Both the position numbers and the translations under genes were made by a program. Shown here piece after piece: positions 1 to 64,000 of a stretch of 64,000 bases of DNA (positions are counted from its first letter, which is position 1; each line of letters opens with the position of its first letter). Origin of the DNA: an uncultured Clostridia bacterium (GTDB lineage: Bacteria > Bacillota > Clostridia > Oscillospirales > Ruminococcaceae); NCBI GenBank assembly GCA_947631575.1, contig CANRLW010000007.1:1-64000 (forward strand), written 5' to 3'. The notes under the pieces are model-generated. The model worked only from the letters and a program-made list of their open reading frames with translations, made no database searches and was not told where the DNA came from.

Positions 1-89
1 GCAAAGCAGTCGTCGAGATTTGCCGAGGCGATCGCTTTTACATTGCTGTCGCCCGGCGTTAAGCTGTTAATTCTTACATCGATTTTCAT
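1..89 (-). CDS. SpoVG-like protein, N-terminal fragment cut by window edge
   Basis: Only the first 29 codons lie in the window. The start is set by an AAAGGAG ribosome site 7 bases before the ATG at 89. The residues begin MKIDVRINSL and continue to a KAIASANLDDCF segment, which matches the first beta strands of SpoVG, a small regulator that affects septation and sporulation and binds nucleic acid. Copies of this family are common in Firmicutes conjugative elements, and the following minus-strand genes are of that kind. The rest of the gene is outside the window, so function cannot be tested further. Confidence 0.6.
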   Translation of the reverse strand, partial: MKIDVRINSLTPGDSNVKAIASANLDDCF

Positions 90-108
90 TAGTCATTCTC
101 CTTTCCGA

Positions 109-339
109 TCAGCCCTTGAAGTTGAACATATCCTCGACTTTATCCGTGACAGTCGGCATAATTGTGTTGCCGAACAGTGCGTAAAGTCCTGCAAGCAGCA
201 GCGCGCCTATAACTACCGCGATAAGTATTTTTATACTGCTGTCCACGAAATTCTCGGCGCGGGTTTCTTGAACAAGCACCGCCGCGCGAATTACTGCTGT
301 CTGAACCTTTGCCTTTGCATTCTTAAAAAATTTTCTCAT
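109..339 (-). CDS. Small single-pass membrane protein of a conjugative element (DUF6133-like)
   Basis: A 76-residue protein with a basic N-terminus (MRKFFKNAKAKVQTA), an amphipathic stretch, and one hydrophobic segment near residues 36-55 (ILIAVVIGALLLAGLYALFG). It ends in a short soluble tail. The second ATG of the open frame is chosen because the first one overlaps the GGAGG that serves it. From memory this pattern matches the DUF6133 proteins found beside conjugation genes in Firmicutes ICEs; their function is not known. It lies 20 bases upstream of the SpoVG-like gene and is probably cotranscribed with it. Confidence 0.6.
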   Translation of the reverse strand: MRKFFKNAKAKVQTAVIRAAVLVQETRAENFVDSSIKILIAVVIGALLLAGLYALFGNTIMPTVTDKVEDMFNFKG

Positions 340-400
340 AAAAAATACCTCCATAAAAGTAATTATTATTTATGCAAAAACCGCGAATTTCTCCGCGGCT

Positions 401-1102
401 TTACATCTTGATTTCGGGCGTTTCATTCTTCTGTTCAGAAATAAGTTTATCCCGCGCCCATGTTGGAATATGCTCGTCGGCAATTATTCCGAGAAAATCC
501 GAACGGCAGAACTCCGCGCGTTCGCCGTCTGAAAGAAAATGTCCGAACACCTTATTGCCTATTTTAATCGGGGAACACCCAAATCCGCTTTCCGCTAAAA
601 ACAACTGGTTTTCGGGCGTTCTGAATTCCTCTTTCAGCACTTCCGCGCGTATGATGAGCAGTTTTCCCGTGTAGTCCTGCGGTTCGTCAAATTTCGCTTT
701 ATGACTGCTGTCGAACAGATTTAATTTCGCATACATTTTGCGGACATCGCTCGCCAGCCCGTCAACTATGCAGCTATGCGATCTCAGCGCGAATTCGTAA
801 TTATTTTTCCATTTCGGAATGTAGAGCTTTTTCGCCCAATCGGTATTCTCGCGGTGAAATCTGCCGTCGCCCCTGCGCTCTTTAATAGTGTTTGCAATTA
901 CCCACATTGTGCGGTCGTAACCAAATTCCTTTATAGCATTTTCGGCACATTCATCGGGCAGCCGAAAGCCGTCAAACTTCTCCCTGACTTGTTCGTCAAG
1001 GTAATCGCGGCAGCGGATATTCTCCCGAAAACTCTCACGAAACAGCTCTATCTCATCATTGCGTTTCGCTTCCTCAAACGAAAATTTATACAGAGGTTTC
1101 AT
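401..1102 (-). CDS. DUF3849-type conjugative-element protein
   Basis: A 233-residue soluble protein of unknown function. The N-terminal half (residues 1-100) has the pattern I associate with DUF3849: a tyrosine/phenylalanine-rich start, ELFRESFRENIRCRDYL, then a GYDRTMWVIANTI segment and GDGRFHRENTDWAKK. The C-terminal half (LLIIRAEVLKEEF to the end) looks like a separate small domain with one short Gly/Cys-containing stretch. No catalytic motif is visible. The start at 1102 is preferred over an upstream one because GAGGAGGGG sits just ahead of it. It overlaps the end of the antirepressor gene by 17 bases, so the two are translationally linked in the same minus-strand operon. Confidence 0.55.
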   Translation of the reverse strand: MKPLYKFSFEEAKRNDEIELFRESFRENIRCRDYLDEQVREKFDGFRLPDECAENAIKEFGYDRTMWVIANTIKERRGDGRFHRENTDWAKKLYIPKWKNNYEFALRSHSCIVDGLASDVRKMYAKLNLFDSSHKAKFDEPQDYTGKLLIIRAEVLKEEFRTPENQLFLAESGFGCSPIKIGNKVFGHFLSDGERAEFCRSDFLGIIADEHIPTWARDKLISEQKNETPEIKM

Positions 1103-1874
1103 TACACCCCTCCTGCTCGCACATCGGCAGAACACCGCGTTCTTTCAGAAATTTGTACAAGAACAGCCGTCCTTTCTGCGTCCAACAGGTGTGCATAACC
1201 GATTTATTTTCGTCAATTGAGTACGTTTTGCTTTGCGTGTAACCGAGGTTTGCGAACTGCGCGTAAAGCACCCATGAATTGCGAATAGGGTACTGTATTC
1301 CGTAATCGCGTAGCATTTTATTGAACGCTATCGCGGACATTCCGTAATCCTTTGCGATCTGCGTTACGGGAACGGAATTTTTGCTGTTCAGTATTTGGTC
1401 GTAATATTTCGCCTTGACCGTGAGGAACGCGTTTTCTTCTTCAAGTTTACGCCGCTTGTCCTGCTCGTCCGCAAGGGTATTCAGCAGCTTTGCAAGCTCC
1501 CTCGGATCGCTCATTGTTTTGTGCAAGGTTTCGGCTGTGAAATATGCGCCGTGTTTTCTGAGCGACGGTAAAATTGTATCGCATACTCATGACTCAAACT
1601 CCTGCGCTTCGGGCAATTTTGAGCGCATAATTAAACGATATAAGTCGCCCTCGGTAATAAATATTTTTTCGATTGTTTTATTTGCGCTCTGCGGGTGAGG
1701 TACTCCCCGTTTTAGGGAGTACCTGCAATGCCTTGAAACAGCATTATTCGGCTTTTCATAACCGAGGATTTTTGCGCATTCCGTTGCGGGAAACAAAGGA
1801 TTTCCGTTCTCAAAAATAACTCCGATCTTTCCAAACTTTTCGTGTTTGAAAAGCACAATTTCATTTTCAGTCAT
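1086..1874 (-). pseudogene. Phage-type antirepressor (BRO-N plus KilAC), interrupted by an in-frame TGA
   Basis: The first part (1874 down to 1587) encodes a BRO-N domain: an alpha/beta fold with FPATECAKILGYEKPNNAV and HCRYSLKRGV. The second part (to 1086) encodes a KilAC/ANT-type DNA-binding domain, including VTQIAKDYGMSAIAFNKML. Between them, after AQEFES, a TGA stands where relatives have Trp (the usual pattern is EFEsWV.d.iLPsLRKHG). Reading continues in the same frame as VCDTILPSLRKHGAY, so one G-to-A change of TGG to TGA explains the break. The start at 1874 has GGAGG six bases upstream. Either the gene is broken, or two polypeptides are made by reinitiation, or the base is an error. 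Confidence 0.7.
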
Positions 1875-2097
1875 CACAAACCTCCTGCACAACGACGCGT
1901 CCGTTTTCCGTGTAAACTTCAAGCGGAGAATTTTCGGAAATTCCCGCCTCGTCAAGAAATTCCTGCGGAATGTGTATCTCGTCGCCGTTGTAAAGCGAAA
2001 CTTGCACCTCGTCGCCCTCCGTAAGTCCGAGAATTTCCCTCGCCTGTTTTGTGAGTTTAAGATTGCCGTTTTTCGTTATTCTGCAATTAATAACCAT
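1867..2097 (-). CDS. AbrB/MazE-type swapped-hairpin DNA-binding protein
   Basis: A 76-residue protein whose N-terminal half has the SpoVT/AbrB pattern: a hydrophobic strand with R, then GNLKLTKQAREILGLTEGDEVQV, where the Gly-Asp-Glu turn precedes a second strand. The C-terminal half (IPQEFLDEAGISENSPLEVY) looks like a second, diverged copy of the same fold, as in tandem AbrB-like proteins. It probably binds DNA as a dimer, as a transition-state regulator or an antitoxin; no toxin gene follows. GGAGG lies seven bases before the ATG. It overlaps the antirepressor start by 8 bases and sits directly after the Dam gene, so it belongs to the same operon. Confidence 0.65.
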   Translation of the reverse strand: MVINCRITKNGNLKLTKQAREILGLTEGDEVQVSLYNGDEIHIPQEFLDEAGISENSPLEVYTENGRVVVQEVCDD

Positions 2098-2099
2098 TG

Positions 2100-2915
2100 T
2101 TAAACCTCCATGTCATAAAGTGATATCTGACGATCGGCATTAAGCCTTTCGTTAAGATCATAGTTTGCAATAAGCAATTCGCCGAACATACTCCCGCCGT
2201 CAAACCGCTGTCCCATGTTGTTTAAGCGTTCGTAGCTGTAAAGTTCATAACCGCTGTACAACTCGCGGATTTCGGGGCAGTCGTTGTACGACAAGAGAAA
2301 CTTTCCCGAAATCTTGTTTAACATATCCCAAAGTCGTTCATGGTCGGCTTTTGTAAATCCGACATTTGAATAGTAGTCCTCGGTCGAAAAATACGGCGGA
2401 TCGCAATAGAAAAAACTCACCTCGCTGTCCTGTGCCGAGATGAGTTTTTCAAAATCCTTGTTTTCAATTACAACTTTCTGCAATCGCCGTGAAGCCTGTT
2501 CAATAAGCGGGAAATTGCTCCACATTGAATGCGGCTTACCGCCGAAACTGTCGCAGCTGCTTGCGTAACTGTAGCGTATAAGCTGATAGAACTCCGCTGC
2601 CCGCTTAACATCTCCGAACTCCGCTTTTTCGCTGATTATGTGCTTTATGCGGTCAAAATCCTCGCGGCTGTTCAGCACATAATGCAGTCTTTCAATAAGT
2701 TCCGCACTATGTTCACGGACGCAATAAAACAAGTTTGAAATGTTGGAATTTGCGTCGTTGAACACCTCGAAATCGTTGTTCGGCGGTTTTGCGAAGAGTA
2801 TCCAACCGCCCCCGCCGAACACTTCTATATATTTTTCATAGTACATCGGAAATCTCGGAATTATTATGTCGCGGCTCGATTTCTTGCCGCCGATCCAACT
2901 CATAAAACTGTTCAT
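2100..2915 (-). CDS. Dam-type (D12 class) DNA adenine N6-methyltransferase
   Basis: A 271-residue protein. It opens with MNSFMSWIGGKKS, the motif X-like start of D12 methylases. The AdoMet-binding motif I follows near residue 33 (EVFGGGGW), and the catalytic motif IV (CDPPYF) lies near residue 180, so it should methylate adenine in a short DNA site. The third of three nearby ATGs is chosen because GGGAGGTG is then correctly spaced. Solitary methylases like this are common in conjugative elements and phages, where they mask the DNA from host restriction; the Dcm gene and ArdA upstream fit the same role. The target site cannot be read from the sequence. Confidence 0.85.
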   Translation of the reverse strand: MNSFMSWIGGKKSSRDIIIPRFPMYYEKYIEVFGGGGWILFAKPPNNDFEVFNDANSNISNLFYCVREHSAELIERLHYVLNSREDFDRIKHIISEKAEFGDVKRAAEFYQLIRYSYASSCDSFGGKPHSMWSNFPLIEQASRRLQKVVIENKDFEKLISAQDSEVSFFYCDPPYFSTEDYYSNVGFTKADHERLWDMLNKISGKFLLSYNDCPEIRELYSGYELYSYERLNNMGQRFDGGSMFGELLIANYDLNERLNADRQISLYDMEV

Positions 2916-2944
2916 TTTCATCACCTCCCGTTTGCGCTCCCGCA

Positions 2945-2994
2945 AAACAACAGGCGATATTTTCATTTTGGATTTGCAGCTGCGCCTGTTGTTT
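2945..2994 (-). repeat. 12-bp stem hairpin between LPD28-like and Dam genes
   Basis: AAACAACAGGCG at 2945-2956 is exactly complementary to CGCCTGTTGTTT at 2983-2994, with a 26-base loop. It lies just upstream of the Dam ribosome site. No T-run follows, so it is more likely an RNA processing or stability element than a terminator. Confidence 0.5.
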
Positions 2995-3011
2995 CACAGG
3001 CACTAATTTAG

Positions 3012-3344
3012 TTACATTGTCTGCTCTTGTCTGGGAGCAGAATTTAGAAATTCTTCGAGTTTCATATCTTCGCCGAGATAATTAAAATCCTCATCATTAA
3101 GGACTATTCCCTTGTCTGCACCGTCAATAGGCTCTTTCACGATAACCGTTCCCCAATGGTTCACCATAACGAATGTTTTCAATTCGGAAGGCGTTCCGTC
3201 ACAGTCATCGCTGTCGCGCAAATCATATGCGTAAAGTCCATCGGGGAGCGACTTGCGGTCAATTCTGAGGTTAGTAAAAAGCGCATCACGACCGAGAATT
3301 TCAAAGCGTTCGTAACTCGTTTCATCGGCGTTTATAGGTTTAAT
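3012..3344 (-). CDS. LPD28-like small protein with apparent ATT start
   Basis: A 110-residue protein of unknown function. The N-terminal half (YERFEILGRDALFTNLRIDR, then LPDGLYAYDLRDSDD) and the following KTFVMVNHWGTVI look like the LPD28 family of polyvalent-protein domains carried by conjugative elements and phages. The conserved region begins well before the first ATG, GTG or TTG of the frame. The only suitable start after the upstream in-frame TGA is ATT at 3344, with AGGAGGTG six bases ahead of it. That ATT overlaps the stop codon of the Dcm gene, so translation is coupled. The ATT start is inference; the ribosome site and the homology pattern are what is seen. Confidence 0.6.
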   Translation of the reverse strand: MKPINADETSYERFEILGRDALFTNLRIDRKSLPDGLYAYDLRDSDDCDGTPSELKTFVMVNHWGTVIVKEPIDGADKGIVLNDEDFNYLGEDMKLEEFLNSAPRQEQTM

Positions 3345-4446
3345 TCTCGTTCACCTCCTTATCAAATTCCAACAGCCGCCTGCCTATCGCCTCAATAACG
3401 TTGGTTGTGACGGCGTTTCCGGCTTGTTTATACAGTTGCGCGTCGGACATTCCGAGCGCTTCAGCTTTGTGGAACTGCTCGTCCGTAAAGCCCTGCAAAC
3501 GCCAACATTCGATCGGCATTAAGCGCCGTATTCTCCCGTAATGAATTACGCCGTGACGGTCGGTTACCGTAATTGTGAACATAGGCTCGTTCGGCTCTTT
3601 AACTCGTCTGCCGTTCTGTCGGGTGCTTCCCTTGAACGGGTTCAGTATTGGACAGGGTTCTTCAACGAGTACGGCAGAATGCTCTCCGCGGTGATTACTA
3701 ACTCCGCTGTCTTGACGGGCAGTTATGCACCTCGCCACATCGGTTATACTTGGGTTCGGGTTCTGGTCGATAAGATAAAGACCTGTTCTGCTGCCCGAAC
3801 CTCCGCCGCCGCTGCATTGTGTAACGGCGTTGCCGTTCGGGGAATACACTCTGCGCCCCTGAGAGCCTTTTACAAGCAGCCTGAGATTTTCCTTGTGCTG
3901 CGTTCCGAAAGCCAATATTTCGAGGGGACTTCGCTCTCCAAGATATCCGACAATGTATATTCTTCGCCTTGCTTGCGGGACTCCGAAATCCGCGCTGTTA
4001 AGGAAGCGCCAGCATACGCTATACCCCAATTCGGAAAGCGCGTCAAGGATTTTCGCGAAACAGTATCCCGCCTGCGCACTAAGCAGTCCGGGAACATTTT
4101 CAAAGATAAAATACCGAGGTCGCTTTGCTTTAAGGATTCTTGCAAGTTCAAAAAAGAGGTTGCCTCGTTCATCTGCGAACGAAAGGCGTTTTCCTGCTGT
4201 GCTGAAAGGCTGGCACGGAAACCCTCCGACGAGCAGATCAAAATCTCTAAGGTTTCCCGTATTGATTTTTGTAACGTCGCTATAAAAATCCTCTCCCTCC
4301 GTGTCGTAAATGGCTTTGTAAGCCGCCGCAGCGTACTTGTCTATCTCGCAATAGCCAACGCACTCAAAGCCACCCGCTTTTTCAAGTCCGCTCCTGAATC
4401 CGCCGATTCCCGCAAAACAGTCAAAAAATTTAATCGCTTTAACCAC
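3340..4446 (-). CDS. DNA cytosine-C5 methyltransferase (Dcm family)
   Basis: A protein of about 368 residues with all the landmark motifs. Motif I is FFDCFAGIGGFRSGL near residue 8; motif IV is GGFPCQPFS with catalytic Cys78; motif VI is FENVPG near residue 115; motif VIII is QARRRIYIVG; and motif X is QAGNAVTTNV near the C-terminus. A target-recognition region lies between VIII and X. It should methylate cytosine in a short DNA site. The coordinates use the GTG at 4446, but the ribosome site (AAAGGAAG) touches it. Relatives begin at the KFFD segment, so an ATT a few codons in is an alternative start. No cognate nuclease is adjacent. Confidence 0.88.
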   Translation of the reverse strand: MVKAIKFFDCFAGIGGFRSGLEKAGGFECVGYCEIDKYAAAAYKAIYDTEGEDFYSDVTKINTGNLRDFDLLVGGFPCQPFSTAGKRLSFADERGNLFFELARILKAKRPRYFIFENVPGLLSAQAGYCFAKILDALSELGYSVCWRFLNSADFGVPQARRRIYIVGYLGERSPLEILAFGTQHKENLRLLVKGSQGRRVYSPNGNAVTQCSGGGGSGSRTGLYLIDQNPNPSITDVARCITARQDSGVSNHRGEHSAVLVEEPCPILNPFKGSTRQNGRRVKEPNEPMFTITVTDRHGVIHYGRIRRLMPIECWRLQGFTDEQFHKAEALGMSDAQLYKQAGNAVTTNVIEAIGRRLLEFDKEVNEN

Positions 4447-4520
4447 TTCCTTTGATTTTTAGTGAAAGAAAACCTAAACATTCAATTTAACCACCCCCTC
4501 AACCGCTTTGTAATGCGGCT

Positions 4521-4781
4521 TCACATGGACATTTTCGGAGATATGCTCTCCGTTTCCGCCTGTTCGGAAATCTTGTAGAACGCGTCTACTTCGGGGCAAA
4601 TTCCGAGACATCTGCCGTTGTCAAATTCGCAATGCACAGTTCCCATGTCGTCAACTGCTATGACAGTTCCTTTTGTTCCCGCAGGAACAGGGCGGGGATC
4701 ATCTGCGTTCATTCGGTCAAGCTGAATGCGCGTTCCCGCGGGGTAGCTCTTTTTGTAATACTCGATCTTTTTTTCGTTCAT
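4521..4781 (-). CDS. DUF4314-like small protein
   Basis: An 86-residue soluble protein. It has YPAGTRIQLDRMNADDPRPV, then a GTKGTVIAVDDMGTVHCEFDNG block, the pattern I associate with DUF4314. That fold looks like a small beta barrel (SH3/KOW-like) and is frequent in conjugative-element accessory modules. No function is established. The ATG at 4781 is preferred over the upstream GTG because the GTG precedes the GGAGGTG ribosome site. It lies between the DUF6075-like gene and the Dcm gene. Confidence 0.6.
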   Translation of the reverse strand: MNEKKIEYYKKSYPAGTRIQLDRMNADDPRPVPAGTKGTVIAVDDMGTVHCEFDNGRCLGICPEVDAFYKISEQAETESISPKMSM

Positions 4782-4801
4782 TTTTATACCGTCACCTCCT
4801 T

Positions 4802-5182
4802 TCACTCCCTAAAATTCGGCGTTTTTATGCCGTTTCTTGACAGCATAATTCCCGAAAAAATTGCAAGCGTTGTTGTGTCGTCGATCAATGTCCAATCGCA
4901 CAACTCGCTGAGCGTAACATCCGAATCGCCTCTGTAAACGGTTTTCGCCGCTTTGTACAGCGCGTAACCGTCTGTGGAGATACCGTTTAATTTGATTGCA
5001 CCGAAATTCACCGAATATCTCACGATTGCGCTTTTAGAACGCTCCCATAAAAGTTTGTCCGCAGACAAAAGAAAAACCGCGGCAATAAACTCGCTGCGGC
5101 TGCTGTAATAATTTGAATTTTTCGGAGAGATAAACTCCGTAAAATTCTTCCTGTGCAAAGAATTTTTAAATTTTATTTTCAT
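4802..5182 (-). CDS. Conjugative-element protein, possibly DUF6075
   Basis: A 126-residue soluble protein with no motif I can tie to a function. It begins MKIKFKNSLHRKNFTEFI, a basic/aromatic start. It then has a hydrophobic helical stretch (SEFIAAVFLLSADKLLWER) and a second near residue 110 (TLAIFSGIMLSRNG). The overall pattern resembles DUF6075 proteins of Firmicutes ICEs, but the match is weak and from memory. GAGGTG precedes the ATG by four bases. It follows the ArdA gene with a gap of 8 bases and is probably cotranscribed. Confidence 0.45.
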   Translation of the reverse strand: MKIKFKNSLHRKNFTEFISPKNSNYYSSRSEFIAAVFLLSADKLLWERSKSAIVRYSVNFGAIKLNGISTDGYALYKAAKTVYRGDSDVTLSELCDWTLIDDTTTLAIFSGIMLSRNGIKTPNFRE

Positions 5183-5190
5183 ATCGCACC

Positions 5191-6069
5191 TCACATTGTA
5201 ATTTTGGGATCTTCGACCGATACGCTTTCCGAGGTGTTTTCACTTGTCGAAACATTAAGTTCTATACTTTTCAAAAGTTGGTTAAGCGCGAAAATTCCCG
5301 CATTTTGCTCTGTTGCACAAATTTTCTCCCACTGATTTTCTGAAATATTTTGTGCAGTATCCAATTCGATTTCGCAGTCCGAAATGCTTTCCGCACCGAG
5401 CCTGTACAGCGCTTTTTTGATTGCAATTTCCTCACAAGGCAATTCCGCAAGTTCTGTTAAATCGCCGTAACTTATCTCGGCTGTAACGACAGCATTCGTG
5501 TCGCAATAATACGGCGGGAATGTCTTGCCGTTAAACACTTCCTCAAACGAAATTTCCTTGTTCACGAAAAGCAAGCCGTAATCTGTCGATATGCCTTTTC
5601 CCGAATCCAACAGTTTCTGTCCCTCGGTTCTTAGCCATTCTTTGTTTTCAAGTTTCGAAGTCGGGATTGCCATTCTGATATTCAGCAAATGGATTAGTCC
5701 GATGCGTTCAAGGTCGCTTGTATCTTCGATAAGCGTATATCTCGGCAGATTGAAAGTGAGATCAATAATGCTTTTCAAATTCCAATCCTCATGCAGATCC
5801 TCACAACTTAATACAGCTAAAAACTGATTAAGTTCACGTTTGTCCATTCCGTCCATACGCTTGCCGAGGTAGTTCAGCGCGTCAAGGCTCACCTCGCTGT
5901 CAACGAGCATTGACAGTTCCGAGGGTTCGATTTGCGCTATTTTAGCTGTAGGGCAGAGATGTTCGGGGTTCATCTTCAGCTCGTAAAGACTCTTTGAGAG
6001 CTGCGTTTCTGTACACGGAAAGTTGATTTCTGCACTGTAAGACATTTCTTCAATTGTAGCTTTTATCAT
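5191..6069 (-). CDS. Antirestriction protein, ArdA family
   Basis: A 292-residue acidic protein. The N-terminal half has the ICE-type ArdA pattern: a FPCTETQLSKSLYEL segment, then EPSELSMLVDSEVSLDALNYL and a GMDKRELNQFLAVL stretch. ArdA proteins mimic the shape and charge of B-form DNA and block type I restriction enzymes when an element enters a new host. The protein is rich in Glu and Asp, as expected. The C-terminal 150 residues are less recognisable and end in a Ser/Glu/Val-rich tail. GGAGG lies ahead of the ATG. Together with the two orphan methylases it forms an anti-restriction module. Confidence 0.65.
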   Translation of the reverse strand: MIKATIEEMSYSAEINFPCTETQLSKSLYELKMNPEHLCPTAKIAQIEPSELSMLVDSEVSLDALNYLGKRMDGMDKRELNQFLAVLSCEDLHEDWNLKSIIDLTFNLPRYTLIEDTSDLERIGLIHLLNIRMAIPTSKLENKEWLRTEGQKLLDSGKGISTDYGLLFVNKEISFEEVFNGKTFPPYYCDTNAVVTAEISYGDLTELAELPCEEIAIKKALYRLGAESISDCEIELDTAQNISENQWEKICATEQNAGIFALNQLLKSIELNVSTSENTSESVSVEDPKITM

Positions 6070-6095
6070 TGTATACCTCCATTTTCGGGAACATT

Positions 6096-6338
6096 TTATC
6101 CCATTCTCATATCTTCGTCAGGTTCATCGACCGAAGTAATATTGACATACTCGCCGATAATTCCGAGCGCTTCCTCGTAACTTCCGCTGTTGAACACCCT
6201 ATTTGTCATCTCGGTCGCTTCCGATGACATATTGTTTCTTTTCAGTGTTCTTGCTGCAATTCCGACAAGCCCAAAGATGTTTCCGTCCTGTCCGATCAAC
6301 GGGCAGTCGGGCTTACACTGATTGTTTTCATTTCTCAT
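6096..6338 (-). CDS. Small conserved conjugative-element protein of unknown function
   Basis: An 80-residue soluble protein. The core LIGQDGNIFGLVGIAARTLKR followed by a helical NRVFNSGSYEEALGIIGEYV is a pattern I know from small uncharacterised proteins next to ArdA in Firmicutes ICEs. The Cys-rich start (CKPDCPLIG) could hold a metal, but two cysteines alone are weak evidence. CGGAGG lies ahead of the ATG. It is the first gene of the minus-strand series; upstream there are only hairpins and repeats, so the promoter should lie within 6340-6480. Confidence 0.55.
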   Translation of the reverse strand: MRNENNQCKPDCPLIGQDGNIFGLVGIAARTLKRNNMSSEATEMTNRVFNSGSYEEALGIIGEYVNITSVDEPDEDMRMG

Positions 6339-6406
6339 TGTGATTCCTCCGTTATTTTATTTCAAGCTCCGAAGAGCCTGTTGACAGAATTATGTGAAAA
6401 ACAAAA

Positions 6407-6458
6407 AAAGCCTGTAAACTGCCTCTCGCCAAATGCGAAAGGTAATTTACAGGCTTTT
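6407..6458. terminator. Hairpin with A/T-flanked 13-bp stem
   Basis: AAAAGCCTGTAAA at 6407-6419 pairs with TTTACAGGCTTTT at 6446-6458, with a second inner pairing of CCTCTCGC and GCGAAAGG. It has A-runs on the left and T-runs on the right, so it can act as a terminator in either direction at the edge of the ICE. Confidence 0.6.
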
Positions 6459-6492
6459 ATTTAATATGTGTAATCTGCACAATTTCCACAGC

Positions 6493-6761
6493 AAAAATTT
6501 TGTTGCCAAAGGGTTCAAGTCTCGTTAAAATCTTTTTTGTAAAGGTTTTGAATTTTTTATCATTGTCGAATATGCAAAAATTCAACCATAAAAATTTTGT
6601 TGCCAGAGGGTTCAAGTCATCTAAAAATCTTTTTTGTAAGTTTTCGGGAAACAAAAAAATGCCTGTGAGTAACTTCTCGACTTTGTGAAGTTGCTCACAG
6701 GCACTTTGTGTACATTATACAAAATTCTATCGAAAAATTTTGTAGGGGAGGGGTTCAAGTC
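6493..6761 (+). repeat. Three direct repeats of a 29-bp core
   Basis: The core AAAAATTTTGTTGCC followed by a purine-rich spacer and GGGTTCAAGTC occurs at 6493-6521, 6590-6618 and (diverged) 6733-6761. The first two copies are each followed by ATCTTTTTTGTAA, which occurs again at 6857-6869 beside the tRNA. The GGTTCAAGTC part resembles a tRNA T-arm, but no acceptor or anticodon arms accompany it. Confidence 0.7.
6661..6702. repeat. Long hairpin in the repeat field
   Basis: GCCTGTGAG at 6661-6669 pairs with CTCACAGGC at 6694-6702, and AACTTC pairs with GAAGTT inside it. It is built like the hairpins at 6407 and 6815, with a core repeat between each pair. Confidence 0.6.
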
Positions 6762-6814
6762 CACTTTCGTGTCGAAAATATCTACGGACGGTGATTTCTG
6801 TTTTTCGTAAGATT

Positions 6815-6854
6815 TATGCCCACAAATGGCTTTGTACAGCCGTTTGTGGGCATA
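6815..6854. terminator. Long hairpin just downstream of tRNA-Leu(UAA)
   Basis: TATGCCCACAAATGGCT pairs with AGCCGTTTGTGGGCATA (one mismatch), ending 24 bases from the tRNA 3' end. It probably stops or trims the tRNA transcript, which is read on the minus strand. Confidence 0.6.
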
Positions 6855-6877
6855 ATATCTTTTTTGTAAACGTTAGT

Positions 6878-6964
6878 TGGTGCCGCTGACCGGACTTGAA
6901 CCGGTACGGATTTTACTCCGAGGGATTTTAAGTCCCTTGCGTCTGCCTGTTTCGCCACAGCGGC
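6878..6964 (-). tRNA. tRNA-Leu(UAA)
   Basis: The 87-base minus-strand gene has acceptor arms GCCGCTG and CAGCGGC, discriminator A and an encoded CCA. The anticodon loop CTTAAAA gives anticodon UAA. It has the long variable arm of class II tRNAs and the T-loop GGTTCAAGTCC. Its 3' end faces the conjugative-element genes at 1-6340, the usual orientation for an element inserted at a tRNA 3' end. Confidence 0.95.
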
Positions 6965-7157
6965 ATGAAAAAGCGCGCCAAAAGCAACGCCTTCGCTTGA
7001 CAAATACATTATAACACAAAGGCTCCGATTTGTCAAGACGCCCCGCAAATTGTTTGCAAATGGAATTATATGGCATAGAAATCGCTTTGTTATACGGGAT
7101 CACATGGTTTTTGTTATAAATGTTGAAAAAATAAATGCAAAAAATTAAAAACCCTAT

Positions 7158-7186
7158 TGACAAATTCGATACTTCGTGATATGATA
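7158..7186 (+). promoter_or_regulatory. Sigma-A promoter for the padR operon
   Basis: TTGACA at 7158 and TATGAT at 7181 are separated by 17 bases, 24 bases ahead of the padR start. The AT-rich dyad around the -10 could be the PadR autoregulatory site. Confidence 0.7.
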
Positions 7187-7209
7187 TATATGACGACAGG
7201 AGGTATATT

Positions 7210-7530
7210 ATGGACATACAGCTAAAACGGGGTCTGTTGGATGTTTGTGTGCTGGCGGCAATAAAAGACAAAGAATCTTATGGTTATCAGATAATTAAGG
7301 ATATAAAGCCGTATACGGAAATGTCCGAATCGACCTTATACACGATATTGAAAAGGTTGGAAAATGCACAGATGTTGACTGTCAGAACAGAAGAATACGG
7401 CGGAAGGCTGAGAAAATATTACCGTATCACACAGTCGGGCATGAAACGAATTGAAGAATTTAAAGAGGACTGGAAAGAGATACTTTCCATATATAAGTTT
7501 GTAACAAAGGAGGATAATGAAAATGAATAA
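7210..7530 (+). CDS. PadR-family transcriptional regulator
   Basis: A 106-residue winged-helix protein. LKRGLLDVCVLAAIKDKESYGYQI is the PadR signature; SESTLYTILKRLE is the recognition helix; and EYGGRLRKYYRITQSG is the wing. A short C-terminal helix provides the dimer contact. PadR proteins repress nearby genes and usually respond to envelope stress or small molecules. It is the first gene of an operon with a DUF1700 membrane protein and a DUF4097 protein, a very common trio in Firmicutes, and it overlaps the next gene by 8 bases. AGGAGG precedes the ATG. Confidence 0.9.
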   Translation: MDIQLKRGLLDVCVLAAIKDKESYGYQIIKDIKPYTEMSESTLYTILKRLENAQMLTVRTEEYGGRLRKYYRITQSGMKRIEEFKEDWKEILSIYKFVTKEDNENE

Positions 7531-8119
7531 ACAGGAATTTCTTTCGCGGCTCAAAGAAAAACTACCTGCAAATGAGGACACGCAGGAGTGTCTGTCATTT
7601 TACAGCGAGATGATCGACGACCGAAAAGAAGAAGGTATGTCAGAAGAGGAGGCTGTCGCCGAGATAGGTACTGTAGAAAGCGTTTTGTCGCAAATTCTGT
7701 CCGAAATTCCCCTGTCAAAGCTTGTAAAAGAAACAGTAAAGCCGAAACGCTCGCTTAAAGCGTGGGAGATAGTTTTGCTGATATTGACATCTCCCGTGTG
7801 GATATCTCTTTTGATAGCGGCTTTTGTGATAGTGATCTCTGTTTATATTGTAATATGGAGCTTGCTTATTTCTTTGTGGGCAATTGAGGTTGGATTTGCG
7901 TTAGGAGTAGTTTATTTGGCAGTATACGTTGTTGTTTTCATTACACAAGGCAGAATGTTACAGAGCGCAGCTTATTTCGGAGCAAGCATTGCGTTTGTCG
8001 GCATTTCAATACTTATGTTTTTTGTCTGCAAAAAAGCGTCTAAAGGAACACTTGTCCTGAGCAAAAAGATCGCGGAGGGTATTAAACTTATATTTATCAG
8101 AAAGAGGGTGGCACAATGA
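7523..8119 (+). CDS. DUF1700 membrane protein
   Basis: A 198-residue protein. The N-terminal 65 residues are the DUF1700 region (MNKQEFLSRLKEKLP, then a YSEMIDDRKEEGMSEEEAVAEIG block). Three to four membrane helices follow: WEIVLLILTSPVWISLLIAA, an adjoining VIVISVYIVIWSLLISLWAI segment, and one or two near residues 125-170. The second ATG at 7523 is favoured because AAGGAGG is then nine bases away. In this operon type the protein is thought to pair with the PadR regulator and the DUF4097 protein in envelope stress sensing; the mechanism is unknown. It overlaps the next gene by 4 bases (ATGA). Confidence 0.85.
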   Translation: MNKQEFLSRLKEKLPANEDTQECLSFYSEMIDDRKEEGMSEEEAVAEIGTVESVLSQILSEIPLSKLVKETVKPKRSLKAWEIVLLILTSPVWISLLIAAFVIVISVYIVIWSLLISLWAIEVGFALGVVYLAVYVVVFITQGRMLQSAAYFGASIAFVGISILMFFVCKKASKGTLVLSKKIAEGIKLIFIRKRVAQ

Positions 8120-9042
8120 CCGGAATTAAAGAAAATAAAGATAATAAAAAAATACTGCTTATTGTTGCGGCTGTTCTTACGGTGGTGGGCGTAGTGATAT
8201 TTAGCGTGGCTTTTGCGGTTTTAGGATTTGACATCGCCAAACTCAGCACGCAAAAATACGAGTTTAACACATATACGCTGAATGAAGATTTTAACAGCAT
8301 AAAAATAAACACCGAAACTGCAAGCGTAATACTTGCCGAGTCTGACAGCGACGAATGTAAGATAGAATGTGTCGAACGGGAAAAAATGAAACATTCCGCC
8401 GAAGTGCGAGAGGGAACTCTCGTTATAGATGTGGAAAATACTAAAAAATGGTATGACTATATCGGGTCAAATTTCGGAAATGAAACGGTGACGGTATACC
8501 TGCCAAAAGCCGTATATGCGTCGCTTACAGTAAACGCGGATACGGGCAGCGTGGAAATTCCGAAGATGTTTTCATTTGAAAGCGTTTGCGTCAAAGTTGA
8601 TACAGGCTTAATAGGCTGTTATGCCGAAGTTTCGGATTCGATAGAACTTCAGACGGCTACGGGAAGTATACGCGCGGAAAATTCCTCAACTGACGGAGAA
8701 GTCAAAATCAAAACCGCCACGGGAAGTATTAAAATTGCAGACATTCGCTGTAACAGACTTTCCGCAGAAAGCCATACGGGGAGCATAGATCTTACAAACA
8801 CGATCGCTGCCGATAATATGACAATAAATTGCGCTACAGGAAGCGTAAGACTTGACAGCTGTGATGCAAACGAAATAAAAGTCGCAACGCATACGGGCAG
8901 TATTGTCGGAACGCTTTTATCGGACAAAATATTCTTCGCAAAATCATCGGTGGGAAATGTTGATGTTCCTAAAACCACAAGCGGAGGAACTTGTGAGCTT
9001 GTGACAGGTACGGGAGATATAAAAATAGAAATCAAAAATTAA
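8116..9042 (+). CDS. DUF4097 beta-helix protein, membrane anchored
   Basis: A 308-residue protein. A short basic start is followed by one membrane helix (residues 13-38) and then a long extracytoplasmic repeat region. The repeats carry a T/A-x-TGS motif about every 20-25 residues (ADTGSVEI, TATGSIRA, TATGSIKI, SHTGSIDL, CATGSVRL, THTGSIVG, then a degenerate one). These should form a right-handed beta helix or ladder. DUF4097 proteins of this layout close padR/DUF1700 operons. The exact role is unknown; a surface sensor or adhesin-like scaffold is possible. A hairpin terminator follows the stop. Confidence 0.85.
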   Translation: MTGIKENKDNKKILLIVAAVLTVVGVVIFSVAFAVLGFDIAKLSTQKYEFNTYTLNEDFNSIKINTETASVILAESDSDECKIECVEREKMKHSAEVREGTLVIDVENTKKWYDYIGSNFGNETVTVYLPKAVYASLTVNADTGSVEIPKMFSFESVCVKVDTGLIGCYAEVSDSIELQTATGSIRAENSSTDGEVKIKTATGSIKIADIRCNRLSAESHTGSIDLTNTIAADNMTINCATGSVRLDSCDANEIKVATHTGSIVGTLLSDKIFFAKSSVGNVDVPKTTSGGTCELVTGTGDIKIEIKN

Positions 9043-9055
9043 AGCAGAAATAAGA

Positions 9056-9090
9056 AAAGGCATTATCGAAAAAACATTGATAATGCCTTT
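9056..9090. terminator. Bidirectional terminator between convergent operons
   Basis: AAAGGCATTATC at 9056-9067 pairs with GATAATGCCTTT at 9079-9090. It lies between the end of the padR operon and the end of the metallo-hydrolase gene and can serve both strands. Confidence 0.8.
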
Positions 9091-9114
9091 AAGTTTTATA
9101 TATAGCCTGTCGCC

Positions 9115-9744
9115 TTACCGCTTTGGGAGCTTTATAACAACATTTATATTTTCGTCAACATTCCTGCGGAAAACTTCTGCGTCTTCGGGCTTTCCGACTA
9201 TCGAGCCGTAATGCGTCGGCACGGCAAATTCCGGCTTTATGGTGTTTATAAGCATTGCGGCTTTCTCGGCGTTCATTGTAAAATGCCCACCGATAGGGAC
9301 AAGAGCTATCCGACATTTGACCTGTCTGTTTTCTTCCGTAACATCGGTGTCGCCGGAAATATAGATCCTACCGTTTTGTTTGCTGTTTATTATATAGCCC
9401 ACCCAACCGTTTGATTTCGGGTGAAAAGGCTTTATGTTGTTGTATGCAGGAATTGTTTCAAAACAAATGCCCGATATTTCAAACTTTTCATTCGGAGAAA
9501 CAAGTTCTACGGAAATTCCAAGCTCGCTTGCTGCGGTCATTGTTTTCGGGCAGACAATAACGGTGTCGTCCTTCATGACTTTTCGTATGTCGCCTACCGA
9601 ATAATGATCGTAGTGCGCATGAGTTATAAGTATAATATCGGCGTCATGATGCTCATCAGAAATATCAAGCGGATCACAGTAAATAACCTTTTCGTCCGCT
9701 ATCCTGATACTGCTTTGTGTGTTTACTTCAATAAAATCAAGCAT
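9115..9744 (-). CDS. Metallo-beta-lactamase-fold hydrolase (UPF0173-like)
   Basis: A 209-residue protein with the MBL metal motif THAHYDH near residues 40-46, a downstream GGHF near residue 150, and THYGS near residue 178. ISGDTDV supplies the Asp that bridges two metals. This small single-domain form is usually annotated as an MBL-fold metal-dependent hydrolase; the substrate is not known, and no lactam-specific feature is visible. It starts 4 bases after the stop of the 787-aa gene and has no strong ribosome site of its own, so it is probably translated by coupling. That pairing ties it functionally to the membrane protein. Confidence 0.85.
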   Translation of the reverse strand: MLDFIEVNTQSSIRIADEKVIYCDPLDISDEHHDADIILITHAHYDHYSVGDIRKVMKDDTVIVCPKTMTAASELGISVELVSPNEKFEISGICFETIPAYNNIKPFHPKSNGWVGYIINSKQNGRIYISGDTDVTEENRQVKCRIALVPIGGHFTMNAEKAAMLINTIKPEFAVPTHYGSIVGKPEDAEVFRRNVDENINVVIKLPKR

Positions 9745-9750
9745 TTTTGG

Positions 9751-12114
9751 TCATTTCTGATTTTGCTCTGTACTTGCACCGAATGAAAACGAGCTGTTAA
9801 ATCTATTCATGCTTTTCATAGCTATCTTCATAGCCTGAATCGATTTTTCCGTGTCATTGATCTGCTTTTTAAGGCGTTTCTTTTCTTCCTTATCTGCAAC
9901 ATCCGCTTTTAATTTAAGTTCTACAAGCTCTTTTTCAATATCAGCAATATTCCGTACATACTGTTCATAGATAGTATTAGAATATTCTATGTCATGTTCG
10001 TCATTGAGGAATATTTCCCGAACAGAAACCATAAGTTTTGCAGATTGCAATATTGTGTCTTTCTTTCCGAGAAGTCCTGTTGCGCTGACAGTTCCACCGA
10101 CTCCGGCACCAACTCCAATTCCAAGGACTGCGCCGCCGCCTACGATTGCCGCAGTGCCTCCTGCCATTCCCAACCCACCTGCTGCAATTGCTCCGCCTCC
10201 AAGGTATGCAAGACAAGCACTTGTTAAAGCTGCTCCGCTAAGTCCTACAAAATTCGAGCCTACAAGCGCGACCGCGATCGCTGGGGCAAAAGCTCCTGCT
10301 GTGGCGATAACAACAATAGCAATTCCGGCAGTTATGGATATACCTTTTATAGCATTTTTCAGAACCTCGTTAAGTTCGCGGGTAACCTTTCCATAACATT
10401 TGCGAAGTCGTTTAATATAGCCTTTTTGATAAAAACTCTCTGTAAAAAATCCTTCAAGAAATTTATCACCTTCTGATTGGTTATATCCCATTAACGGTAA
10501 ATGTAGTTCTTTATATTTTGTACTTGGTATTTCTTTTCCATTTTTGTCTATCTCTGTGCCGAGCGGATAATACGGTTCAAACAGCATTGTTTCCAGTAAT
10601 ACAAGCCTGAACCATGGCAATTTCGGAGAATTTGCCGCGACGGCGTTGCGAAGTTCTTCTTCGGAATACCAGTGCAGAACAGCGTTTTCATCGTTGACAA
10701 AAGCTGAAAAGCCGTTTTGCATATACTGTTTCCATTCCTCTAGCCATTCATTTTTCAAAGAGGCGGTTTTCCCACCGCGATTTATATCATTTAAGGTTTT
10801 GTACATTTCAAGGTTATACAGTATTTCCGTTTGCTTAAGATCAAGTCCGAATTTTTCTATATCCACGGTGTCTCCTATTCTGTTATAAATTTTATTGTCT
10901 GTTTGTGCGAAGGTATTACGGCGAATGTTCTCATACATTTGCTTTATTTTCTTTACATCACGCACTCTAAGGTGATTTGCGATTTCAGTGCCGATTGCAA
11001 CGGCAAATCTTCCAATTCCCAAATAATTTACGGCAACCAAATATTGTTGAGAAACAATTGCCTCCGTAATATCAACTGTTGAAAAAACCGCGTTTGAAAT
11101 AGTTATCATTCTGTCAACCGTCGGGTTTCCAAATGGCTTTACGCTGTCCCAATCGATATTTTTAAGGTGAATGTCCTCGACCGAATTGCATTTAAGTTTT
11201 TCCAACGCAATAGAGAACCTTCTGATAAAATAAAAACTCCTGACAAAGCATTCATTTGCAATCACAGGAATTGCCTGTTTGCCAAGTTCAGCAACTGCGC
11301 CAAGTTCTCCGCGCAAATCAATCCTTACGACAGAATCTTTGATGATTTTTCCGTTTTCATCACGACGGGCAAATATAGTTCCATTAAATATTGCAGCAAG
11401 AAAAGCCGAAAGTTTTCGGTCGCCGATATTTATATTTCTGAAAAAAGGGAGCGCGGATAGTTCTTTGGCAAGCGATAATATCGGACCAGGTATACCTGTG
11501 CCGCCACTAATGCCGGCTGTGCTACTTGATCCCGCCATATCGCTGACAAGATGAAAGAACCATATGATTGTCCCATTGAACAGTTTATTGGGGATATTAT
11601 TTCCGATAAATGCCTTGCTTTTATCGGGAACAGGTACCACTTTAAAAATACCATTAACATCGGTTCCGTATGACATTTCCGTAAACTGTGTAAGCAAAGA
11701 AAATATAAGACCGACAAGCGTGGGGTGATGCCCGAAATCACGAAGATGATGCTGTAATCCGCCTCCAAAATCTGGGGTGTTCCCATCGCTAGGTATGGGA
11801 AATTTTTCTTCCAGAAATTTGACTGCACTTTGACCTTTGCCGCTCTTATAACCAAGCAGAGCAGCTGTTTTTTCAACAAATTCATCTACCTTATCACTTG
11901 CAACTGAACGTCCTTTTTCAAGGCTGAAATCTCCTACCCACAACACATCAAGCATACTGCATAAAATGCCCGACGCAACTGCAACAATAATATCCCACTT
12001 ATCAGCCCGACTTGAAAGCATTTTGATTTCTTCATCCAGATCATATATTACAGCATCAAAATCATTGACATTTGCTTTTCCGAATGAAGTGACCTGTACT
12101 TCTATGTTATCCAT
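9751..12114 (-). CDS. Large glycine-zipper membrane protein of unknown function
   Basis: A 787-residue protein I do not recognise. The first 450 residues are soluble and mostly helical, with a hydrophobic patch near 45-60 and a conserved-looking HHPTLVGLIFSLLTQFTEM block near 128-146. Residues about 590-685 are very rich in Gly and Ala with repeated GxxxG/GGxA patterns (GGGAIAAGGLGMAGGTAA and more), long enough for three or four membrane passes. The last 100 residues are a charged coiled coil (ADIEKELVELKLKADVADKE). Glycine zippers of this sort occur in pore-forming and toxin-like proteins, but that is only analogy. It has its own promoter and is followed by the hydrolase gene. Confidence 0.6.
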   Translation of the reverse strand: MDNIEVQVTSFGKANVNDFDAVIYDLDEEIKMLSSRADKWDIIVAVASGILCSMLDVLWVGDFSLEKGRSVASDKVDEFVEKTAALLGYKSGKGQSAVKFLEEKFPIPSDGNTPDFGGGLQHHLRDFGHHPTLVGLIFSLLTQFTEMSYGTDVNGIFKVVPVPDKSKAFIGNNIPNKLFNGTIIWFFHLVSDMAGSSSTAGISGGTGIPGPILSLAKELSALPFFRNINIGDRKLSAFLAAIFNGTIFARRDENGKIIKDSVVRIDLRGELGAVAELGKQAIPVIANECFVRSFYFIRRFSIALEKLKCNSVEDIHLKNIDWDSVKPFGNPTVDRMITISNAVFSTVDITEAIVSQQYLVAVNYLGIGRFAVAIGTEIANHLRVRDVKKIKQMYENIRRNTFAQTDNKIYNRIGDTVDIEKFGLDLKQTEILYNLEMYKTLNDINRGGKTASLKNEWLEEWKQYMQNGFSAFVNDENAVLHWYSEEELRNAVAANSPKLPWFRLVLLETMLFEPYYPLGTEIDKNGKEIPSTKYKELHLPLMGYNQSEGDKFLEGFFTESFYQKGYIKRLRKCYGKVTRELNEVLKNAIKGISITAGIAIVVIATAGAFAPAIAVALVGSNFVGLSGAALTSACLAYLGGGAIAAGGLGMAGGTAAIVGGGAVLGIGVGAGVGGTVSATGLLGKKDTILQSAKLMVSVREIFLNDEHDIEYSNTIYEQYVRNIADIEKELVELKLKADVADKEEKKRLKKQINDTEKSIQAMKIAMKSMNRFNSSFSFGASTEQNQK

Positions 12115-12149
12115 GTTTTTCTCCTTTGTTTAAACATCGGCTTATTTAT

Positions 12150-12178
12150 ATTATAATGCCTTTTTAAAAGTTAGTCAA
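12150..12178 (-). promoter_or_regulatory. Sigma-A promoter for the 787-aa gene and hydrolase
   Basis: On the minus strand TTGACT (12178-12173) and TATAAT (12155-12150) are separated by 17 bases, 36 bases ahead of the start codon. Confidence 0.75.
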
Positions 12179-12318
12179 GATTGATAAGCACATTTGTTAT
12201 GATTACAAATATTTTTAATTTGCCATGATCATAATTATATTTAGCGGTATCAAACAGTATCATATTTCAAAATTCTACCTACAAACTGCGTAATACCACA
12301 ATTTGTGGGGAGAAAATA

Positions 12319-12331
12319 ATTATTCCCACTC
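12319..12331. other. Left attachment site of the IME (displaced guaA 3' end)
   Basis: The bases ATTATTCCCACTC match the right copy exactly. They encode the last three residues and stop of guaA on the minus strand, although no guaA body is attached here. Confidence 0.85.
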
Positions 12332-12432
12332 GCTCCCGAGAAACACAGTCTAAACAATTTTGTGTAAGCGATTTAGCTCATGGTATACGCATTATTTGAG
12401 TTATCTATGAAATACCGGCTATCCGAATTTTT

Positions 12433-12450
12433 GTTGCCATAATGTTGCCA
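12433..12450 (+). other. Paired GTTGCCA arm-type sites, left end
   Basis: GTTGCCA occurs at 12433 and 12444, 11 bases apart. The same pair with the same spacing lies near the right end (22221 and 22232). Both sets are about 60-100 bases inside the core repeat, the position expected of integrase arm sites. Confidence 0.6.
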
Positions 12451-12484
12451 CAGTGGCAGAACTATAAAGATGAGTTATGGAGTA

Positions 12485-12724
12485 TCAATGTGATTTTCCC
12501 CCCATTCCCATTTGCCTACAGACTTCGGCTATGCAAGCAGATATAGCCTCTTGCTGGTATGCTGGTTCAATTTCTCTTGCGGCAGTGCAGTAATCTGAAA
12601 CAGCTTTTACCATTTCGGCAATTTTTTTCTGCTGTTCTAAATGTTTTTGAGATGGGAATTGTTCAACATTATTCGAGGAAATATATGTTGGATTGAATAT
12701 ATTATAGGGAAAACTATTATACAT
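12485..12724 (-). CDS. Small helical protein of unknown function (IME cargo)
   Basis: A 79-residue protein starting MYNSFPYNIFNPTYI, an aromatic, Asn/Pro-rich lead. A charged helical region follows (LEQQKKIAEMVKAVSDYC) and ends MGMGGKSH. No domain is recognised. AAAGGAG lies six bases ahead of the ATG, so the start is sound. It is the last of three cargo genes at the left end and lies 63 bases downstream of the 278-aa gene on the same strand. It could be a third member of that unit, or independent. Confidence 0.5.
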   Translation of the reverse strand: MYNSFPYNIFNPTYISSNNVEQFPSQKHLEQQKKIAEMVKAVSDYCTAAREIEPAYQQEAISACIAEVCRQMGMGGKSH

Positions 12725-12787
12725 ACTTGACTCCTTTGCTTTAACCGTACTTAGCAATCTACTTCGTTAACATTGCTGAAAACAGGT

Positions 12788-13624
12788 TTATTTTAAAAAA
12801 TTATTTAGCCATTGCAATAACGCGCTCCAATCAGCTCCTGTAACTGCTCCAGCTGCAACTGTTACTGCCAATTTCATAGCAAATTCATCTGCAAACTTTT
12901 TAATGCCCGCAACAGCCTTTCTTATACGGTTCTTTTTTGGCATTCCACTTTTCAGTTGTTCTTCGATGACTTCTAAATCATCTTTGACATTCTCTTTTTC
13001 TTCAGAGTTAACCTCCTGTATTTCAGGCAGTGAAGCAATTAATTTTTCGATTAGCGCAATCACAGAGCTTGTATCGATTGTAGTGTTATAGGCGTTTATA
13101 ACACCATTGTTCTGCTGGCTTGCAGGACCATTAACAGTTTCAATGTTTTGAATGTATGTATTTCCAATCATAGTTTTTGCCTCCTCATACATAAGCATTT
13201 CCGCTGTAAGCTGGTCGTTTATAAAGTCAATAAGAGGTTTAAACGCCATTTCAAGAAAAGATTGAATGTTATCATTTATTTCTTCATTTGACCAGAAATA
13301 TCGCATTGCCTGTCCGCGAACACTTGTCTTATTCTCGTTGTTGATAAATACCATATAATCATACATTGCTTTAATATGGCAATTTGTATCTTTTGGGGGT
13401 TTAATACTTGCCCACTCAGAGCAACCCATATTAAAACATTCCCTAAAATCGTAGCTTAAACCATCTATTTTTTCTTTGATACATTTAGATATTAATTCGT
13501 TTCCGTCAATAAAATCCAGAAAGCGCGAAAGATTAACATCTGCTGTGTTGTCAGTACTATTAAGGAGATTGCTTGACAATCTACGAAAATTTAAACTCAG
13601 TTTCCTTAATTCTAATTTGTTCAT
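12788..13624 (-). CDS. Helical protein with C-terminal hydrophobic tail; candidate defence effector
   Basis: A 278-residue protein. The first 150 residues are helical and not recognised. A linker rich in Asn, Gln and Thr follows (GPASQQNNGVINAYNTTIDT). The C-terminal 80 residues have a pattern I have seen in uncharacterised abortive-infection-type proteins: EKENVKDDLEVIEEQLKSG, then basic KKNRIRKAVAGIKKFADEFA, then a hydrophobic Ala/Val segment and a Trp-containing amphipathic end (GADWSALLQWLNNFLK). The tail could touch or enter a membrane. The start is ATG at 13624, which overlaps the stop of the zinc-ribbon gene (ATGA), so the two proteins are made together. A defence role is inference from layout and context. 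Confidence 0.6.
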   Translation of the reverse strand: MNKLELRKLSLNFRRLSSNLLNSTDNTADVNLSRFLDFIDGNELISKCIKEKIDGLSYDFRECFNMGCSEWASIKPPKDTNCHIKAMYDYMVFINNENKTSVRGQAMRYFWSNEEINDNIQSFLEMAFKPLIDFINDQLTAEMLMYEEAKTMIGNTYIQNIETVNGPASQQNNGVINAYNTTIDTSSVIALIEKLIASLPEIQEVNSEEKENVKDDLEVIEEQLKSGMPKKNRIRKAVAGIKKFADEFAMKLAVTVAAGAVTGADWSALLQWLNNFLK

Positions 13625-14082
13625 ATATCTCCCCCACAATAAGGACAAAATATTTTTGCTGCCCCCGCACAATACAACACCTTTACTCTGTGATTACAGC
13701 AAGAACAGGTGAATTCCGTTTCGACAGAGTCCTTATCCTTCAGTTCTTTTGTTGTTACTTTTTTCAAAGGTTTAAAATTCATTTTTATTAAGCCATTTGA
13801 ATGGTTGAAAGACTTTTGCATTTGTCCCATTCTCTTGTTTATTTCCTCGACCATATAATTATAGGCTATCGCTTGCGCCTGCTCCCTTACATCAGATGAT
13901 AAAAACTCATTTTTCCCTTTAGCAAGTCCGCAATATGGACAAAATAATTCTTCAAACGGTTCATCATCACTCTGAAATTCTCCAGCTTGCAATTTAAATT
14001 CAGAGGAACAATACGGGCATTCAAATGTGACATATCCCTCGCTATCGCCTTGAATTTTTATTGTAAATTTTTCTGTCGACAA
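13621..14082 (-). CDS. Double zinc-ribbon protein, partner of the 278-aa protein
   Basis: A 153-residue protein with two zinc ribbons. The N-terminal one uses CPYC at residues 22-25 and CPYC at 48-51. The C-terminal one uses CSCC near residue 127 and CPYC at 146-149. Between them is a helix containing REQAQAIAYNYMVEEINKRM. Such ribbons bind nucleic acid or protein. The start is TTG at 14082 with GGAGG nine bases ahead. The stop overlaps the next start, a sign of a fixed-ratio complex. It lies in the mobile element next to a nuclease-methylase pair, so a sensor role in a two-component defence unit is plausible but unproven. Confidence 0.65.
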   Translation of the reverse strand: MSTEKFTIKIQGDSEGYVTFECPYCSSEFKLQAGEFQSDDEPFEELFCPYCGLAKGKNEFLSSDVREQAQAIAYNYMVEEINKRMGQMQKSFNHSNGLIKMNFKPLKKVTTKELKDKDSVETEFTCSCCNHRVKVLYCAGAAKIFCPYCGGDI

Positions 14083-14301
14083 GTTACAAATCCTCCTTAT
14101 TAGATACCAATTTGCTGGATTTTATGCCCCCATCTTGACATATTAGCCGCACTATAATACTAAAGTTATCGATAGTTGCTATGTTTGTCAATGGCAAGTG
14201 GCAACAGTTATCAGCTCTTGTTCTCACATTGTTTATTTAGCTTATACTGTATATTGTACCACACTTTACCCGCTTTGTCAATACCTTGTGCAAAACTTTT
14301 T

Positions 14302-15417
14302 TCACACCTCCCCTGACTTCTTCAGATTGCAGTCCCTGCACAGCATCTGCAAATTTTCGGGAACAGTCTTTCCACCTGCGTGCCAGGGCGTGATATGGTC
14401 GCCGTGCATCTGCTCGTACTCGAAGTGCTTGTTGCAAATGGGGCAGATACCCTGCTGGCGTTCGTATGCCTCGCGCTTTTGCGTGTCAGAAAACGCTCGC
14501 AGATTTAAATTCCTTTCATCGCCGTTTAGAACATAGGCATAAATTCCCTTTTTGTTACCCACTTCATCATCTGCCATTAGCTTTGAAACCCTTATTTCCA
14601 GCTCGTCAGGGTCTAATTCGGCGTCTTTGTAGCTGTTGTACAACAGTCCCCATTCAATGCCCTTCATCTCCTTGCGGTAAACAGGGAATATAGTTTCTAC
14701 CCATTCAATAACCCGCTTAAAATATATCCATATCTGATTAGCATTTTCGTCGTGCTGATGAAGTGCCATATAATCTTCAATGCTTTCTAAATTGTCGCGA
14801 GCAGCTATCCATTGTATTGCCGTTTCGAGATACTCCTGCCGAATAGGAGACCCCGACATATAATTCTTAGCCATATTGTAAGCGGCACAGGTAGGCTTGG
14901 AGAAATGAAGTTTTGCGTCAGAGAGCCAAGTTCCCGTATATGCTGTATTGCGGAGTTCTTGCGCGGTCAAAGGCTTTCCTGCAATATTTATAACCTTAAA
15001 CCACTCGTGAACCTCGGATGGCGTTCCGTCACATACATAAATATCCAGAACATAATTATCAATTTTCTGCTGTAAGTCTTTTTCCAGATTGAAATAATAT
15101 TTTTCATCTACCGCAAATGTCCTTTCACTTTCAGCAGCATATCGGCAGATAGAGATTGTTCTTTGCTGACCGTCCATAAGCTCGTAGTGACCGTTGTCCG
15201 CTTTTGCCCAATACATTGTGTTCAGCGGAAAACCTTTCTTAATGGTGCGTATTACCTCATCGCGCTCTTTTGGGGCATAAACATATTCGCGCTGATACGG
15301 CGGTCTGACATCAAGTACCCCATTAAAGGCTACAATACCCTCAATACCGTCAGTTCCACGTTCTTCGTAGCCTTGACAAAGTTCTGCTACGGAAATCTGA
15401 ATGCGTTCAATTTTCAT
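14302..15417 (-). CDS. DUF262-HNH endonuclease (GmrSD-like)
   Basis: A 371-residue protein. The N-terminal DUF262 domain carries RPPYQREYVY near residue 38 and the key DGQQRT motif at 82-87, which in this ParB-like fold supports nucleotide binding or hydrolysis. The C-terminal domain is an HNH nuclease: CPICNKHFEYEQMHGDHI, then HAGGKTVPENLQMLCRDCN, with two CxxC pairs for structural zinc. Proteins of this build cut DNA, often foreign or modified DNA. The gene overlaps the end of the EcoRI-type methylase by 11 bases, so they are made as a pair. The simplest reading is a restriction-modification system carried as cargo. Confidence 0.85.
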   Translation of the reverse strand: MKIERIQISVAELCQGYEERGTDGIEGIVAFNGVLDVRPPYQREYVYAPKERDEVIRTIKKGFPLNTMYWAKADNGHYELMDGQQRTISICRYAAESERTFAVDEKYYFNLEKDLQQKIDNYVLDIYVCDGTPSEVHEWFKVINIAGKPLTAQELRNTAYTGTWLSDAKLHFSKPTCAAYNMAKNYMSGSPIRQEYLETAIQWIAARDNLESIEDYMALHQHDENANQIWIYFKRVIEWVETIFPVYRKEMKGIEWGLLYNSYKDAELDPDELEIRVSKLMADDEVGNKKGIYAYVLNGDERNLNLRAFSDTQKREAYERQQGICPICNKHFEYEQMHGDHITPWHAGGKTVPENLQMLCRDCNLKKSGEV

Positions 15418-16423
15418 TTCTTATTCTCCTTATCAATAATCTTTTGTATTTGGATTTCTGATTGATTTTAGGCGTTACTATTTCAAGTATTTCAAACTGC
15501 TCTGTGCAATGGTATGGAAGATAGGTTATAGGTACACCGATTGTGCCATAATAGTCGGCAGGAATATCTTTCGTACTGCTGCACTCAATAGCGTCATAAT
15601 CGTCATAATGGGGATATTTTTCAGGACTGTACCTTGCCCACAGGTCTAATGGGATATGCCTTTTCGGCAAATCAAGATTTGTAAACCAACAGCTGTTACC
15701 CATTCTTCTCCATTTCTGACCTGTTTCGTCAACCTTATAATCCGTCCCCTTAGCCTCATAATAAGTCGGAACTCTGAACCAAAAATGACCGCTGTTATAT
15801 CCGAGCCAAAGTGCATTTGATAATATAAACGGCTTTACTTCTGCAAATGTAATGTGGTTGACATTGCCTAATATTATAAAATCCTTTTTCTTTTTCACAA
15901 GCAGAGGAATGTACTCTTTCATCAAAGAAAACGGTGGATTTGTTACGACAATATCGCATTCATTCAGCAGCTCAATGCATTCGTTCGAGCGGAAGTCCCC
16001 GTCGCCCTTGAGCAATGTCAGGACGTTTTTCTTGTTTTTGAGCAGATACTCTACATCTGACATATCAACCGTTGTATCGCCATTTATGTCCTTGACTTCT
16101 GTTATTTCTATTTTATACGGTTTCTTGCCGTCTTCGGTCGTATAGGTTATCTCCTCATCGCTGAACAGAGTAAGCTGTGTATATGTAATGGGGGAGGTTG
16201 CATAACAAGTAGTTATCAGCTTTTTAATACCAAGCGCGTTAAAATTCAGCGCGAAATATTTAAAGAAGTTGCTCTCAAATGGATCGTCGCAATTGCAAAG
16301 AACTATCTTGTCTTTGAAATATTTCCTGTAATGCCTCAGTTCTTCCTCAATCGTTGATAATTGTGTGTAGAACTCATCTGTCTTTCCTGCTTTTGACATC
16401 TGTAAATTGCTGTTGTCTGCCAT
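15407..16423 (-). CDS. Adenine-specific DNA methyltransferase, EcoRI-methylase family
   Basis: A 338-residue protein. It has KAGKTDEFYTQLSTIEEEL at residues 11-29, the CNCDDPFESNFFKYFALNF block near 43-61 that marks this family, and the catalytic motif IV NPPFSLMKEYIPLL beginning at residue 162. These are the features of the EcoRI-type adenine methylases. It should protect host sites from the adjacent DUF262-HNH nuclease. The gene is first in its operon and is read from a strong divergent promoter at 16505-16533 that overlaps CTTGC/GCAAG operator sites. The start ATG has GGTGG in front. Confidence 0.85.
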   Translation of the reverse strand: MADNSNLQMSKAGKTDEFYTQLSTIEEELRHYRKYFKDKIVLCNCDDPFESNFFKYFALNFNALGIKKLITTCYATSPITYTQLTLFSDEEITYTTEDGKKPYKIEITEVKDINGDTTVDMSDVEYLLKNKKNVLTLLKGDGDFRSNECIELLNECDIVVTNPPFSLMKEYIPLLVKKKKDFIILGNVNHITFAEVKPFILSNALWLGYNSGHFWFRVPTYYEAKGTDYKVDETGQKWRRMGNSCWFTNLDLPKRHIPLDLWARYSPEKYPHYDDYDAIECSSTKDIPADYYGTIGVPITYLPYHCTEQFEILEIVTPKINQKSKYKRLLIRRIRNEN

Positions 16424-16464
16424 ATTTTACCACCTCAAGCTGTTTTTTGTGCGATATTTCGATT

Positions 16465-16534
16465 AAGGCAAGTTTTTTCTTGCAAACTTGCCTTTACATT
16501 AAGTATTATATCACAATCTTGCCTTAAATGCAAG
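16465..16534. promoter_or_regulatory. Divergent promoters with CTTGC/GCAAG operators
   Basis: Minus-strand promoter: TTGCAT (16533-16528), 17 bases, TATAAT (16510-16505), feeding the methylase and nuclease. Plus-strand promoter: TTGCAA (16480), 18 bases, TATTAT (16504), feeding the XRE gene. The dyads AAGGCAAG (16465) with ACTTGCCTT (16486), and CTTGCCTT (16518) with GCAAG (16530), overlay both promoters. They are likely targets of the XRE protein. Confidence 0.7.
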
Positions 16535-16578
16535 TAACTTTGGGCATAATTATATTAACAGGAAAGTGGGGGATAGAT

Positions 16579-16944
16579 TTGGAGATATATGACCTTGGCT
16601 TATTGATAAAGAAATTGCGTACCGAGCGCAAGATTACTCAAAAGCAACTTGCAAATTTGCTCGGAGTAGCTGAGGCTACGGTGTGCAAGTATGAAAACAA
16701 TACATCAATACCCCCATTTGAAACCCTACGCTCAATTGCCGGCATTTTCAACATTTCTATGGACGAGCTTTGCGGAATGAAACACCAAGGCACGGTGTCC
16801 ACTCACGGGCTCAGCGAAATGCAGATCGAAACCGTGAAGTCGCTTATCGACGCATACCGCCTGAAAAACGCGCAGACGGTGAAGAAACTCACGCAGGAGC
16901 AGTTCGCGATACTCGGACAGATTGTCGCCGAACTCACAAAATAA
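16579..16944 (+). CDS. XRE-family regulator, probable controller of the nuclease-methylase pair
   Basis: A protein of about 121 residues from a TTG start with a GGGGG-type ribosome site. The N-terminal helix-turn-helix is clear: LGLLIKKLRTERKITQKQLA, then VAEATVCKYENNTSIPPFETLRSIA. The C-terminal half is a charged helix. It is divergent from the methylase gene, and the shared intergenic region carries repeated CTTGC/GCAAG dyads, so it probably controls both directions, like the C proteins of restriction-modification systems. An upstream ATG at 16528 would add 17 residues but lacks a ribosome site. A strong terminator follows. Confidence 0.8.
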   Translation: MEIYDLGLLIKKLRTERKITQKQLANLLGVAEATVCKYENNTSIPPFETLRSIAGIFNISMDELCGMKHQGTVSTHGLSEMQIETVKSLIDAYRLKNAQTVKKLTQEQFAILGQIVAELTK

Positions 16945-16976
16945 CCCCCGAATGACCGCATCATTCGGGGTTTTTT
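16945..16976. terminator. Terminator between XRE gene and relaxase gene
   Basis: CCCCGAATGA pairs with TCATTCGGGG around CCGCA, followed by six T. It ends the plus-strand XRE transcript and can also serve the minus-strand relaxase transcript. Confidence 0.9.
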
Positions 16977-16977
16977 G

Positions 16978-18243
16978 CTATCTGTGCATTCCGCGCCTTG
17001 GGTTCAGAAACTCTTTCAGTTTTTGCGTAAGTTCAAGTTTCTCCACAAACTCCATAACCCTCTGAAACTTCGCCCTTAAGCTCCCAAGCTCGTTTTCAGC
17101 CACGCGCAGCTTTTCTTTAAGCGGATAAATCTGCCGCGCGTTCCGCTCCAGAGTTGCATATCGCTCGGCAGCCGCCTCGTTTTCCTTTTTCAGCCTTGCA
17201 ACCTCGGCGGTCAGCTCGCGTTCCCTGTTCTCGGCGGCAATCTGCTTTTTAGCAAGCTCCGCAAGTTTTGCATAATCCTCTTTCGCCACCGTCAACTTCC
17301 CGCCGAAAACGGTTTTCCCCGTTTCAATGCTGTCAATCGCCCTAATTTGAGCAACCTTCTCCGCATTTTCTTTCAGCAAGTTTTGGTTGTCAACAAGCGC
17401 GGCAGACGTTTCGGCAAGCTCCTCATCAAGCTGCCGGACTTGAGCATTTTTCGCTTGAAACTGCTCATCAAGTCGGTCGATAATCTCCTCAACCTGCGAG
17501 CGCATTTCCTCACGGTGTTTCAGGAGCTTGCCGGCGTACTCTGCCTTTTCGGAAAGCACTGCAATTTCTTTCGCGCGCTCCTGCTTTTTGAAGTCGAGAA
17601 CCGACAAATGCTCGTTGTGCGTGCCGAGCTGCTCCCACTCAATGCCGCGCTTCCGCATAACGTTGGCAAGCTGCTGTTTTTCAAAATCCGTCCACTGCTT
17701 TGCGGGAGTTTCGAGGTTAGTTTTTGCCGAAAACCCTTGTTGCTCCAAAGCCTTATTTAACGAATTTCGAGTAGCCAACCCCCTGCTTTGACCTGTCGCA
17801 AACGGCACAAAATCAACGTGCAAATGAGGCGTTGCCTCGTCAAGATGTATCACGGCGTTAAACACTCTGATGTGTGGATTGCGCTCCAGAAATTCAGCAT
17901 AATACTCTTGAAGAATTTCAGCGGCGACCTCCGCGTCGGACGTTCCGCACGGCGTGTCGTCCTTGTTGCCGACCTGAAAAACAAGCTCGTAAAACGGCTT
18001 TTCCTGCTTGCCGTTTTCGATATGTTCAAGGTAGTTTTCAATGCGGCGGTCTTTCCTTTTCTGCTTGGCATTGTACTCCGCGAGAGCCTCGCCGAACAGA
18101 TTTTCATAAGTATCTTTAAGGCTCTCACAGCACAAAATCACGTTGTCCTTAACCCGCTTTTCATCAACATTTTTCGCAACGAATTTCCTGTTGTTGTGGG
18201 AAATACTGCCCTTGCCAATGCGTATGCTAATGGTCTTTTTCAA
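16978..18243 (-). CDS. MobV-family relaxase (Mob/Pre)
   Basis: A 421-residue protein. The relaxase domain fills the first 200 residues, with the MobV metal motif HLDEATPHLHVDFVPF near residue 135 and the N-terminal ISIRIGKGSISHNNRK segment. Residues about 215-415 are a long coiled coil (EKAEYAGKLLKHREEMRSQ onwards). MobV relaxases nick the element at oriT and pilot the strand through a helper's secretion system. The start is TTG at 18243, with AAAGGAGG six bases upstream; the open frame before it has no ribosome site. It lies next to a candidate oriT and the primase gene. Confidence 0.9.
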   Translation of the reverse strand: MKKTISIRIGKGSISHNNRKFVAKNVDEKRVKDNVILCCESLKDTYENLFGEALAEYNAKQKRKDRRIENYLEHIENGKQEKPFYELVFQVGNKDDTPCGTSDAEVAAEILQEYYAEFLERNPHIRVFNAVIHLDEATPHLHVDFVPFATGQSRGLATRNSLNKALEQQGFSAKTNLETPAKQWTDFEKQQLANVMRKRGIEWEQLGTHNEHLSVLDFKKQERAKEIAVLSEKAEYAGKLLKHREEMRSQVEEIIDRLDEQFQAKNAQVRQLDEELAETSAALVDNQNLLKENAEKVAQIRAIDSIETGKTVFGGKLTVAKEDYAKLAELAKKQIAAENRERELTAEVARLKKENEAAAERYATLERNARQIYPLKEKLRVAENELGSLRAKFQRVMEFVEKLELTQKLKEFLNPRRGMHR

Positions 18244-18259
18244 TAAAATCCTCCTTTCG

Positions 18260-18360
18260 TGACGGTAACAACGCAAAGTTACTTTTGACACTTCACTCGT
18301 TCCTCGTTCGCATCAAAAGTCTTTGCGGCAAAGGGGTCGCCCCCTCTGCACTCCCCGCCC
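18260..18360. other. Candidate oriT region
   Basis: This noncoding tract lies just ahead of the relaxase gene. It holds a GTAAC/GTTAC dyad at 18265-18282, an ACTCGTTCCTCGTTCG direct repeat, and a GC-rich stretch with GGGGTCGCCCC. MobV origins usually lie directly upstream of the relaxase gene, and similar GGGG/CCCC-rich tracts occur beside Firmicutes mob genes. The exact nick site cannot be named. Confidence 0.35.
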
Positions 18361-18397
18361 TGCTGAAAGAAAAAATATAAGGAACTGCCAAAAACGG

Positions 18398-18558
18398 TGT
18401 ACAGGGTGTACAAACCCCGTGAAACCGCTCTGCATAAGGCTTTGCAGCTTTTCGAGTGGTGTACAACGAATGTACGAGCTTGTACACTTATGTACATCTT
18501 TGTACGCCTTGAAAATGCCTACTAAACCGCATTACTAAGCGAAATGTACACCCCGTAC
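18398..18558. repeat. TGTAC iteron array (nine copies, five in 10-11-bp phase)
   Basis: TGTAC occurs at 18398, 18407, 18460, 18471, 18481, 18491, 18501 and 18545, and CGTAC at 18554. The middle five are spaced 11, 10, 10 and 10 bases apart, one helical turn each. The array lies in a noncoding gap between the relaxase and primase genes, the usual place for a replication origin or relaxosome binding site. Confidence 0.7.
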
Positions 18559-18566
18559 ACCATTTT

Positions 18567-19871
18567 TCAAGTTTTTATAAAAATTCCTTCAAACCCGCGG
18601 ACGCGTCCCTGCGCAGTGCGAATGTTGTTGGAGTGGCGCACGGAATACGCCCCCGCGTTCGTCTTGAGCCAGCTTATAAAGCTGTCGCGTTTGAGGGCGG
18701 TCAACCCGTTTTCCTCGCACCAATCCACGTAAACATTGTAAAGCAGTTTGCTCGGCACAGCCTTGCTCTTGTCAAAGCCAACCGCCTCTCCGAGAAACTC
18801 GATAATGTTGCAGTTTTCCGCAACCGCCTCGGCTAAATTTGCGCGAGTTTTTGCACTTTCGGTGAACTTGTAACCGTTCTTAATAAGTCTCCTCAAACCG
18901 TCCAATAACCAACAGAAAACCTGCTCCTTTTCGGCGATGAATTTCTCCGCAAGAAACGGGTCGTCAATGCGAGTGGCGGGTTTCGGCTTGGTGGTGAGTA
19001 TAAGCAAGCGGCGCGAAAATCCGTCAGATTTGTCGTACAAGGCTTTCGGAGAGCCGTTCCCGAAACACAGGAAACGGCTGTACACCCGCGCCTGCCGCGA
19101 CTGCTTTCCCTTTGGCTCAACGTCAATCGGCACTTCTGCGGTGATGATATTTTTGATGTAACCCGTGGATTTGAGCGCGGTCATCTGCATATCGTCGTCG
19201 TTCATCAGCAGCTTGTCCACCAGATTGCAACGGAAAAATTTGTCGTCCTCCACGCGCTGAAAGTTGCCCGAGAGCATTGCCGAGCCGAAAATCTCGTTCA
19301 GCACCACGCCGATACGGCTCTTTCCCTCGCCGCCGTTGCCGATAATGAACAACGCCTTTTGCGCCTTTGTCGAGGGGATTAGGCAGTAGCCGAGGAACTC
19401 CTGCAACGTCAGAACGTCCTCGCTGTCGAGCAACTTGTAGAGGAACGCTTGAAAATTCGCGGGATAATAGACGCGCCGCCAAATTTCGGGGTTATAGTCG
19501 ATATTCAGCCGATTTACGCAGAATTTCTTTTCGGGCGTGAACGCCGGCGGCTCGCCCTCGCGCCCGTCAACGCGAATAACGCCGTTCAGGACGTGAATTT
19601 CGTTCTCGCTCGGCGTTAGCGGCTCGGCGTGGCAGAACAGTTTCAACGCCTCAAGCAGAGCCTTTGAACGGTTTGCAATGCCTGTTGTTATGCCGTTTTG
19701 TATAAGCAGCTCGGAGATTTTCGCGGTAATCTCGTCCGCCGACGCCGCCCCGTCCACCGAGTAAAACTTTCCCGAAACACACCGCAGCTCCCGCCCTCGG
19801 CAAAAGCTCTCGCAGAACAAAGGCTCGTTTATCTTCTTTTCGTCTGAGAGCCAGCCTGCACTTTCACTCAC
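18567..19871 (-). CDS. D5/P4-type primase-helicase (phage/plasmid replication protein)
   Basis: A 434-residue protein. Residues 85-165 form a D5_N-like region (ending LQEFLGYCLIPSTKAQKALF). The superfamily 3 helicase core follows, with Walker A GNGGEGKS at 178-185, the Walker B-like LLMNDDD near 217, and an FSRRLLIL sensor/arginine-finger region near 285. The C-terminus looks like a winged helix (KAVPSKLLYNVYVDWC). Such proteins unwind an element's origin for its own replication. The N-terminal primase domain of larger relatives is absent. The GTG start overlaps the stop of the mobilization gene (GTGA). The TGTAC array lies directly downstream. Confidence 0.85.
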   Translation of the reverse strand: MSESAGWLSDEKKINEPLFCESFCRGRELRCVSGKFYSVDGAASADEITAKISELLIQNGITTGIANRSKALLEALKLFCHAEPLTPSENEIHVLNGVIRVDGREGEPPAFTPEKKFCVNRLNIDYNPEIWRRVYYPANFQAFLYKLLDSEDVLTLQEFLGYCLIPSTKAQKALFIIGNGGEGKSRIGVVLNEIFGSAMLSGNFQRVEDDKFFRCNLVDKLLMNDDDMQMTALKSTGYIKNIITAEVPIDVEPKGKQSRQARVYSRFLCFGNGSPKALYDKSDGFSRRLLILTTKPKPATRIDDPFLAEKFIAEKEQVFCWLLDGLRRLIKNGYKFTESAKTRANLAEAVAENCNIIEFLGEAVGFDKSKAVPSKLLYNVYVDWCEENGLTALKRDSFISWLKTNAGAYSVRHSNNIRTAQGRVRGFEGIFIKT

Positions 19872-20185
19872 TTGCAGTCACCGCCCTTTATCCCGTCAAG
19901 CGTTTTTGCGATCAGCCGAATTGTTTCGAGCAAGTCGTCTGACGGCTCTTTTGTTTTCAGTTCGGCAAGCACCGCGGCAAGTTGGTCTTTCAAAGCCTTG
20001 TAAACCCGCGGATTTGGCTGGACGACAATTTCCCTGTTCAGCACCCGCGAAATGATATAGTCCTGTTTCGTAAGTCCCGAAAGTTTAACAGCAACGTCAA
20101 GCGCGGCGTTCTCCTCCTCGGAACAGCGAAACGAAACGATTTTCCCGCGAAATCTCCCTTTTGGGTCGAGAACTTTAGCAGACAT
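19868..20185 (-). CDS. Ribbon-helix-helix mobilization protein (MobC-like)
   Basis: A 105-residue protein. RGKIVSFRCSEEENAALDVA followed by KLSGLTKQDYIISRVLNREI is the ribbon-helix-helix pattern of relaxosome accessory proteins such as MobC. The C-terminal half (YKALKDQLAAVLAELKTKE) is a helical tail. Such proteins bind oriT and help the relaxase. The second ATG at 20185 has GGAGGTG six bases ahead and is preferred. It overlaps the integrase end by 11 bases and the primase start by 4, so integrase, this gene and primase form one coupled transcript. Confidence 0.7.
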   Translation of the reverse strand: MSAKVLDPKGRFRGKIVSFRCSEEENAALDVAVKLSGLTKQDYIISRVLNREIVVQPNPRVYKALKDQLAAVLAELKTKEPSDDLLETIRLIAKTLDGIKGGDCK

Positions 20186-21260
20186 CTTTGTCACCTCCTT
20201 TCCTCAAGTCGCTTAGTTTAGTTGCCATTTCATTTTGCGTACTGGGGAACAAGTGTGCGTAACGATAAGTAATGTCAATACTTTCGTGACCCACTCTGTC
20301 GGCTATTGCAACAGCCGAGAAACCCATTTCGATAAGCAGGGAAATCGCGCTGTGCCGAATATCGTGTATTCTGATACGCTTTACCCCTGCAATTTTGCTC
20401 CCGCGTTCCATTTCGTGTTTCAGATAGTGTTTTGTAATGGGGAACAGCCTGTCGGTCGGCTTGATGCCGTAAATCTGCCCGATAAAATTCTGTATCTCGT
20501 CCGACAAGAAGTCGGGCATTTTTATTGTCCTCACGCTTTTTGGAGTTTTCGGGTCGGTGATTATGTCCCGCCCGTCAATGCGCTGATATGACTTCGTGAT
20601 TGAAACCGTCATCTTCTCAAAATCGAAATCCGAGGGCGTGAGAGCCAACAGTTCGCCTTCTCTTATACCGCACCAATAGAGCATTTCAAACGCATAGAAA
20701 GACATAGGCTTGTCCATAATCGCCTCGGAGAACTTTTTGTATTCGTCCTGCGTCCAGAACAGCATTTCGCGGGTTTTCTCCTTGCCCATATTTCCCGCTT
20801 TAGCGGCGGGATTTGCGGACAGCCCGTAAAACTTAACTGCGTGATTAAAAATCGCGCTCATCTGGTTATGTACTGTTTTCAGATAAACAGGGGAGTACGG
20901 CTTGCCGTTCTTGTCCGTCAGGCTCATTATCTCATTTTGCCAGGCGATAATGTTCTTTGCCTGTATATCGCTGATTTTGCGCCCCTTGAAATAGGGAAGT
21001 ATCTTCGTGCGGATAATATGCTCTTTGGTGTGCCAAGTGTTCTCTTTAAGCCGTTTTTTTATGTCCTCGCTGTACACTTCAACAAAACTGCCGAACGTCA
21101 TATCGAGGTCAGATGTAAGCCTGTTCAACTGCTCGCGCTCCCAAGCCTGCGCGTCACGCTTTGTGGCAAATCCGCGCTTTTGGGTCTGCTTGCGCGCTCC
21201 CGTCCAATCTGTGTAACGGTAGACCGCTCTCCAGGAGTTGTTGTCCTTGTAAACCGCCAT
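20175..21260 (-). CDS. int: Tyrosine recombinase (IME integrase)
   Basis: A 361-residue phage-type integrase. The N-terminal arm-binding domain (residues 1-50) has WRAVYRYTDWTGARKQTQKRG. The SAM-like core-binding domain covers about 55-150. The catalytic domain holds Arg200 (CGIREGELL), His299 and Arg302 (HDIRHS), His325 (GHES) and the nucleophile Tyr334 (TYRYAHL). It should recombine the 13-bp site at the end of guaA. It follows the excisionase gene directly and is read from a sigma-A promoter at 21511-21539. Confidence 0.95.
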   Translation of the reverse strand: MAVYKDNNSWRAVYRYTDWTGARKQTQKRGFATKRDAQAWEREQLNRLTSDLDMTFGSFVEVYSEDIKKRLKENTWHTKEHIIRTKILPYFKGRKISDIQAKNIIAWQNEIMSLTDKNGKPYSPVYLKTVHNQMSAIFNHAVKFYGLSANPAAKAGNMGKEKTREMLFWTQDEYKKFSEAIMDKPMSFYAFEMLYWCGIREGELLALTPSDFDFEKMTVSITKSYQRIDGRDIITDPKTPKSVRTIKMPDFLSDEIQNFIGQIYGIKPTDRLFPITKHYLKHEMERGSKIAGVKRIRIHDIRHSAISLLIEMGFSAVAIADRVGHESIDITYRYAHLFPSTQNEMATKLSDLRKGGDKDVC

Positions 21261-21452
21261 TTAGTCCTTCCTTTCCGCAGGCGTTGAGTATACCCGCTCC
21301 ATAAAATATGCCTTGTTTATGCGCCCCGAAATCGTCAGAAAGCCTTTTTCTTTCAGCTCATTATTGAGCTGTCTGACAACCTTGTAAGCGTATGATTTGG
21401 AAACGCCGAGAAGTTCTGCTACTTCCTCGACTTTCAGAAAAGTGTTGTTCAT
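21261..21452 (-). CDS. xis: Excisionase-like small helix-turn-helix protein
   Basis: A 63-residue protein. FLKVEEVAELLGVSKSYAYK is the winged-helix pattern of excisionases and MerR-like small proteins, and the tail INKAYFMERVY completes the wing. It probably bends the attachment DNA and steers the integrase toward excision. The start MNNTF at 21452 is chosen because AAAGGGGGTGG lies just upstream. It directly precedes the integrase gene and shares its promoter. Confidence 0.75.
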   Translation of the reverse strand: MNNTFLKVEEVAELLGVSKSYAYKVVRQLNNELKEKGFLTISGRINKAYFMERVYSTPAERKD

Positions 21453-21481
21453 AATTCCACCCCCTTTCAAGTAATGTAACT

Positions 21482-21497
21482 TAAGCATATATGCTTA
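21482..21497. promoter_or_regulatory. Perfect 16-bp palindrome, candidate operator
   Basis: TAAGCATATATGCTTA is perfectly palindromic and sits between the excisionase start and the -10 of its promoter. That is the place for a repressor such as the divergent XRE protein at 21644 to control integrase expression. Confidence 0.55.
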
Positions 21498-21510
21498 TGC
21501 TCTATGATGT

Positions 21511-21539
21511 ATTATACTAAACAAATTTGCTTTTGTCAA
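21511..21539 (-). promoter_or_regulatory. Sigma-A promoter for excisionase, integrase and mobilization genes
   Basis: On the minus strand TTGACA (21539-21534) and TATAAT (21516-21511) are 17 bases apart. Confidence 0.8.
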
Positions 21540-21580
21540 GTACCTTTTACAATAAATTAAACTATTTTGTTAAATTTGTC

Positions 21581-21610
21581 TTGACATATCCATAACTCTT
21601 GTGTTATAAT
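21581..21610 (+). promoter_or_regulatory. Sigma-A promoter for the XRE repressor
   Basis: TTGACA at 21581 and TATAAT at 21605 are 18 bases apart, 33 bases ahead of the start codon. Confidence 0.75.
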
Positions 21611-21643
21611 ATAAATAACAATGATGACAGGAGTTGAAAAAGA

Positions 21644-22168
21644 ATGGCAATAGGCGAAAGAATACGATTTATAAGGAATTTGCGCGGAATGACGCAGAAA
21701 TGGCTCGGCATACGGGCTGGATTTCCCGAAAAGACTGCGGATATCCGTATGGCGCAGTACGAGAGCGGCACGCGCGTCCCGAAAGAGGACCTGACCGAGA
21801 AGATAGCCGCCGCGCTGGACGTATCTTCTGCGGCTCTGAACGTCCCCGACATTGAGAGCTATGTGGGGATTATGCACACGCTGTTTGCGCTTGAGGACTT
21901 GTACGGTCTGAAAATTGACGAGGTAGACGGTGAACCCGTTATCCGCCTCAGCAAGAACTCACAGGAGTATCTGAAAATGGTTGAAATGTTCCTCGCGTGG
22001 CAGAAGCAAGCCGAGAAATGGTATAACGGCGAGATTACCAAGGAAGAATACGACGAGTGGCGGTATAAATTCCCCGAACTTGACGTGTCGGGAATGTTCC
22101 GCAAAATCGAACCCTCCGACGAACTCGACGACCTGCTTGCCGACGAACTTATGAAGAACAGAAAATAA
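21644..22168 (+). CDS. XRE-family repressor of the IME
   Basis: A 174-residue protein. The helix-turn-helix is IGERIRFIRNLRGMTQKWLG, then MAQYESGTRVPKEDLTEKIA; note the inserted GFPEKTADIR loop, typical of this Firmicutes subfamily. The C-terminal 90 residues form an acidic helical domain containing EKWYNGEITKEEYDEWRYKF. It is divergent from the excisionase/integrase genes, the layout of a master repressor of mobile elements, and probably binds the palindrome at 21482. AGGAG lies ahead of the ATG. A hairpin terminator follows. Confidence 0.85.
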   Translation: MAIGERIRFIRNLRGMTQKWLGIRAGFPEKTADIRMAQYESGTRVPKEDLTEKIAAALDVSSAALNVPDIESYVGIMHTLFALEDLYGLKIDEVDGEPVIRLSKNSQEYLKMVEMFLAWQKQAEKWYNGEITKEEYDEWRYKFPELDVSGMFRKIEPSDELDDLLADELMKNRK

Positions 22169-22169
22169 A

Positions 22170-22202
22170 AAGAGCTAACCGACATAAAATCGGTTAGCTC
22201 TT
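22170..22202. terminator. Terminator after the XRE repressor
   Basis: AAGAGCTAACCGA pairs with TCGGTTAGCTCTT around a 7-base loop, followed by ATTT. Confidence 0.85.
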
Positions 22203-22220
22203 ATTTCATAGTAATCAAAT

Positions 22221-22253
22221 GTTGCCAAAACGTTGCCATTTCGTCGTTGGCAA
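22221..22253 (+). other. Paired GTTGCCA arm-type sites, right end
   Basis: GTTGCCA occurs at 22221 and 22232 (11 bases apart, as at the left end), with an inverted TGGCAAC at 22247-22253. These lie about 43-75 bases inside the right core site. Confidence 0.6.
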
Positions 22254-22295
22254 CCCAACAAACCGCACCGTTAAGCCAACTATCGGAGTGAACGC

Positions 22296-22308
22296 ATTAT
22301 TCCCACTC
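22296..22308. other. Right attachment site of the IME in guaA
   Basis: The bases ATTATTCCCACTC hold the last three codons and stop of guaA and repeat the left site exactly. Confidence 0.85.
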
Positions 22309-23838
22309 AATAGTTGCCGGCGGCTTGCTTGTTATATCATAAACGACTCTGTTGATATTTCCAACCTCGTTTACGACGCGCACTGAAACCTTTTCAAGAA
22401 CGTCATAGGGAATACGCGAGAAATCGGCGGTCATAAAGTCACTTGTAGAAACGCCGCGCAGCGCAAGCGTATAATCATACGTCCTGCCGTCACCCATAAC
22501 GCCTACCGAACGCATATTTGTAAGCACGGCAAAATATTGATTTATACTGCGCTCAAGTCCTGCGTTTGCTATTTCCTCGCGGAAAATAGCGTCAGCGTCC
22601 TGAAGTATCTTTACCTTTTCGGGAGTAATGTCACCGATTATGCGTATCGCAAGTCCCGGTCCCGGGAAAGGCTGACGCCATACCAGCTTGCTGTCCAAGC
22701 CAAGAGTTGTGCCAAGCTTTCTTACTTCGTCCTTAAACAACAAACGCAACGGTTCAATTATCTCTTTAAAATCAACATAATCGGGAAGTCCGCCTACATT
22801 GTGGTGGGATTTTATTACCGCCGCGTCGCCCGTGCCGCTTTCTATAACATCGGGATAAATAGTTCCCTGTACAAGATAGTCCACTTTTCCTATCTTCTTC
22901 GCCTCTTCTTCAAATACACGAATAAATTCCTCACCGATTATCTTGCGTTTCTTTTCGGGTTCGGATACACCCGCAAGCTTTGTCAGAAATCTTTCGCCCG
23001 CGTTTACTCTTACGAAATTTATACCGCTGTCCTTAAACGCATTTTCAACCTCGTCGCCCTCGTTTTTGCGCATAAGACCGTGGTCTACAAATATGCACGT
23101 CAGTTGCGAGCCTATCGCTTTTGCCATCAGCTTGCACGCTACCGAGCTGTCGACTCCGCCCGAAAGCGCAAGCAGCGCTTTTCCGTTTCCAACCTTTTCG
23201 CGAATTTCGTTGATCGCCGTTTCAGCATAACCTTCCATTGTCCAGTCGCCCTTGCATTCGCAGACGTTGTACAGGAAATTCCCCAGCATATCAAAACCCT
23301 GTTCGGTGTGGTTTACTTCGGGGTGGAATTGCGTTCCGTAAAATTTGCGCTCGGGATCTTCTATCGCTCCATACGGACACTTAGCGCTGTGACCTATCGC
23401 GCGGAAACCTTCTGGGAGTTTCTCTATGTAGTCGTTGTGGCTCATCCAGACGATAGAGCTTTCCTTCAGCCCTTTCATAAGTTTAGAGCTTGTGTCAAAC
23501 TCACATTCCGTCCTGCCAAATTCGGCAGCCGCGCTTTCGTTTGCTTTTCCTATCTTTCCGCCAAGCCCGTATACCATAAATTGTGCGCCATAGCATATTC
23601 CGAGTATCGGCACGCCGAGTTTAAAAATATCCCCTGTCATTCTCGGAGAGTCGTCAAGATAGACCGAGTTCGGTCCTCCCGTAAAAATAATTCCTTTTGG
23701 AGCTTTGGCTTTTATTTCCTCAATGGGAGTCTTGTAGGAAATCACCTCGCAGTAAATGTTGTGCTCGCGCACCCTGCGGGCAATAAGCTGGTTGTATTGT
23801 CCTCCAAAATCAATTACAAGCACCGTTTCGTTAAACAT
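22297..23838 (-). CDS. guaA: GMP synthase (glutamine-hydrolysing)
   Basis: A 513-residue enzyme that converts XMP to GMP with ATP and glutamine. The N-terminal class I amidotransferase domain has GGPNSVY, GICYGAQ with the catalytic Cys near residue 83, and [10 protein letters not shown]. The ATP pyrophosphatase domain has the P-loop [10 protein letters not shown] near residue 224. The C-terminal dimerisation domain ends in the family's IEWE. The length is normal. The last codons form the insertion site of the mobile element, which restores the same ending. It lies downstream of the 412-aa gene and glmU on the same strand and may share their transcript. AAAGGG precedes the ATG. Confidence 0.97.
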
Positions 23839-23892
23839 AGATCTATGACCCTTTCGTTTGTTTTTTAAAGAGGCACCGCCTCGTTAATATTC

Positions 23893-25131
23893 TTATATTC
23901 TCATATCGAGCATTGAAAGTATGATACCCGCCGACCCGAATTTTCTGAAAAAATCATTCAGCTTTTCCTTTGTATTCGGATCTTCAATTATCCTGTCCGA
24001 ATAAGAAAGCATTTGAAACAGCATAAAAAACATTGCCCTAATGCCTATATCCTCGCCGTATGAAAAATACTTGTCCAAATCGTTTGCCGCATTTTTCAGT
24101 TCATTTATTTTTTCGGTAAGTCCGCTAGGTATTTCCGAGTTGTTTTCTATTATCTTTGCAAAAACCTCCGCAGAAGGTATAAGATTTTTGCTTAGTTCAT
24201 CTTCTATCATTTCCATAGACAGCTTTTCTTCTTCGCAAAGCTCCCTTAATTTTCGGCTTGCTTTTATATAAAGATCCTCATAAGAAGGCTCTTCGGAAAG
24301 CTCCAACTTTTTTGCCTTGTTTTCATTCTTGGAAACTTGCCGGCTGCTCGTGTTGCTCGTGCTGTTCAGCTCTTCAAATGCGTTTGCAAGATAGCTTACC
24401 GTCTGCTCATGCGACATTGAGCTTATGCGTTCAAGCTCTTCCTGCTCGTCAAAATCTTTTTCGTCATTATCCAAAACAACATCTTTGTTTTCGACATGTA
24501 CAGCCGAAAAAATTTTTTCGTCAACTTTTGCAATTCCCAAAATATCTTCATTTTCTAAAACATCGGAAATTTTGTCCTCGTCATCTTCCGTGATCTCCGA
24601 AGTATCTTCATTGTCTGAAGAAACAAGCTCGCTTTCGATAACATTGTTATCTTCATCTGACAGATCACTGTCATCGGCGCTTTCCGGATTTTCAGCCTGC
24701 CTTGCAGGAATTATCCTTGTTTCATTATCATCATCTTTTTCTATTGAAAAAAGCTTTTCAAACGCAGGAATGTTCTGCGGGATATTGTCTTTCTTGCAAA
24801 GCTTGTCCAAAAGCGCTTTAAGCTCGGATTTGTCAAGAGAATAGTCGGATATCCTTATTTCGTTATCATCTGACGAAATAATAAGCTCGTCCGCAAAGCT
24901 GTCTTCAAAGCTCTCGCATATAATGACCGAGCGTATATTGTCATAAGCAATGACGTCGGAAGAACTGCCTATCTTTATCGTCATTGAATTTTCATAAAAC
25001 GCTATTCCTCGCGAGCCGTCGCGCCGTGGAGAAGTATCAATAAACCCCCATATATCGCCGCTAGTAAACGAGCATTTGCTTTCGGAAACGCTCAACTTAT
25101 GACAGCGTTCTTCAATTTCTTTTCTCGTCAA
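23893..25131 (-). CDS. Acidic protein with PH-like N-terminus, unknown function
   Basis: A 412-residue protein I do not recognise. Residues 1-115 look like a pleckstrin-homology-type barrel used in bacterial proteins (GIAFYENSMTIKIG, then VIAYDNIRSVII and a C-terminal helix SELKALLDKLC). Residues about 130-260 are a very acidic, disordered linker rich in Glu, Asp, Asn and Ser. Residues 270-412 are helical and carry DLYIKASRKLRELCEEEKL. There are no membrane segments or catalytic motifs. The start is TTG at 25131 with AAAGGAGG seven bases ahead. It lies between glmU and guaA, which suggests a housekeeping role. Confidence 0.6.
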   Translation of the reverse strand: MTRKEIEERCHKLSVSESKCSFTSGDIWGFIDTSPRRDGSRGIAFYENSMTIKIGSSSDVIAYDNIRSVIICESFEDSFADELIISSDDNEIRISDYSLDKSELKALLDKLCKKDNIPQNIPAFEKLFSIEKDDDNETRIIPARQAENPESADDSDLSDEDNNVIESELVSSDNEDTSEITEDDEDKISDVLENEDILGIAKVDEKIFSAVHVENKDVVLDNDEKDFDEQEELERISSMSHEQTVSYLANAFEELNSTSNTSSRQVSKNENKAKKLELSEEPSYEDLYIKASRKLRELCEEEKLSMEMIEDELSKNLIPSAEVFAKIIENNSEIPSGLTEKINELKNAANDLDKYFSYGEDIGIRAMFFMLFQMLSYSDRIIEDPNTKEKLNDFFRKFGSAGIILSMLDMRI

Positions 25132-25161
25132 ATGCCCGCCTCCTTTTTCGGAAAGTCAACT

Positions 25162-26529
25162 CTATTTCTTTTTTCTAAGAAAGTTCTTCTCCCAGTTTTC
25201 GATTATGCGCGTTTTTCCGCGCTCTACGGCAAGCGAGTTTTCAGGAACATCTTTTGTTATTGTAGAGCCTGCGGCGGTAGTGGCGTTGTTTCCTATCTTT
25301 ACGGGAGCAATAAGGTTCGTGTTGCAGCCAATAAACGCATCGTCGCCTATCTCAGTCCGATATTTGTTTATGCCGTCATAGTTTGCCGTAACACACCCGC
25401 ACCCGAAATTAACGCCGCGTCCTACGGTGCTGTCGCCAAGATATGTAAGATGTGCAACAGCGGTCTTTTCTCCGATGTCGCTGTTTTTTATCTCCACAAA
25501 ATCGCCTATCTTTACGCCTTTTCTTATCACTGTTCCCGGGCGGAGCTGTGCAAAAGGACCTATCTTTACATCATTTTCTACGACCGACGACGTTGCTTTT
25601 ACGTTATCTAAAATAACATTGTCACCTATCACGCAGTCTTTGATACAGGAATTAGCGCCGATCTCGCAGTTTTTGCCGATAACGGTATTGCCGAGTATAA
25701 TGGTGTTTGGAAGTATAAGCGTGTCCTCGCCTATGACAACGTCTTTTCCGATTATAATGCCGTCGAGCGTGATAAAGCAAACTCCGTTTTCCATAAGCTT
25801 TGACAAAACGCCAAGTCGGGCAATGTTGTTAAGCTCGTACAAATCTGCCTTAGTGTTCGCTCCATAGGCTATAACGGGGTTTTCGCTGGTATATGCCTCG
25901 GCGTTTCCTATAAGCTCTACGCAGTCCGTGAGATAGTATTCACCCGAAACATTGTTGTTTTTGAGCTTTGGCAGCGCTTTGAGCAGGTCTTTTGACGAAA
26001 ACCAATAAGCGCCGCTGTTTATCTCGCATATTTCAGCCTCTTCGGGGGAACAATCCTTTTGTTCGCGTATTTCGGTAAATTTTCCGCTTTTATCGCGGAT
26101 AATGCGCCCATAGCCTTTCGGATCATCGAGCGTCGCGGTTATGACCGTAACTCCCGTGCCCGAGCTTTCGTGAAGTGCAAGGGCGTTTTTAAGCGTATCA
26201 GCGTCAATAAACGGCGCGTCACCGCAAAGCACGCACACCCTGTCCACTGACTTTATAAGCTCCTCCGCGCGCGAAACTGCATCTCCCGTGCCTTTCTGCT
26301 CGTCCTGAAAATAAGTCGGGATACCCTCATAGTTTTCGCTTATAAAACTTTCGGTCATTTCGCGCTTGTTGCCCGAAACAACGCCTATCCTGTCAAACCC
26401 GAACTCTTTTGCACAGTCCAAAACCCATGCGAGCATAGGCTTTTTAAGTACCTCGCATAAAACCTTCGGCTTTTCGGACTTCATTCTTTTGCCCGCGCCG
26501 CCCGCGAGGATAATACAACCGGTCGTCAT
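25162..26529 (-). CDS. glmU: Bifunctional UDP-GlcNAc pyrophosphorylase / glucosamine-1-P acetyltransferase
   Basis: A 455-residue enzyme that makes UDP-N-acetylglucosamine for peptidoglycan. The N-terminal uridyltransferase domain begins CIILAGGAGKRMKSEKPKVL, with VLCGDAPF near residue 97. The C-terminal left-handed beta helix shows many hexapeptide repeats from about residue 250 to 440 (for example IGKDVVIGEDTLI and VKIGDFVEIKNS). The acetyltransferase region has YLGDSTVGRGVNFGCG with its YDG. The length is normal for the family. It is divergent from the PH-domain membrane gene and first in the series glmU - 412-aa gene - guaA. Confidence 0.97.
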   Translation of the reverse strand: MTTGCIILAGGAGKRMKSEKPKVLCEVLKKPMLAWVLDCAKEFGFDRIGVVSGNKREMTESFISENYEGIPTYFQDEQKGTGDAVSRAEELIKSVDRVCVLCGDAPFIDADTLKNALALHESSGTGVTVITATLDDPKGYGRIIRDKSGKFTEIREQKDCSPEEAEICEINSGAYWFSSKDLLKALPKLKNNNVSGEYYLTDCVELIGNAEAYTSENPVIAYGANTKADLYELNNIARLGVLSKLMENGVCFITLDGIIIGKDVVIGEDTLILPNTIILGNTVIGKNCEIGANSCIKDCVIGDNVILDNVKATSSVVENDVKIGPFAQLRPGTVIRKGVKIGDFVEIKNSDIGEKTAVAHLTYLGDSTVGRGVNFGCGCVTANYDGINKYRTEIGDDAFIGCNTNLIAPVKIGNNATTAAGSTITKDVPENSLAVERGKTRIIENWEKNFLRKKK

Positions 26530-26553
26530 ATTTAACCCCCATAGTTAATTGTT

Positions 26554-27753
26554 ATGAAATTTTTATTATTTTACATTCTGCGCAGATTTTTCGTCAGGCT
26601 TGAATACACCGACAAAAAAATCACGCTTACAAAACGTATAATCATTGAAAAAACCGCGGTAATTCCCTTGTCCGCGATAATAAAGACAGTCACCAGAATT
26701 TCTCCCATAATGCGGATATTTCGCGCAAGGGAAGTGACCGTTTACACCTTAAACGGAAAAATAGAATTTTTCCTCAACCAAAACGAACAGCCGCCGTTTA
26801 TTCCCAAAATGCCCGAATATTGCATAAAACCGCGCTTTTTTGAAATACTGTTCGGAGCTTTTATAGACACCCGCGCTCTTGCGGGCATAGTCTTTTTTGC
26901 CGCCATGCTGCAAAAAATCGGAAGTATAGTCGGCGGCAGCTATTTTGACGGGATAATTTCCGCGCTTATGACTACCGCAGAAAAGCTTTCGGAAACACTT
27001 TTGATGATCCATATCGCCGTGCCGCGCATTGCGGCTTTTGCGGCGGCGTTTGCAACTTTTTCGTGGATCTTCGCTTTTCTTTCAAAGCTCATTCGGCTTT
27101 CGGGATACTGCCTTTCAAAAAGCGGAAAATTCGTATTTGTGAAAAGCGGCGTCATTACATTATATGAAACCGCGCTTGTACAAAATACAAACGCCCTGCT
27201 TTTGCGAAAGACCGCGGTATGTATGTTTATAAAACGTTTTCCCGTTTATTACGGAGCAGATATGATATTTCCCGCCGCGTCCGAGAGGATATTCGCAAAA
27301 ATTTCCGAACGCTTTTTCGGCATACCTAACGAAAACACAGCGCTTTTAAAAACTCCTTTGAGGAAAATTTTCGGACATATAACCGTTCCTTTTTGGGCGT
27401 TTATAATTTCTTCGGCATTGCTCTTTGTGTTTTATTATCTTAACTTGAACCAAGCGCAGATCTTAAAGACCGTGCTCTACTGCGCCGTATTTTCGAGCGG
27501 TTATATCGCCGCCTGCGGCATTGCGTTGGTGAAAAACGCCGAAAGCTCGTTCGGAGACTTCCGTATAAAACTTTCTTTCAGGCGCGGAACAGCTCTATAT
27601 TCCGTTTTTTTTCCGCGTGAAATATCGCGCGGCTTTGCGCTTTCACAGAATATTTTTCAGCGTACTGCTCATCTGTGCGACTATAAAGCGTTTATCGTCG
27701 GCAGAAAAAGTTTTCGTGCGCGACAGCTCCCGCTAAAAAGCGCACGCCGCTGA
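26554..27753 (+). CDS. Membrane protein with bacterial PH (YdbT-like) domains
   Basis: A 399-residue protein. The N-terminal region (RLEYTDKKITLTKRIIIEKTAV, then IPLSAIIKTVTR) has the pattern of a bPH2/YdbT domain. Two membrane helices follow near residues 108-125 and 150-175, with a second PH-like stretch (FVKSGVITLYETALVQNTNA), then two more helices near 280-330 and a third PH-like copy at the C-terminus. This matches the YdbS-YdbT family, which is of uncertain function. No good ribosome site is seen before the ATG, so the start is tentative. It is alone on its strand between glmU and the convergent decarboxylase gene. Confidence 0.65.
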   Translation: MKFLLFYILRRFFVRLEYTDKKITLTKRIIIEKTAVIPLSAIIKTVTRISPIMRIFRAREVTVYTLNGKIEFFLNQNEQPPFIPKMPEYCIKPRFFEILFGAFIDTRALAGIVFFAAMLQKIGSIVGGSYFDGIISALMTTAEKLSETLLMIHIAVPRIAAFAAAFATFSWIFAFLSKLIRLSGYCLSKSGKFVFVKSGVITLYETALVQNTNALLLRKTAVCMFIKRFPVYYGADMIFPAASERIFAKISERFFGIPNENTALLKTPLRKIFGHITVPFWAFIISSALLFVFYYLNLNQAQILKTVLYCAVFSSGYIAACGIALVKNAESSFGDFRIKLSFRRGTALYSVFFPREISRGFALSQNIFQRTAHLCDYKAFIVGRKSFRARQLPLKSARR

Positions 27754-27769
27754 ATAAGTAATAAATACA

Positions 27770-29062
27770 TCAAAGCATTTCCTTTGATACAACCGAAACA
27801 TTCTTTATGCCGTGCATTTTCAGCGCGTTTATAACATTGTGGTCGAAAACTTCGCCGGGCATTATAAGCGGAACTCCCGGAGGGCAGGGACAGTCAAGTC
27901 CCGCGCAGATTTCTCCTGCCGCGGCCTCGAGAGGAATTATCCTGCGCGGCTTAAATATCGCCTCATAAATGGGCATTTCAACAACAGGCTTTATGTGCGC
28001 ATACTGAACAAAAGGCTTTGGAGCTGCCGCGGGAACGAGCAATATTCCCATTTCCGCGCGCTCGCAGTCCTCAACTGTAGAAGTAGCAGAGAACATAAGC
28101 ACAACATAGTTTTCGTCAGCCATTTCACATTCAACGCCGTTTGTCCTTAAATAAGACGCAAACTCAAACCCGCTAAGGCCGTATTCCCTCGCATTTATGG
28201 TAACTCTGAGGGGATCGCTCTTTTTAAGCGGTATACCGTTTCTTTCGAGTCTTTCTTTGAGGTCGGCTACCGCCTCGCAGGCGTTGTTTACAAGCTGTAT
28301 GTTGTCCGCTATAGTTGCGTTAAAGCGGTCAAGACTTTCAAGTATAAGGTATGAAGGGCTTGTTGAGCCGAACATTGCCATAAATTCTTTTGCATTTGAG
28401 GGATCTTCACCTTGAGCAAAATGAAGATACGCTCCCCCCGTCAGAACAGGCAAAGTCTTATGTGCGGAGTCCGCGCAGATAAGCGGAAATCCGAGTTCGA
28501 GAGGGTGGAGATACTCCGTCCCGAATTTGCGCTTGTCGACAAAGCGCAGATATGCTCCGTGGGCATTGTCTATGACAACGGGAATATTCGGGCGGACAAA
28601 CTTCCATGTTCCGCCGTAGTAGTCGATGTTCGTCACAAAAACAGCATCTGTCCCGCAAAGCCCGTTTACGTTATACGGAACGTCCGCGCTCAAAAACTCA
28701 TCGGGATAAAGCCATTTTATATCCAGCCTCAAAAGCGCCGCCGCAGATACAAGCGAACGGTGGGAATATCTTGACGCGGCAATTGTCTGACAGCCGCGCG
28801 CTTTTAATATCGCGAGAGCCGTCTGTATCGCAAGGGTACTTCCCTCGCAGGAATAAAAAGTCCTCTTTGCTCCGAAAACTCCCGCCGCGAGCGCCTCGCT
28901 CGTGGAGATTATTCCGCCCGACTTGTCCGAATGATAGAGGCTGTCCGCGCCGTATATCTCGGTTATGTCGTTTGGAACAGCGCCGTTGTGTCCGGGCGTG
29001 TGAAGTCTTAAACGCCCCTCGTTTTCATACCTTTCCAGGAAATTACAAATTGGTGTGTTCAT
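27770..29062 (-). CDS. PLP-dependent Orn/Lys/Arg decarboxylase-family protein
   Basis: A 430-residue fold-type I enzyme. LHTPGHNG near residue 19 and the Schiff-base segment DSAHKTLPVLTGGAYLH (Lys near residue 206) are the hallmarks of the Orn/Lys/Arg decarboxylase family. VIDNAHGAYLRF supplies the PLP-contacting Asp and His. The C-terminal domain includes PCPPGVPLIMPGE, also typical. It lacks the N-terminal wing of the large E. coli decarboxylases, like the shorter Firmicutes SpeA/YaaO type. The substrate (Arg, Lys or Orn) cannot be told by eye. GGAG lies ahead of the ATG. It is 17 bases downstream of the lipoprotein gene. Confidence 0.85.
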   Translation of the reverse strand: MNTPICNFLERYENEGRLRLHTPGHNGAVPNDITEIYGADSLYHSDKSGGIISTSEALAAGVFGAKRTFYSCEGSTLAIQTALAILKARGCQTIAASRYSHRSLVSAAALLRLDIKWLYPDEFLSADVPYNVNGLCGTDAVFVTNIDYYGGTWKFVRPNIPVVIDNAHGAYLRFVDKRKFGTEYLHPLELGFPLICADSAHKTLPVLTGGAYLHFAQGEDPSNAKEFMAMFGSTSPSYLILESLDRFNATIADNIQLVNNACEAVADLKERLERNGIPLKKSDPLRVTINAREYGLSGFEFASYLRTNGVECEMADENYVVLMFSATSTVEDCERAEMGILLVPAAAPKPFVQYAHIKPVVEMPIYEAIFKPRRIIPLEAAAGEICAGLDCPCPPGVPLIMPGEVFDHNVINALKMHGIKNVSVVSKEML

Positions 29063-29079
29063 AATTCAACTCCGTCAGA

Positions 29080-30315
29080 TCAGTTTGAGCTATCCGCTGT
29101 TTCTATCCTAAGCGATTCCTTGTCGATATCAAATGCATATTCTTCTAACCATTTGTCCATTTCTTCCGCTAAATCGTTCTGAGCAATGTTGTATGAAAGA
29201 TAATCGAGGATATCGTTTCTGTCATCTTCCGTTACCTCTGCTTTGCTCGCATAGATCATAATGTGTACGCCAAAGTCAGAAATGCAAATCGTTCTGTCGC
29301 CGACATTTTCGGGAACGAACGCCGCCTCCTGAAATTCTTCTACATAAGACTGTCCGTTTGGAACTACAAGATAACCGTCGGGATATGCCGAACTTCCCGT
29401 AGCGTCCGCGCTGTATTTAAGAAGAATGTCGTCCCATTTCTCGCCGTCGTCGAGCGCTTTTTCTACTTCCGCTTGTTTTTCGGCAAGCTCTGCGGCTTTT
29501 TCTTCTCTAAGCTGGTCGGCGGCCTCATCGTTATCCTCGTCGCGGTATTTCTTTATAGCCTCCTGAGTTTCGTCATCAAATCCAAGCAGAACGTGCTTTA
29601 TATAGCGCGAGCCTTCGGGGATCCAGAATGACGAATAGCCTCCCTGTTCATAAGTCACGGGATCTGTTTCATAGATATCCTTTATTTCCTCAATATACTC
29701 GTTGAGCATTTCTTCCGATTCGCTTTTGTCGACCTTATCTAAATAATAATTGATCATCTTCTGCGAGATATAATAATTTTTTATCCACCCATAAATATCC
29801 TCGCGCACCATACCGCAGCTTTCGAGCATTTTGTTGAATTCCTGCTCGCCGCGCTCTTTTTTCATTTCGTCGGTTATTTCCGTCCCTTCGGGAAGGTCGC
29901 TGTAGTCGGCGTTTTCTCCAAATGTTGCTATCTGGTTTTCAATTTCATTGTCAAATTCTTCCTGAACAGCTTTTGTTTCTTCGTCCGTCAGTGTGTCACA
30001 GCCGAATTCCTTTGCCTTTAAAAGCATTATCTTGTCATATATCTGATTGTTTATGACCGACTCGCGCAGCTGTCTGCAAAGCTCCGCGTCGGAAGTTTCC
30101 TCGTCCATGTCGTTTGCGTTAAGATAGAACAGATATTCCTTGTTGAATTCCTCAAAGGTGATGTCGAGTTCTCCCGTAAAACAAAGCCTTGTGGGCTTTG
30201 CAACAATAAGTTTCGGGTCGACTTTCGGGTTTGTTCCGAATTTTACGTTACACCCCGACAAAATCGCCGCACATAAAAAGATACACGCAAATACAATAAT
30301 TTTCTTCAGTTTCAT
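29080..30315 (-). CDS. PrsA/SurA-like peptidyl-prolyl isomerase lipoprotein
   Basis: A 411-residue exported lipoprotein. The signal peptide ends in the lipobox LSGCN near residue 25. An N-terminal SurA-like helical domain follows (ITFEEFNKEYLFYLNA, then LCRQLRESVINNQIYDKIML). A parvulin-like domain spans about 230-365, with RYIKHVLLGFD, a helical insertion, and GVHIMIYAS near 360. It should fold secreted proteins at the outer face of the membrane. The start at 30315 has AAAGGAA upstream; the longer open frame before it would bury the signal peptide. It is read together with the decarboxylase gene, which is probably incidental. Confidence 0.75.
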   Translation of the reverse strand: MKLKKIIVFACIFLCAAILSGCNVKFGTNPKVDPKLIVAKPTRLCFTGELDITFEEFNKEYLFYLNANDMDEETSDAELCRQLRESVINNQIYDKIMLLKAKEFGCDTLTDEETKAVQEEFDNEIENQIATFGENADYSDLPEGTEITDEMKKERGEQEFNKMLESCGMVREDIYGWIKNYYISQKMINYYLDKVDKSESEEMLNEYIEEIKDIYETDPVTYEQGGYSSFWIPEGSRYIKHVLLGFDDETQEAIKKYRDEDNDEAADQLREEKAAELAEKQAEVEKALDDGEKWDDILLKYSADATGSSAYPDGYLVVPNGQSYVEEFQEAAFVPENVGDRTICISDFGVHIMIYASKAEVTEDDRNDILDYLSYNIAQNDLAEEMDKWLEEYAFDIDKESLRIETADSSN

Positions 30316-30651
30316 TAAAAATTCCTTTCGTTTAATTGTTATAGCAAAGAGCGTTTTCATATGCTTTATTTTGTTCAATTGAAAAAATGAAAAAGCATAA
30401 GACAGCTTACTTTTTAAAATACAATTCCATTATAACATATTTTTCGGAAAAAAGAAATATAAAGTTTTAAATTTTCTTAAAATATACACATTTTTTATAA
30501 AAATATTTTTGATTTATGAAAATTTCGTATATTTATGCTACACACTGTTGCTTATTTAAAAATATTTTTGAAATTTAAAAAAAGCTATTGACAAAACTGT
30601 TATGCTATGATATTATACAGTTATAACAGGTATAACAGAAAGGTCATGACT
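30316..30651. promoter_or_regulatory. AT-rich intergenic tract with YtrA-type promoter and operator
   Basis: This 336-base gap is extremely AT-rich. At its right end lies a plus-strand promoter: TTGACA at 30588, 17 bases, TATTAT at 30611. It is followed by CAGTTATAACAGGTATAACAG (30618-30638), whose TATAAC repeats overlap the start of transcription and are the likely operator of the GntR regulator. A TATAAT near 30430 on the minus strand may serve the lipoprotein gene. Confidence 0.65.
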
Positions 30652-31029
30652 ATGAACATATTTATTGATAACAAAAACGGCGAACCGATTTACAACCAGA
30701 TCTATTCCCAAATAAAAGGTCAGATAATAAGCGGCGAGCTCAAAGAAAACGAGCCTCTGCCGTCGATACGCGGACTTGCGAAAGATCTTCGCATAAGCTT
30801 TCTGACCACCAAGCACGCTTATGACGAGCTTGAAAAAGAAGGGTTTATCTACACCGTTCAGGGAAAAGGCTGTTATGTTGCGGCAAGAAACGCCGAGCTT
30901 ATCCGTGAGGAAAATCTAAGAAAAATAGAAGAGCTTATCTCGCGCATAACCGAGCTTTGCGCGTGCGGGAATATAAGCAAAGAAGAAATAATCGAAATGA
31001 TAAATTTCAGTATGGAGGATGAAAAATGA
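30652..31029 (+). CDS. GntR-family regulator, YtrA subfamily
   Basis: A 125-residue protein. The winged helix is complete: PIYNQIYSQIKGQIISGEL, then LPSIRGLAKDLRISFLTTKHAYDELEKEGFI and the wing TVQGKGCYVA. The short C-terminal helix (LRKIEELISRITELC) is the YtrA type, which lacks a large effector domain. YtrA regulators repress their own ABC operon until cell-wall antibiotics or related stress relieve them. The start at 30652 is preferred because AAAGG is then eight bases away. It overlaps the ATPase gene by 4 bases (ATGA). Confidence 0.9.
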   Translation: MNIFIDNKNGEPIYNQIYSQIKGQIISGELKENEPLPSIRGLAKDLRISFLTTKHAYDELEKEGFIYTVQGKGCYVAARNAELIREENLRKIEELISRITELCACGNISKEEIIEMINFSMEDEK

Positions 31030-31874
31030 CACAAAACGCTATTGAAGTTAAAAACCTGTCAAAAAAATTCAAGGGCTTTGAGCTGTCCGATATTAGTTTT
31101 AATTTGCCGAGCGGCTGTATTATGGGACTTGTCGGGGAAAACGGTGCGGGAAAGAGTACTACTATAAAGCTTATTCTCGGTATGCTCAACAAAGACGGCG
31201 GCTCTGTAAAAATTTTCGGAAACGACAACTCTCAAAACCTCGAGCTGATAAAGCAGGAAGTCGGCGTGGTGACGGACGTTATCGGTATTCCCAAATGCCT
31301 GACCTTAAAGGAAATTGATATGGTTATGCGCGGAACATTTGAAAACTGGAACAGCGAGAAGTTTTATTCGCTTTCGGAAAAGTTTTCGCTGCCCGAAAAA
31401 AAGCGGTTCGGAACTTTTTCGCGCGGAATGGAAATGAAACTAGGCATAGCTGTCGCACTTTCGCATAACGCAAAACTGCTTATTCTTGACGAGCCGACGT
31501 CGGGTCTTGATCCCGTGGTGAGAGATGAAGTCGTGGATATGCTTATTGATTTCACGAGAGACGAAAACTGCTCGATACTTATTTCATCACATATCATAAG
31601 CGACCTCGAAAAGCTTTGCGATTACATCGCTTTTTTACATAAAGGAAAGCTCATTCTGTGCGAGGAAAAAGACGTGCTATTGTCGCGTTACGGCATTGTC
31701 CGCTGCACAGTCGAACAGCTCAAAACGATTGATGAAAGCGCGATAAAGTATAAAAAAGAAACCCCTTACGGGGTCGAGGCAATGGTCTGCAGGGAAAAGG
31801 TCGGCGCGGGAATAAACATAAGTTCCATAAGCATTGAAGAACTGTTTGTATTTACGGTAAAGGGGGAGAAATGA
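31026..31874 (+). CDS. ABC transporter ATP-binding protein (YtrB/CcmA-like)
   Basis: A 282-residue ATPase. Walker A is GENGAGKSTT near residue 38; the signature is FSRGMEMKLGIAVAL near 134; Walker B is LLILDEPTSGLDP near 152; and the switch His is in LISSHIISDLE. The C-terminal 80 residues are the extra domain found in drug-type exporters of this class. It pairs with the permease that follows, sharing one base (TGATG). Together with the YtrA regulator it forms an operon of the type that exports or senses envelope-active compounds. Confidence 0.92.
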   Translation: MTQNAIEVKNLSKKFKGFELSDISFNLPSGCIMGLVGENGAGKSTTIKLILGMLNKDGGSVKIFGNDNSQNLELIKQEVGVVTDVIGIPKCLTLKEIDMVMRGTFENWNSEKFYSLSEKFSLPEKKRFGTFSRGMEMKLGIAVALSHNAKLLILDEPTSGLDPVVRDEVVDMLIDFTRDENCSILISSHIISDLEKLCDYIAFLHKGKLILCEEKDVLLSRYGIVRCTVEQLKTIDESAIKYKKETPYGVEAMVCREKVGAGINISSISIEELFVFTVKGEK

Positions 31875-32515
31875 TGAAAGGTTTGTTGTTAAAGGATTTT
31901 TATGTGACGATAAGATCTTATAAAATCATATTGATTACAGATGTGCTTTTTATAGCGGCGTCGATTTTTTTCAATGACATCACGGATTTTATAATGTTGG
32001 TTGTGGCGTGCAGTACGGCGAATATACCCATAAATCTGCTTTCCGACGACGAGAAAAGCCGCTGGGACAGATACAGCGGCGCGCTCCCGTATACAAAAGC
32101 GCAGATTGTTTCGTCAAAATATCTCATCGGGCTTTTTTCACAGCTTACGATGTATGTCATTATAGTATCGGTGAACCTAATAAAAGGCTTGATAACTCAC
32201 GAAATGCAGTTTGAAAAATACGCGGTCCTTGCGGTTTTATTCTTTGTCGGGATGTTGATTTCAGCGGTCGATCTTCCTGTTTCATTCAGGCTGGGAGTTG
32301 AAAAAGGAAGAACCTACGGAATTATTTTAAGGCTTATTATAGTGCTACCGTTTACCGTTTTATATATTGCAACTTGGGACAACGAAATTATATCGCATTT
32401 TATAGAAAAGCTCGGAAACTTCGGGATAATTGCGGCGGTCGTTCTTGTCGGAGCGGGAATTTACGCGCTGTCATGGGCATTGTCAATTGCACTCTACAAG
32501 AAAAGAGAAAATTGA
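31874..32515 (+). CDS. ABC-2 type permease
   Basis: A 213-residue integral membrane protein with about six helices: near residues 17-35, 38-55, 93-110, 120-140, 155-172 and 183-206. It begins MKGLLLKDFYVTIRSYK, the usual cytoplasmic lead of ABC-2 permeases. There is no large external loop. The second of two adjacent ATGs has the better ribosome spacing. It is the partner of the ATPase before it and the last gene of the operon; the next gene is convergent, with only 6 bases between the stops and no obvious terminator. Confidence 0.8.
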   Translation: MKGLLLKDFYVTIRSYKIILITDVLFIAASIFFNDITDFIMLVVACSTANIPINLLSDDEKSRWDRYSGALPYTKAQIVSSKYLIGLFSQLTMYVIIVSVNLIKGLITHEMQFEKYAVLAVLFFVGMLISAVDLPVSFRLGVEKGRTYGIILRLIIVLPFTVLYIATWDNEIISHFIEKLGNFGIIAAVVLVGAGIYALSWALSIALYKKREN

Positions 32516-32521
32516 CCGCAC

Positions 32522-33697
32522 CTATTTCCCAGCATTGTGCGCTGTTTTTGAAAATTCGGCAATATCCCGCCCTTTAAGCACAAGGCCGAGCAATTCGGGG
32601 AGCTTTTGGGGGTTGCAGGCAAAGCAGGGAATACCGAGCTTTGCGAGCTTGTTTGCCACGCTTTCGTCATAAAACGGCGCTCCTCCGTCGGCTACGGCAA
32701 GCAGGGACACGACCGTAACTCCCGACGCTTTCATTTCTTCCATTCGCCTTATAAGCGCGGCGCGGTTTCCTCCCTCGTAAAGGTCGGAAATAAGGAAAAA
32801 CAGCGTCTTTTTCGGGTCGTCTATAAACTGTTCGCAGTACGCCACCGACTTGTCAATGTCAGTGCCGCCGCCGAGTTGAAAACCGTAGAGCAGGTCTACG
32901 GGATCTGAGCATTTGTCCGTGAGGTCTACTACATTTGTATCAAACGCAACAACTCTTGTTTTAAGCGCGTTCATACTCGCTAAAATACAGCTTACGACTG
33001 ATGAAAAAATAACGCTTTCGCCCATAGAGCCGCTCTGGTCGATGTCTAAAATTATCGTCCATTTTTTTGCGGCGGAAGATGCGGCGCGCTCAAAGAAATA
33101 AAAATGCTCGGGAACTATCGTTTTAAGTTGGGGCGAATAGTGCTTTAAATTTCTGCGGATAGTCATTTTATAGTCGAGCGCGGACGCTGACGGTATGGGA
33201 GAGTGTTCGCGCTTATTTACTGCGGCGGTGACTGCTCGCCTTATGTCCTGTTCGAGCAGTTTGTTTATGTCGTCAACTATTTTCTTTATAAACGCTCTTA
33301 CGCTTTCCTTTGAGCGGTCGGGTATCATTTCTTTGAGCGTAAGTATAGCGGACGCAAGGGAAATATCCGGTTCTACATTTTCGAGTATCTCGGGCTCAAA
33401 AATAAGCTGTTTCAGTCCGCAGCGCGTCATTGCGTCATTCTGAATGACCTTTACAATTTCCTTGTCAAAAAGCGTTCTGACGTCGCCGAGCCAGCGGGAG
33501 ATCTGCGGGTTTGAAGGTCCTTTGCCGCCGCTCGTTCCAAAGCCGCCCTGACCGCTCTTGTTGTATATCGAGGCAAGGGCGCTGTCCATAAGCAATTGTT
33601 CTTCTGAGAGAGCGGGCATATCCATTTCTTCAAAGCGATTTTTGCTCTCCTGTCCGAGTATCAGCCGCCAGCGCTGCATTTGTACCGTTTTATCCAT
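32522..33697 (-). CDS. VWA-domain protein of the MoxR/DUF5682 operon
   Basis: A 391-residue protein. The C-terminal half is a von Willebrand A domain with an intact metal site: DIDQSGSMGES, where Asp220, Ser222 and Ser224 form the DxSxS motif, then GGGTDIDKS near 275 and LISDLYEGG near 305. The N-terminal 200 residues are a helical region that resembles CoxE-type proteins. Such proteins work with MoxR AAA+ ATPases as metal-dependent adaptors that bring substrates to the ring. It is the last gene of the five-gene operon, 15 bases after DUF5682. Confidence 0.85.
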   Translation of the reverse strand: MDKTVQMQRWRLILGQESKNRFEEMDMPALSEEQLLMDSALASIYNKSGQGGFGTSGGKGPSNPQISRWLGDVRTLFDKEIVKVIQNDAMTRCGLKQLIFEPEILENVEPDISLASAILTLKEMIPDRSKESVRAFIKKIVDDINKLLEQDIRRAVTAAVNKREHSPIPSASALDYKMTIRRNLKHYSPQLKTIVPEHFYFFERAASSAAKKWTIILDIDQSGSMGESVIFSSVVSCILASMNALKTRVVAFDTNVVDLTDKCSDPVDLLYGFQLGGGTDIDKSVAYCEQFIDDPKKTLFFLISDLYEGGNRAALIRRMEEMKASGVTVVSLLAVADGGAPFYDESVANKLAKLGIPCFACNPQKLPELLGLVLKGRDIAEFSKTAHNAGK

Positions 33698-33712
33698 ATG
33701 TTCACCTGTAAA

Positions 33713-36022
33713 TTACAAATCAAAATCAAAACCCGAAAGGTCGTCTATAACTTGCTGTGCAGCCGCGTCAAGAGGCGCATTCAGCGTTTCGCTCACTTCT
33801 TCGCCGTTCAGTCCCCAGATCTCTCCGAGATTTTCGGCTATTGCGTCCTTTTCTCCCGAAGAAAAATCCGCGAACGCTCTGCGTAAAAACACAAGCGCGC
33901 GTTTAAATTCCTCGTCGTCAAGCTCTTTAAGATAATCGTCCAGACTTTCCCAAAGCGACAGCCTCGCAATAAGTCCGTTTCGGTTTTTCATAGCCAGCCC
34001 CTCAAACCAGCCCGCGCCGAGGTCTGCGGGAACGCCTTTTGACAGCCTGCGGGAAACTTCCGTTTTCAGCTCGTCGTTCGTCATCTTGTTGCGTTCGAGG
34101 AGAATTGCCGAGCAAAGCCCCGAAAGCACGGTATTAAGGTCGTCGCGGAAAGATACCTCCGAAAGCGCTTTTGTCCATTTTTCCGTTTCAAGAAAACCCT
34201 GCGCGAGTTCCACGGAGTTTATCATATTTATCGCGTTTGCCGTTTCCTTTGCCGCGTCGTCGTCACAAATGCAGGAAGAACTCATGATAAGGCAGGCGCG
34301 GTAATAAAGCTGCTTTAATATTGGCTCTACCGCCGAACAGTCGGCTTTTCGTATGTCGCCGTAGCTTATGACGTTTGAAAGGCTGAACATGGTCTTTGCT
34401 ATTTCATAAAACGGGATATTGTCCGCCGCCGCGGCTTGTAGCGCGTTTACCGCATAGCTTGCCGCATTTGGCATTCCACAGCAGAACGCGTCTTCTACAG
34501 CCTTTGCGATAACGGAAATTTCTCCCGTGTTTTCTACGGTTTCTTTTATCTGATACGCCGCCGCAAGCTCTACAGTGTCGCCTTTGAGCGCGCTTTCAAC
34601 AAGAACTATCTCACATTCGGTAGTCCATTGTATCTGCCAAGTTTCAGCCCATGTGGCGTTGTCCTGTTTTGACGGGATAAGCTGCGCAAAGTTAATTCCC
34701 AAAACGCGCAGCTTGTGGAAAAAATACGAGCGGTTGAGGTTGAGAAACGCCGACTTTTCCGAGCTTGCTCTTAAATTCTCGCGCAAGTCAAGTTTCAGCT
34801 CCTGCGCTGTCACAGAGCGGTATTTTTCGAGCTTTAGTTCTTTGAGCAGGCGGTAAAAGTCGTCCTGAATGCTCGTTCTTGAAACGCCCTCGGGTATCTC
34901 TCCCAGGTGCGTTCCTATCTCGGTATCGGCGACCGCCGTGCTTATCGCGGCAAAACTTCCTTCTCCTATACAAGTAGTCGCCGCGTCGCGTAAATCCGAA
35001 AGCGTCGGGATATTTCCCCCGTGCATTTTTGCAAGCGCTCCCGCAAGCCTTAAACCCTCAATGACCTGCGCCGAGGACGCGGCGTTTCCGCTTTCGCGCA
35101 TTTCCTCCGCGATCTTTGAAAGATAGGCGTTCGCCGCATAAAAACGGTCGTTTTGGCAAAGACCGTTCCATATAAGCTCATAATAAGCCGGGGCTTTGTT
35201 TCCCGCTCCGTATCCAGAACGCGTCGAGAGCCTGTAATATGAATAGGGCATAAGCGTATGCAGCGACGGGAGTTTTGGAAACGCTGGTATTTCTTCATCT
35301 GTTTCCCACGTTTTCAGCCCTTCGACATGATACGCGCCCGTTACTACAACTATCTTTTCGGGAGAAATACCGCTCTTTACCGCGTTTCTTATGACACTTC
35401 GCATACAGCTTTCGCGCAGGGCTGTTTCCTTTTCGTCAAACCCGTTCTTTTCGGACAATTCGCGTATATTTGCGCCGAAAAGGTTCGCGCCCAAGTGATA
35501 AGCCGCCGCATTTTCACAGTGTTCGAGCGTCCGCTCCCAGAACGTTTCGTGCGAACCGTCCTCGCTTTTTTCCGAGAGGAGCTCATAAACATCGGGCTTT
35601 TGGTCGGGTATTGTTTCGGCGTCCTGCCCGTCTTGCTCCTTGTCGTCTTGTTCATCGTTTTCGTCAGCGTCGCTCTCGGATTTTCTTATCCTTTCATCTG
35701 AAAGCGCAAGAAAAGTTTCGGACGGTAGGTCCATAAACTTCAGCTTTACATTATTTTCATCGCACCATTTTATAGCCTGATATTCGGGGGAATATTCCGC
35801 AAAGGGATAGAGTATCGTCCTTATGGGAACGCTCTGCGTATAAGCGAGAATTGCAAACGGCGGCTTTGTTTCACTTCGCACAATGTCCGAAACGGTATCT
35901 TCAAAATCCATAGGCGTTTCGATTATGACAAGCTCCGGTTTTGTTTCACAGAGAAATTCCCGCAGGAAAAACGCTCCGGCAGGGGAGAGGTGGCGTATGC
36001 CGAAAAAGTTTACGCCGCTCAT
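33713..36022 (-). CDS. DUF5682 protein
   Basis: A 769-residue protein. The start MSGVNFFGIRHLSPAGAFFL, then ELVIIETPMDFEDTV, is the DUF5682 hallmark. VVTGAYHVEGL near residue 230 resembles the final His-containing strand of the TraB/ChaN-type metal hydrolase fold, so the first 250 residues may be an enzyme. A very acidic Asp/Glu/Gln linker lies near 118-145. The remaining 500 residues are helical with repeat-like character. DUF5682 occurs almost only beside MoxR and VWA genes; its activity is unknown. Its ATG overlaps the MoxR stop (ATGA), so the two are coupled. Confidence 0.85.
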   Translation of the reverse strand: MSGVNFFGIRHLSPAGAFFLREFLCETKPELVIIETPMDFEDTVSDIVRSETKPPFAILAYTQSVPIRTILYPFAEYSPEYQAIKWCDENNVKLKFMDLPSETFLALSDERIRKSESDADENDEQDDKEQDGQDAETIPDQKPDVYELLSEKSEDGSHETFWERTLEHCENAAAYHLGANLFGANIRELSEKNGFDEKETALRESCMRSVIRNAVKSGISPEKIVVVTGAYHVEGLKTWETDEEIPAFPKLPSLHTLMPYSYYRLSTRSGYGAGNKAPAYYELIWNGLCQNDRFYAANAYLSKIAEEMRESGNAASSAQVIEGLRLAGALAKMHGGNIPTLSDLRDAATTCIGEGSFAAISTAVADTEIGTHLGEIPEGVSRTSIQDDFYRLLKELKLEKYRSVTAQELKLDLRENLRASSEKSAFLNLNRSYFFHKLRVLGINFAQLIPSKQDNATWAETWQIQWTTECEIVLVESALKGDTVELAAAYQIKETVENTGEISVIAKAVEDAFCCGMPNAASYAVNALQAAAADNIPFYEIAKTMFSLSNVISYGDIRKADCSAVEPILKQLYYRACLIMSSSCICDDDAAKETANAINMINSVELAQGFLETEKWTKALSEVSFRDDLNTVLSGLCSAILLERNKMTNDELKTEVSRRLSKGVPADLGAGWFEGLAMKNRNGLIARLSLWESLDDYLKELDDEEFKRALVFLRRAFADFSSGEKDAIAENLGEIWGLNGEEVSETLNAPLDAAAQQVIDDLSGFDFDL

Positions 36023-37101
36023 TCGTTAAGCTCCCTGCAAGCTCTGTAAAGCCCGCTCCATTCCGAGCCGCGCTTTTTCATGATGTTTTCGAGATATTCC
36101 TTCCATGCAACGGTGTCCTTGTCGTCCTTTACTACCGCGCCTTGTAGCCCTGCGGCTATATCGTCATCGGATATGTCGCCGTTTCCGAAACTGCCCGCAA
36201 GCGCCATGCTGTTACACAAAAGCGAAATTGCCTCGGCAGTAGAAAGCACTCCCGCGGGCGCTTTTATTTTCTGCTTTTTGTCAAGAGTTTCGCCGCCGCG
36301 CAGTTCGCGGAAAATGGTGCAGATCTTTTCTATTACTTTGTCTTTCGGGAGTGCGGCATTGAGGTCAAGACTTCCCGAAAGCTGTTCTACGCGCGTTTTT
36401 ACAATGTGCATTTCTTCTTCAAGAGTTTCGGGCGCGGGCAGGACTACGATATTGAAACGCCTTTTAAGCGCCGCTGACATATCGTTTACGCCCTTGTCGC
36501 GGGTGTTCGCGGTGGCGATTATCGAAAATCCCTTTTTCGCGGGAACTTCAAGCGATAATTCGGGAACGCTTATCCGCTTTTCCGAAAGCAGGGAAATCAG
36601 CGTGTCCTGAACTTCGGACGCGCACCTTGAAATTTCTTCTACACGCGCAATAGCTCCTTCCTCCATTGCCGTAAAGACAGGGCTTTTGAGCATTGCCTGT
36701 TCAGAAGGTCCGTTCGCTATAAGCATGGCGTAGTTCCACGAATAGCGAATTTGCTCCTCGGTCGTGCCAGCAGTTCCTTGTATAACGCGGGAGGAGTTGC
36801 CGTTTATCGCCGCAGTCAGATGCTCGGAGAGCCAGCTTTTCGCCGTTCCGGGTTCGCCTATAAGCAATAACGCGCGGTCGGTGACGAGTGTTGCTATTGC
36901 AATTTCAACTAAACGCTCGTGTCCGATATATTTCGGCGTAATGACGGTTTTCCCGACTTTACCTCCGCAGATGTAGGTTTTAACAGACCTCGGCGACATT
37001 CTCCAGCCTTCGGGAATGGGGTCGGTCTCCGCTTTTATAAGCGCGTTTAATTCATCTTCAAAAAGCTGTTCGGCGGGAAGTCTTAAAATTGAATTGTCCA
37101 T
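36019..37101 (-). CDS. MoxR-family AAA+ ATPase
   Basis: A 360-residue AAA+ protein. Walker A is GEPGTAKS at 82-89. A Walker B-like acidic segment (GAIARVEEISRC) lies near 155, sensor 1 is IIATANTRDKGVND near 192, and the arginine finger is in LKRRFNIVVLP near 212. A helical lid follows. MoxR ATPases act as chaperones that mature or remodel partner proteins and nearly always sit next to a VWA gene. Here the operon also has DUF5682, a SWIM protein and a helical-repeat protein, a more elaborate version. AAAGGAG precedes the ATG. Confidence 0.92.
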   Translation of the reverse strand: MDNSILRLPAEQLFEDELNALIKAETDPIPEGWRMSPRSVKTYICGGKVGKTVITPKYIGHERLVEIAIATLVTDRALLLIGEPGTAKSWLSEHLTAAINGNSSRVIQGTAGTTEEQIRYSWNYAMLIANGPSEQAMLKSPVFTAMEEGAIARVEEISRCASEVQDTLISLLSEKRISVPELSLEVPAKKGFSIIATANTRDKGVNDMSAALKRRFNIVVLPAPETLEEEMHIVKTRVEQLSGSLDLNAALPKDKVIEKICTIFRELRGGETLDKKQKIKAPAGVLSTAEAISLLCNSMALAGSFGNGDISDDDIAAGLQGAVVKDDKDTVAWKEYLENIMKKRGSEWSGLYRACRELNE

Positions 37102-37127
37102 AAATTACTCCTTTAAATTTAAGTCTG

Positions 37128-38978
37128 TTAATGTTGAGGCGCCCAGTAATGATATATATCTTCCCTTAGATCCTCTAAATCAAGGTTCAGCGTTATGTTG
37201 TTAGCTTTGGCATAGTTTTCGAGATCGTCAATTTCCTTGCAAAGGTATTCATAATCGCTCGGCACCCACCGCAGGAATTTAAGCGCGTCTCTATATTTGT
37301 CCTTAAACTTCATGTGGTTTTCCTTGAAATATTCAAATACAAGCCCCTCGATATTTGTATAGCCCATGCCTTTCAGAATTAAAAGATAGTTTAAAGAGTC
37401 CTCGCTGTAAACTACCCGCTTGAAGAAATACTGTTTTAATTTCTTGCGCATTTCTTCGTCATTCTTGTCGTATAACTCGCTCGCAAAATATTCCGGCATA
37501 TACCAGTCGCAGCTTAAAAACATATCGAACCATTTTTCCTTTACGGGCTGACGAATGGGAACGGTATAGGTTTCGTACACTTCCGCAGCGGCTGTATGGC
37601 TGTCATACACCTTATACTGAATGTAATACTTTCCGTCAATGCACGTTATGTACTTAACGCAGGACATCGCGGGCGAGTAGAATACGCTCTTGTTGCTTTG
37701 AGTCTGAGCGCGTTCCTTTGCCTCGAGAATTTTCTTTTTGAAATAGTCGGTGCAGTCGTCTGTGCCCAGAATGTGCGCGAAAAATGCACTTTCTTCAAAC
37801 TGTACGGGATATTTCTTCTCAAACTCCAGAGCGAGGGCGCACATATCGGGGTCGCCCGTCGTAGCGACAGTTACCGCAAGTGCGTTGTTTATAAGCTCTC
37901 TTATGCGGGAGCGGAGAACTTTTTTATCCTCGTCGACAGGGGCGGCGGCTTTTCTGAAAAATTCAACAACGTCCTTTCCAAGCTTTCCTTGAAATGCAAA
38001 ATAATCAATGTCCACAAGACCCAAGCCGTTCATCTTGTACTTTCCGCCGTCGTTGTTGTCGAAAAGCCTGTTGCCTATTTTCGCGGCTAACTTGCTTGCC
38101 CACGGGGTTCGGTTGAACGTCAGGTATGCAAGGGTTTCCTGCGGTTTTTTCTTCTCCATTTCTTCAAAGAATTCTTTTGCCTTGTCGCAGTCAAGGCTTG
38201 CAAGCGTGTGGAAAGCCTGTTCTTTTATCGCGCCTTTTTCGGTTTGTGTAAGTTCAATAAGCTTGTCGGCGTTGCTCGCGTCATGTCTTAATGCGCGGAT
38301 AAGGAGCTTTTTCGCGCCTTTTTCCGTAAGCGGCAGGTATTCAAGATAGAAGTCGTTTTCATCTGCGCCGCCAAGCTCGTCAATAAGCAATATACGGTTT
38401 ATCGTTCCTTTTTTGCCTTTCGGGTCGAAACCGTGCTTTAAAAGCGGGAGCATTGTCTTTCCCATACCCTTTACGGTCCTGAACGCCAGAACCGACTGTT
38501 CGCTGTAAGACGCGCCCAGACATTCGACTAGCGCGGGCTTTACACGATAATCCTCGAACAATTCGGGTTCATTCTGCAAAGCGTCCGTAATTATTTTATA
38601 GTTACCGTTTCCCGAACCACTAAGCGCGTTTATAAGCTTTGACAGGCTCGAATACGGCGCGTTTGTTATCTTTGAGGGAACTTCAAAAACGGGAAGTTTT
38701 TCAGCCTCTCCCTCAACGTCTACTTTCGCTAGCGTCGTCATTACCGAATCAGTCAGCGACAGCGCGTCAAGCAGCGTTCCCGCAGGGTCAATACAATTTT
38801 CCGAAACAAGTGAGCTCGAAAGCTCGTAAATTTTCCCGAAAACGGGAGAAGAGTCTTTAAGCGGCGCAAATGCGCTTACCGCCCTTTTAAGTCTGAAATT
38901 CTCCGAAAGCAGAGATGAGCCCGAAATTGCCGCAGAGCGAAGTTGTGCGCGAATCTCCGAAATAGCTGTTATATCCAT
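37128..38978 (-). CDS. Helical-repeat protein of the MoxR/DUF5682 operon, unknown
   Basis: A 616-residue soluble protein. The middle part (about 120-340) reads as tandem helix pairs like HEAT repeats (KELIELTQ-type units such as LIRALRHDASNADKLIELTQ and QAFHTLASLDCDKAKEFFEE). The C-terminal third has aromatic-rich stretches (YITCIDGKYYIQYKVYDSHT), then PIRQPVKEKWFDMFLSCDWY and a final helical part. No catalytic motif is visible. It probably serves as a scaffold or adaptor for the AAA+ machine. It lies 12 bases after the SWIM gene and 26 bases before moxR on the same strand, with GGAGG ahead of its ATG. Confidence 0.65.
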   Translation of the reverse strand: MDITAISEIRAQLRSAAISGSSLLSENFRLKRAVSAFAPLKDSSPVFGKIYELSSSLVSENCIDPAGTLLDALSLTDSVMTTLAKVDVEGEAEKLPVFEVPSKITNAPYSSLSKLINALSGSGNGNYKIITDALQNEPELFEDYRVKPALVECLGASYSEQSVLAFRTVKGMGKTMLPLLKHGFDPKGKKGTINRILLIDELGGADENDFYLEYLPLTEKGAKKLLIRALRHDASNADKLIELTQTEKGAIKEQAFHTLASLDCDKAKEFFEEMEKKKPQETLAYLTFNRTPWASKLAAKIGNRLFDNNDGGKYKMNGLGLVDIDYFAFQGKLGKDVVEFFRKAAAPVDEDKKVLRSRIRELINNALAVTVATTGDPDMCALALEFEKKYPVQFEESAFFAHILGTDDCTDYFKKKILEAKERAQTQSNKSVFYSPAMSCVKYITCIDGKYYIQYKVYDSHTAAAEVYETYTVPIRQPVKEKWFDMFLSCDWYMPEYFASELYDKNDEEMRKKLKQYFFKRVVYSEDSLNYLLILKGMGYTNIEGLVFEYFKENHMKFKDKYRDALKFLRWVPSDYEYLCKEIDDLENYAKANNITLNLDLEDLREDIYHYWAPQH

Positions 38979-38990
38979 AAATTACCTCCG

Positions 38991-40454
38991 TCAATAAAGC
39001 AGTCTTACTACAGCATTTTCGCTGTCGGGAATAATGCACATCGGCTGTGCGCAAATTCTGTTTTCGGCTGAGTCATAGTGAAATCCGCAAAGCATAACGC
39101 CGCTTTCAAGAAGTTTTTTGTCGGGGAGCATTTTCAGGCGATCCGTCATTGTTTCGTATTCGTCATAGTCCTTTAGCTCTACCGTGTCGCCGTCTTTTGA
39201 TCTTAGAACAGTTTTTTCACCGATCTTATCTACTTCCGAAAAAGCTATCAGCTTATAGATAACGGGGCTTGACATTGCGTTCTGCAAAAAGTTTTTAATG
39301 CTTTTAATTTCCGCTTTAACAGAGCTTGCGGCATACGAGCGCAGTTTGTTGAAATCATCGTCCGTAAGCTCCGAAAAACTTGCATTGTCCCACCGTGCCC
39401 TGACATTTCCCTCTCCGGGATAAACTGCCATAACCGGGATATCCGCCACGCCAAAAACGGAATCGTCCGCTTTTATGTGCTTAAGCGATTTAAGCGGTCT
39501 GAAGTTCTTTGTGAGATAGATATTTCCGCTGTTAAGCTCTATCCATGCGCCTGTTTCTATATATTCCTTTCTTGCGTCGTCAAAAGTTACCCAGAAAGAA
39601 AGCTGTATCATTCGCGCGTTTTTCACGCATTTGCCTATTGTTTCAAGCTCGGTCAGTTTCCAGTTTCCGCCGAGTTCTTCATAAAGCGCCGTATCGTCAA
39701 GCGCGGGATCGTCGTTTTCGATTTTTTCGGTTATGTACTTTCTTGACTTCTTGATAAGTGAATTTAACTTTTCGAGAGTGTCAATTGCCGCGTCATAATG
39801 GCTTTCAAGATTGTCTTTCTGATACTCGGTTATCTCGATAATAAGTCTGTTGAACAGGCGCTGAATGCCGATAAGATAATAGTCGCCGAACTGTTTGGAT
39901 AATTCCTGATAGTTTGACAACGACGCGCCGCCCATTGTTCCCAAGCCCGCCGAGATAAGCTCCTTTATTGCCTTTTCGCAAAGCTCAAGACCCTCAAGCT
40001 GTTTTTTGAACTTTTTCTTTTTTGCGGAGCTTGCCGTTTTCTTTGCGGCAGCTTTTTTCTTTTCGGTTTGTTCAGACTCTGCCGGTTCGGCGTTTTCTGC
40101 TTTAGCTGCTTTTGCCGCAAGTTTCGCGCGCTTTGATAGAATATCCTCGGGTATCTCGCAGACGCTGAATTCCTTGTCCGTCATCATCTCATACATAAGC
40201 GCAAGCGAATGTTTACAGGGAAACTGCCTGCTCGGACAAGAACAGCGGAAAACCGGGTGGTTTTCGTCTATATAGTCTGCGGAAGTGACATAAGGGTTTT
40301 TCCCGCTGCCCTTACATTCGCCCATAAAGAACGTTCCGTCCTCCGAGCAAAAGCGGTTTATAAAGCCGCCGCCCGACGAGATCTTTTTCCCGTTTGCCGC
40401 CGCGGCACTATTCGGCGCAAGCGACAGAATAAGCTGTTCGGTGATATTCTTCAT
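38991..40454 (-). CDS. SWIM zinc-finger protein, first gene of the MoxR/DUF5682 operon
   Basis: A 487-residue protein. The SWIM finger is FRCSCPSRQFPCKH at residues 70-82, with Cys71, Cys73, Cys80 and His82 as ligands. Before it lies a short beta region (GGGFINRFCSEDGTFFMGEC). A Lys/Ala/Glu-rich linker follows (about 105-150), then 330 residues of mixed helix and strand. SWIM domains bind DNA or proteins and are a regular member of MoxR-VWA-DUF5682 gene clusters. The second ATG at 40454 is preferred, since AAGGAG is then eight bases away. A promoter lies 46 bases upstream. Confidence 0.85.
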   Translation of the reverse strand: MKNITEQLILSLAPNSAAAANGKKISSGGGFINRFCSEDGTFFMGECKGSGKNPYVTSADYIDENHPVFRCSCPSRQFPCKHSLALMYEMMTDKEFSVCEIPEDILSKRAKLAAKAAKAENAEPAESEQTEKKKAAAKKTASSAKKKKFKKQLEGLELCEKAIKELISAGLGTMGGASLSNYQELSKQFGDYYLIGIQRLFNRLIIEITEYQKDNLESHYDAAIDTLEKLNSLIKKSRKYITEKIENDDPALDDTALYEELGGNWKLTELETIGKCVKNARMIQLSFWVTFDDARKEYIETGAWIELNSGNIYLTKNFRPLKSLKHIKADDSVFGVADIPVMAVYPGEGNVRARWDNASFSELTDDDFNKLRSYAASSVKAEIKSIKNFLQNAMSSPVIYKLIAFSEVDKIGEKTVLRSKDGDTVELKDYDEYETMTDRLKMLPDKKLLESGVMLCGFHYDSAENRICAQPMCIIPDSENAVVRLLY

Positions 40455-40499
40455 TATCATAACTCCTTTTTTAAATTTTCAAAAATTACCTTAATATAC

Positions 40500-40528
40500 A
40501 TTATAACATAAGAGTGAGTAAAAGTCTA
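40500..40528 (-). promoter_or_regulatory. Promoter of the SWIM-MoxR-DUF5682-VWA operon
   Basis: On the minus strand TAGACT (40528-40523) and TATAAT (40505-40500) are separated by 17 bases. It is the only strong promoter-like signal ahead of the five genes. Confidence 0.55.
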
Positions 40529-40607
40529 TATGAAATTAAAAAAAGCTTTCACGCTCTAAGGTGGTTTTATTTTTGAGATTGTTTCTCGCTCGAAACCTCT
40601 CTTAAGA

Positions 40608-40754
40608 TTGCCGTTTTAAAAACCATGTTTTTAAAACGGCAATGCGGGGAAAACTCTTGTTTTCCCCGCACCCTTTAGCGCTAATTTGCGATATTTCGCG
40701 GTTTCACCGCGACCAAAGGGGAAAAATTTTTTGAAAAAAATTTTTCCCCTTTGG
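40608..40754. repeat. Cluster of four perfect hairpins in 147 bases
   Basis: The first stem is 15 bp (TTGCCGTTTTAAAAA, 40608 with 40642). The second is 11 bp (TGCGGGGAAAA, 40643 with 40670). The third is 5 bp (CGCGG, 40697 with 40711). The fourth is about 20 bp (CCAAAGGGGAAAAATTTTTT, 40713 with 40754). They lie between hsp20 and the MoxR operon. The last may terminate hsp20 transcripts, but four in a row look like an interspersed repeat element. Confidence 0.7.
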
Positions 40755-40858
40755 AATCCCTTTTCAAAAAACTTTCGTGCGCCGCCCGTTATGTGGCTTA
40801 GAAAGATAGGCACTTTGTCGCTCAAAACATATTCTAGTCTTTAGCAACCAGATGGTCG

Positions 40859-41308
40859 TCATTCAATTTCGAGGTGTTTAGATTCCGGAGCTTTCTCCTG
40901 CTTTTTCGGCAGATCAAGCGTCAATACGCCGTTATCGTATTTTGCCTTGATACCGTCAGTCTCAATCCCCGAAATATCAAACTGCCTGCTGTACTTTCCG
41001 TATGACCTCTCAATACGGACGTATTTGTCCTTCTTCTCTTTCTGCTCATGCTCCGAATGGCGCTCGGCGTTTATAGTCAGCGTGTTGTCGGTGATGTCAA
41101 GATGAATGTCCTTCTTTTCAAATCCCGGCAGATCCGCCTCAAGCACGAAATGATCGCCCTCGTCGGTAATATCCGTCTTAAATTCCGCAATATCGCCGCT
41201 GCGGAAAAACGGTGAGTCTCCGAAGAACTTTCTTTCAAATTCTTCCATTTCATTGAACGGGTTGTACAAAGCATCGCTCATTCTGCGATAAGGTCTAAGA
41301 TCAAACAT
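40859..41308 (-). CDS. Hsp20/alpha-crystallin small heat-shock protein
   Basis: A 149-residue chaperone that holds unfolded proteins under stress. The alpha-crystallin domain covers about 42-135: FKTDITDEGDHFVLEADLPG, then DIHLDITDNTLTINAERHSE and the closing GVLTLDLPKK. The family's C-terminal anchor appears as HLEIE. The start has CAGGAGG ahead of the ATG. Expression is under heat-shock control, shown by a perfect CIRCE operator at 41466-41492 downstream of a good promoter. The 157-base leader also holds a palindrome. Confidence 0.95.
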   Translation of the reverse strand: MFDLRPYRRMSDALYNPFNEMEEFERKFFGDSPFFRSGDIAEFKTDITDEGDHFVLEADLPGFEKKDIHLDITDNTLTINAERHSEHEQKEKKDKYVRIERSYGKYSRQFDISGIETDGIKAKYDNGVLTLDLPKKQEKAPESKHLEIE

Positions 41309-41428
41309 AAAACATACCTCCTGAAAATATATTCTTGACTGTAGTATTATTTGCCGTTGTCCTCTTTAAATTCATCGGAATCAGTCCTTTCTTTTTTCTT
41401 TCTGAATATATTCTAAGTCCCGTTTGTT

Positions 41429-41447
41429 AAAACTGTGTCACAGTTTT
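41429..41447. promoter_or_regulatory. 19-bp palindrome in the hsp20 leader
   Basis: AAAACTGTG and CACAGTTTT flank a single T. The dyad lies between CIRCE and the hsp20 start, so it could be a second operator or an RNA hairpin. It does not match the CtsR consensus. Confidence 0.5.
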
Positions 41448-41465
41448 GTGAAAATAAGATGAAAA

Positions 41466-41492
41466 TTAGCACTCTCACTTTGAGAGTGCTAA
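41466..41492. promoter_or_regulatory. CIRCE operator (HrcA site)
   Basis: TTAGCACTC, a 9-base spacer, and GAGTGCTAA: the exact CIRCE consensus. It lies 16 bases past the -10 of the hsp20 promoter, over the expected transcription start. Confidence 0.95.
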
Positions 41493-41508
41493 AAAGTTAT
41501 ATTTACAA

Positions 41509-41537
41509 ATTATTTTGAACAACATTTCACTTGTCAA
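41509..41537 (-). promoter_or_regulatory. hsp20 promoter
   Basis: On the minus strand TTGACA (41537-41532) and AATAAT (41514-41509) are 17 bases apart, directly upstream of CIRCE. Confidence 0.7.
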
Positions 41538-41549
41538 TTTTCTGCTTTG

Positions 41550-43187
41550 TTATTCTTCGTCACTGTCCGAAATGCCGTCATCTTCAAGCTTTAAAATGTT
41601 GCTGTCGTCGCCTTCAAGCTGTTCAACGCTTTTGAGACTTCTCGCAATGGCACGCGAACGCGTCCCGATAAGCTTTTCAAGGTCGTCGTCGGCTTGTCTT
41701 AAACGGTTTCTCGCAGAATCAAGCACTTTTCCGAATGACGCAAATTCTTTCTTTGTCGCCTCAAGAATTTTCCATACCTCGCCGCTTTTCTTCTGTATAG
41801 CTACGGCGCGGAAACACATCTGCAAGCTGTTCAGCATTGCCGCCATTGTAGACGGACCGCAGACATTAACTCTATAATTGTTCTGCAAAGTTTCCACAAG
41901 CCCCATTTTTATTACTTCGGCATAAAGTCCCTCCGACGGCAGGAACATAAGCGCGAAATCCGTTGTGTAGGGAGGAGCTATATACTTGTCGTGAATGCTC
42001 TTTGCCTCGCGTTTTATCTCCGATTCGAGAGCCGCGCGCTTTTCCTTTACGGCGCTTGGCTCTCCGCTCTCATAAGCCTCAAGGAGATCCGAATATTTGT
42101 CCTGCGGGAATTTGGAGTCAATAGGAAGATACATAAAATCATTCTTGTCCGAGCTTGGAAGTTTTACGGCATAGTCTACCTTTTCGCTGCCATTCGGAAC
42201 AACAGCCTGCTGCGAGCAGAACTGTTCTGGGGCAAGTATCTGATCTAGTATAGCGCCTAGCTGTATCTCTCCGAGATTGCCTCTTGTCTTTACATTTGAG
42301 AGAACATTTTTGAGGTCTGAAACTCCCGACGCAACGCTCTTCATCTCGCCTAGTCCCTTATGTACCTGTTCAAGACGTTCGTTAACCGCCGAGAACGACT
42401 GGGTTAGTCTGTCGTTCAGCGTTTTCTGGAGCTTTTCATTTACCGTGTCATTTATCTTGTCAAGGCTCTGACGGTTTTCGGTGCGGAGCTTTTCAATGCT
42501 TTCGCTGTTGGATCTGCGGACGCTTTCAAGCGAAGTGAGAATTTCCTCGCGTATCTTGTTAAAGTCATTTTCAAGCTTTAAAAGCTTTTCGTTTACGTTA
42601 TTGTTTATCCTGTCGAGGCTCTGACGGTTTTCGTCACGCTGCTTTTCCGTGTCGGCAGAGCTTTGTTTTCTGGAACTTTCGAGCGAAGAAAGTATATCCT
42701 CGCGTATCTTATTAAAGTCATTTTCAAGCTTTAAAAGCTTTTCGTTTACATTGTTGTTTATCCTGTCAAGGCTTTGCTGATTTTCGCCGCGGAGTTTGTC
42801 CATGCTTTCGGTATTAGATCTTCTTATCTGTTCAAGAGATGCGGATATATCGCCGCTTATTTTTGAAAACTCGCTTTCAAGCCGCGAAAGCTTTTCGTTT
42901 GCGTTTTTCTGCTGCAATTCCTGAGAGCCGCGGAGATTGTCGCCGAGCATTGAAATGTTTTTAACGACCGAGTCGTTTACTCTGCTCACCTCGTCCATAA
43001 GCGTTTTGCCGGTTGATTCGGACTGTTGTTTTAAAACTTCAATGTCCTGAGAAAGTTCGCTTATCTCTTCTTCAATTTTTTCCTGTCGGCTGTCGGTTTT
43101 CCTTTTACTTTGCAATACCAGCATAATTATCAGCAAAACGACATTTATCCCCGAACAAACCAGCGCGAGTATTTCTACGGTTTCCAT
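41550..43187 (-). CDS. rmuC: RmuC-family DNA recombination protein with coiled-coil repeats
   Basis: A 545-residue protein. One N-terminal membrane helix (ILALVCSGINVVLLIIMLVL) is followed by a long coiled coil to about residue 300, then the RmuC nuclease-like domain (NVKTRGNLGEIQLGAILDQI, IDSKFPQDKYSDLLEAYES, FLPSEGLYAEVI, LQMCFRAVAIQKKSGEVWKI). RmuC limits DNA inversions at short repeats. The coiled coil contains a 51-residue unit present twice almost unchanged, with partial copies on each side. GGAAG precedes the ATG. Confidence 0.9.
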   Translation of the reverse strand: METVEILALVCSGINVVLLIIMLVLQSKRKTDSRQEKIEEEISELSQDIEVLKQQSESTGKTLMDEVSRVNDSVVKNISMLGDNLRGSQELQQKNANEKLSRLESEFSKISGDISASLEQIRRSNTESMDKLRGENQQSLDRINNNVNEKLLKLENDFNKIREDILSSLESSRKQSSADTEKQRDENRQSLDRINNNVNEKLLKLENDFNKIREEILTSLESVRRSNSESIEKLRTENRQSLDKINDTVNEKLQKTLNDRLTQSFSAVNERLEQVHKGLGEMKSVASGVSDLKNVLSNVKTRGNLGEIQLGAILDQILAPEQFCSQQAVVPNGSEKVDYAVKLPSSDKNDFMYLPIDSKFPQDKYSDLLEAYESGEPSAVKEKRAALESEIKREAKSIHDKYIAPPYTTDFALMFLPSEGLYAEVIKMGLVETLQNNYRVNVCGPSTMAAMLNSLQMCFRAVAIQKKSGEVWKILEATKKEFASFGKVLDSARNRLRQADDDLEKLIGTRSRAIARSLKSVEQLEGDDSNILKLEDDGISDSDEE

Positions 43188-43290
43188 AGATGACTTCCTT
43201 TCTTGATTTTTGATGATACGACAGTGATGTTTTCAAAAACTTCTGACTCTATATATTGTACCACATCTTTTAGAAATTGTCAATAAAAAG

Positions 43291-43328
43291 TATCAGGCTG
43301 TCGAGCCATTTCATTAGACAGCCTGATA
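43291..43328. terminator. Hairpin between the lipoprotein gene and rmuC
   Basis: TATCAGGCTGTC at 43291 pairs with GACAGCCTGATA ending at 43328. It probably ends the lipoprotein transcript, read on the minus strand. Confidence 0.75.
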
Positions 43329-43362
43329 TTGATTTATTTTACGTTCCGGATAATTATACTGT

Positions 43363-44016
43363 TTAGGTGATATTGCTCGCCTTAAATTCGTTCCACTTAT
43401 CCTCTCCGAAATATGAGATAACATCTTTGACCGAAAGATATCCGAACTGATCTTTTTCTTCAGCATTTTCAACAGGAAAAGCGCTTTGTTTGTCTGGAGT
43501 TAATAAACAAAAGGAACCGTTGTTAAGCTTATACAGTGAAAACAAATATGTATGTCCTTCTTCGATTATATAATTTTCACGTTCGGCAACAAGAATATCG
43601 CTTATGGTCGGATGTTCTTTGACTTCCGTAAGCGCAATAATTTGCTCGTCAATATACCTGTCTCTGAGTCCGCCATATTCTTTAAAAGTAAAAGTGCCCG
43701 AAACGTCGCCTTTATACGATGTCAGAACTTCGACCGTATAATTTGTATACAATATGTTATCATGTTCCTCTGTTTGTCCTGTCGGAGGAAGTCCTGTGTT
43801 AATGTCAAGTACTTCAAACGATAAAGACTTTACTTTTCCGATAAATACCATATCCGCCGCGTCTGCAAGTTCATCGGGAGTTTCAAAAGCCTCATACTGA
43901 AAAGAAAATAATGTTAAGTAATCTCCGCTGATGTCCCAGTCTATATCGGTCATTTCAGAGCAAGCCGACAACATAAGCGCCGCCGCCAATACCGCCGCAA
44001 TAGATTTAATTTTCAT
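43363..44016 (-). CDS. Lipoprotein of unknown function
   Basis: A 217-residue exported protein. The signal peptide (MKIKSIAAVLAAALMLSAC) ends in the lipobox LSAC. The mature part is a beta-rich domain with ADMVFIGKVKSLSFEV near residue 53, then TNYTVEVLTSYKGDVSGTFT and HTYLFSLYKLNNGSFCLLTP. This is the pattern of small secreted proteins annotated as hypothetical in gut Clostridia. No enzyme motif is seen. AGGAAG lies ahead of the ATG. It is a single-gene unit, divergent from the ABC exporter operon. Confidence 0.65.
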   Translation of the reverse strand: MKIKSIAAVLAAALMLSACSEMTDIDWDISGDYLTLFSFQYEAFETPDELADAADMVFIGKVKSLSFEVLDINTGLPPTGQTEEHDNILYTNYTVEVLTSYKGDVSGTFTFKEYGGLRDRYIDEQIIALTEVKEHPTISDILVAERENYIIEEGHTYLFSLYKLNNGSFCLLTPDKQSAFPVENAEEKDQFGYLSVKDVISYFGEDKWNEFKASNIT

Positions 44017-44158
44017 GGCCGTTACTTCCTTTCATTAGTAAAAAAATTCTAAGACTAAGATCTATGCTTAACACGATTATACCACCAGAAGACCTCTTTG
44101 TCAACAGGTTGTTGAAGAATTATCAGAATTCATCGGCTTTATATTTCACAAAAAAACC

Positions 44159-44187
44159 TTGCATTTCTTTTTATAAAGTGCTATAAT
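44159..44187 (+). promoter_or_regulatory. Promoter of the ABC exporter operon
   Basis: TTGCAT at 44159 and TATAAT at 44182 are 17 bases apart. A leader of about 95 bases follows before the first gene. Confidence 0.7.
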
Positions 44188-44287
44188 GGCAGTAGATCAT
44201 ATGGAAAGTGAAAATTCGGGCTTTACCGGCGGCACGAGGCTTTTTATATGTTCTGCAGAAATCTTTATACTATGAAAGGAAAAAATA

Positions 44288-45145
44288 ATGAACACTACGT
44301 TTAAACAAGCAATACTCAACAAGTACAACATTATAGCTTTTTTGTTTGTCCCTATTGTAAGCTTTTTTAGCTGGGCGCTCACTTGCGACATATTTAACAT
44401 TTTAGAGTTTTCCAAAATAATGGAAGAATATCGGGGAATACCCGCCTGGGAATATATCAGGAACGTCACGGGTTTCTTTTCTTATGCCGTTTGGGGATTT
44501 TCTTTCATGCAGATCTTGATACCGCTTTTGTCATCGTTTATTACTCTTCCTTTTCTGCGTGAAAAAAGAATGTTCAATTTCTCATACGCACGAGAGGAAA
44601 GCTATAAGAAAGCCGTTTTAAAGCCGATGCTGAGACAGCTTATTATAGGCTGTACGGTATTGTTTCTCGGATATATGGTCTTTCTGACTGCGGGTCTTAT
44701 ATGGGGAATAAATCCCGAATCAGCAGGCGGCCGTGTGTTTATGCCGGAGATCTTCGGAAGTAATTTTGTACATGATAATATGTTTATGTTCTTTGTGGTA
44801 GACGGGTTCTGGAAATATTTTGTATTCTGCTTTGTGTACGGACTGTTTTCAATTTGTATATCTTTTTACACAAAGAAAGACTTTTTGTGCCTTATAATCC
44901 CGACCGTTTATTATCTTGTCTTCAATATAATTCTTTCGGGCATAGGAGAAATAAAACTTTTTGGCGGAATGACTATTGATCTTGCTCTATTTGCCCCGAG
45001 CTATCCTATAATGTCGGGAGCGCGCAATTGGGTGTCTATTCCGCAGGTCATTATCCCGCTGCTGCCGCCGCTGATATTCAGCCTGTTTACGCTCTACAGG
45101 GAATTTGCCGTAAAGCAAAATCGAAAAGACGTTTACGCTGTTTAA
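44288..45145 (+). CDS. ABC exporter membrane subunit 1
   Basis: A 285-residue membrane protein with six predicted helices: near residues 14-32, 58-83, 112-135, 165-185, 195-220 and 245-270. It starts MNTTFKQAILNKYNIIAFLF. No substrate domain is visible. It is the first gene of a unit with a second permease (45285) and an ATPase (46005), all on the plus strand. The layout suggests a heterodimeric exporter, perhaps of a peptide or a cell-envelope compound. GAAAGGAAAAA precedes the ATG. Confidence 0.65.
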   Translation: MNTTFKQAILNKYNIIAFLFVPIVSFFSWALTCDIFNILEFSKIMEEYRGIPAWEYIRNVTGFFSYAVWGFSFMQILIPLLSSFITLPFLREKRMFNFSYAREESYKKAVLKPMLRQLIIGCTVLFLGYMVFLTAGLIWGINPESAGGRVFMPEIFGSNFVHDNMFMFFVVDGFWKYFVFCFVYGLFSICISFYTKKDFLCLIIPTVYYLVFNIILSGIGEIKLFGGMTIDLALFAPSYPIMSGARNWVSIPQVIIPLLPPLIFSLFTLYREFAVKQNRKDVYAV

Positions 45146-45220
45146 GGTCATAAACGGCGGTATTATCACTTTTTCTCTGCCGGTATCGGAAAAGTGTTAA
45201 AGAATTATTGGAGAAAGATC

Positions 45221-45283
45221 GTGAATAAAATAATTTATTATTGCGACAGTTTAATTTTTGCACTAATGAGAGGAAAACGTTAA
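45221..45283 (+). CDS. Short 20-codon frame just before permease 2, possible displaced N-terminus
   Basis: A GTG with GGAG in front starts a 20-residue reading frame, MNKIIYYCDSLIFALMRGKR, that ends in TAA one base before the next ATG. Its sequence reads like the cytoplasmic lead of a membrane permease, which the next gene lacks. It may be a leader peptide for coupling, or the true N-terminus separated by a frameshift. Confidence 0.35.
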   Translation: MNKIIYYCDSLIFALMRGKR

Positions 45284-45284
45284 T

Positions 45285-45992
45285 ATGCTTAGCTTGATAA
45301 TATTGTATATACTTCTTTGCGCGGTTTCGGTCTTTTTGCTCAACGGTTCGGGGATCCTGCAATTTACCGACGCGGGTTTCTTTGACTATCTGAACATATT
45401 GTTTTTCAATTCGGAAAAGTTCTCTCAATATAACATAAACTGGAACATCATAAGCGCAATGCACTTTTTTCTGCTGTTGTTTTTCGGGGTTATTTACTGC
45501 TCGTCCTCTGCAAGAAACTATTATGCGGGAATGAACCAAATGGAGCTTATCCGTTATGGGAAATATGAAAAAAATTTCTTTTCCTGCAACCTCAAAAATG
45601 CTATGAACGCGCTGAAATTTGTCTTAATGACCGCGCTGCTGCCGCTCTGCATAGTATTTGTAAACTCAAAGGCATTGACAAGTTTTGATTCGGTCATAGG
45701 CGAAACGTTAACAGAAAACATTTTTAACACAGCGATATTTTTAGTAAAGACATTCGTGCTTTTGATGCTTATTGAGCTTGTCTTTCTGGTAATAATACGA
45801 AAGCGCGACTATCAGTTTTCTCTTTCGATAATGGCTGCGGCGTCGGCTGTTATAGTATTTGCCGACAGCCTTTTAAAAACAGGAGCTGTAACTATAGGAA
45901 ACATTGTAAATCAGCTTATCGCAACGGGCGTTTACATTGCGTTATATTTAGTACTTTATTTTATATTCAGACGTGAACCAAAATCAATTTGA
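45285..45992 (+). CDS. ABC exporter membrane subunit 2
   Basis: A 235-residue membrane protein with about six helices. The first begins at residue 1 (MLSLIILYILLCAVSVFLL), so the usual cytoplasmic lead is missing. Others lie near 60-75, 105-125, 148-172, 180-200 and 205-228. A charged loop with RNYYAGMNQMELIRYGKYEK sits between helices 2 and 3. It pairs with the first permease and the ATPase of the same operon. The ribosome site AGAGGAAAA ahead of the ATG lies inside the short frame at 45221. Confidence 0.65.
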   Translation: MLSLIILYILLCAVSVFLLNGSGILQFTDAGFFDYLNILFFNSEKFSQYNINWNIISAMHFFLLLFFGVIYCSSSARNYYAGMNQMELIRYGKYEKNFFSCNLKNAMNALKFVLMTALLPLCIVFVNSKALTSFDSVIGETLTENIFNTAIFLVKTFVLLMLIELVFLVIIRKRDYQFSLSIMAAASAVIVFADSLLKTGAVTIGNIVNQLIATGVYIALYLVLYFIFRREPKSI

Positions 45993-46004
45993 CAGGAGAA
46001 TAAT

Positions 46005-46649
46005 ATGGAAAACATCATCACACTTGAAAATGTAAGCAAAAAATACAAGGACAGGACGATTTTAGAGAATTTTGATTTCGCCTTTGAAAAGGGAAAATGC
46101 TATGGAATTATTGGAAGAAACGGCAGCGGGAAAAGCGTTCTGTTAAAGCTCATCGCAGGCTTTGCTTATCCCGACAGCGGCAATATAACCATACGCGGCA
46201 AGCAACTAAAAAAGGACATTGATTTTGTTGACGACGCGGGGGTTATCATAAACTCGCCCGAATTTATAAACAGTATGTCGGGGCTTAATAACCTGCTCTA
46301 CCTCGCCGATATAAGAAAGAAAATCAGCAAAGAAAAAATAATAGAAGTTCTTAGAGAGCTCGGTCTTGAAAATGCGATGAAAAAACGTGTTTCAACCTAT
46401 TCGCTGGGCATGAAACAGCGGCTGAGACTTGCTCAGGCAATAATGGAGGAGCCGGATCTGCTTATTCTCGACGAGCCAATGAACGCCCTTGACGACGACG
46501 GCGTAAGCGAGATAAGAGAGCTGCTTTTGTCGCTGAAAAAAGAGGGCAAAACCATAATCCTCACATCGCACAACTCCGACGATATCAACATTCTGTGTGA
46601 CAGCGTCTGCTCAATCAGCAAGGGGAAGTTTGAAAAAATAAAAGGTTAA
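46005..46649 (+). CDS. ABC exporter ATP-binding protein
   Basis: A 214-residue ATPase. Walker A is GRNGSGKSVL near residue 38; the signature is YSLGMKQRLRLAQAI near 130; Walker B is LLILDEPMNALDD near 148; and the switch His is in LTSHNSDD. Note Val after the Walker A Ser and Met-Asn in place of Thr-Ser after DEP, a variant seen in bacteriocin- or lantibiotic-type exporters. AGGAG lies ahead of the ATG. It ends the operon; no regulator or peptide gene is recognised nearby. Confidence 0.88.
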   Translation: MENIITLENVSKKYKDRTILENFDFAFEKGKCYGIIGRNGSGKSVLLKLIAGFAYPDSGNITIRGKQLKKDIDFVDDAGVIINSPEFINSMSGLNNLLYLADIRKKISKEKIIEVLRELGLENAMKKRVSTYSLGMKQRLRLAQAIMEEPDLLILDEPMNALDDDGVSEIRELLLSLKKEGKTIILTSHNSDDINILCDSVCSISKGKFEKIKG

Positions 46650-46745
46650 AGCTTAAAAAAATCTAAATTAGAAAGTTGTATAATAAAAACAAGGAGCGTA
46701 TCAACATTATTCCTTTCATATTTGTTTAAAAAATTCCGAAATGTG

Positions 46746-46774
46746 TTGAATTTCTCGTGTTTGTAGTGTATAAT
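46746..46774 (+). promoter_or_regulatory. Promoter of the antitoxin-like gene
   Basis: TTGAAT at 46746 and TATAAT at 46769 are 17 bases apart, 21 bases ahead of the start. Confidence 0.65.
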
Positions 46775-46795
46775 GAAACCGGAGGTGTAAGTAAA

Positions 46796-47044
46796 ATGAC
46801 GATAAACACTAATGCGCTGGTTTCCATTACGGAGGCCAATCAAAACTTTTCAAAAGTGACCCGTCTTGTTGATGAGAATGGTGCTGCGGTTATTCTCAAA
46901 AACGATGTGCCGCGCTATCTTATCATAGAATTCGGTCGGGCGGAATCCGAACAGCTTAGCCCTGACGAAGACGTCATGGCGATTTCCAAGCGCCGCCCGA
47001 ACAAGGGCTGCGCTGTTTTGTTTATTTCGTTTTTACGCTTTTAG
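46796..47044 (+). CDS. Phd/YefM-family antitoxin, orphan, with an altered C-terminus
   Basis: An 82-residue protein. INTNALVSITEANQNFSKVT, then ENGAAVILKNDVPRYLIIEF, is the Phd/YefM DNA-binding fold. The usual helical tail that wraps the toxin should follow AISK, but here the sequence becomes RRPNKGCAVLFISFLRF, which is not like the family and looks like a shifted frame. No RelE/Doc-type toxin gene follows; the next 560 bases are repeats. It may be a remnant of a toxin-antitoxin pair that still binds its operator. GGAGGTG precedes the ATG. Confidence 0.65.
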   Translation: MTINTNALVSITEANQNFSKVTRLVDENGAAVILKNDVPRYLIIEFGRAESEQLSPDEDVMAISKRRPNKGCAVLFISFLRF

Positions 47045-47610
47045 AGGTAAGAGGTAAGAGTTCAAGCCGAAAGGTTATTTGCTGAATTTAACGAATAAAA
47101 AGAAATAAAATGTTTTAGATTGAAAACAATCTAAAAATTATCCGCCTTACGGCGGATACCTTTACCGCATACTGTACACTTTACACTGTATACTGAAAAC
47201 TCTAGCTATGCTTTGCATAGCTAGAGTTTTCAGTGTCTAACCTTTACAAAAAAGATTTTTTGCAAGTCAGAATTTAAAACCACTTTTCGGAAAGTGCGCA
47301 TTTTTACGGTTTTGCGCTTTTAGAGGTAAGATGTAAGAAGTAAGAGGTAAGAAATGAGCGAACAACTGTTCGGTACAAACTCTAACCTCTTACCTCTTAT
47401 TTCTAACCTCTAAGTTGTCTAACCTTTACAAAAAAGATTTTTAAAAGTTATATCGCATTCAGAAAACATTTTTCTATTCTAAAAAGATTTTAGTCTGAAA
47501 ACAATCTAAATAATGTCCGCCGAAAGGCGGACACCGAAACTGAATACTGTACACTCTACACTGTATACTGAAAATCCCTTGTTATGCAAAGCATAGCAAG
47601 GGATTTTCAC
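47040..47610. repeat. Mosaic repeat tract downstream of tRNA-Leu(UAG)
   Basis: There are no genes here. Two related modules lie at 47111-47266 and 47487-47610. Each has a TTTTAG..TGAAAACAATCTAAA segment, a TCCGCC/GGCGGA mini-hairpin, a TACACTGTATACTGAAAA segment, and a long hairpin with a TATGC core (47193-47233; 47570-47608). Between them lie CCTTTACAAAAAAGATTTT twice, AGGTAAGA-type heptad runs on both strands, and a CACTTTTCGGAAAGTG dyad that recurs at 55351. Confidence 0.8.
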
Positions 47611-47693
47611 TGGTGCGAGTAACAGGACTTGAACCTGCACACCGAAGTAACGGCACCTAAAACCGTCGCGTCTGCCAATTCCGCCATACTCGC
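47611..47693 (-). tRNA. tRNA-Leu(UAG)
   Basis: The 83-base minus-strand gene has acceptor arms GCGAGTA and TACTCGC, discriminator A and an encoded CCA. The anticodon loop TTTAGGT gives anticodon UAG. It has a long variable arm and the T-loop GGTTCAAGTCC. The first 19 bases of the gene and its upstream flank are duplicated at 47844-47902. Confidence 0.95.
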
Positions 47694-47733
47694 AAGTTGC
47701 TGTTGTTTAATGGTCAACAGCAAACCGTGTGTT
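47675..47733. repeat. Direct repeat copy 1 (tRNA-Leu 5' end plus upstream flank)
   Basis: The 59 bases from CCAATTCCGCC to the CGTGTGTT end are repeated at 47844-47902 with a single mismatch. This copy includes the start of the intact tRNA. Confidence 0.9.
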
Positions 47734-47843
47734 ATTTACAATATCCGAAGGCTAGAGTTGAATTCAACAACAAAGTTGATTTTCAAAACTTGTTTTGGCT
47801 GAAATTCTAGCCTCTAGTCTCTTAACTTCTAGCCTCTAGAAGA
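47734..47843. other. Gene-free spacer with CTCTAG-type repeats
   Basis: Between the two copies lie runs such as CTAGCCTCTAGTCTC and CTTCTAGCCTCTAGAAG, related to the AGGTAAGA-type tracts nearby. No gene, promoter or terminator is recognised. Confidence 0.5.
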
Positions 47844-47902
47844 CCAATTCCGCCATACTCGCAAGTCGCTGTTGTTTAATGGTCAACAGCAAACCGTGTG
47901 TT
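47844..47902. repeat. Direct repeat copy 2 (truncated tRNA-Leu 5' end)
   Basis: This copy holds only the first 19 bases of the tRNA gene plus its upstream region. It has no anticodon or T-arm, so it is not a functional tRNA. Confidence 0.9.
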
Positions 47903-47916
47903 CCGACCTCTTAGTT

Positions 47917-49098
47917 TCAAGCCTCTGACAGGTACTTTTTCAGCGCCTCCGCCTTGTCGGTCTTTTCCCAGGCTACGCCCAAGTCCTCGCGTCCCATGTG
48001 ACCATAAGCCGCTACCTGACGGTATTGCGGCTTTCTAAGGTCAAGAGTTTCGATTATTGCGGCGGGTCTGAAGTCAAACTCCTTTACAAGCGCCTCGGCG
48101 ATTTTTTCGTCGGGGATCTTGCCCGTGCCGAAAGTGTCAACCATTACAGAAACGGGATTTGCAACGCCTATTGCATAAGCAAGCTGAATTTCAGCTCTCT
48201 CCGCAAGTCCCGCGGCAACTATGTTCTTTGCGGTATAACGCGCCATATAAGCCGCCGAACGGTCTACCTTTGTCGGGTCTTTTCCCGAAAACGCTCCGCC
48301 GCCGTGGCGTGAATATCCGCCGTATGTATCAACGATTATCTTGCGTCCCGTAAGTCCGCTGTCGCCCATAGGACCGCCTACTACAAAGCGTCCAGTCGGG
48401 TTTACAAAGTACTTAGTGTTTTCGTCAAGAAGTTCTGCGGGAATTGTCGCCTTAATGACTTTCTCGATAATGTCCGCTCTGATTTGCTCAAGTGTAGCAC
48501 AGGCAAGGTGCTGCGAGGATACAACGACCGTATCAACACGAACGGGCTTGTTCCCGTCATATTCAACGGTGACCTGCGTCTTTCCGTCGGGGAGAAGATA
48601 GGGTATCTCGCCGCTCTTGCGGACTTCGGTGAGCTTTTTGGAAAGCTTGTGCGCAAGGCTTATCGGCATGGGCATAAGCTCAGGAGTTTCCGAGCAGGCA
48701 AATCCGAACATCATTCCCTGGTCGCCCGCGCCCGTGTCGCAGGCGTTTTCCTCTCTGCCCTCGAGCGCATTGTTTACGCCCATAGCGATATCGGGCGACT
48801 GCTTGTCTATCATTGTCACAACAGCGCAGGTGTTCGCATCAAATCCGTATTCGCTGTCGGTGTAGCCTATCTCGCGTACCGTCTGACGTGCAATTTCGGC
48901 TATATCAACATTTGCCGTGGTCGATATTTCGCCCATAACGGAGATAATTCCCGTTGTTGTGGTAGTTTCACAAGCAACGCGCCCCATGGGGTCTTGTGCT
49001 AAAATAGCGTCAAGAACTGCGTCGGAAATGTTGTCGCAGATCTTGTCGGGGTGTCCCTCGGTCACACTTTCCGAGGTGAACAGTTTTTTGAATGCCAT
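47917..49098 (-). CDS. metK: S-adenosylmethionine synthetase
   Basis: A 393-residue enzyme that makes AdoMet from Met and ATP. It has [20 protein letters not shown] at the N-terminus; [12 protein letters not shown] near residue 120; the P-loop-like [15 protein letters not shown] near 262; and a final [13 protein letters not shown]. The length is normal. The start MAFKKLF has AGGAGG ahead; the open frame before it lies in the riboswitch. Control is by a SAM-I riboswitch (49153-49507) under a strong promoter, so AdoMet shuts off its own synthesis. Confidence 0.97.
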
Positions 49099-49152
49099 AG
49101 TTTTCCTCCTGTAAAAACTTTTCTCTCTCGCGGCCTCTTCTTTTTGCCGCCT

Positions 49153-49507
49153 GCAAAACAAAACGCTCACAAGGAGTGAGCGGTAAAATCCTCTTCACTC
49201 CTTATCTCTCGGCAGAATTTCACAATAACTGCCGCAGGACGTAGCACCTTGCATTTGGAAAACCAAGCATACAAAAATTGCACATAAACAATTTCATTAT
49301 ATTGCTTGATACCTATGTAGGTTGCCGGGCTTAATAGGGACCAGTCCCCCCTCCGCGATATTTCAGACTGCCGATAAAGCCTCATTCGCGTCGTCAATGC
49401 ACCGCCGACAGCCACAAAGGCTAGTCGCCGGCTTTCTCGGCAGTCTGAAAAGGGCTTTATAAAACAAACTGAATTATCTGCGGAATGTCAGCCACTCTTG
49501 ATAAGGC
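49153..49507 (-). ncRNA. SAM-I (S-box) riboswitch with a large insertion, upstream of metK
   Basis: Read on the minus strand: P1 5' side CTTATCAAGAGTGGC (near 49505), then an insertion of about 140 bases, then GGGACTGGTCCC and AAGCCCGGCAACC (near 49350-49319), a long P3, GGTGCTACGTCCTGC, P4 GGCAG/CTGCC, and the P1 3' side GAGAGATAAGG. The terminator CGCTCAC/GTGAGCG with TTTTGTTTT (49153-49182) competes with pairing of AAGGAGTGA to TCACTCCTT. That gives an AdoMet-off switch. The extra segment sits between AAGAG and the P2 core. Confidence 0.88.
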
Positions 49508-49521
49508 ATTTTGTTATTAAC

Positions 49522-49550
49522 AGTATAGCATATACACAACATATTGTCAA
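49522..49550 (-). promoter_or_regulatory. metK promoter
   Basis: On the minus strand TTGACA (49550-49545) and TATACT (49527-49522) are 17 bases apart, just upstream of the riboswitch. Confidence 0.85.
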
Positions 49551-49581
49551 GCGTTTTTTGGGAAAAATTTTAAAATCCCCC

Positions 49582-49610
49582 TTGACAAATAAATTTCTTC
49601 GTGTTATAAT
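49582..49610 (+). promoter_or_regulatory. leuA promoter
   Basis: TTGACA at 49582 and TATAAT at 49605 are 17 bases apart, divergent from the metK promoter 32 bases away and just upstream of the T-box leader. Confidence 0.85.
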
Positions 49611-49619
49611 AAGCTAAGT

Positions 49620-49919
49620 TGATATTTTCAAATGCGTAGAAGGGGAACAAGACCCTGTATGTTCTTTCAGAGAGCCGTTGTTTGGTGCGAAACGGCAGAG
49701 CGGCAGGGAGATGACTCGCCCCCGAGCAGAACGGGCGAACGCCGTGTTTTAGTGTTACGAATAAAACAAAGGCAAATAGTCCGTTACGGGTTTCTCCCGT
49801 TAAAGAGAAACGCGCTGTTTGGCGCGGCTGAGGCGAATTTCCAAAAGGTTTTTCGCGAATTGGAGTGGTAACACGGGTTAGTTCTCGTCCCCAAGTCTGG
49901 GCGGGAACTTTTTTATTTG
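49620..49919 (+). ncRNA. T-box riboswitch (leucine type) ahead of leuA
   Basis: The leader has the AGAGAGCCG stem I element near 49669, a stem CCGTTGTTT/GAAACGG, and a likely specifier CTC (Leu) at 49715-49717. The T-box bulge GTGGTAACACGG lies at 49865-49876, where TGGT can pair with the ACCA end of tRNA-Leu. The terminator GTTCTCGTCCC/GGGCGGGAAC with a T-run follows at 49881-49919. Uncharged tRNA-Leu should prevent termination and switch leuA on. Confidence 0.85.
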
Positions 49920-49989
49920 TGCTGCCATATTAGACGATTTGATCATATTGACTGATAATTCTACATTTTTATGTAAAGGAGAATGTTTT

Positions 49990-51651
49990 ATGAAATTTGC
50001 AAACAAGTATCAGAAACGTTATTTTATGCCTCCTTATCCTTGCCTTGACTGGACGAAAAAGGAGAGCATAGAAAAGCCCCCCATATGGTGCAGCGTAGAC
50101 CTGCGCGACGGAAACCAGGCGCTTATAATACCTATGAGCCTTGAGGAAAAGCTTGAGTTTTTCAAGGTGCTCGTAGACGTTGGCTTTAAGGAAATAGAGA
50201 TAGGATTTCCTGCCGCGTCCGACACGGAATATGAGTTCTGCCGTGCGCTTATTGAAAAGAATTTGATTCCCGATGACGTGACCGTACAGGTATTGACGCA
50301 GAGCCGCGAACATATAATAAAGAAAACGTTTGAGGCGCTCGAAGGCTGTAAGAACGCCATTGTTCACCTGTACAACTCGACCTCCGTCGCACAGCGCGAA
50401 CAGGTGTTTAAAAAGAGCAAGGAAGAGATAATCGAAATTGCGACGAGCGGAGCAAAAATGCTGAATGAGTACAAGGCGAAAACCAAGGGAAATTTCCGCT
50501 TTGAATATTCTCCAGAGAGCTTTACGGGAACAGAGCCCGAATTTGCCGCTGAAATATGCAACGCCGTTATAGATATCTGGAAACCCACCGCCGACAGCAA
50601 AGTAATAATTAACTTGCCGGTTACCGTTGCGGAAAGTATGTCGCATGTCTATGCACAGCAAATTGAATATATGTGCAAAGAGCTGCATGACCGCGAGAAC
50701 ATTATTGTTTCGCTCCACCCGCATAACGACCGCGGATGCGCCGTAGCTGACACGGAAATGGGCTTGCTCGCGGGAGCGGACAGGGTAGAGGGTACGCTTT
50801 TCGGAAATGGCGAAAGAACGGGAAATGTTGATATAATAACGCTCGCTCTCAATATGTACACCCACGGAGTTGAACCAAATCTCGATCTGACAGACCTGCC
50901 TAAGCTGACAGAGATTTACGAAAGACTTACTAGAATGAGAGTTTACGAGCGTATGCCGTACAGCGGACAGCTTGTTTTTGCGGCGTTCAGCGGTTCACAT
51001 CAGGACGCAATAGCAAAGGGCATGCACTATCGCGAGGAAAAAGACCCCGACCACTGGAACGTGCCGTATATCCCCATTGACCCCCACGACCTCGGCAGGG
51101 AATACGAGGGCGACGTTATCCGTATAAATTCCCAGTCGGGAAAGGGCGGCATTGGCTACCTCATGGAGCAGAATTTCGGCATAGTAATGCCGAAGAAGAT
51201 GAGCGAACATTTCGGATATACCGTAAAGGGAGTTTCCGACCGCGAGCATAAAGAACTTCATCCCGATGAGATACACGCTATTTTTGAAGAAACGTATGTG
51301 AATAAACACAATAAGATCTCCGTTCCCGAGGCGCATTATAAACAGGGAGCGTGCATAACCGCCGAAGTCACAGTAGAAAAGGATGGCAAGAGAAATGTAT
51401 ATACCGGACAGGGCAACGGAAGGCTCGACGCTGTTTCAAATGCGGTAAAAGAGGGCCTCGGACTTGAATACACGATAAACACCTATACCGAAAATGCAAT
51501 TGAGGAAAGTTCTAAATCAAAAGCTCTCTGCATGATAGGTATAACTTTAAATGACGGAAGAGTTTTCTGGGGCGCGGGAATCGATACGGATATAATAAAC
51601 GCGTCAATTTATGCTCTGGTGTCGGCTATAAATAATTCCGATCTTGTATAA
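49990..51651 (+). CDS. leuA: 2-isopropylmalate synthase
   Basis: A 553-residue enzyme, the first committed step of leucine synthesis (2-ketoisovalerate plus acetyl-CoA). The TIM-barrel part has WCSVDLRDGNQALI (metal Asp), IEIGFPAAS, and HPHNDRGCAVADTEMGLLAG with the metal His pair. GTLFGNGERTGNVD gives the catalytic loop. The C-terminal LeuA dimer/leucine-binding domain covers about 440-553 (QGNGRLDAVSNAVKEGL). This is the long LeuA type. The start MKFANKY has AAAGGAG upstream; the longer frame lacks one. It is under the T-box above. Confidence 0.97.
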   Translation: MKFANKYQKRYFMPPYPCLDWTKKESIEKPPIWCSVDLRDGNQALIIPMSLEEKLEFFKVLVDVGFKEIEIGFPAASDTEYEFCRALIEKNLIPDDVTVQVLTQSREHIIKKTFEALEGCKNAIVHLYNSTSVAQREQVFKKSKEEIIEIATSGAKMLNEYKAKTKGNFRFEYSPESFTGTEPEFAAEICNAVIDIWKPTADSKVIINLPVTVAESMSHVYAQQIEYMCKELHDRENIIVSLHPHNDRGCAVADTEMGLLAGADRVEGTLFGNGERTGNVDIITLALNMYTHGVEPNLDLTDLPKLTEIYERLTRMRVYERMPYSGQLVFAAFSGSHQDAIAKGMHYREEKDPDHWNVPYIPIDPHDLGREYEGDVIRINSQSGKGGIGYLMEQNFGIVMPKKMSEHFGYTVKGVSDREHKELHPDEIHAIFEETYVNKHNKISVPEAHYKQGACITAEVTVEKDGKRNVYTGQGNGRLDAVSNAVKEGLGLEYTINTYTENAIEESSKSKALCMIGITLNDGRVFWGAGIDTDIINASIYALVSAINNSDLV

Positions 51652-51674
51652 AATAAAAGTTTGCACCGATAATT

Positions 51675-51712
51675 AAACCGCAGATATACCACTACCTGCG
51701 GTTTATCTTTTT
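51675..51712 (+). terminator. leuA terminator
   Basis: AAACCGCAG pairs with CTGCGGTTT across a 12-base loop, followed by ATCTTTTT. Confidence 0.9.
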
Positions 51713-51772
51713 AAAATTGCGTTTTTGTTTTACATTCTCTACAAACATTTTCGGCATAATCCACAAAAGCAC

Positions 51773-51801
51773 TTGACTTTTTTGGAGAATTATGTTACAA
51801 T
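51773..51801 (+). promoter_or_regulatory. Promoter of the GGDEF-EAL gene
   Basis: TTGACT at 51773 and TACAAT at 51796 are 17 bases apart. A leader of about 105 bases follows. Confidence 0.65.
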
Positions 51802-51914
51802 GTTATAAATGTTATAGGTGAAAATTTTCTTGATACATAATTTTTCACTTGCTATAAATCGGACCGGGCAATAAACAAAAAATCCTGTAAAAAACAGATC
51901 GGAGGCGGTCAAAG

Positions 51915-53573
51915 ATGCGAACGGCTGATATTCCCGAAAAATATCGCGATATGTTTATGAATATACTCGACGGGGGTTCTGCGGCGCATATCCTCTGGAT
52001 ATGCGGCGAGGAAAAGACAATTTCGCTCGGAAAGCCGCTGCTGCCCGATGGTGTGACCGAGCCGCTCGATTATATCCGCGAGAATGACCTTTTGTCCGAA
52101 ACGTCAAAGGACACGTTCAACGTTTTTGCGGCTCATGTAGAAGAAGGAATACTTTCGGGCATTGGGCGCGAATATGTTTCTACGGACGTAGAAATAAAAT
52201 TCCCGGGTGATGATACATATACATTGAGCCACTGTTTCGCGCTTTTCAGATTTGACGAGAACAAGCATGTAGACGCGGTTTTTATGAGCGTGCGCCCGTT
52301 TAATAATCTTCAGTCTTTCCATAGAAAGGTCGTTACGGATTTCACGTCCGACAAAGCTCCCGCGCTGCTCGGAAAACGCTGTAGAGATGTATATGACGAA
52401 CATCCCGATGAGGAGATAGCATACATTCAGTTTGATATAGAGCGTTTTAAGCTGATAAATGAAAAATACGGCGTTGAGATAGGCGATGAGCTTTTAAAGT
52501 TTATAAACGATTCGCTTAGCGTTATATGCGGAGATAAAATACCGTTCTGCCGCCTCACCGCAGACGTGTTTATGATAGTTATGGCTTTCAGGGAAAAAGA
52601 GGAAGTCACAAACTTTATACGCAGAGTTGAAAGCATGATAATAGGCTATAAGGGTCTGGATTATCATCTGGTTTTCGGCGTTGCGGTAGTTGAGGACAGG
52701 TCGCTCCATACTCGCCGCTGCGGAGATAACGCATCGCTTGCGCGCCAGGAAATGCACGGAAACGCGCTCGAAAATATTGGCTGGTATAACGGCACTCTTA
52801 AAAATGAGCTGAAGAAAATGCAGAGCATAGAAGAGGATATGAACAAGGCTCTGTTAAAAAATGAGTTCTTGATGTATCTACAGCCGAAGTTCAGCATTTC
52901 TTCAAACCGCATAATCGGCGCTGAGGCGCTTGCGCGCTGGAAACACACGAAAAAGGGAATGATCTCTCCCGCGGACTTTATCCCCGTGTTTGAAAAGAAC
53001 GGTTTTATTCTGAAACTCGACAGGCTGATGTGGGAAAAGGCTTGTATGCAAATTCGCGACTGGCTCGACAGGGGAATAGATGCCGTGCCGATCTCGGTAA
53101 ATATCTCGCGCGAGTATGTAAAGAGCTTTGACGTAGTAAGCTATATGCTCGAGCTTGTAAATAAGTATGATATACCGATAGAGCTTTTAGAGCTTGAAAT
53201 AACGGAAAGCATGGACGCCCTCGGAATTGACGAGGTAGTAGCAAAGATGAAAAAAGCGGGCTTTACTATGCTTATGGACGATTTCGGTTCGGGTTATTCT
53301 TCGCTCAATATGCTCAAAACAACACAGTTTGACGTGCTTAAGATTGACAGGTTGTTCTTGAATGAGTTTATGGGCAGCGACAGGGGCAGAAAGATAATCT
53401 CGCATACTATCTCCATGTCGCAGGATATCGGCATAGGAATAATAGCCGAAGGCGTTGAGACCCGCGAACAGGCGTGCTTTTTGGAAAAGTGCGGGTGCGA
53501 TATGGCTCAAGGGTTTTATTATTCAAAGCCCATACCCGTAGATGAGTTTGAAAAGCGTCTGCTCGGTGAATAA
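51915..53573 (+). CDS. Cyclic-di-GMP phosphodiesterase (degenerate GGDEF, intact EAL)
   Basis: A 552-residue cytoplasmic protein. An N-terminal sensor-like region (about 1-135) looks PAS-like. A GGDEF domain (about 165-295) follows, but the GGDEF motif reads LTADV at 214-218, so it should not make c-di-GMP. The EAL domain (about 310-550) is intact: GAEALARWKH with Glu337, NISREYV, LEITES, DDFGSGYSSL, KIDRLF and EGVET. The protein should degrade c-di-GMP, with the GGDEF part as a possible GTP sensor. GGAGGCGG precedes the ATG. The lipoprotein gene follows 12 bases later. Confidence 0.9.
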   Translation: MRTADIPEKYRDMFMNILDGGSAAHILWICGEEKTISLGKPLLPDGVTEPLDYIRENDLLSETSKDTFNVFAAHVEEGILSGIGREYVSTDVEIKFPGDDTYTLSHCFALFRFDENKHVDAVFMSVRPFNNLQSFHRKVVTDFTSDKAPALLGKRCRDVYDEHPDEEIAYIQFDIERFKLINEKYGVEIGDELLKFINDSLSVICGDKIPFCRLTADVFMIVMAFREKEEVTNFIRRVESMIIGYKGLDYHLVFGVAVVEDRSLHTRRCGDNASLARQEMHGNALENIGWYNGTLKNELKKMQSIEEDMNKALLKNEFLMYLQPKFSISSNRIIGAEALARWKHTKKGMISPADFIPVFEKNGFILKLDRLMWEKACMQIRDWLDRGIDAVPISVNISREYVKSFDVVSYMLELVNKYDIPIELLELEITESMDALGIDEVVAKMKKAGFTMLMDDFGSGYSSLNMLKTTQFDVLKIDRLFLNEFMGSDRGRKIISHTISMSQDIGIGIIAEGVETREQACFLEKCGCDMAQGFYYSKPIPVDEFEKRLLGE

Positions 53574-53585
53574 AAACGAGGTAAG

Positions 53586-54128
53586 ATGAAAAAATTTAAA
53601 CTGACATTTTGCGTCCTCCTTATGCTTGTCGCAGCGCTGTTTACCTGCGGCTGCGACAAGCTCGCGGCTGTGGAAAGCAATAACAACATTGTTTCACAGT
53701 CCGAGCATGTGGAGGAATTAAGCTCCGCCCCCGAAGACAGCGACGAAAGCAGTTCCATAACCGAGAACAGCGAAACGCCGATAGACGAGGACGGGAGCTA
53801 TACAACAAAAGAAGACGTCGCGCTTTATATCCACACATATGGAAAACTTCCGGGCAATTTTATCACAAAAAAAGCAGCCGAAAAACTCGGCTGGACAGGC
53901 GGTTCTCTTGAAAAATACGCGCCGGGAAAGTGCATAGGCGGTGACCGATTCGGAAATTATGAAGAACTTTTACCAACAAAAAGCGGGAGGAGTTATACCG
54001 AATGTGATATAGATACGCTCGGAAAGAAATCGCGCGGCGCAAAGCGAATTGTATTTTCAAACGACGGGCTGATATTCTACACCGACGACCATTATGAAAG
54101 CTTTACTCAGCTTTATCCCGAGGAATAG
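53586..54128 (+). CDS. Barnase-like ribonuclease, secreted lipoprotein
   Basis: A 180-residue protein. The signal peptide ends in a lipobox-like FTCGC near residue 23, followed by an acidic, disordered linker (about 30-70) and a barnase-type domain (72-178). By eye-alignment to barnase, Lys27 corresponds to Lys95 (in NFITK), Glu73 to Glu139 (YTECDID), Arg87 to Arg154 and His102 to His169 (DDHYESF). IGGDRFGN matches the guanine-binding loop, except that barnase Arg59 is replaced by Tyr125. It should cut RNA outside the cell. No barstar gene is seen in the window. It follows the EAL gene closely. Confidence 0.8.
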   Translation: MKKFKLTFCVLLMLVAALFTCGCDKLAAVESNNNIVSQSEHVEELSSAPEDSDESSSITENSETPIDEDGSYTTKEDVALYIHTYGKLPGNFITKKAAEKLGWTGGSLEKYAPGKCIGGDRFGNYEELLPTKSGRSYTECDIDTLGKKSRGAKRIVFSNDGLIFYTDDHYESFTQLYPEE

Positions 54129-54131
54129 AAA

Positions 54132-55244
54132 TCAAGCGATCTTCAGGACATATACCGCGAGGATAAGCAGCGCAAGCACAGCAAAATTATAGAGGGTGAA
54201 TTCCAAGAAGAATTTGCCCTTTTTTGCTTTTTCGGAGCGGGAGTAGAGCTTAAAGGAAATAAGGCTTGCGAGAGAGGCAATGAGCGTTCCCATACCGCCG
54301 ATATTAACGCCTATAAGCAATGAGTTTGCATTTTCAGCGCCTATAAATCCTGAAAGCATTATCGCACAAGGAACGTTGCTTATTATCTGCGAAAGCCCGC
54401 AGGAAACAAGCATTTCGCGCCCGAGGAGAATACTGCTTATAAATTCGCTTACGGCGGGAACTGCCGAGATATTGCCCACAAAAATAAAGAAACAGACAAA
54501 TGTAGCAAGAAGAGCATAGTCGGGCTTTGAAAGTATTTTCCTGTCGAAAATAAGAACCGCTATAAGCGTTATAAGAAGACATATCCTGTAGTCAAGAAAT
54601 CTTGCGACAGAAGTTATGCAGATTAAAAATATAACGAGGTAAACGAAAAAATTCCTCGTTGGCGAAAATTTAGCCGCCGTTTCGCCGTGAGATATCTTTT
54701 CATTCGGAATGAGCAAAAGCGAGAGCATGAGTATAACAAGGCTTATAAGGCTTATCGGGAGCATTGTCCCGAAGAAATCGCCAAGGGAATAGTTGTAGTT
54801 GTTGTAGATGAAAAGATTCTGGGGATTGCCGATAGGGGTAGCCATAGAGCCGAGATTTGCGGCGGCAGTTTCAAGAATGATACAGCGGATAAGGATCTTT
54901 TCGCGCCCGTTAAACAGCGCAAGCGTAAGCGGTACAAACGTCAGAAGGGCAACGTCGTTTGTTATGAGCATTGCCATAAAGAAACACAAAAGCGTGAGCG
55001 CCGCGGAGAGCGCTCTTGAATTTTTAAAGCGCCCCGTGAGCTTTCGTGAAAGGAAATCAAACAGTCCCGTTTTGGCAAAGCCCTGAACCGTTACCATAAG
55101 GCAAAAGAGCGTAGCTATAACGGAGTAGTCTATGTAGCCGAGATAATCCGCGCTCGGCGGCGTTATAAACATAGAAACGATCGCTAAAACAAACGCTATG
55201 CATAAAACCGTTTCGGCTTTAAGAAACTTTTTTATTTTGTTCAT
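54132..55244 (-). CDS. ArsB/NhaD-superfamily ion permease (SLC13-like)
   Basis: A 370-residue membrane protein with about ten helices. LITNDVALLTFVPLTLALF near residue 93 and ANLGSMATPIGNPQNLFIY near 130 form one substrate loop. The second half has SQIISNVPCAIMLSGF near 284 and GGMGTLIASLASLISF near 315, the pseudo-symmetric partner. This is the pattern of the ArsB/NhaD and SLC13 anion or Na+/H+ transporters; the substrate cannot be told. GAGG lies ahead of the ATG. It is convergent with the barnase-like gene, with 3 bases between their stops. Confidence 0.8.
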   Translation of the reverse strand: MNKIKKFLKAETVLCIAFVLAIVSMFITPPSADYLGYIDYSVIATLFCLMVTVQGFAKTGLFDFLSRKLTGRFKNSRALSAALTLLCFFMAMLITNDVALLTFVPLTLALFNGREKILIRCIILETAAANLGSMATPIGNPQNLFIYNNYNYSLGDFFGTMLPISLISLVILMLSLLLIPNEKISHGETAAKFSPTRNFFVYLVIFLICITSVARFLDYRICLLITLIAVLIFDRKILSKPDYALLATFVCFFIFVGNISAVPAVSEFISSILLGREMLVSCGLSQIISNVPCAIMLSGFIGAENANSLLIGVNIGGMGTLIASLASLISFKLYSRSEKAKKGKFFLEFTLYNFAVLALLILAVYVLKIA

Positions 55245-55309
55245 TATATATCCTCACAAGCGAAACAAGCAGTTCAAAGCCCGCTCGTAACACATTTTAT
55301 CCAACCAAA

Positions 55310-55465
55310 TCAAAAAACGTTTTAATTTGAAAACAATAGACTAAATCCACTTTTCGGGTAGTGCGCTTTTTTACGGTTTTGCGAGCAAAATTGAATTTCC
55401 GGAAGGGAAATTCAAAGTAAAAAAGTGCAGTATTGAACCCCGCTGTTTCACAGCGGGGTTCAATA
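55310..55465. repeat. Repeat and hairpin tract downstream of tRNA-Leu(CAA)
   Basis: It holds CCACTTTTCGGGTAGTGCGC followed by TTTTTTACGGTTTTGCG, a near copy of 47280-47316. A TTGAATTTCC hairpin (55391-55415) and a perfect 15-bp hairpin TATTGAACCCCGCTG (55431-55465) that ends 2 bases before the tRNA CCA follow. TTTTAATTTGAAAACAATAG resembles the start of the modules at 47111 and 47487. Confidence 0.75.
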
Positions 55466-55467
55466 CG

Positions 55468-55554
55468 TGGTGCCGGTGGTGGGACTTGAACCCACACGCC
55501 GTTGCCGGCAGCGGATTTTGAGTCCGCCTCGTCTGCCAATTCCAACACACCGGC
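55468..55554 (-). tRNA. tRNA-Leu(CAA)
   Basis: The 87-base minus-strand gene has acceptor arms GCCGGTG and CACCGGC, discriminator A and an encoded CCA. The anticodon loop CTCAAAA gives anticodon CAA. It has a long variable arm and the T-loop GGTTCAAGTCC. A long hairpin lies at its 3' end. Confidence 0.95.
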
Positions 55555-55688
55555 TAAAGCTTTTTTATTATATCACCATTTTCTGATTTTGTCAAGGGCT
55601 TTTTTAATAAAATTGCAACAGCCGAATATAAACGTTATTATTCAAAACTGCATAAAATCCTGAATTTCAGGCTGTATATAAAGCCTGA

Positions 55689-57587
55689 TTATGTTTCATC
55701 TGTCGAACGATAGCGATGCGCCTGTGTTGTGAAAAGCTGATAGTATTCACCGCGCTCTTTCATAAGCTCGGAGTGAGAGCCTGTTTCCTCAATAGTGCCG
55801 TTGTTCAGTACAATTATCTTGTCGGCGGTGGTGGCGCTTGAAAGCCTGTGCGAAACGAAAACGGAGGACTTGCCCTCGCGCAGGGTCTCAAACTGGGCGA
55901 ATATCTCCTGCTCGGCTATGGCGTCGAGAGAGGCTGTTGGCTCGTCAAGTATGAGTATATCGGAGTCGGAGTAAAACGCGCGGGCAATCGCTATCTTCTG
56001 CCATTGACCAATGGAAAGCTCCGTGCCGCTGTCTTCAAAATAGCGCATGAGCGGGGTGTCGTATTTCTGAGGAAGTCCCTCTATAAAGCCTTTGGCGTTG
56101 CTGTGAGCAGCGGCGGTTTCTATCCTGCCGTCGTCTATGTCCTTTGATATTTCGCCGAAGGCAATGTTCTCGCGGACGGATACGGCGTATTTCCCGTAAT
56201 CCTGAAAGACGATCCCGAACATATCATAAAGCTCTTTTACATCATACTCCCTTATGTCATGACCGTCCAGAAGAATAACTCCCTCTGTCGGATCATAAAG
56301 CCGCATAAGCAGTTTTATGAGCGTGGTTTTTCCCGCGCCGTTGAGACCTACAAGAACTACAGATTCATTAGGCGAGATAGTGAGGTTTATGTTTTTTAGG
56401 ACATAATGTTCTGTCTGCGGGTATTTAAAGGAAACATTCTCGAAAACTATGGTGTGTTGTCCTCTTTCGACTTTTCGCGGCGGGTCGGTTATAGGAACGA
56501 TCTTCGGTTCTTCTTTCATAAAGGAGATCATGTTGTTTATAAAAAGCGTGGATTCGTAGATAGACGCGGTCGTAGTTATAAGCGAGGCAATGCCCGAGGC
56601 TATGGAATTTAATGCGCCCGTATAAAGCGCGTAATTTCCGACTTCATACTGACCGTTAAAAACGCCCTGCGCTATCATTACAAACAAAACGCAGTTTACG
56701 GCAGTAGACAGAATGCCTGCGCCTATGTTCCACAAACACTCAAGTATCATAAGTTTTTTCAGCCCGCGGAAATATATCCCGAAAACGTTTTTGTATTTGT
56801 CTATGAACGTGTCCGTAAGATCAAGAGTGCGCATTTCCTTTACAAGGTCTTTGTTTGTGATAAGCTCGGAGTAGTAGGAAAGCTGCCTGCGCTCCTTGCT
56901 GCGGCGGGAAATATAAGAGTGGTTCTTTCTGCGGAAATAGAAGTTTATAACGGTAGACGGTATTGCTACGGCAATAATTATCAGCGCGGGCAGTATGCCT
57001 ATTGCAAGAATAACTACAATATAGCTTATCATGCTTATGAGAGAAGAGATAATGGAGAAAGTCGCCGTAAGGGATTCTATGGGTCTGCGGGCAGCCTCGC
57101 GCGTTGCGTTTTCGAGCTTTGTATAATATTCCGGGCTGTCATAGCTGGACAGGTCAACCTCTTTTGATTTTGTCATGAGCTTTATCTTTATATGATTTGA
57201 CACAAGCTCGCCCGAAATTCTCAGAACCGTTGAATAAACGCGCGATATGGCGTCCTTAAAGAGAAGATAAATAAACTGGAAAATAAGTAGCACAGCGATT
57301 ATTTTAAAACTTGTAAGCTCCTTGTCGTAGGCTTTCGCAAGGTCGTTTAAAATTTCTTTTCCAATAAGCGAGCCTATTACGGGCATAATTCCGTTAAAGA
57401 GCGTCATAAACGCCATAACGAAAAGCACACCGCGGTTAGCCTCCCAGACGAGCTTTATTATGTAGAACATGCGCTCGCCCGTGTCGGTTATAAGTTCTTT
57501 TATGTATTTCGGGATATCCCTGAAATGTTTAGGGGGCTTTGCGCGGTAGCGGTCGTTTATCTGACCGCTCGGAGGGGACATGTTCAT
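55689..57587 (-). CDS. ABC transporter, fused permease and ATPase (half-transporter)
   Basis: A 632-residue protein. The N-terminal half is a type I exporter membrane domain with six helices (for example GVLFVMAFMTLFNGIMPVIG near residue 53). The C-terminal half is an ATPase with Walker A GLNGAGKTTL near 425, the signature ELSIGQWQKIAIARAF near 528 (Trp in place of the usual Gln/Arg), Walker B ILILDEPTASLD near 552, and the switch His in VSHRLSS. It probably works as a homodimer or with a partner elsewhere; the substrate is unknown. No regulator is adjacent. GAG lies ahead of the ATG. Confidence 0.9.
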   Translation of the reverse strand: MNMSPPSGQINDRYRAKPPKHFRDIPKYIKELITDTGERMFYIIKLVWEANRGVLFVMAFMTLFNGIMPVIGSLIGKEILNDLAKAYDKELTSFKIIAVLLIFQFIYLLFKDAISRVYSTVLRISGELVSNHIKIKLMTKSKEVDLSSYDSPEYYTKLENATREAARRPIESLTATFSIISSLISMISYIVVILAIGILPALIIIAVAIPSTVINFYFRRKNHSYISRRSKERRQLSYYSELITNKDLVKEMRTLDLTDTFIDKYKNVFGIYFRGLKKLMILECLWNIGAGILSTAVNCVLFVMIAQGVFNGQYEVGNYALYTGALNSIASGIASLITTTASIYESTLFINNMISFMKEEPKIVPITDPPRKVERGQHTIVFENVSFKYPQTEHYVLKNINLTISPNESVVLVGLNGAGKTTLIKLLMRLYDPTEGVILLDGHDIREYDVKELYDMFGIVFQDYGKYAVSVRENIAFGEISKDIDDGRIETAAAHSNAKGFIEGLPQKYDTPLMRYFEDSGTELSIGQWQKIAIARAFYSDSDILILDEPTASLDAIAEQEIFAQFETLREGKSSVFVSHRLSSATTADKIIVLNNGTIEETGSHSELMKERGEYYQLFTTQAHRYRSTDET

Positions 57588-57648
57588 ATGTGCATTTCTC
57601 CTTTTTCGGTTTAATTATTGTGTTCAATTGCAATTATGTACTATAAAA

Positions 57649-57672
57649 CGGCGTTCGGAAAAGCGAACGCCG
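57649..57672. terminator. Hairpin between the MATE and ABC genes
   Basis: CGGCGTTCG pairs with CGAACGCCG across six bases. It lies downstream of the MATE gene on the minus strand. Confidence 0.75.
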
Positions 57673-57706
57673 CTTTCATAAACGTATAATAAGCCGAGCT
57701 GCCATG

Positions 57707-59080
57707 CTATTGACCGAGCTTTTTCTTTACAGAATTATAGCACGCAAAAAACGCGGGAATAAGGAACAAATCGGCTAAAATCCAAGCCATAGGGTTTGCA
57801 TAGCATACAGCCTCAAATCCGAATATCGGCACGAATACTATCGCCACAACGCCCCTTGCGACAAGCTCGAACACTCCCGCATAAAGAGCCACCTGCGAAG
57901 AACCCATTCCCTGTATCATAAACCTTACGATGTTTACAAACGCAAGCGGGATATAGAACAGCGCGTTTATAACGAGAAAATGCCCTGCATATCCTTTTAT
58001 AAGCTCAATGTTTTCGGCAGTTTTCGGGTCGGACGGATCCAAAAACAGCGAGGCGAGATCTCCTCCGAAAAGAAGAGCAATCCCCAGCGCCAGCACCGAC
58101 CAGATAATTCCGAGTAATATACAGTCGAAAAGTCCGCGCTTTACGCGTTTAAGCTCTCCCGCGCCGACATTCTGCCCGCCGAAGGTCGCCATTGTGCTAC
58201 CCATTGCGTCAAACGGACAGCACATAAATTGCCCGACCTTGCTCCCTGCGGTTATGGACGCCATGTATACCGAGCCGAGACCGTTTACCGCTGTCTGTAT
58301 TATTATAGTGCCTATAGCCGTTATCGAATACTGAAGTCCCATGGGAAGTCCTACTCCGCAGAGCCTTCCGATATAGTAAAAATCGGGCTTAAGATCTTCT
58401 TTTCTGAGATGAAGAATTTCAAAGCGCTTTATTATAAAGACAATGCAAAGCAAGGACGAAAAAGCCTGTGAAATTACAGTCGCCCAGCCTGCCCCCGCTA
58501 CGCCCATATTAAGTACGACTATGGTAAATATATCGAGCGCGATATTCAAAAGGCTTGAAATTACGAGGAATATAACGGGCGTTTTGCTGTCGCCGAGCGA
58601 GCGGATAAATCCCGAAAGGATATTGTATAAAAATGTTACGGGTATACCGAGGAATATGACAAAAATATAATCATATGCCTCTTTGAAAACATCTTCGGGA
58701 GTGTTCATCCATTCGAGTATTTTCCCGCACAAAATGCAGGTTGCCGCCGTAAGCACCGCCGCGAATGCGATTGACACCCAGACGGTATTTCCTACGTACT
58801 TTTTAAGCTGGTCAATATCCTTAGAGCCGAATTTCTGCGCGACGGGTATTGCAAATCCCGCGCACATTCCTATTACAAACCCCAGCACAAGAAAGTTTAT
58901 CGAGCCCGTAGAGCCTACTCCCGCCAAAGCGTTTAGACCTATAAAACGTCCGACGACTATTGTGTCCACCATATTGTAAAACTGCTGGAACAACATTCCG
59001 AGAAGTAGCGGGAGCATAAATCCCAAAATAAGTTTCATCGGACTTCCTTGCGTCAGGTCGCGGACAGATGACCTTGACAT
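57707..59080 (-). CDS. MATE-family efflux transporter
   Basis: A 457-residue membrane protein with twelve helices in two similar halves. It starts MSRSSVRDLTQGSPMKLILG. FMLPLLLGMLFQQFYNMVDT near residue 28 and VGLPMGLQYSITAIGTIII near 253 are the paired first helices of each half, and GRFIGLNALAGVGSTGSINF follows the first. The half-way repeat and the length are typical of MATE/DinF-type drug:Na+ antiporters. The substrate is not predictable. AGAGGTG precedes the ATG. It lies 24 bases downstream of gltX? No: gltX is read after it, so MATE and gltX are separate same-strand units with gltX upstream. Confidence 0.92.
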   Translation of the reverse strand: MSRSSVRDLTQGSPMKLILGFMLPLLLGMLFQQFYNMVDTIVVGRFIGLNALAGVGSTGSINFLVLGFVIGMCAGFAIPVAQKFGSKDIDQLKKYVGNTVWVSIAFAAVLTAATCILCGKILEWMNTPEDVFKEAYDYIFVIFLGIPVTFLYNILSGFIRSLGDSKTPVIFLVISSLLNIALDIFTIVVLNMGVAGAGWATVISQAFSSLLCIVFIIKRFEILHLRKEDLKPDFYYIGRLCGVGLPMGLQYSITAIGTIIIQTAVNGLGSVYMASITAGSKVGQFMCCPFDAMGSTMATFGGQNVGAGELKRVKRGLFDCILLGIIWSVLALGIALLFGGDLASLFLDPSDPKTAENIELIKGYAGHFLVINALFYIPLAFVNIVRFMIQGMGSSQVALYAGVFELVARGVVAIVFVPIFGFEAVCYANPMAWILADLFLIPAFFACYNSVKKKLGQ

Positions 59081-59104
59081 GGAAAATCACCTCTGTTTAA
59101 ATCC

Positions 59105-60742
59105 TTAAACCCACTTTTCGAGCCTTCCGAGCATAAGTTCTTTTCCGAGGACATGGCTTATCTCCCAGATGTCGGGAGCGTTTGAATGTCCCGTGAGAGC
59201 AATTCGGAGCATGTTCGTTATATGAACGATACTTCCCTTATACTGCTCGGGATTTTTCTTATAGTCTTTGGGCTTTGCCGCAAAGCCAAGTTCGGAGGTT
59301 ATCTGCTTTACTTTTTCAAACCACGTCGACTGGTCGTCGTTGTGGTCGTAGCTTGCGATATATTTTTCAAAGAACAACTTTCTTGTCTGATCGTCGATCT
59401 CAGCGGGCATTTCGTCAAAAATTTCAAACGTTTCGTCATAATAGAACGACATGAATTCACACGCCTGTTTCCAGCCTGTTATGTCCTTTCTGGGGTTGTT
59501 TCCGCTCTTTCCGACGCCGAGAGCTTTTATGGTGCGCTCGGGATATTTCTTCAGAAGTTGTGAATATTGTTCATTATACTTTTCGCACCATTCGAGCCAC
59601 ATCTTATAGACTTCCTCCGGCGGCATTCTTCCGATAACTTCTTTTGAAATATTGTTCAGCTTATCAAGGTCTACAAGCGCGCCAGAATTTGACATTTTTT
59701 CAAGTGAGAACTTAAAGTCAAGATAGCTGCTTTCGGGATTTGCAATGCGCCATTCTTCAAAATTCGAGTTAAGAATAGTAAGCAGAAATTCCCACACAGC
59801 CGCCTGATAATAGCCCTCCTGCTGATAGAAAGCTAATGACAGCTCTGGGTCTTTGCGTTTTGAGAGCTTGCGCTTGCCGCCGTTTTCAAGTTTTTGGAGC
59901 GTAGCCGTGTGGCAGTATATCGGCATTTGCCAGCCGAATTTATTGAACAGCTCAACATGCATGGGGAGCGAGGATATCCATTCGTCGCCGCGTATGACAT
60001 GAGTAGAGCGCATAAGATGGTCGTCAATGACATGCGCAAAATGATAGGTAGGAATTCCGTCGCTTTTCAGAAGAACAAAGTCCATGTTGTTCCTCGGCAT
60101 TTCGAGCTTTCCTCTTATCGCGTCGTTTACGCAGATATACTCGTCCGTCATTTCTCCGCGATAGCGCAAAACCCACGGTTTACCCGCCATAAGGTTTTCT
60201 TTTATCTGTTCAATGGTAAGAGAGCGGCTCTTTTCGGCATACTTTCCGTATATTCCGGGGTTTTCCTTGTTCTTTTCCTGTTCCTCGCGTATTGCGGAAA
60301 GTTCTTCTTCCGTCAGAAAGCACGGATAAGCAAGCCCGCGCTCAGTGAGCTGTTTTGCAAACACATGGTAAATCTCCTTGCGCTGACGCTGGCGATAAGG
60401 ACCGTACTGTCCCTTGTCGCCGTCGGATACCGCGCCCTCGTCAAAAAGCACGCCGTAAAAAGCCATTGAGTTTATTATAGTTTCAACAGCGCCCTCTACC
60501 TCGCGCTTGTTGTCGGTGTCCTCAATTCTGAGGTAGAAAACGCCGTCCGACTGGTGGGCGAGGCGCTCGGCAATTATCGCGTTATAGAGGTTTCCCAGGT
60601 GGACAAAGCCCGTGGGAGAAGGGCCTATTCTTGTTACAAAAGCATTTTCGGGGAGTTCTCTTTTTGGAAAGCGCTTTTCCATATCCTCGGCAGAAAGCGT
60701 TGTTTCGGGAAAAAGCAACTCGGCTAACTCTTTATAGTTCAT
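59105..60742 (-). CDS. gltX: Glutamyl-tRNA synthetase
   Basis: A 545-residue class I synthetase. The HIGH-type motif is PSPTGFVHLGNL at residues 41-52; YLRIEDTDNKREVEGA follows; and the KMSKS loop is KRKLSKRKDPEL near 300. A helical anticodon-binding domain fills the C-terminal third. It charges tRNA-Glu (and probably tRNA-Gln, if an amidotransferase is present). The start at 60742 has GGAAGG upstream; the 46 codons of open frame before it have no ribosome site. It is followed on the same strand by the MATE gene 24 bases later. Confidence 0.96.
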   Translation of the reverse strand: MNYKELAELLFPETTLSAEDMEKRFPKRELPENAFVTRIGPSPTGFVHLGNLYNAIIAERLAHQSDGVFYLRIEDTDNKREVEGAVETIINSMAFYGVLFDEGAVSDGDKGQYGPYRQRQRKEIYHVFAKQLTERGLAYPCFLTEEELSAIREEQEKNKENPGIYGKYAEKSRSLTIEQIKENLMAGKPWVLRYRGEMTDEYICVNDAIRGKLEMPRNNMDFVLLKSDGIPTYHFAHVIDDHLMRSTHVIRGDEWISSLPMHVELFNKFGWQMPIYCHTATLQKLENGGKRKLSKRKDPELSLAFYQQEGYYQAAVWEFLLTILNSNFEEWRIANPESSYLDFKFSLEKMSNSGALVDLDKLNNISKEVIGRMPPEEVYKMWLEWCEKYNEQYSQLLKKYPERTIKALGVGKSGNNPRKDITGWKQACEFMSFYYDETFEIFDEMPAEIDDQTRKLFFEKYIASYDHNDDQSTWFEKVKQITSELGFAAKPKDYKKNPEQYKGSIVHITNMLRIALTGHSNAPDIWEISHVLGKELMLGRLEKWV

Positions 60743-61278
60743 GTTTATTTTCCTTCCTTTGACTTGAAGTCTGATTTTATATACAGTCTGATTTATTTTA
60801 CTATTTTTAAGGGAATTTGTCAAGCGATTTTTTAGTAAATCGTTGATTGTTAAAAATAATTGTAATAACCCCCAAAACACCCGCCCATAAGAATTTTAAC
60901 TTTGCTATTGAAAAAATTAATTTATTATGGTATAATTATCTTATACCTTAATTCAGCTTGTACAAAAAACTATTTGTGGTTCTTTTCAAACGGTATTTTT
61001 CCAGATAACGTTTATTCGCCCCATCCCCCTTGCCCCCTTCCCCAAAGGGGAAGGGGGAGAGTTCGGGGCGCAGGCGCGCCCTGCGACCCGCTTTGGACGT
61101 AGCCTTCCATATACCTTGAAAAGAGACTTTCTATCTGTATTATGGTATAACAAACTTGTACGTTATTTTTTTACCTCTAAAATTCTTATCTCTAATCATC
61201 TTACCCCTTTACTTTCACCTCTGATCTTAAACTCTTACTTCTTACCTCTTACCCCTAAAAGGAGGATCTCATTTCGGA
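60743..61278. other. Gene-free region between gltX and the DUF2791 gene
   Basis: It holds a plus-strand promoter-like pair (TTGAAA at 60908, 17 bases, TATAAT at 60931). A GC-rich nested hairpin (CCCCCTTCCCC with GGGGAAGGGGG, 61033-61057) lies inside a CGCCCC/GGGGCG outer stem. Runs of TTACCTCTAA / CTTACCTCTTACC-type heptads (61171-61262) match the tracts near 47330 on the other strand. I see no gene in it. Confidence 0.6.
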
Positions 61279-62589
61279 ATGAAAATACCTAAGAGAATAG
61301 CCAGCACGATTATAAATGCTCTGAAAGGCGGTGTTGTGCCGCGCGTGGGACTTGGATATATAGCTGTCGGAAGAACAAACGAGATAAACGCTCTTTTGCA
61401 TGATGTTTCTATTGCGGAGGACGGCGGCGCGTTCTTTCGTTTTGTCGTGGGAAAATACGGTTCGGGAAAGAGCTTTCTTATGCAGATAATGCGCGCAAAC
61501 GTTATGGACAGGGGCTTTGCAGCGGCTGACGCGGACCTTTCTCCCGAGCGCAGACTTATGGGAACAAAAGGGCAGGGGCTTGCGACATACCGCGAGCTTA
61601 TGCGCTCTCTTTCGGTAAAGGCAAAACCCGACGGCGGCGCTCTTCCGCTTATACTTGAAAAGTGGATAGACGGCATAAGGAGCGAAGTTATTTCCGAAGG
61701 CACTTCCCGCGAAAATACGTTTTTCGATGCGGCGGTAGAAAGAAAGATCTACGAAAAAATAAACTCGCTCGAAAATATGGTTCACGGGTTCGATTTTGCG
61801 GCAGTCATTACGGCTTATTACCACGGCTTTTCTAGCGGCAACGATGTGCTTTCTGCAAGCGCCGTGAAATGGCTGCGCGGCGAGTTTGCAAACAAGACCG
61901 AGGCAAGAGAGGCTCTCGGCGTAAACGTTATAATAACGGACGATAACTGGTATGACTATATAAAGCTGATGACGGCGTTTCTTGTGAGCGCGGGCTATAA
62001 GGGGCTTGTTGTTATGATAGATGAGCTTGTAAACATAATGAAGATACCTCATTCTGTTACGCGGCAGTATAACTATGAAAAGATCCTTATGATGTACAAC
62101 GACGTTATGCAGGGCAAAGCCTCGCATATAGGCATAATTATGGGCGGTACTCCACAGTGTGTCGAGGATACGCGCAGGGGATTATTCAGTTATGAGGCTC
62201 TGCGGTCCAGACTTGAGCGCGGAAGATTTGCCACAGATGAAACCTATGATATGTTAGCGCCGATAATAAGGCTCGAACCGCTTTCTTATGAAGAACTTAC
62301 GGTGCTTACCGAAAAGCTCTCGGAGATACACGCGGCGCTTTATGAATACGAACCGAAAATAACGCTCGAGGACAGGATATTTTTCGTAAAGGCGGAGTTT
62401 GAGCGAGTCGGAGCGCAGACAAACATAACCCCGCGCGAGATGATAAGGGATTTTATAGAGCTTTTGAACATTGCATATCAGAACCCCGAAAAGTCATTCC
62501 CGGAGCTTATGGGAGAGGACAGTTTCAAGTTTTCCGAAGGCGAAGAGGACAGCGGGAATGATGACGGATTTGAGGATTTTGAACTATGA
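61279..62589 (+). CDS. BREX-type ATP-binding protein (DUF2791, BrxD-like), orphan
   Basis: A 436-residue ATPase. Walker A is GKYGSGKSFL at 58-67. A Walker B-like GLVVMIDELVNIMKIPHSVT lies near 246-265, followed by IGIIMGGTPQCVEDTRRGLF, the sensor-like segment that marks DUF2791. The start IPKRIASTIINALKGGVVPR is also typical. In BREX and in TerB/helicase loci this ATPase works with other subunits, but none is present here. The C-terminus is acidic. The ribosome site AAGGAGG is 13 bases from the ATG, longer than usual. The stop overlaps the start of the next gene (ATGA). Confidence 0.8.
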   Translation: MKIPKRIASTIINALKGGVVPRVGLGYIAVGRTNEINALLHDVSIAEDGGAFFRFVVGKYGSGKSFLMQIMRANVMDRGFAAADADLSPERRLMGTKGQGLATYRELMRSLSVKAKPDGGALPLILEKWIDGIRSEVISEGTSRENTFFDAAVERKIYEKINSLENMVHGFDFAAVITAYYHGFSSGNDVLSASAVKWLRGEFANKTEAREALGVNVIITDDNWYDYIKLMTAFLVSAGYKGLVVMIDELVNIMKIPHSVTRQYNYEKILMMYNDVMQGKASHIGIIMGGTPQCVEDTRRGLFSYEALRSRLERGRFATDETYDMLAPIIRLEPLSYEELTVLTEKLSEIHAALYEYEPKITLEDRIFFVKAEFERVGAQTNITPREMIRDFIELLNIAYQNPEKSFPELMGEDSFKFSEGEEDSGNDDGFEDFEL

Positions 62590-63320
62590 CGAAAATAAAA
62601 CTTGCGGCAATTTGCATTATATCGGCACTGATGATTTGCGGGTGTAAAGAATACGAGCAAGACTCGCGGACGGATATTTCTGACAGCGAACAGCTTTGCG
62701 AAAATTTAGCAAGCGAATTTCAATACAGTGACATTGACGGCGGGATCGTTATTGAAAAATACACGGGGAACGGTGGAAATGTCGTGATCCCCGCGAAGAT
62801 TGACGGGAAAGACGTTGTTGAAATAGGGAGCAGGGCATTCCAAAACTGCGATGATATAGAGCGCATAGAGATACCCGAAACTATTGTGAGGACAGGAAAA
62901 AGCGACTGCCTTAAATTTTACGAGGGCAATGAACAAAACGCCGAAAAGCTGATACTTGACGGCAGGAATGTTCAAAATGCGGGAGCTTTTTACGACAGCA
63001 TCAGCAAGGACTACGGCGTTCAGATCGAACTTGACGAAGAGGGAACAAAAATCTTTGCGGAGGCGACAGAGAGGCTTACAGGTCAGGTGATTTCAATATG
63101 GGCGGACGATGAACTTCTAATTGCGCCGACAGTCGCAAATCCTATACCCGAAGGCAGGGCGGTAATATCGGGCGGACTGACAGTTGAAAGCGCAATGGAT
63201 TTAAGAGCTAAGATCCTCGGAAATCCCTTTATTTATTGCAAAAACGCAAAATTCACCTTCAAGGGAAAGATGTATGATCATGACGATATTGACGAACTTT
63301 ATTCCGTTATAAACGGTTAA
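62586..63320 (+). CDS. Lipoprotein with LRR_5-like and SecD P1-like parts
   Basis: A 244-residue exported protein. The signal peptide (KIKLAAICIISALMICGC) ends in a lipobox. Residues about 48-100 look like half of a BspA-type leucine-rich unit (NVVIPAKIDGKDVVEIGSRA, then FQNCDDIERIEIPE). Residues about 145-215 resemble the P1 head domain of SecD: VQIELDEEGTKIFAEATERL, then DDELLIAPTVANPIPEGRAV and ISGGLTVESAMDLRAKI. The SecD membrane part is absent. Function is unknown. It is coupled to the ATPase gene by a 4-base overlap, an odd pairing of a cytoplasmic and a surface protein. Confidence 0.65.
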   Translation: MTKIKLAAICIISALMICGCKEYEQDSRTDISDSEQLCENLASEFQYSDIDGGIVIEKYTGNGGNVVIPAKIDGKDVVEIGSRAFQNCDDIERIEIPETIVRTGKSDCLKFYEGNEQNAEKLILDGRNVQNAGAFYDSISKDYGVQIELDEEGTKIFAEATERLTGQVISIWADDELLIAPTVANPIPEGRAVISGGLTVESAMDLRAKILGNPFIYCKNAKFTFKGKMYDHDDIDELYSVING

Positions 63321-63338
63321 ATTGAAAGGAGAATAAAA

Positions 63339-64000
63339 ATGGCACAGATCATTGACGGAAAAGCCGTTTCGGCGGCGATCAAAGAACAGGTGCGCGACGA
63401 GATAGCGCGCGACAACATCAAAGCAGGTCTTGCGGTAGTAATAGTCGGCAACGACCCCGCGAGCAGGGTTTATGTCAACAACAAGAAAAAAGCCTGCGAG
63501 TTTTGCGGGATAAAGAGTTTTGAATACGCTCTGCCCGAAGAAACAACTATGGAGCAACTCTTGGAGCTTATAGATACGCTTAATGCAGATAAGAACGTAA
63601 ACGGCATACTCGTTCAGTTGCCGCTCCCTAAGCAGCTTGACGAAAAGGCGGTCATCGAGCGCATTTCGCCGAAAAAGGACGTTGACGCATTCCACGAAAC
63701 GAATGTCGGAAAGATAATGATTGGCAACTACTCGTTTTTGCCCTGCACGCCCGCAGGCTGTATGGAGCTTATCCACAGCACGGGAGTTGATGTAGCGGGA
63801 AAAGAATGCGTAGTAATAGGGCGCTCGAACATTGTCGGAAAGCCCATGGCTATGCTTTTGCTCCACGAAAACGGAACAGTGACCGTCTGCCACAGCAAGA
63901 CGAAAAACCTCGCCGAGGTTTGCAGACGCGCGGACATTCTCGTAGCCGCGGTAGGAAAGCCGAATTTCGTTACCGCTGATATGGTAAAAGAAGGCGCGGT
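63339..64000 (+). CDS. folD: Methylene-THF dehydrogenase / cyclohydrolase, cut by window edge
   Basis: The first 220 codons of the bifunctional folate enzyme that interconverts methylene-, methenyl- and formyl-THF. Seen are VGNDPASRVYVNNKKKACE with the catalytic Lys near 54, VQLPLPKQLDEKAVIERISP with PKKDVDAFH, LPCTPAGCMELI, and the Rossmann segment VVIGRSNIVGKPMAMLLLHE. AAAGGAG lies ahead of the ATG at 63339. It starts 18 bases after the lipoprotein stop. The C-terminus lies outside the window. Confidence 0.95.
   Translation, partial: MAQIIDGKAVSAAIKEQVRDEIARDNIKAGLAVVIVGNDPASRVYVNNKKKACEFCGIKSFEYALPEETTMEQLLELIDTLNADKNVNGILVQLPLPKQLDEKAVIERISPKKDVDAFHETNVGKIMIGNYSFLPCTPAGCMELIHSTGVDVAGKECVVIGRSNIVGKPMAMLLLHENGTVTVCHSKTKNLAEVCRRADILVAAVGKPNFVTADMVKEGA

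Follow-up and report, generated by a model that had tools for sequence, protein, structure and literature searches.

Which of five adjacent genes decides what a MoxR-VWA machine acts on, and are its targets the cell's own or foreign? This question is raised by a gene run in the 64,000-nucleotide stretch of DNA analyzed here (the window). The sequence-only reading saw one operon of recurring families built around a MoxR-VWA machine, with no established substrate or cell role. Both the operon and the machine type find support below, and no established role came to light in openly licensed PMC full text, which contains no mention of DUF5682, no study devoted to yeh operon function and, among the matches listed, none for DUF5691 or DUF5724. 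According to an excerpt, one study deleted yehQ in order to test butanol tolerance. We propose, with a probability of roughly 55%, that these genes specify a MoxR-VWA machine of YehL type whose recognition subunit can be exchanged, YehL representing a subfamily of MoxR ATPases.

A conserved operon and its E. coli counterpart

All five ORFs are intact and lie on the minus strand, as the earlier reading had stated. From the lowest coordinate upward they encode a 391-aa CoxE-like VWA protein of YehP type with a MIDAS (32522..33697; Pfam VWA_CoxE, 148.7 bits), a 769-aa DUF5682 protein of YehM type (33713..36022; 491.4 bits), a 360-aa MoxR AAA+ ATPase of YehL type (36019..37101; AAA_5, 130.1 bits), a 616-aa helical-repeat protein without a Pfam family, termed H616 (37128..38978), and a 487-aa SWIM zinc-finger protein (38991..40454; SWIM, 22.5 bits against a cut-off of 19.6). 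The intergenic gaps in this order are 15, -4, 26 and 12 bp, and the 4-base overlap noted earlier (ATGA) joins the MoxR and DUF5682 genes. The longest SWIM ORF (38991-40460) has 489 aa; the start at 40454, also the earlier choice, is preferred because AGGAG lies 8 nt away rather than 2 and because the relative at locus L051 starts there. Upstream of the SWIM gene, on the minus strand at 40500..40528, is a promoter-like site (TAGACT-17-TATAAT, the second hexamer preceded by TG) that is a consensus match only, in a region with 14 such sites against 8.9 (sd 3.2) in shuffles. An Hsp20 gene lies upstream of the operon, and a perfect 20-nt inverted repeat at 40713..40754, terminator-like on the plus strand, stands between the two. 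No known RNA reaches its gathering score in the operon region.

Gene content was taken solely from 80 named loci, the best by similarity to the window MoxR out of at least 566, among which other operon types are under-represented. Where at least 4 kb was available on either side of MoxR, all five genes share one strand in 54 of 56 loci and follow the window order in 52, and the set is complete in all 12 loci of one Paenibacillus genus. Across 64 loci, three duplicate contigs included, rank correlations of 0.88-0.93 link the identity matrices obtained for each of the five proteins, and in the four comparisons with MoxR the observed value was reached by none of 500 permutations. A pooled locus set that holds four contigs twice (L047/L145, L050/L125, L052/L144 and L053/L114) was not used for gene content, and duplicate contigs were removed from the half-by-half blastp and synonymous/non-synonymous comparisons of H616. 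The five genes are confirmed as a real, conserved operon. H616, a family without a Pfam entry, occurs with the MoxR-DUF5682-VWA operon; the neighbourhood comparison neither scattered the five families nor assigned the 616-aa gene to an unrelated operon.

The MoxR-DUF5682-VWA core is the same as that of E. coli, where yehL-yehM-yehP stand in identical order. MoxR of the window shares 38% identity with YehL over its length (E 2e-79), DUF5682 23% with YehM and VWA 35% with YehP. The SWIM protein is, on profile comparison, a distant YehQ homologue (probability 96, E 4e-9, 295 columns), where BLASTP detected no homology. Because the core and the SWIM protein are homologous to yeh genes, the operon is a variant of YehL-type MoxR-VWA operons rather than a new class. 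The sequence-only reading had missed both this correspondence and the importance of the 616-aa protein. The core was already known from the yeh operon; what is new here is a 616-aa protein with constant and exchanged halves. The E. coli version is a core locus, with yehL-yehQ covered at 80% or more in 5162 of 5426 complete genomes, yet it has been little studied.

The Walker A, EE[IV][ST]R and TAN.RD motifs of MoxR are each present in 63 of 64 copies. The MIDAS motifs DxSGSM and GGGT[DN] occur in all 64 VWA copies, the window's among them, which bears out the intact MIDAS reported earlier; a third MIDAS stretch is found in 23 of 64 by a pattern that is probably too strict. The VWA domain spans residues 149-368 of 391, with no effector domain behind it. 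Every one of the 64 SWIM copies carries CxCPS..CKH.

Residues 1-300 of DUF5682 (35123..36022, minus strand) appear to resemble TraB/Tiki hydrolases and may form a putative hydrolase domain. Against a profile of seven TraB sequences, one of them cut at the N-terminus, they score 39.7 (probability 56, E 1e-4), compared with at most 19.4 for eight control profiles and at most 17.8 for 60 column shuffles, a result in favour of the TraB-like start suggested earlier. Fewer TraB sequences give a weaker match (36.0, probability 46, with two PrgY-like sequences; 27.0, probability 8.6, with one). H11, E35, R203, E204, G229 and H232 are invariant in 45 sequences; the G preceding the first R-H is not universally conserved. 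We take the conserved histidines and glutamate to be the putative metal site of TraB/Tiki. Solved structures offered no convincing relative of DUF5682, the best being a designed protein (E 0.011, residues 552-615).

Constant and variable halves of H616

H616 is the most informative part of the operon, given its constant half, its exchanged half, its tandem copies and its replacement by DUF5691 or DUF4132 proteins. The window protein matches nothing at the Pfam cut-off, and the earlier description of it as HEAT-like is not borne out by a HEAT_2 match in this protein alone; it stands through relatives. HEAT_2 is found at E<=0.01 in 33 of 58 family members, the window copy not among them, and the structures matched by the family profile, within residues 112-301, are mostly artificial HEAT-repeat proteins (best E 6e-18). 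Relatives and family profile together support the identification of H616 as a probable HEAT-repeat protein, with repeats that begin near residue 112 in its constant half.

The constant half (residues 1-280; 38139..38978, minus strand) has a mean entropy of 1.5-2.4 bits per 40-residue block, against 2.8-3.15 bits in the variable half (residues 281-616; 37131..38138, minus strand), which is probably helical. The C-terminal half aligns poorly in general. Over 64 loci, mean pairwise identity is 0.28 for H616 and 0.77 for MoxR. At E<=1e-5, blastp links the N-terminal halves in 3440 of 3486 pairs and the C-terminal halves in 1017. Non-synonymous divergence is greater in the C-terminal half for 105 of 116 pairs, identity is lower there for 65 of 66 pairs from Paenibacillus, and tandem copies are more alike in the N-terminal half in 12 of 12 comparisons. 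In loci L129 and L138, the two tandem copies pair across species, with 0.67 in the C-terminal half. Low identity in this half may partly reflect weak constraint, and only the exchange tracts argue for more. In 12 pairs, dN/dS indicates purifying selection on the operon genes; because the whole-gene value for H616 is low (0.09-0.20, with a highest half-gene value of 0.26), these pairs show no diversifying selection on it.

In three lineages, DNA comparisons indicate that the variable half or most of H616 has been exchanged while the surrounding genes are alike. From roughly residue 307 on, the window and L078 have a common C-terminal half with a DNA identity of 0.85-0.92, where L051, L076 and L077 show 0.54-0.64. 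Synonymous differences between L078 and the window amount to 0.33 in this half, compared with 0.61 in the remaining four genes; the tract lacks a sharp right boundary and may extend into MoxR. L127 and L131 show 0.83-0.95 identity through SWIM and H616 until about residue 267, 0.53-0.71 in the rest of H616, and 0.84-0.98 from MoxR on, except in two DUF5682 stretches (0.61 and 0.79). Between L258 and L259 the left flank is at 0.93-0.99, H616 from residue 114 on at 0.48-0.65, MoxR at 0.94-0.99 and DUF5682 at 0.90-1.00, and the tract also spans SWIM and part of the N-terminal half of H616. The largest dip between L258 and L262 falls within that half, at about residues 114-213 (0.67-0.75). As these last two pairs demonstrate, the exchanged unit is not always the C-terminal half. 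Replacement by a homologous allele is proof of divergent H616 alleles, not of different bound targets.

It is very improbable that these tracts arose artificially, through metagenome assembly or through alignment where constraint is poor. L127, L131 and L078 are metagenome bins, and the poor alignment of the C-terminal half would fit such an origin; however, the contigs that carry L258 and L259 measure 681 and 292 kb and are nearly identical to each other on either side of the tract, the tandem copies of L129 and L138 find their partners across species, and synonymous and non-synonymous differences both jump within the tract.

A proposed machine and its possible targets

In the machine we propose, the conserved, HEAT-containing N-terminal half of H616 would dock on the constant parts and its variable C-terminal half would bind the target, as the constant/variable layout and the exchange tracts suggest. 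By analogy with other MoxR-VWA pairs, and with the relevant motifs in place, VWA would hold the target through its MIDAS while MoxR uses ATP to remodel it. The presented target may then be acted on by DUF5682, a putative metallo-hydrolase that resembles TraB/Tiki and also has a large C-terminal part. The SWIM protein, co-inherited with H616, would be a zinc-dependent binding part that travels with it. In other branches, H616 gives way to DUF5691 or DUF4132 (YehI) proteins beside the same core. More tentatively, H616 could serve a widespread AAA+ machine for remodelling and hydrolysis as a natural targeting cartridge that can be interchanged, its C-terminal half or the SWIM-H616 front replaced by recombination and tandem copies stacked, changing what the machine attacks or rescues; DUF5691 and DUF4132 proteins, YehI included, would be other cartridge classes.

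We lean slightly towards targets that are the cell's own rather than foreign. Quality control or complex maturation of host clients, with H616 varying as clients such as surface proteins vary, is a possible role to which we give rather less than even odds. In 7 of the 80 loci, all from one Lachnospiraceae group, ClpS and ClpA continue the operon at a distance of 4-60 bp, and in six of these Aat follows; the three make up the N-degron proteolysis set. Among 200 Lachnospiraceae genomes, DUF5682 and Aat occur together in 3 against 0.7 expected, with the centre genome left out (P 0.024). The Hsp20 gene upstream in the window and the core status in E. coli point the same way, as does RavA-ViaA, another MoxR-VWA pair, which an excerpt of the literature describes as proposed to aid complex maturation (PMC3893208). 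However, the seven linked loci are closely related, with MoxR at 93-98% among the six compared, so that a single joining event may account for the linkage. ClpS-ClpA-Aat is also found apart from the operon (L189, L195, L196 and L197), Aat is absent from the window's genome and from 22 of 39 genomes checked, and a factor whose client is fixed does not usually exchange whole alleles.

An anti-invader system resembling the MoxR-vWA ternary systems, with H616 as a VMAP-like sensor with a fast-changing helical region and DUF5682 as effector, strikes us as doubtful. According to the part of the published account drawn on here (eLife 2020, PMC7159879), VMAP-MoxR-vWA operons keep a fixed gene order, their trees are congruent, and the middle of VMAP varies strongly and is helical in almost every case; H616 adjoins MoxR and displays comparable signs. 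Of the conserved aromatic motifs that precede the MoxR AAA+ domain in the VMAP type, that part of the account gives two, to which a conserved GW.[ML]S stretch present here has no clear fit. With bpMoxR, which models the MoxR of beta-propeller ternary systems, the window MoxR scores 33.7 bits and passes the cut-off of 27, though AAA_5 fits it far better, and no beta-propeller protein is among the five. A VMAP domain was found neither in the five proteins (Pfam, E<=1) nor in 58 H616 members (E<=0.01), in a Pfam copy from which the VMAP-C model may be absent. A conflict role would suit the exchange and tandem copies of H616 as well as the patchy presence of DUF5682, which passes its cut-off in 19 of 148 genomes from the window's family and in 8 of 398 from its phylum.

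Against it, PADLOC gives the five proteins only weak matches (best E 0.0029), and a known defence system was rejected, as was carriage by phages or plasmids. DUF5682 is found at E<=1e-5 in 36 of 72,556 plasmid records, several of them chromosome-sized, and in one of 50,697 phage records, an unverified, unannotated 14-kb faecal scaffold; of 50 pattern matches in viral contigs, none was confirmed as a relative. The neighbourhood is not fixed: among 90 neighbouring ORFs (three from each of 30 loci, near-duplicates and short contigs left out) no Pfam family occurs in more than 3. These ORFs match 90 PADLOC families at 1e-10, none of the 25 listed by more than 3 ORFs, and clear defence names (type I specificity, JetA, mad3 and mad5) are single or double matches with no background rate. 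The sequence-only reading had offered a conflict or stress role as conjecture; for conflict it keeps that standing, with purifying selection and the core status in E. coli against it.

Insertion or repair of a metal cofactor seems quite improbable. We take molR to be an old name for the E. coli yeh region, which would suggest such a role. Other MoxR-VWA pairs serve metalloenzymes, and the VWA protein is of CoxE type. Excerpts of two studies tentatively tie a DUF4132 protein and MolR to molybdenum metabolism in Deinococcus (PMC8533742) and place yehM among the mutated genes of a copper-evolution study (PMC12409786). In the same excerpt, however, the Deinococcus authors saw no change in named molybdate genes (PMC8533742). 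No metalloenzyme or cofactor gene is among the recurrent neighbour families listed, and the exchanged subunit would be left unexplained.

Relation to known systems

A YehL-type machine with an exchangeable recognition subunit, our preferred reading, has its closest counterpart in E. coli yehI-yehK-yehL-yehM-yehP-yehQ, with which it shares the order of the core and, at profile level, the SWIM protein. It differs in that the E. coli SWIM gene lies behind the core rather than in front, and in that a helical partner, YehI (DUF4132, 1210 aa), takes the place of H616; none of the window's five proteins matches DUF4132 at E<=1. YehQ and DUF4132 accompany the core in 11 further loci. BLASTP gave no sign of direct homology between H616 and YehI (best E 0.93). 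Profiles match in the HEAT region, with a probability of 28 from 12 sequences and of 81 from 58 sequences (E 1e-5, 135 columns), and this match may reflect nothing beyond common HEAT repeats.

SWIM-DUF5691-MoxR-DUF5682-VWA operons share the window order, with DUF5691 at the H616 place between SWIM and MoxR in Deinococcus and in Methylosinus, where the VWA gene is absent from the gene table. Hymenobacter instead has a single protein in which SWIM and DUF5691 are fused. DUF5691 is detected at E<=0.01 in only 1 of 58 H616 proteins, below the cut-off, and a profile comparison of H616 with the single Hymenobacter protein gave nothing (probability 0.3).

RavA-ViaA of E. coli likewise combines a MoxR ATPase with a VWA partner, to our knowledge without DUF5682, SWIM or H616 partners. 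Its MoxR belongs to another subfamily by the division given in part of a published account (PMC3893208). The VMAP ternary conflict systems also combine MoxR-VWA with a third protein that changes fast in one part, and they evolve congruently, whereas the window operon has no effector domains behind VWA and adds DUF5682 and a SWIM protein. TraB/PrgY/Tiki proteins (PF01963) resemble DUF5682 residues 1-300 in profile and share with them the succession H, E, R, GxxH, but DUF5682 has about 470 more residues and is located in an AAA+ operon.

If the cartridge proposal is true, bacteria re-aim a protein-targeting machine through cassette swapping, and DUF5682, DUF5691 and DUF4132 together gain a concrete entry to function. 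The exchangeable subunit directs the search to the protein bound by H616, or YehI, and to its change with the allele. The logic of the proposed cartridge would be that of the type I restriction specificity subunit, aimed here at proteins.

Organisation and conservation of the operon

The sequence-only reading described a five-gene operon at 32522..40454, and all five of these minus-strand genes are intact and closely packed, with gaps of 15, -4, 26 and 12 bp; the SWIM start that it placed at 40454 is better than the alternative. Pfam matches over the cut-off among the five proteins are VWA_CoxE, DUF5682, AAA_5 and SWIM, with MoxR also exceeding the AAA_3 and bpMoxR cut-offs at scores below that of AAA_5. 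The 616-residue protein (H616) has neither a Pfam match at cut-off nor an NCBIfam match. By pattern matching only, a promoter-like site lies directly before SWIM, and a perfect 20-nt inverted repeat lies between the operon and an Hsp20 gene about 400 bp upstream. In total the gap contains three such repeats, with arms of 17, 12 and 20 nt (40607-40670 and 40713-40754), and the Hsp20 and RmuC genes occupy 40859-43187. Among the database loci compared, L054 has ORFs sized like Hsp20 and RmuC upstream, spaced more widely than in the window, and L075 has RmuC and a 149-aa ORF upstream of SWIM.

A MoxR profile scan of one genome per species (84,980 species) returned at least 566 relatives, of which the best 80 were kept, and gene content was counted in the 56 of these 80 loci with at least 4 kb on either side of MoxR. 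Within this set the families do recur together, with all five genes on one strand in 54 loci and the order SWIM, one to three H616, MoxR, DUF5682, VWA in 52. The order differs in L088 and L103. SWIM and H616 lie on a separate contig of the same genome in L125 (whose contig is identical to L050), and only the three core genes, MoxR-DUF5682-VWA, are present in L153 (Rhodopirellula) and L057 (the window's family). As named in their records, the best 80 of at least 566 include Lachnospiraceae, Oscillospiraceae, Paenibacillus and Treponema, together with bins named Verrucomicrobiia, Spirochaetia, Desulfovibrio and Gastranaerophilales, some of which may be misnamed; the full set also occurs in a Fusobacterium record.

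Within the window's family, H616 is found in 11 of 148 genomes and adjoins MoxR-DUF5682 in nine of them; one of the others carries DUF5682 on a different contig, and in the last, on a 3.3-kb contig, SWIM is the sole neighbour of H616 and DUF5682 was not found. One Paenibacillus genus has DUF5682 in 12 of 19 genomes, all 12 with the five-gene order (MoxR is split in two pieces in one). Additional ORFs lie within the operon in L134, L154, L079 and L082, and in L115 an ORF with AAA-ATPase_like and PDDEXK_9 domains (8267-9967) lies between H616 and MoxR. MoxR-DUF5682-VWA also occurs on an unverified 14-kb faecal scaffold titled 'Bacteriophage sp.' (L158, MT835988.1), which is probably bacterial DNA.

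Divergence and exchange within H616

Compared across 64 loci, three duplicate pairs among them, the five proteins have pairwise identity matrices that correlate at 0.88-0.93, and for all four comparisons that involve MoxR the value was reached in 0 of 500 permutations; shared species history alone can produce such values. Across these loci mean identity is 0.77 for MoxR, 0.66 for VWA, 0.55 for DUF5682, 0.47 for SWIM and 0.28 for H616. Mean entropy per 40-residue block of H616 (58 sequences) is 1.5-2.4 bits in the N half (residues 1-280) and 2.8-3.15 bits in the C half (281-616). Of the 3486 pairings among 84 H616 proteins, blastp at E<=1e-5 connects 3440 by the N half and 1017 by the C half. 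HEAT-repeat structures, mostly artificial, match profile residues 112-301; the C half, with no named match, may be helical.

The window and L078 share 0.83-0.92 DNA identity from about H616 residue 240 to its end and 0.69-0.91 elsewhere, and L051, L076 and L077, about as distant as L078 from the window in most other genes, share 0.54-0.64 with it from about residue 307 onward to the H616 end. At synonymous sites L078 differs from the window by 0.33 in the C half, by 0.52 in the N half and by 0.61 in the remaining four genes; the low C-half value points to transfer, beyond slow change alone. The right edge of this tract is blurred, the MoxR start being rather similar as well (0.85-0.91).

In L127/L131, DNA identity is 0.83-0.95 across SWIM and H616 up to about residue 267, 0.53-0.71 from there to the H616 end, and 0.84-0.98 from MoxR onward, bar two DUF5682 windows (0.61, 0.79), until the sequences diverge past VWA. 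The 0.61 window covers DUF5682 residues ~111-161 in operons otherwise mostly above 0.9; lying near a gap-rich stretch of the family alignment, it may be a second variable spot. In the Paenibacillus pair L258/L259, on long contigs, the other four proteins are 96% identical and H616 0.66 (N) and 0.44 (C). DNA identity runs from 0.93-0.99 in the left flank through 0.73-0.94 in SWIM to 0.48-0.65 in H616 from residue 114 onward, returning to 0.94-0.99 in MoxR, 0.90-1.00 in DUF5682 and 0.87-0.97 over ~1.5 kb of right flank before diverging. In both pairs the boundary between H616 and MoxR is where the tract stops. What is exchanged varies: L258/L262, the sole pair of 66 Paenibacillus pairs with the C half more alike than the N half, dips deepest at residues ~114-213 (0.67-0.75).

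Two or three H616 genes occur in 7 of the best 80 of at least 566 loci, one gene set being partly cut by a contig end. Tandem copies were compared 12 times, with L048 in the set and L089 and L091 closely related to each other; in all 12 the N halves (0.63-0.86) are closer than the C halves (0.25-0.66). Two copies in L129 pair with two in L138 at 0.67 in the C half.

DUF5682 and the neighbouring Clp genes

A TraB-like start of DUF5682, noticed earlier, gains support from profile comparison. Residues 1-300 match a TraB profile built from six sequences of a genome search plus E. coli YbaP, one of the seven starting late and missing the first motif. The match spans 37 columns (score 39.7, prob 56, E 1e-4) around RE..M......VVtGa.H..Gl. 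None of eight controls, made up of six other families, the C part of DUF5682 and the reversed profile, scored above 19.4, and none of 60 column shuffles above 17.8; a TraB profile of two PrgY-like sequences gave 36.0 (prob 46), and one of a single sequence 27.0 (prob 8.6). Residues invariant in 45 DUF5682 sequences are H11, E35, R203, E204, G229 and H232, and a forced full-length alignment places the first H and E in register as well. Residues 1-300 likely belong to the TraB/Tiki superfamily. The window's genome separately encodes a genuine TraB-family protein (contig C2 66083-66862, L167; 148 bits).

In 7 of the best 80 of at least 566 loci, forming a group whose titles mostly name Lachnospiraceae, the gene next behind VWA on the same strand, after 4-60 bp, is ClpS; ClpA comes next and, in the six with a long enough contig, Aat (L088, 14714-18038; L089, L091, L092, L096, L100, L103; the Pfam assignments cover L088 and the ClpS and ClpA of L103). 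These genes form an N-degron proteolysis set. Eleven other Aat regions of operon-bearing genomes comprise four with all three genes, one with ClpA and Aat, and six with Aat without ClpS and, save one partial ClpA-like match, without ClpA. Among 200 genomes of this group's family, DUF5682 occurs in 21, Aat in eight and both in four; with the centre genome left out, they co-occur in three against 0.7 expected (P 0.024). Of 39 genomes checked for Aat, 17 have it; the window's genome does not. These data at most hint that material handled by the machine can go on to ClpAP in one lineage.

Proposed role and relation to the yeh locus

The operon first proposed is upheld and proves richer than described. 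We favour, at a probability of roughly 0.55, a machine that remodels its targets and whose recognition subunit can be exchanged. A role in quality control is a tentative alternative, and a role in conflict is slightly less likely still. Several observations do not fit a simple arms race. For H616 as a whole gene, dN/dS is 0.09-0.20 in 12 pairs (in one, synonymous sites are saturated in three other genes), with a top half-gene value of 0.26. At least 80% of yehL-yehQ, at the related E. coli yeh locus, is kept by 5162 of 5426 E. coli genomes, and at least 80% of yehI by 5177. No confirmed relative was found among viral contigs. Among 90 neighbouring ORFs each PADLOC family has at most three (among 25 of 90 families listed); these counts, which carry no background rate, say only that no striking defence neighbourhood is present.

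The yeh locus comprises yehI (DUF4132), yehK, yehL (MoxR), yehM, yehP (VWA) and yehQ (SWIM). Identity to the corresponding window protein is 38% for YehL (MoxR), 23% for YehM (DUF5682) and 35% for YehP (VWA), and the window's three genes follow the same order; the core is therefore the YehL kind of MoxR-VWA operon, YehL being one of seven MoxR subfamilies in the literature (PMC3893208). SWIM has no BLASTP match to YehQ, and profile comparison matches 295 columns (prob 96, E 4e-9). YehQ-like and DUF4132 genes join the core, as in E. coli, in 11 loci of the window's family and phylum. The place that H616 takes in the window, between SWIM and MoxR, is filled by a DUF5691 gene in records of Deinococcus and Methylosinus, and in Hymenobacter a single protein combining SWIM and DUF5691 stands there. 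The H616 of one Verrucomicrobiia bin exceeds the HEAT_2 cut-off and scores 24.9 bits against DUF5691 (cut-off 27), the only one of 58 H616 proteins matching DUF5691 at E<=0.01; homology of the H616, DUF5691 and DUF4132 partner classes is therefore no more than suggested. The E. coli yehH pseudogene (L001 2411-5270) matches yehI in two pieces as a decayed tandem relative, an arrangement that recalls the tandem H616 genes. The YehL-type MoxR-VWA operon is thus a kind already known, and the version that carries H616, one half of which is exchanged, is a new variant as far as our literature searches reach.
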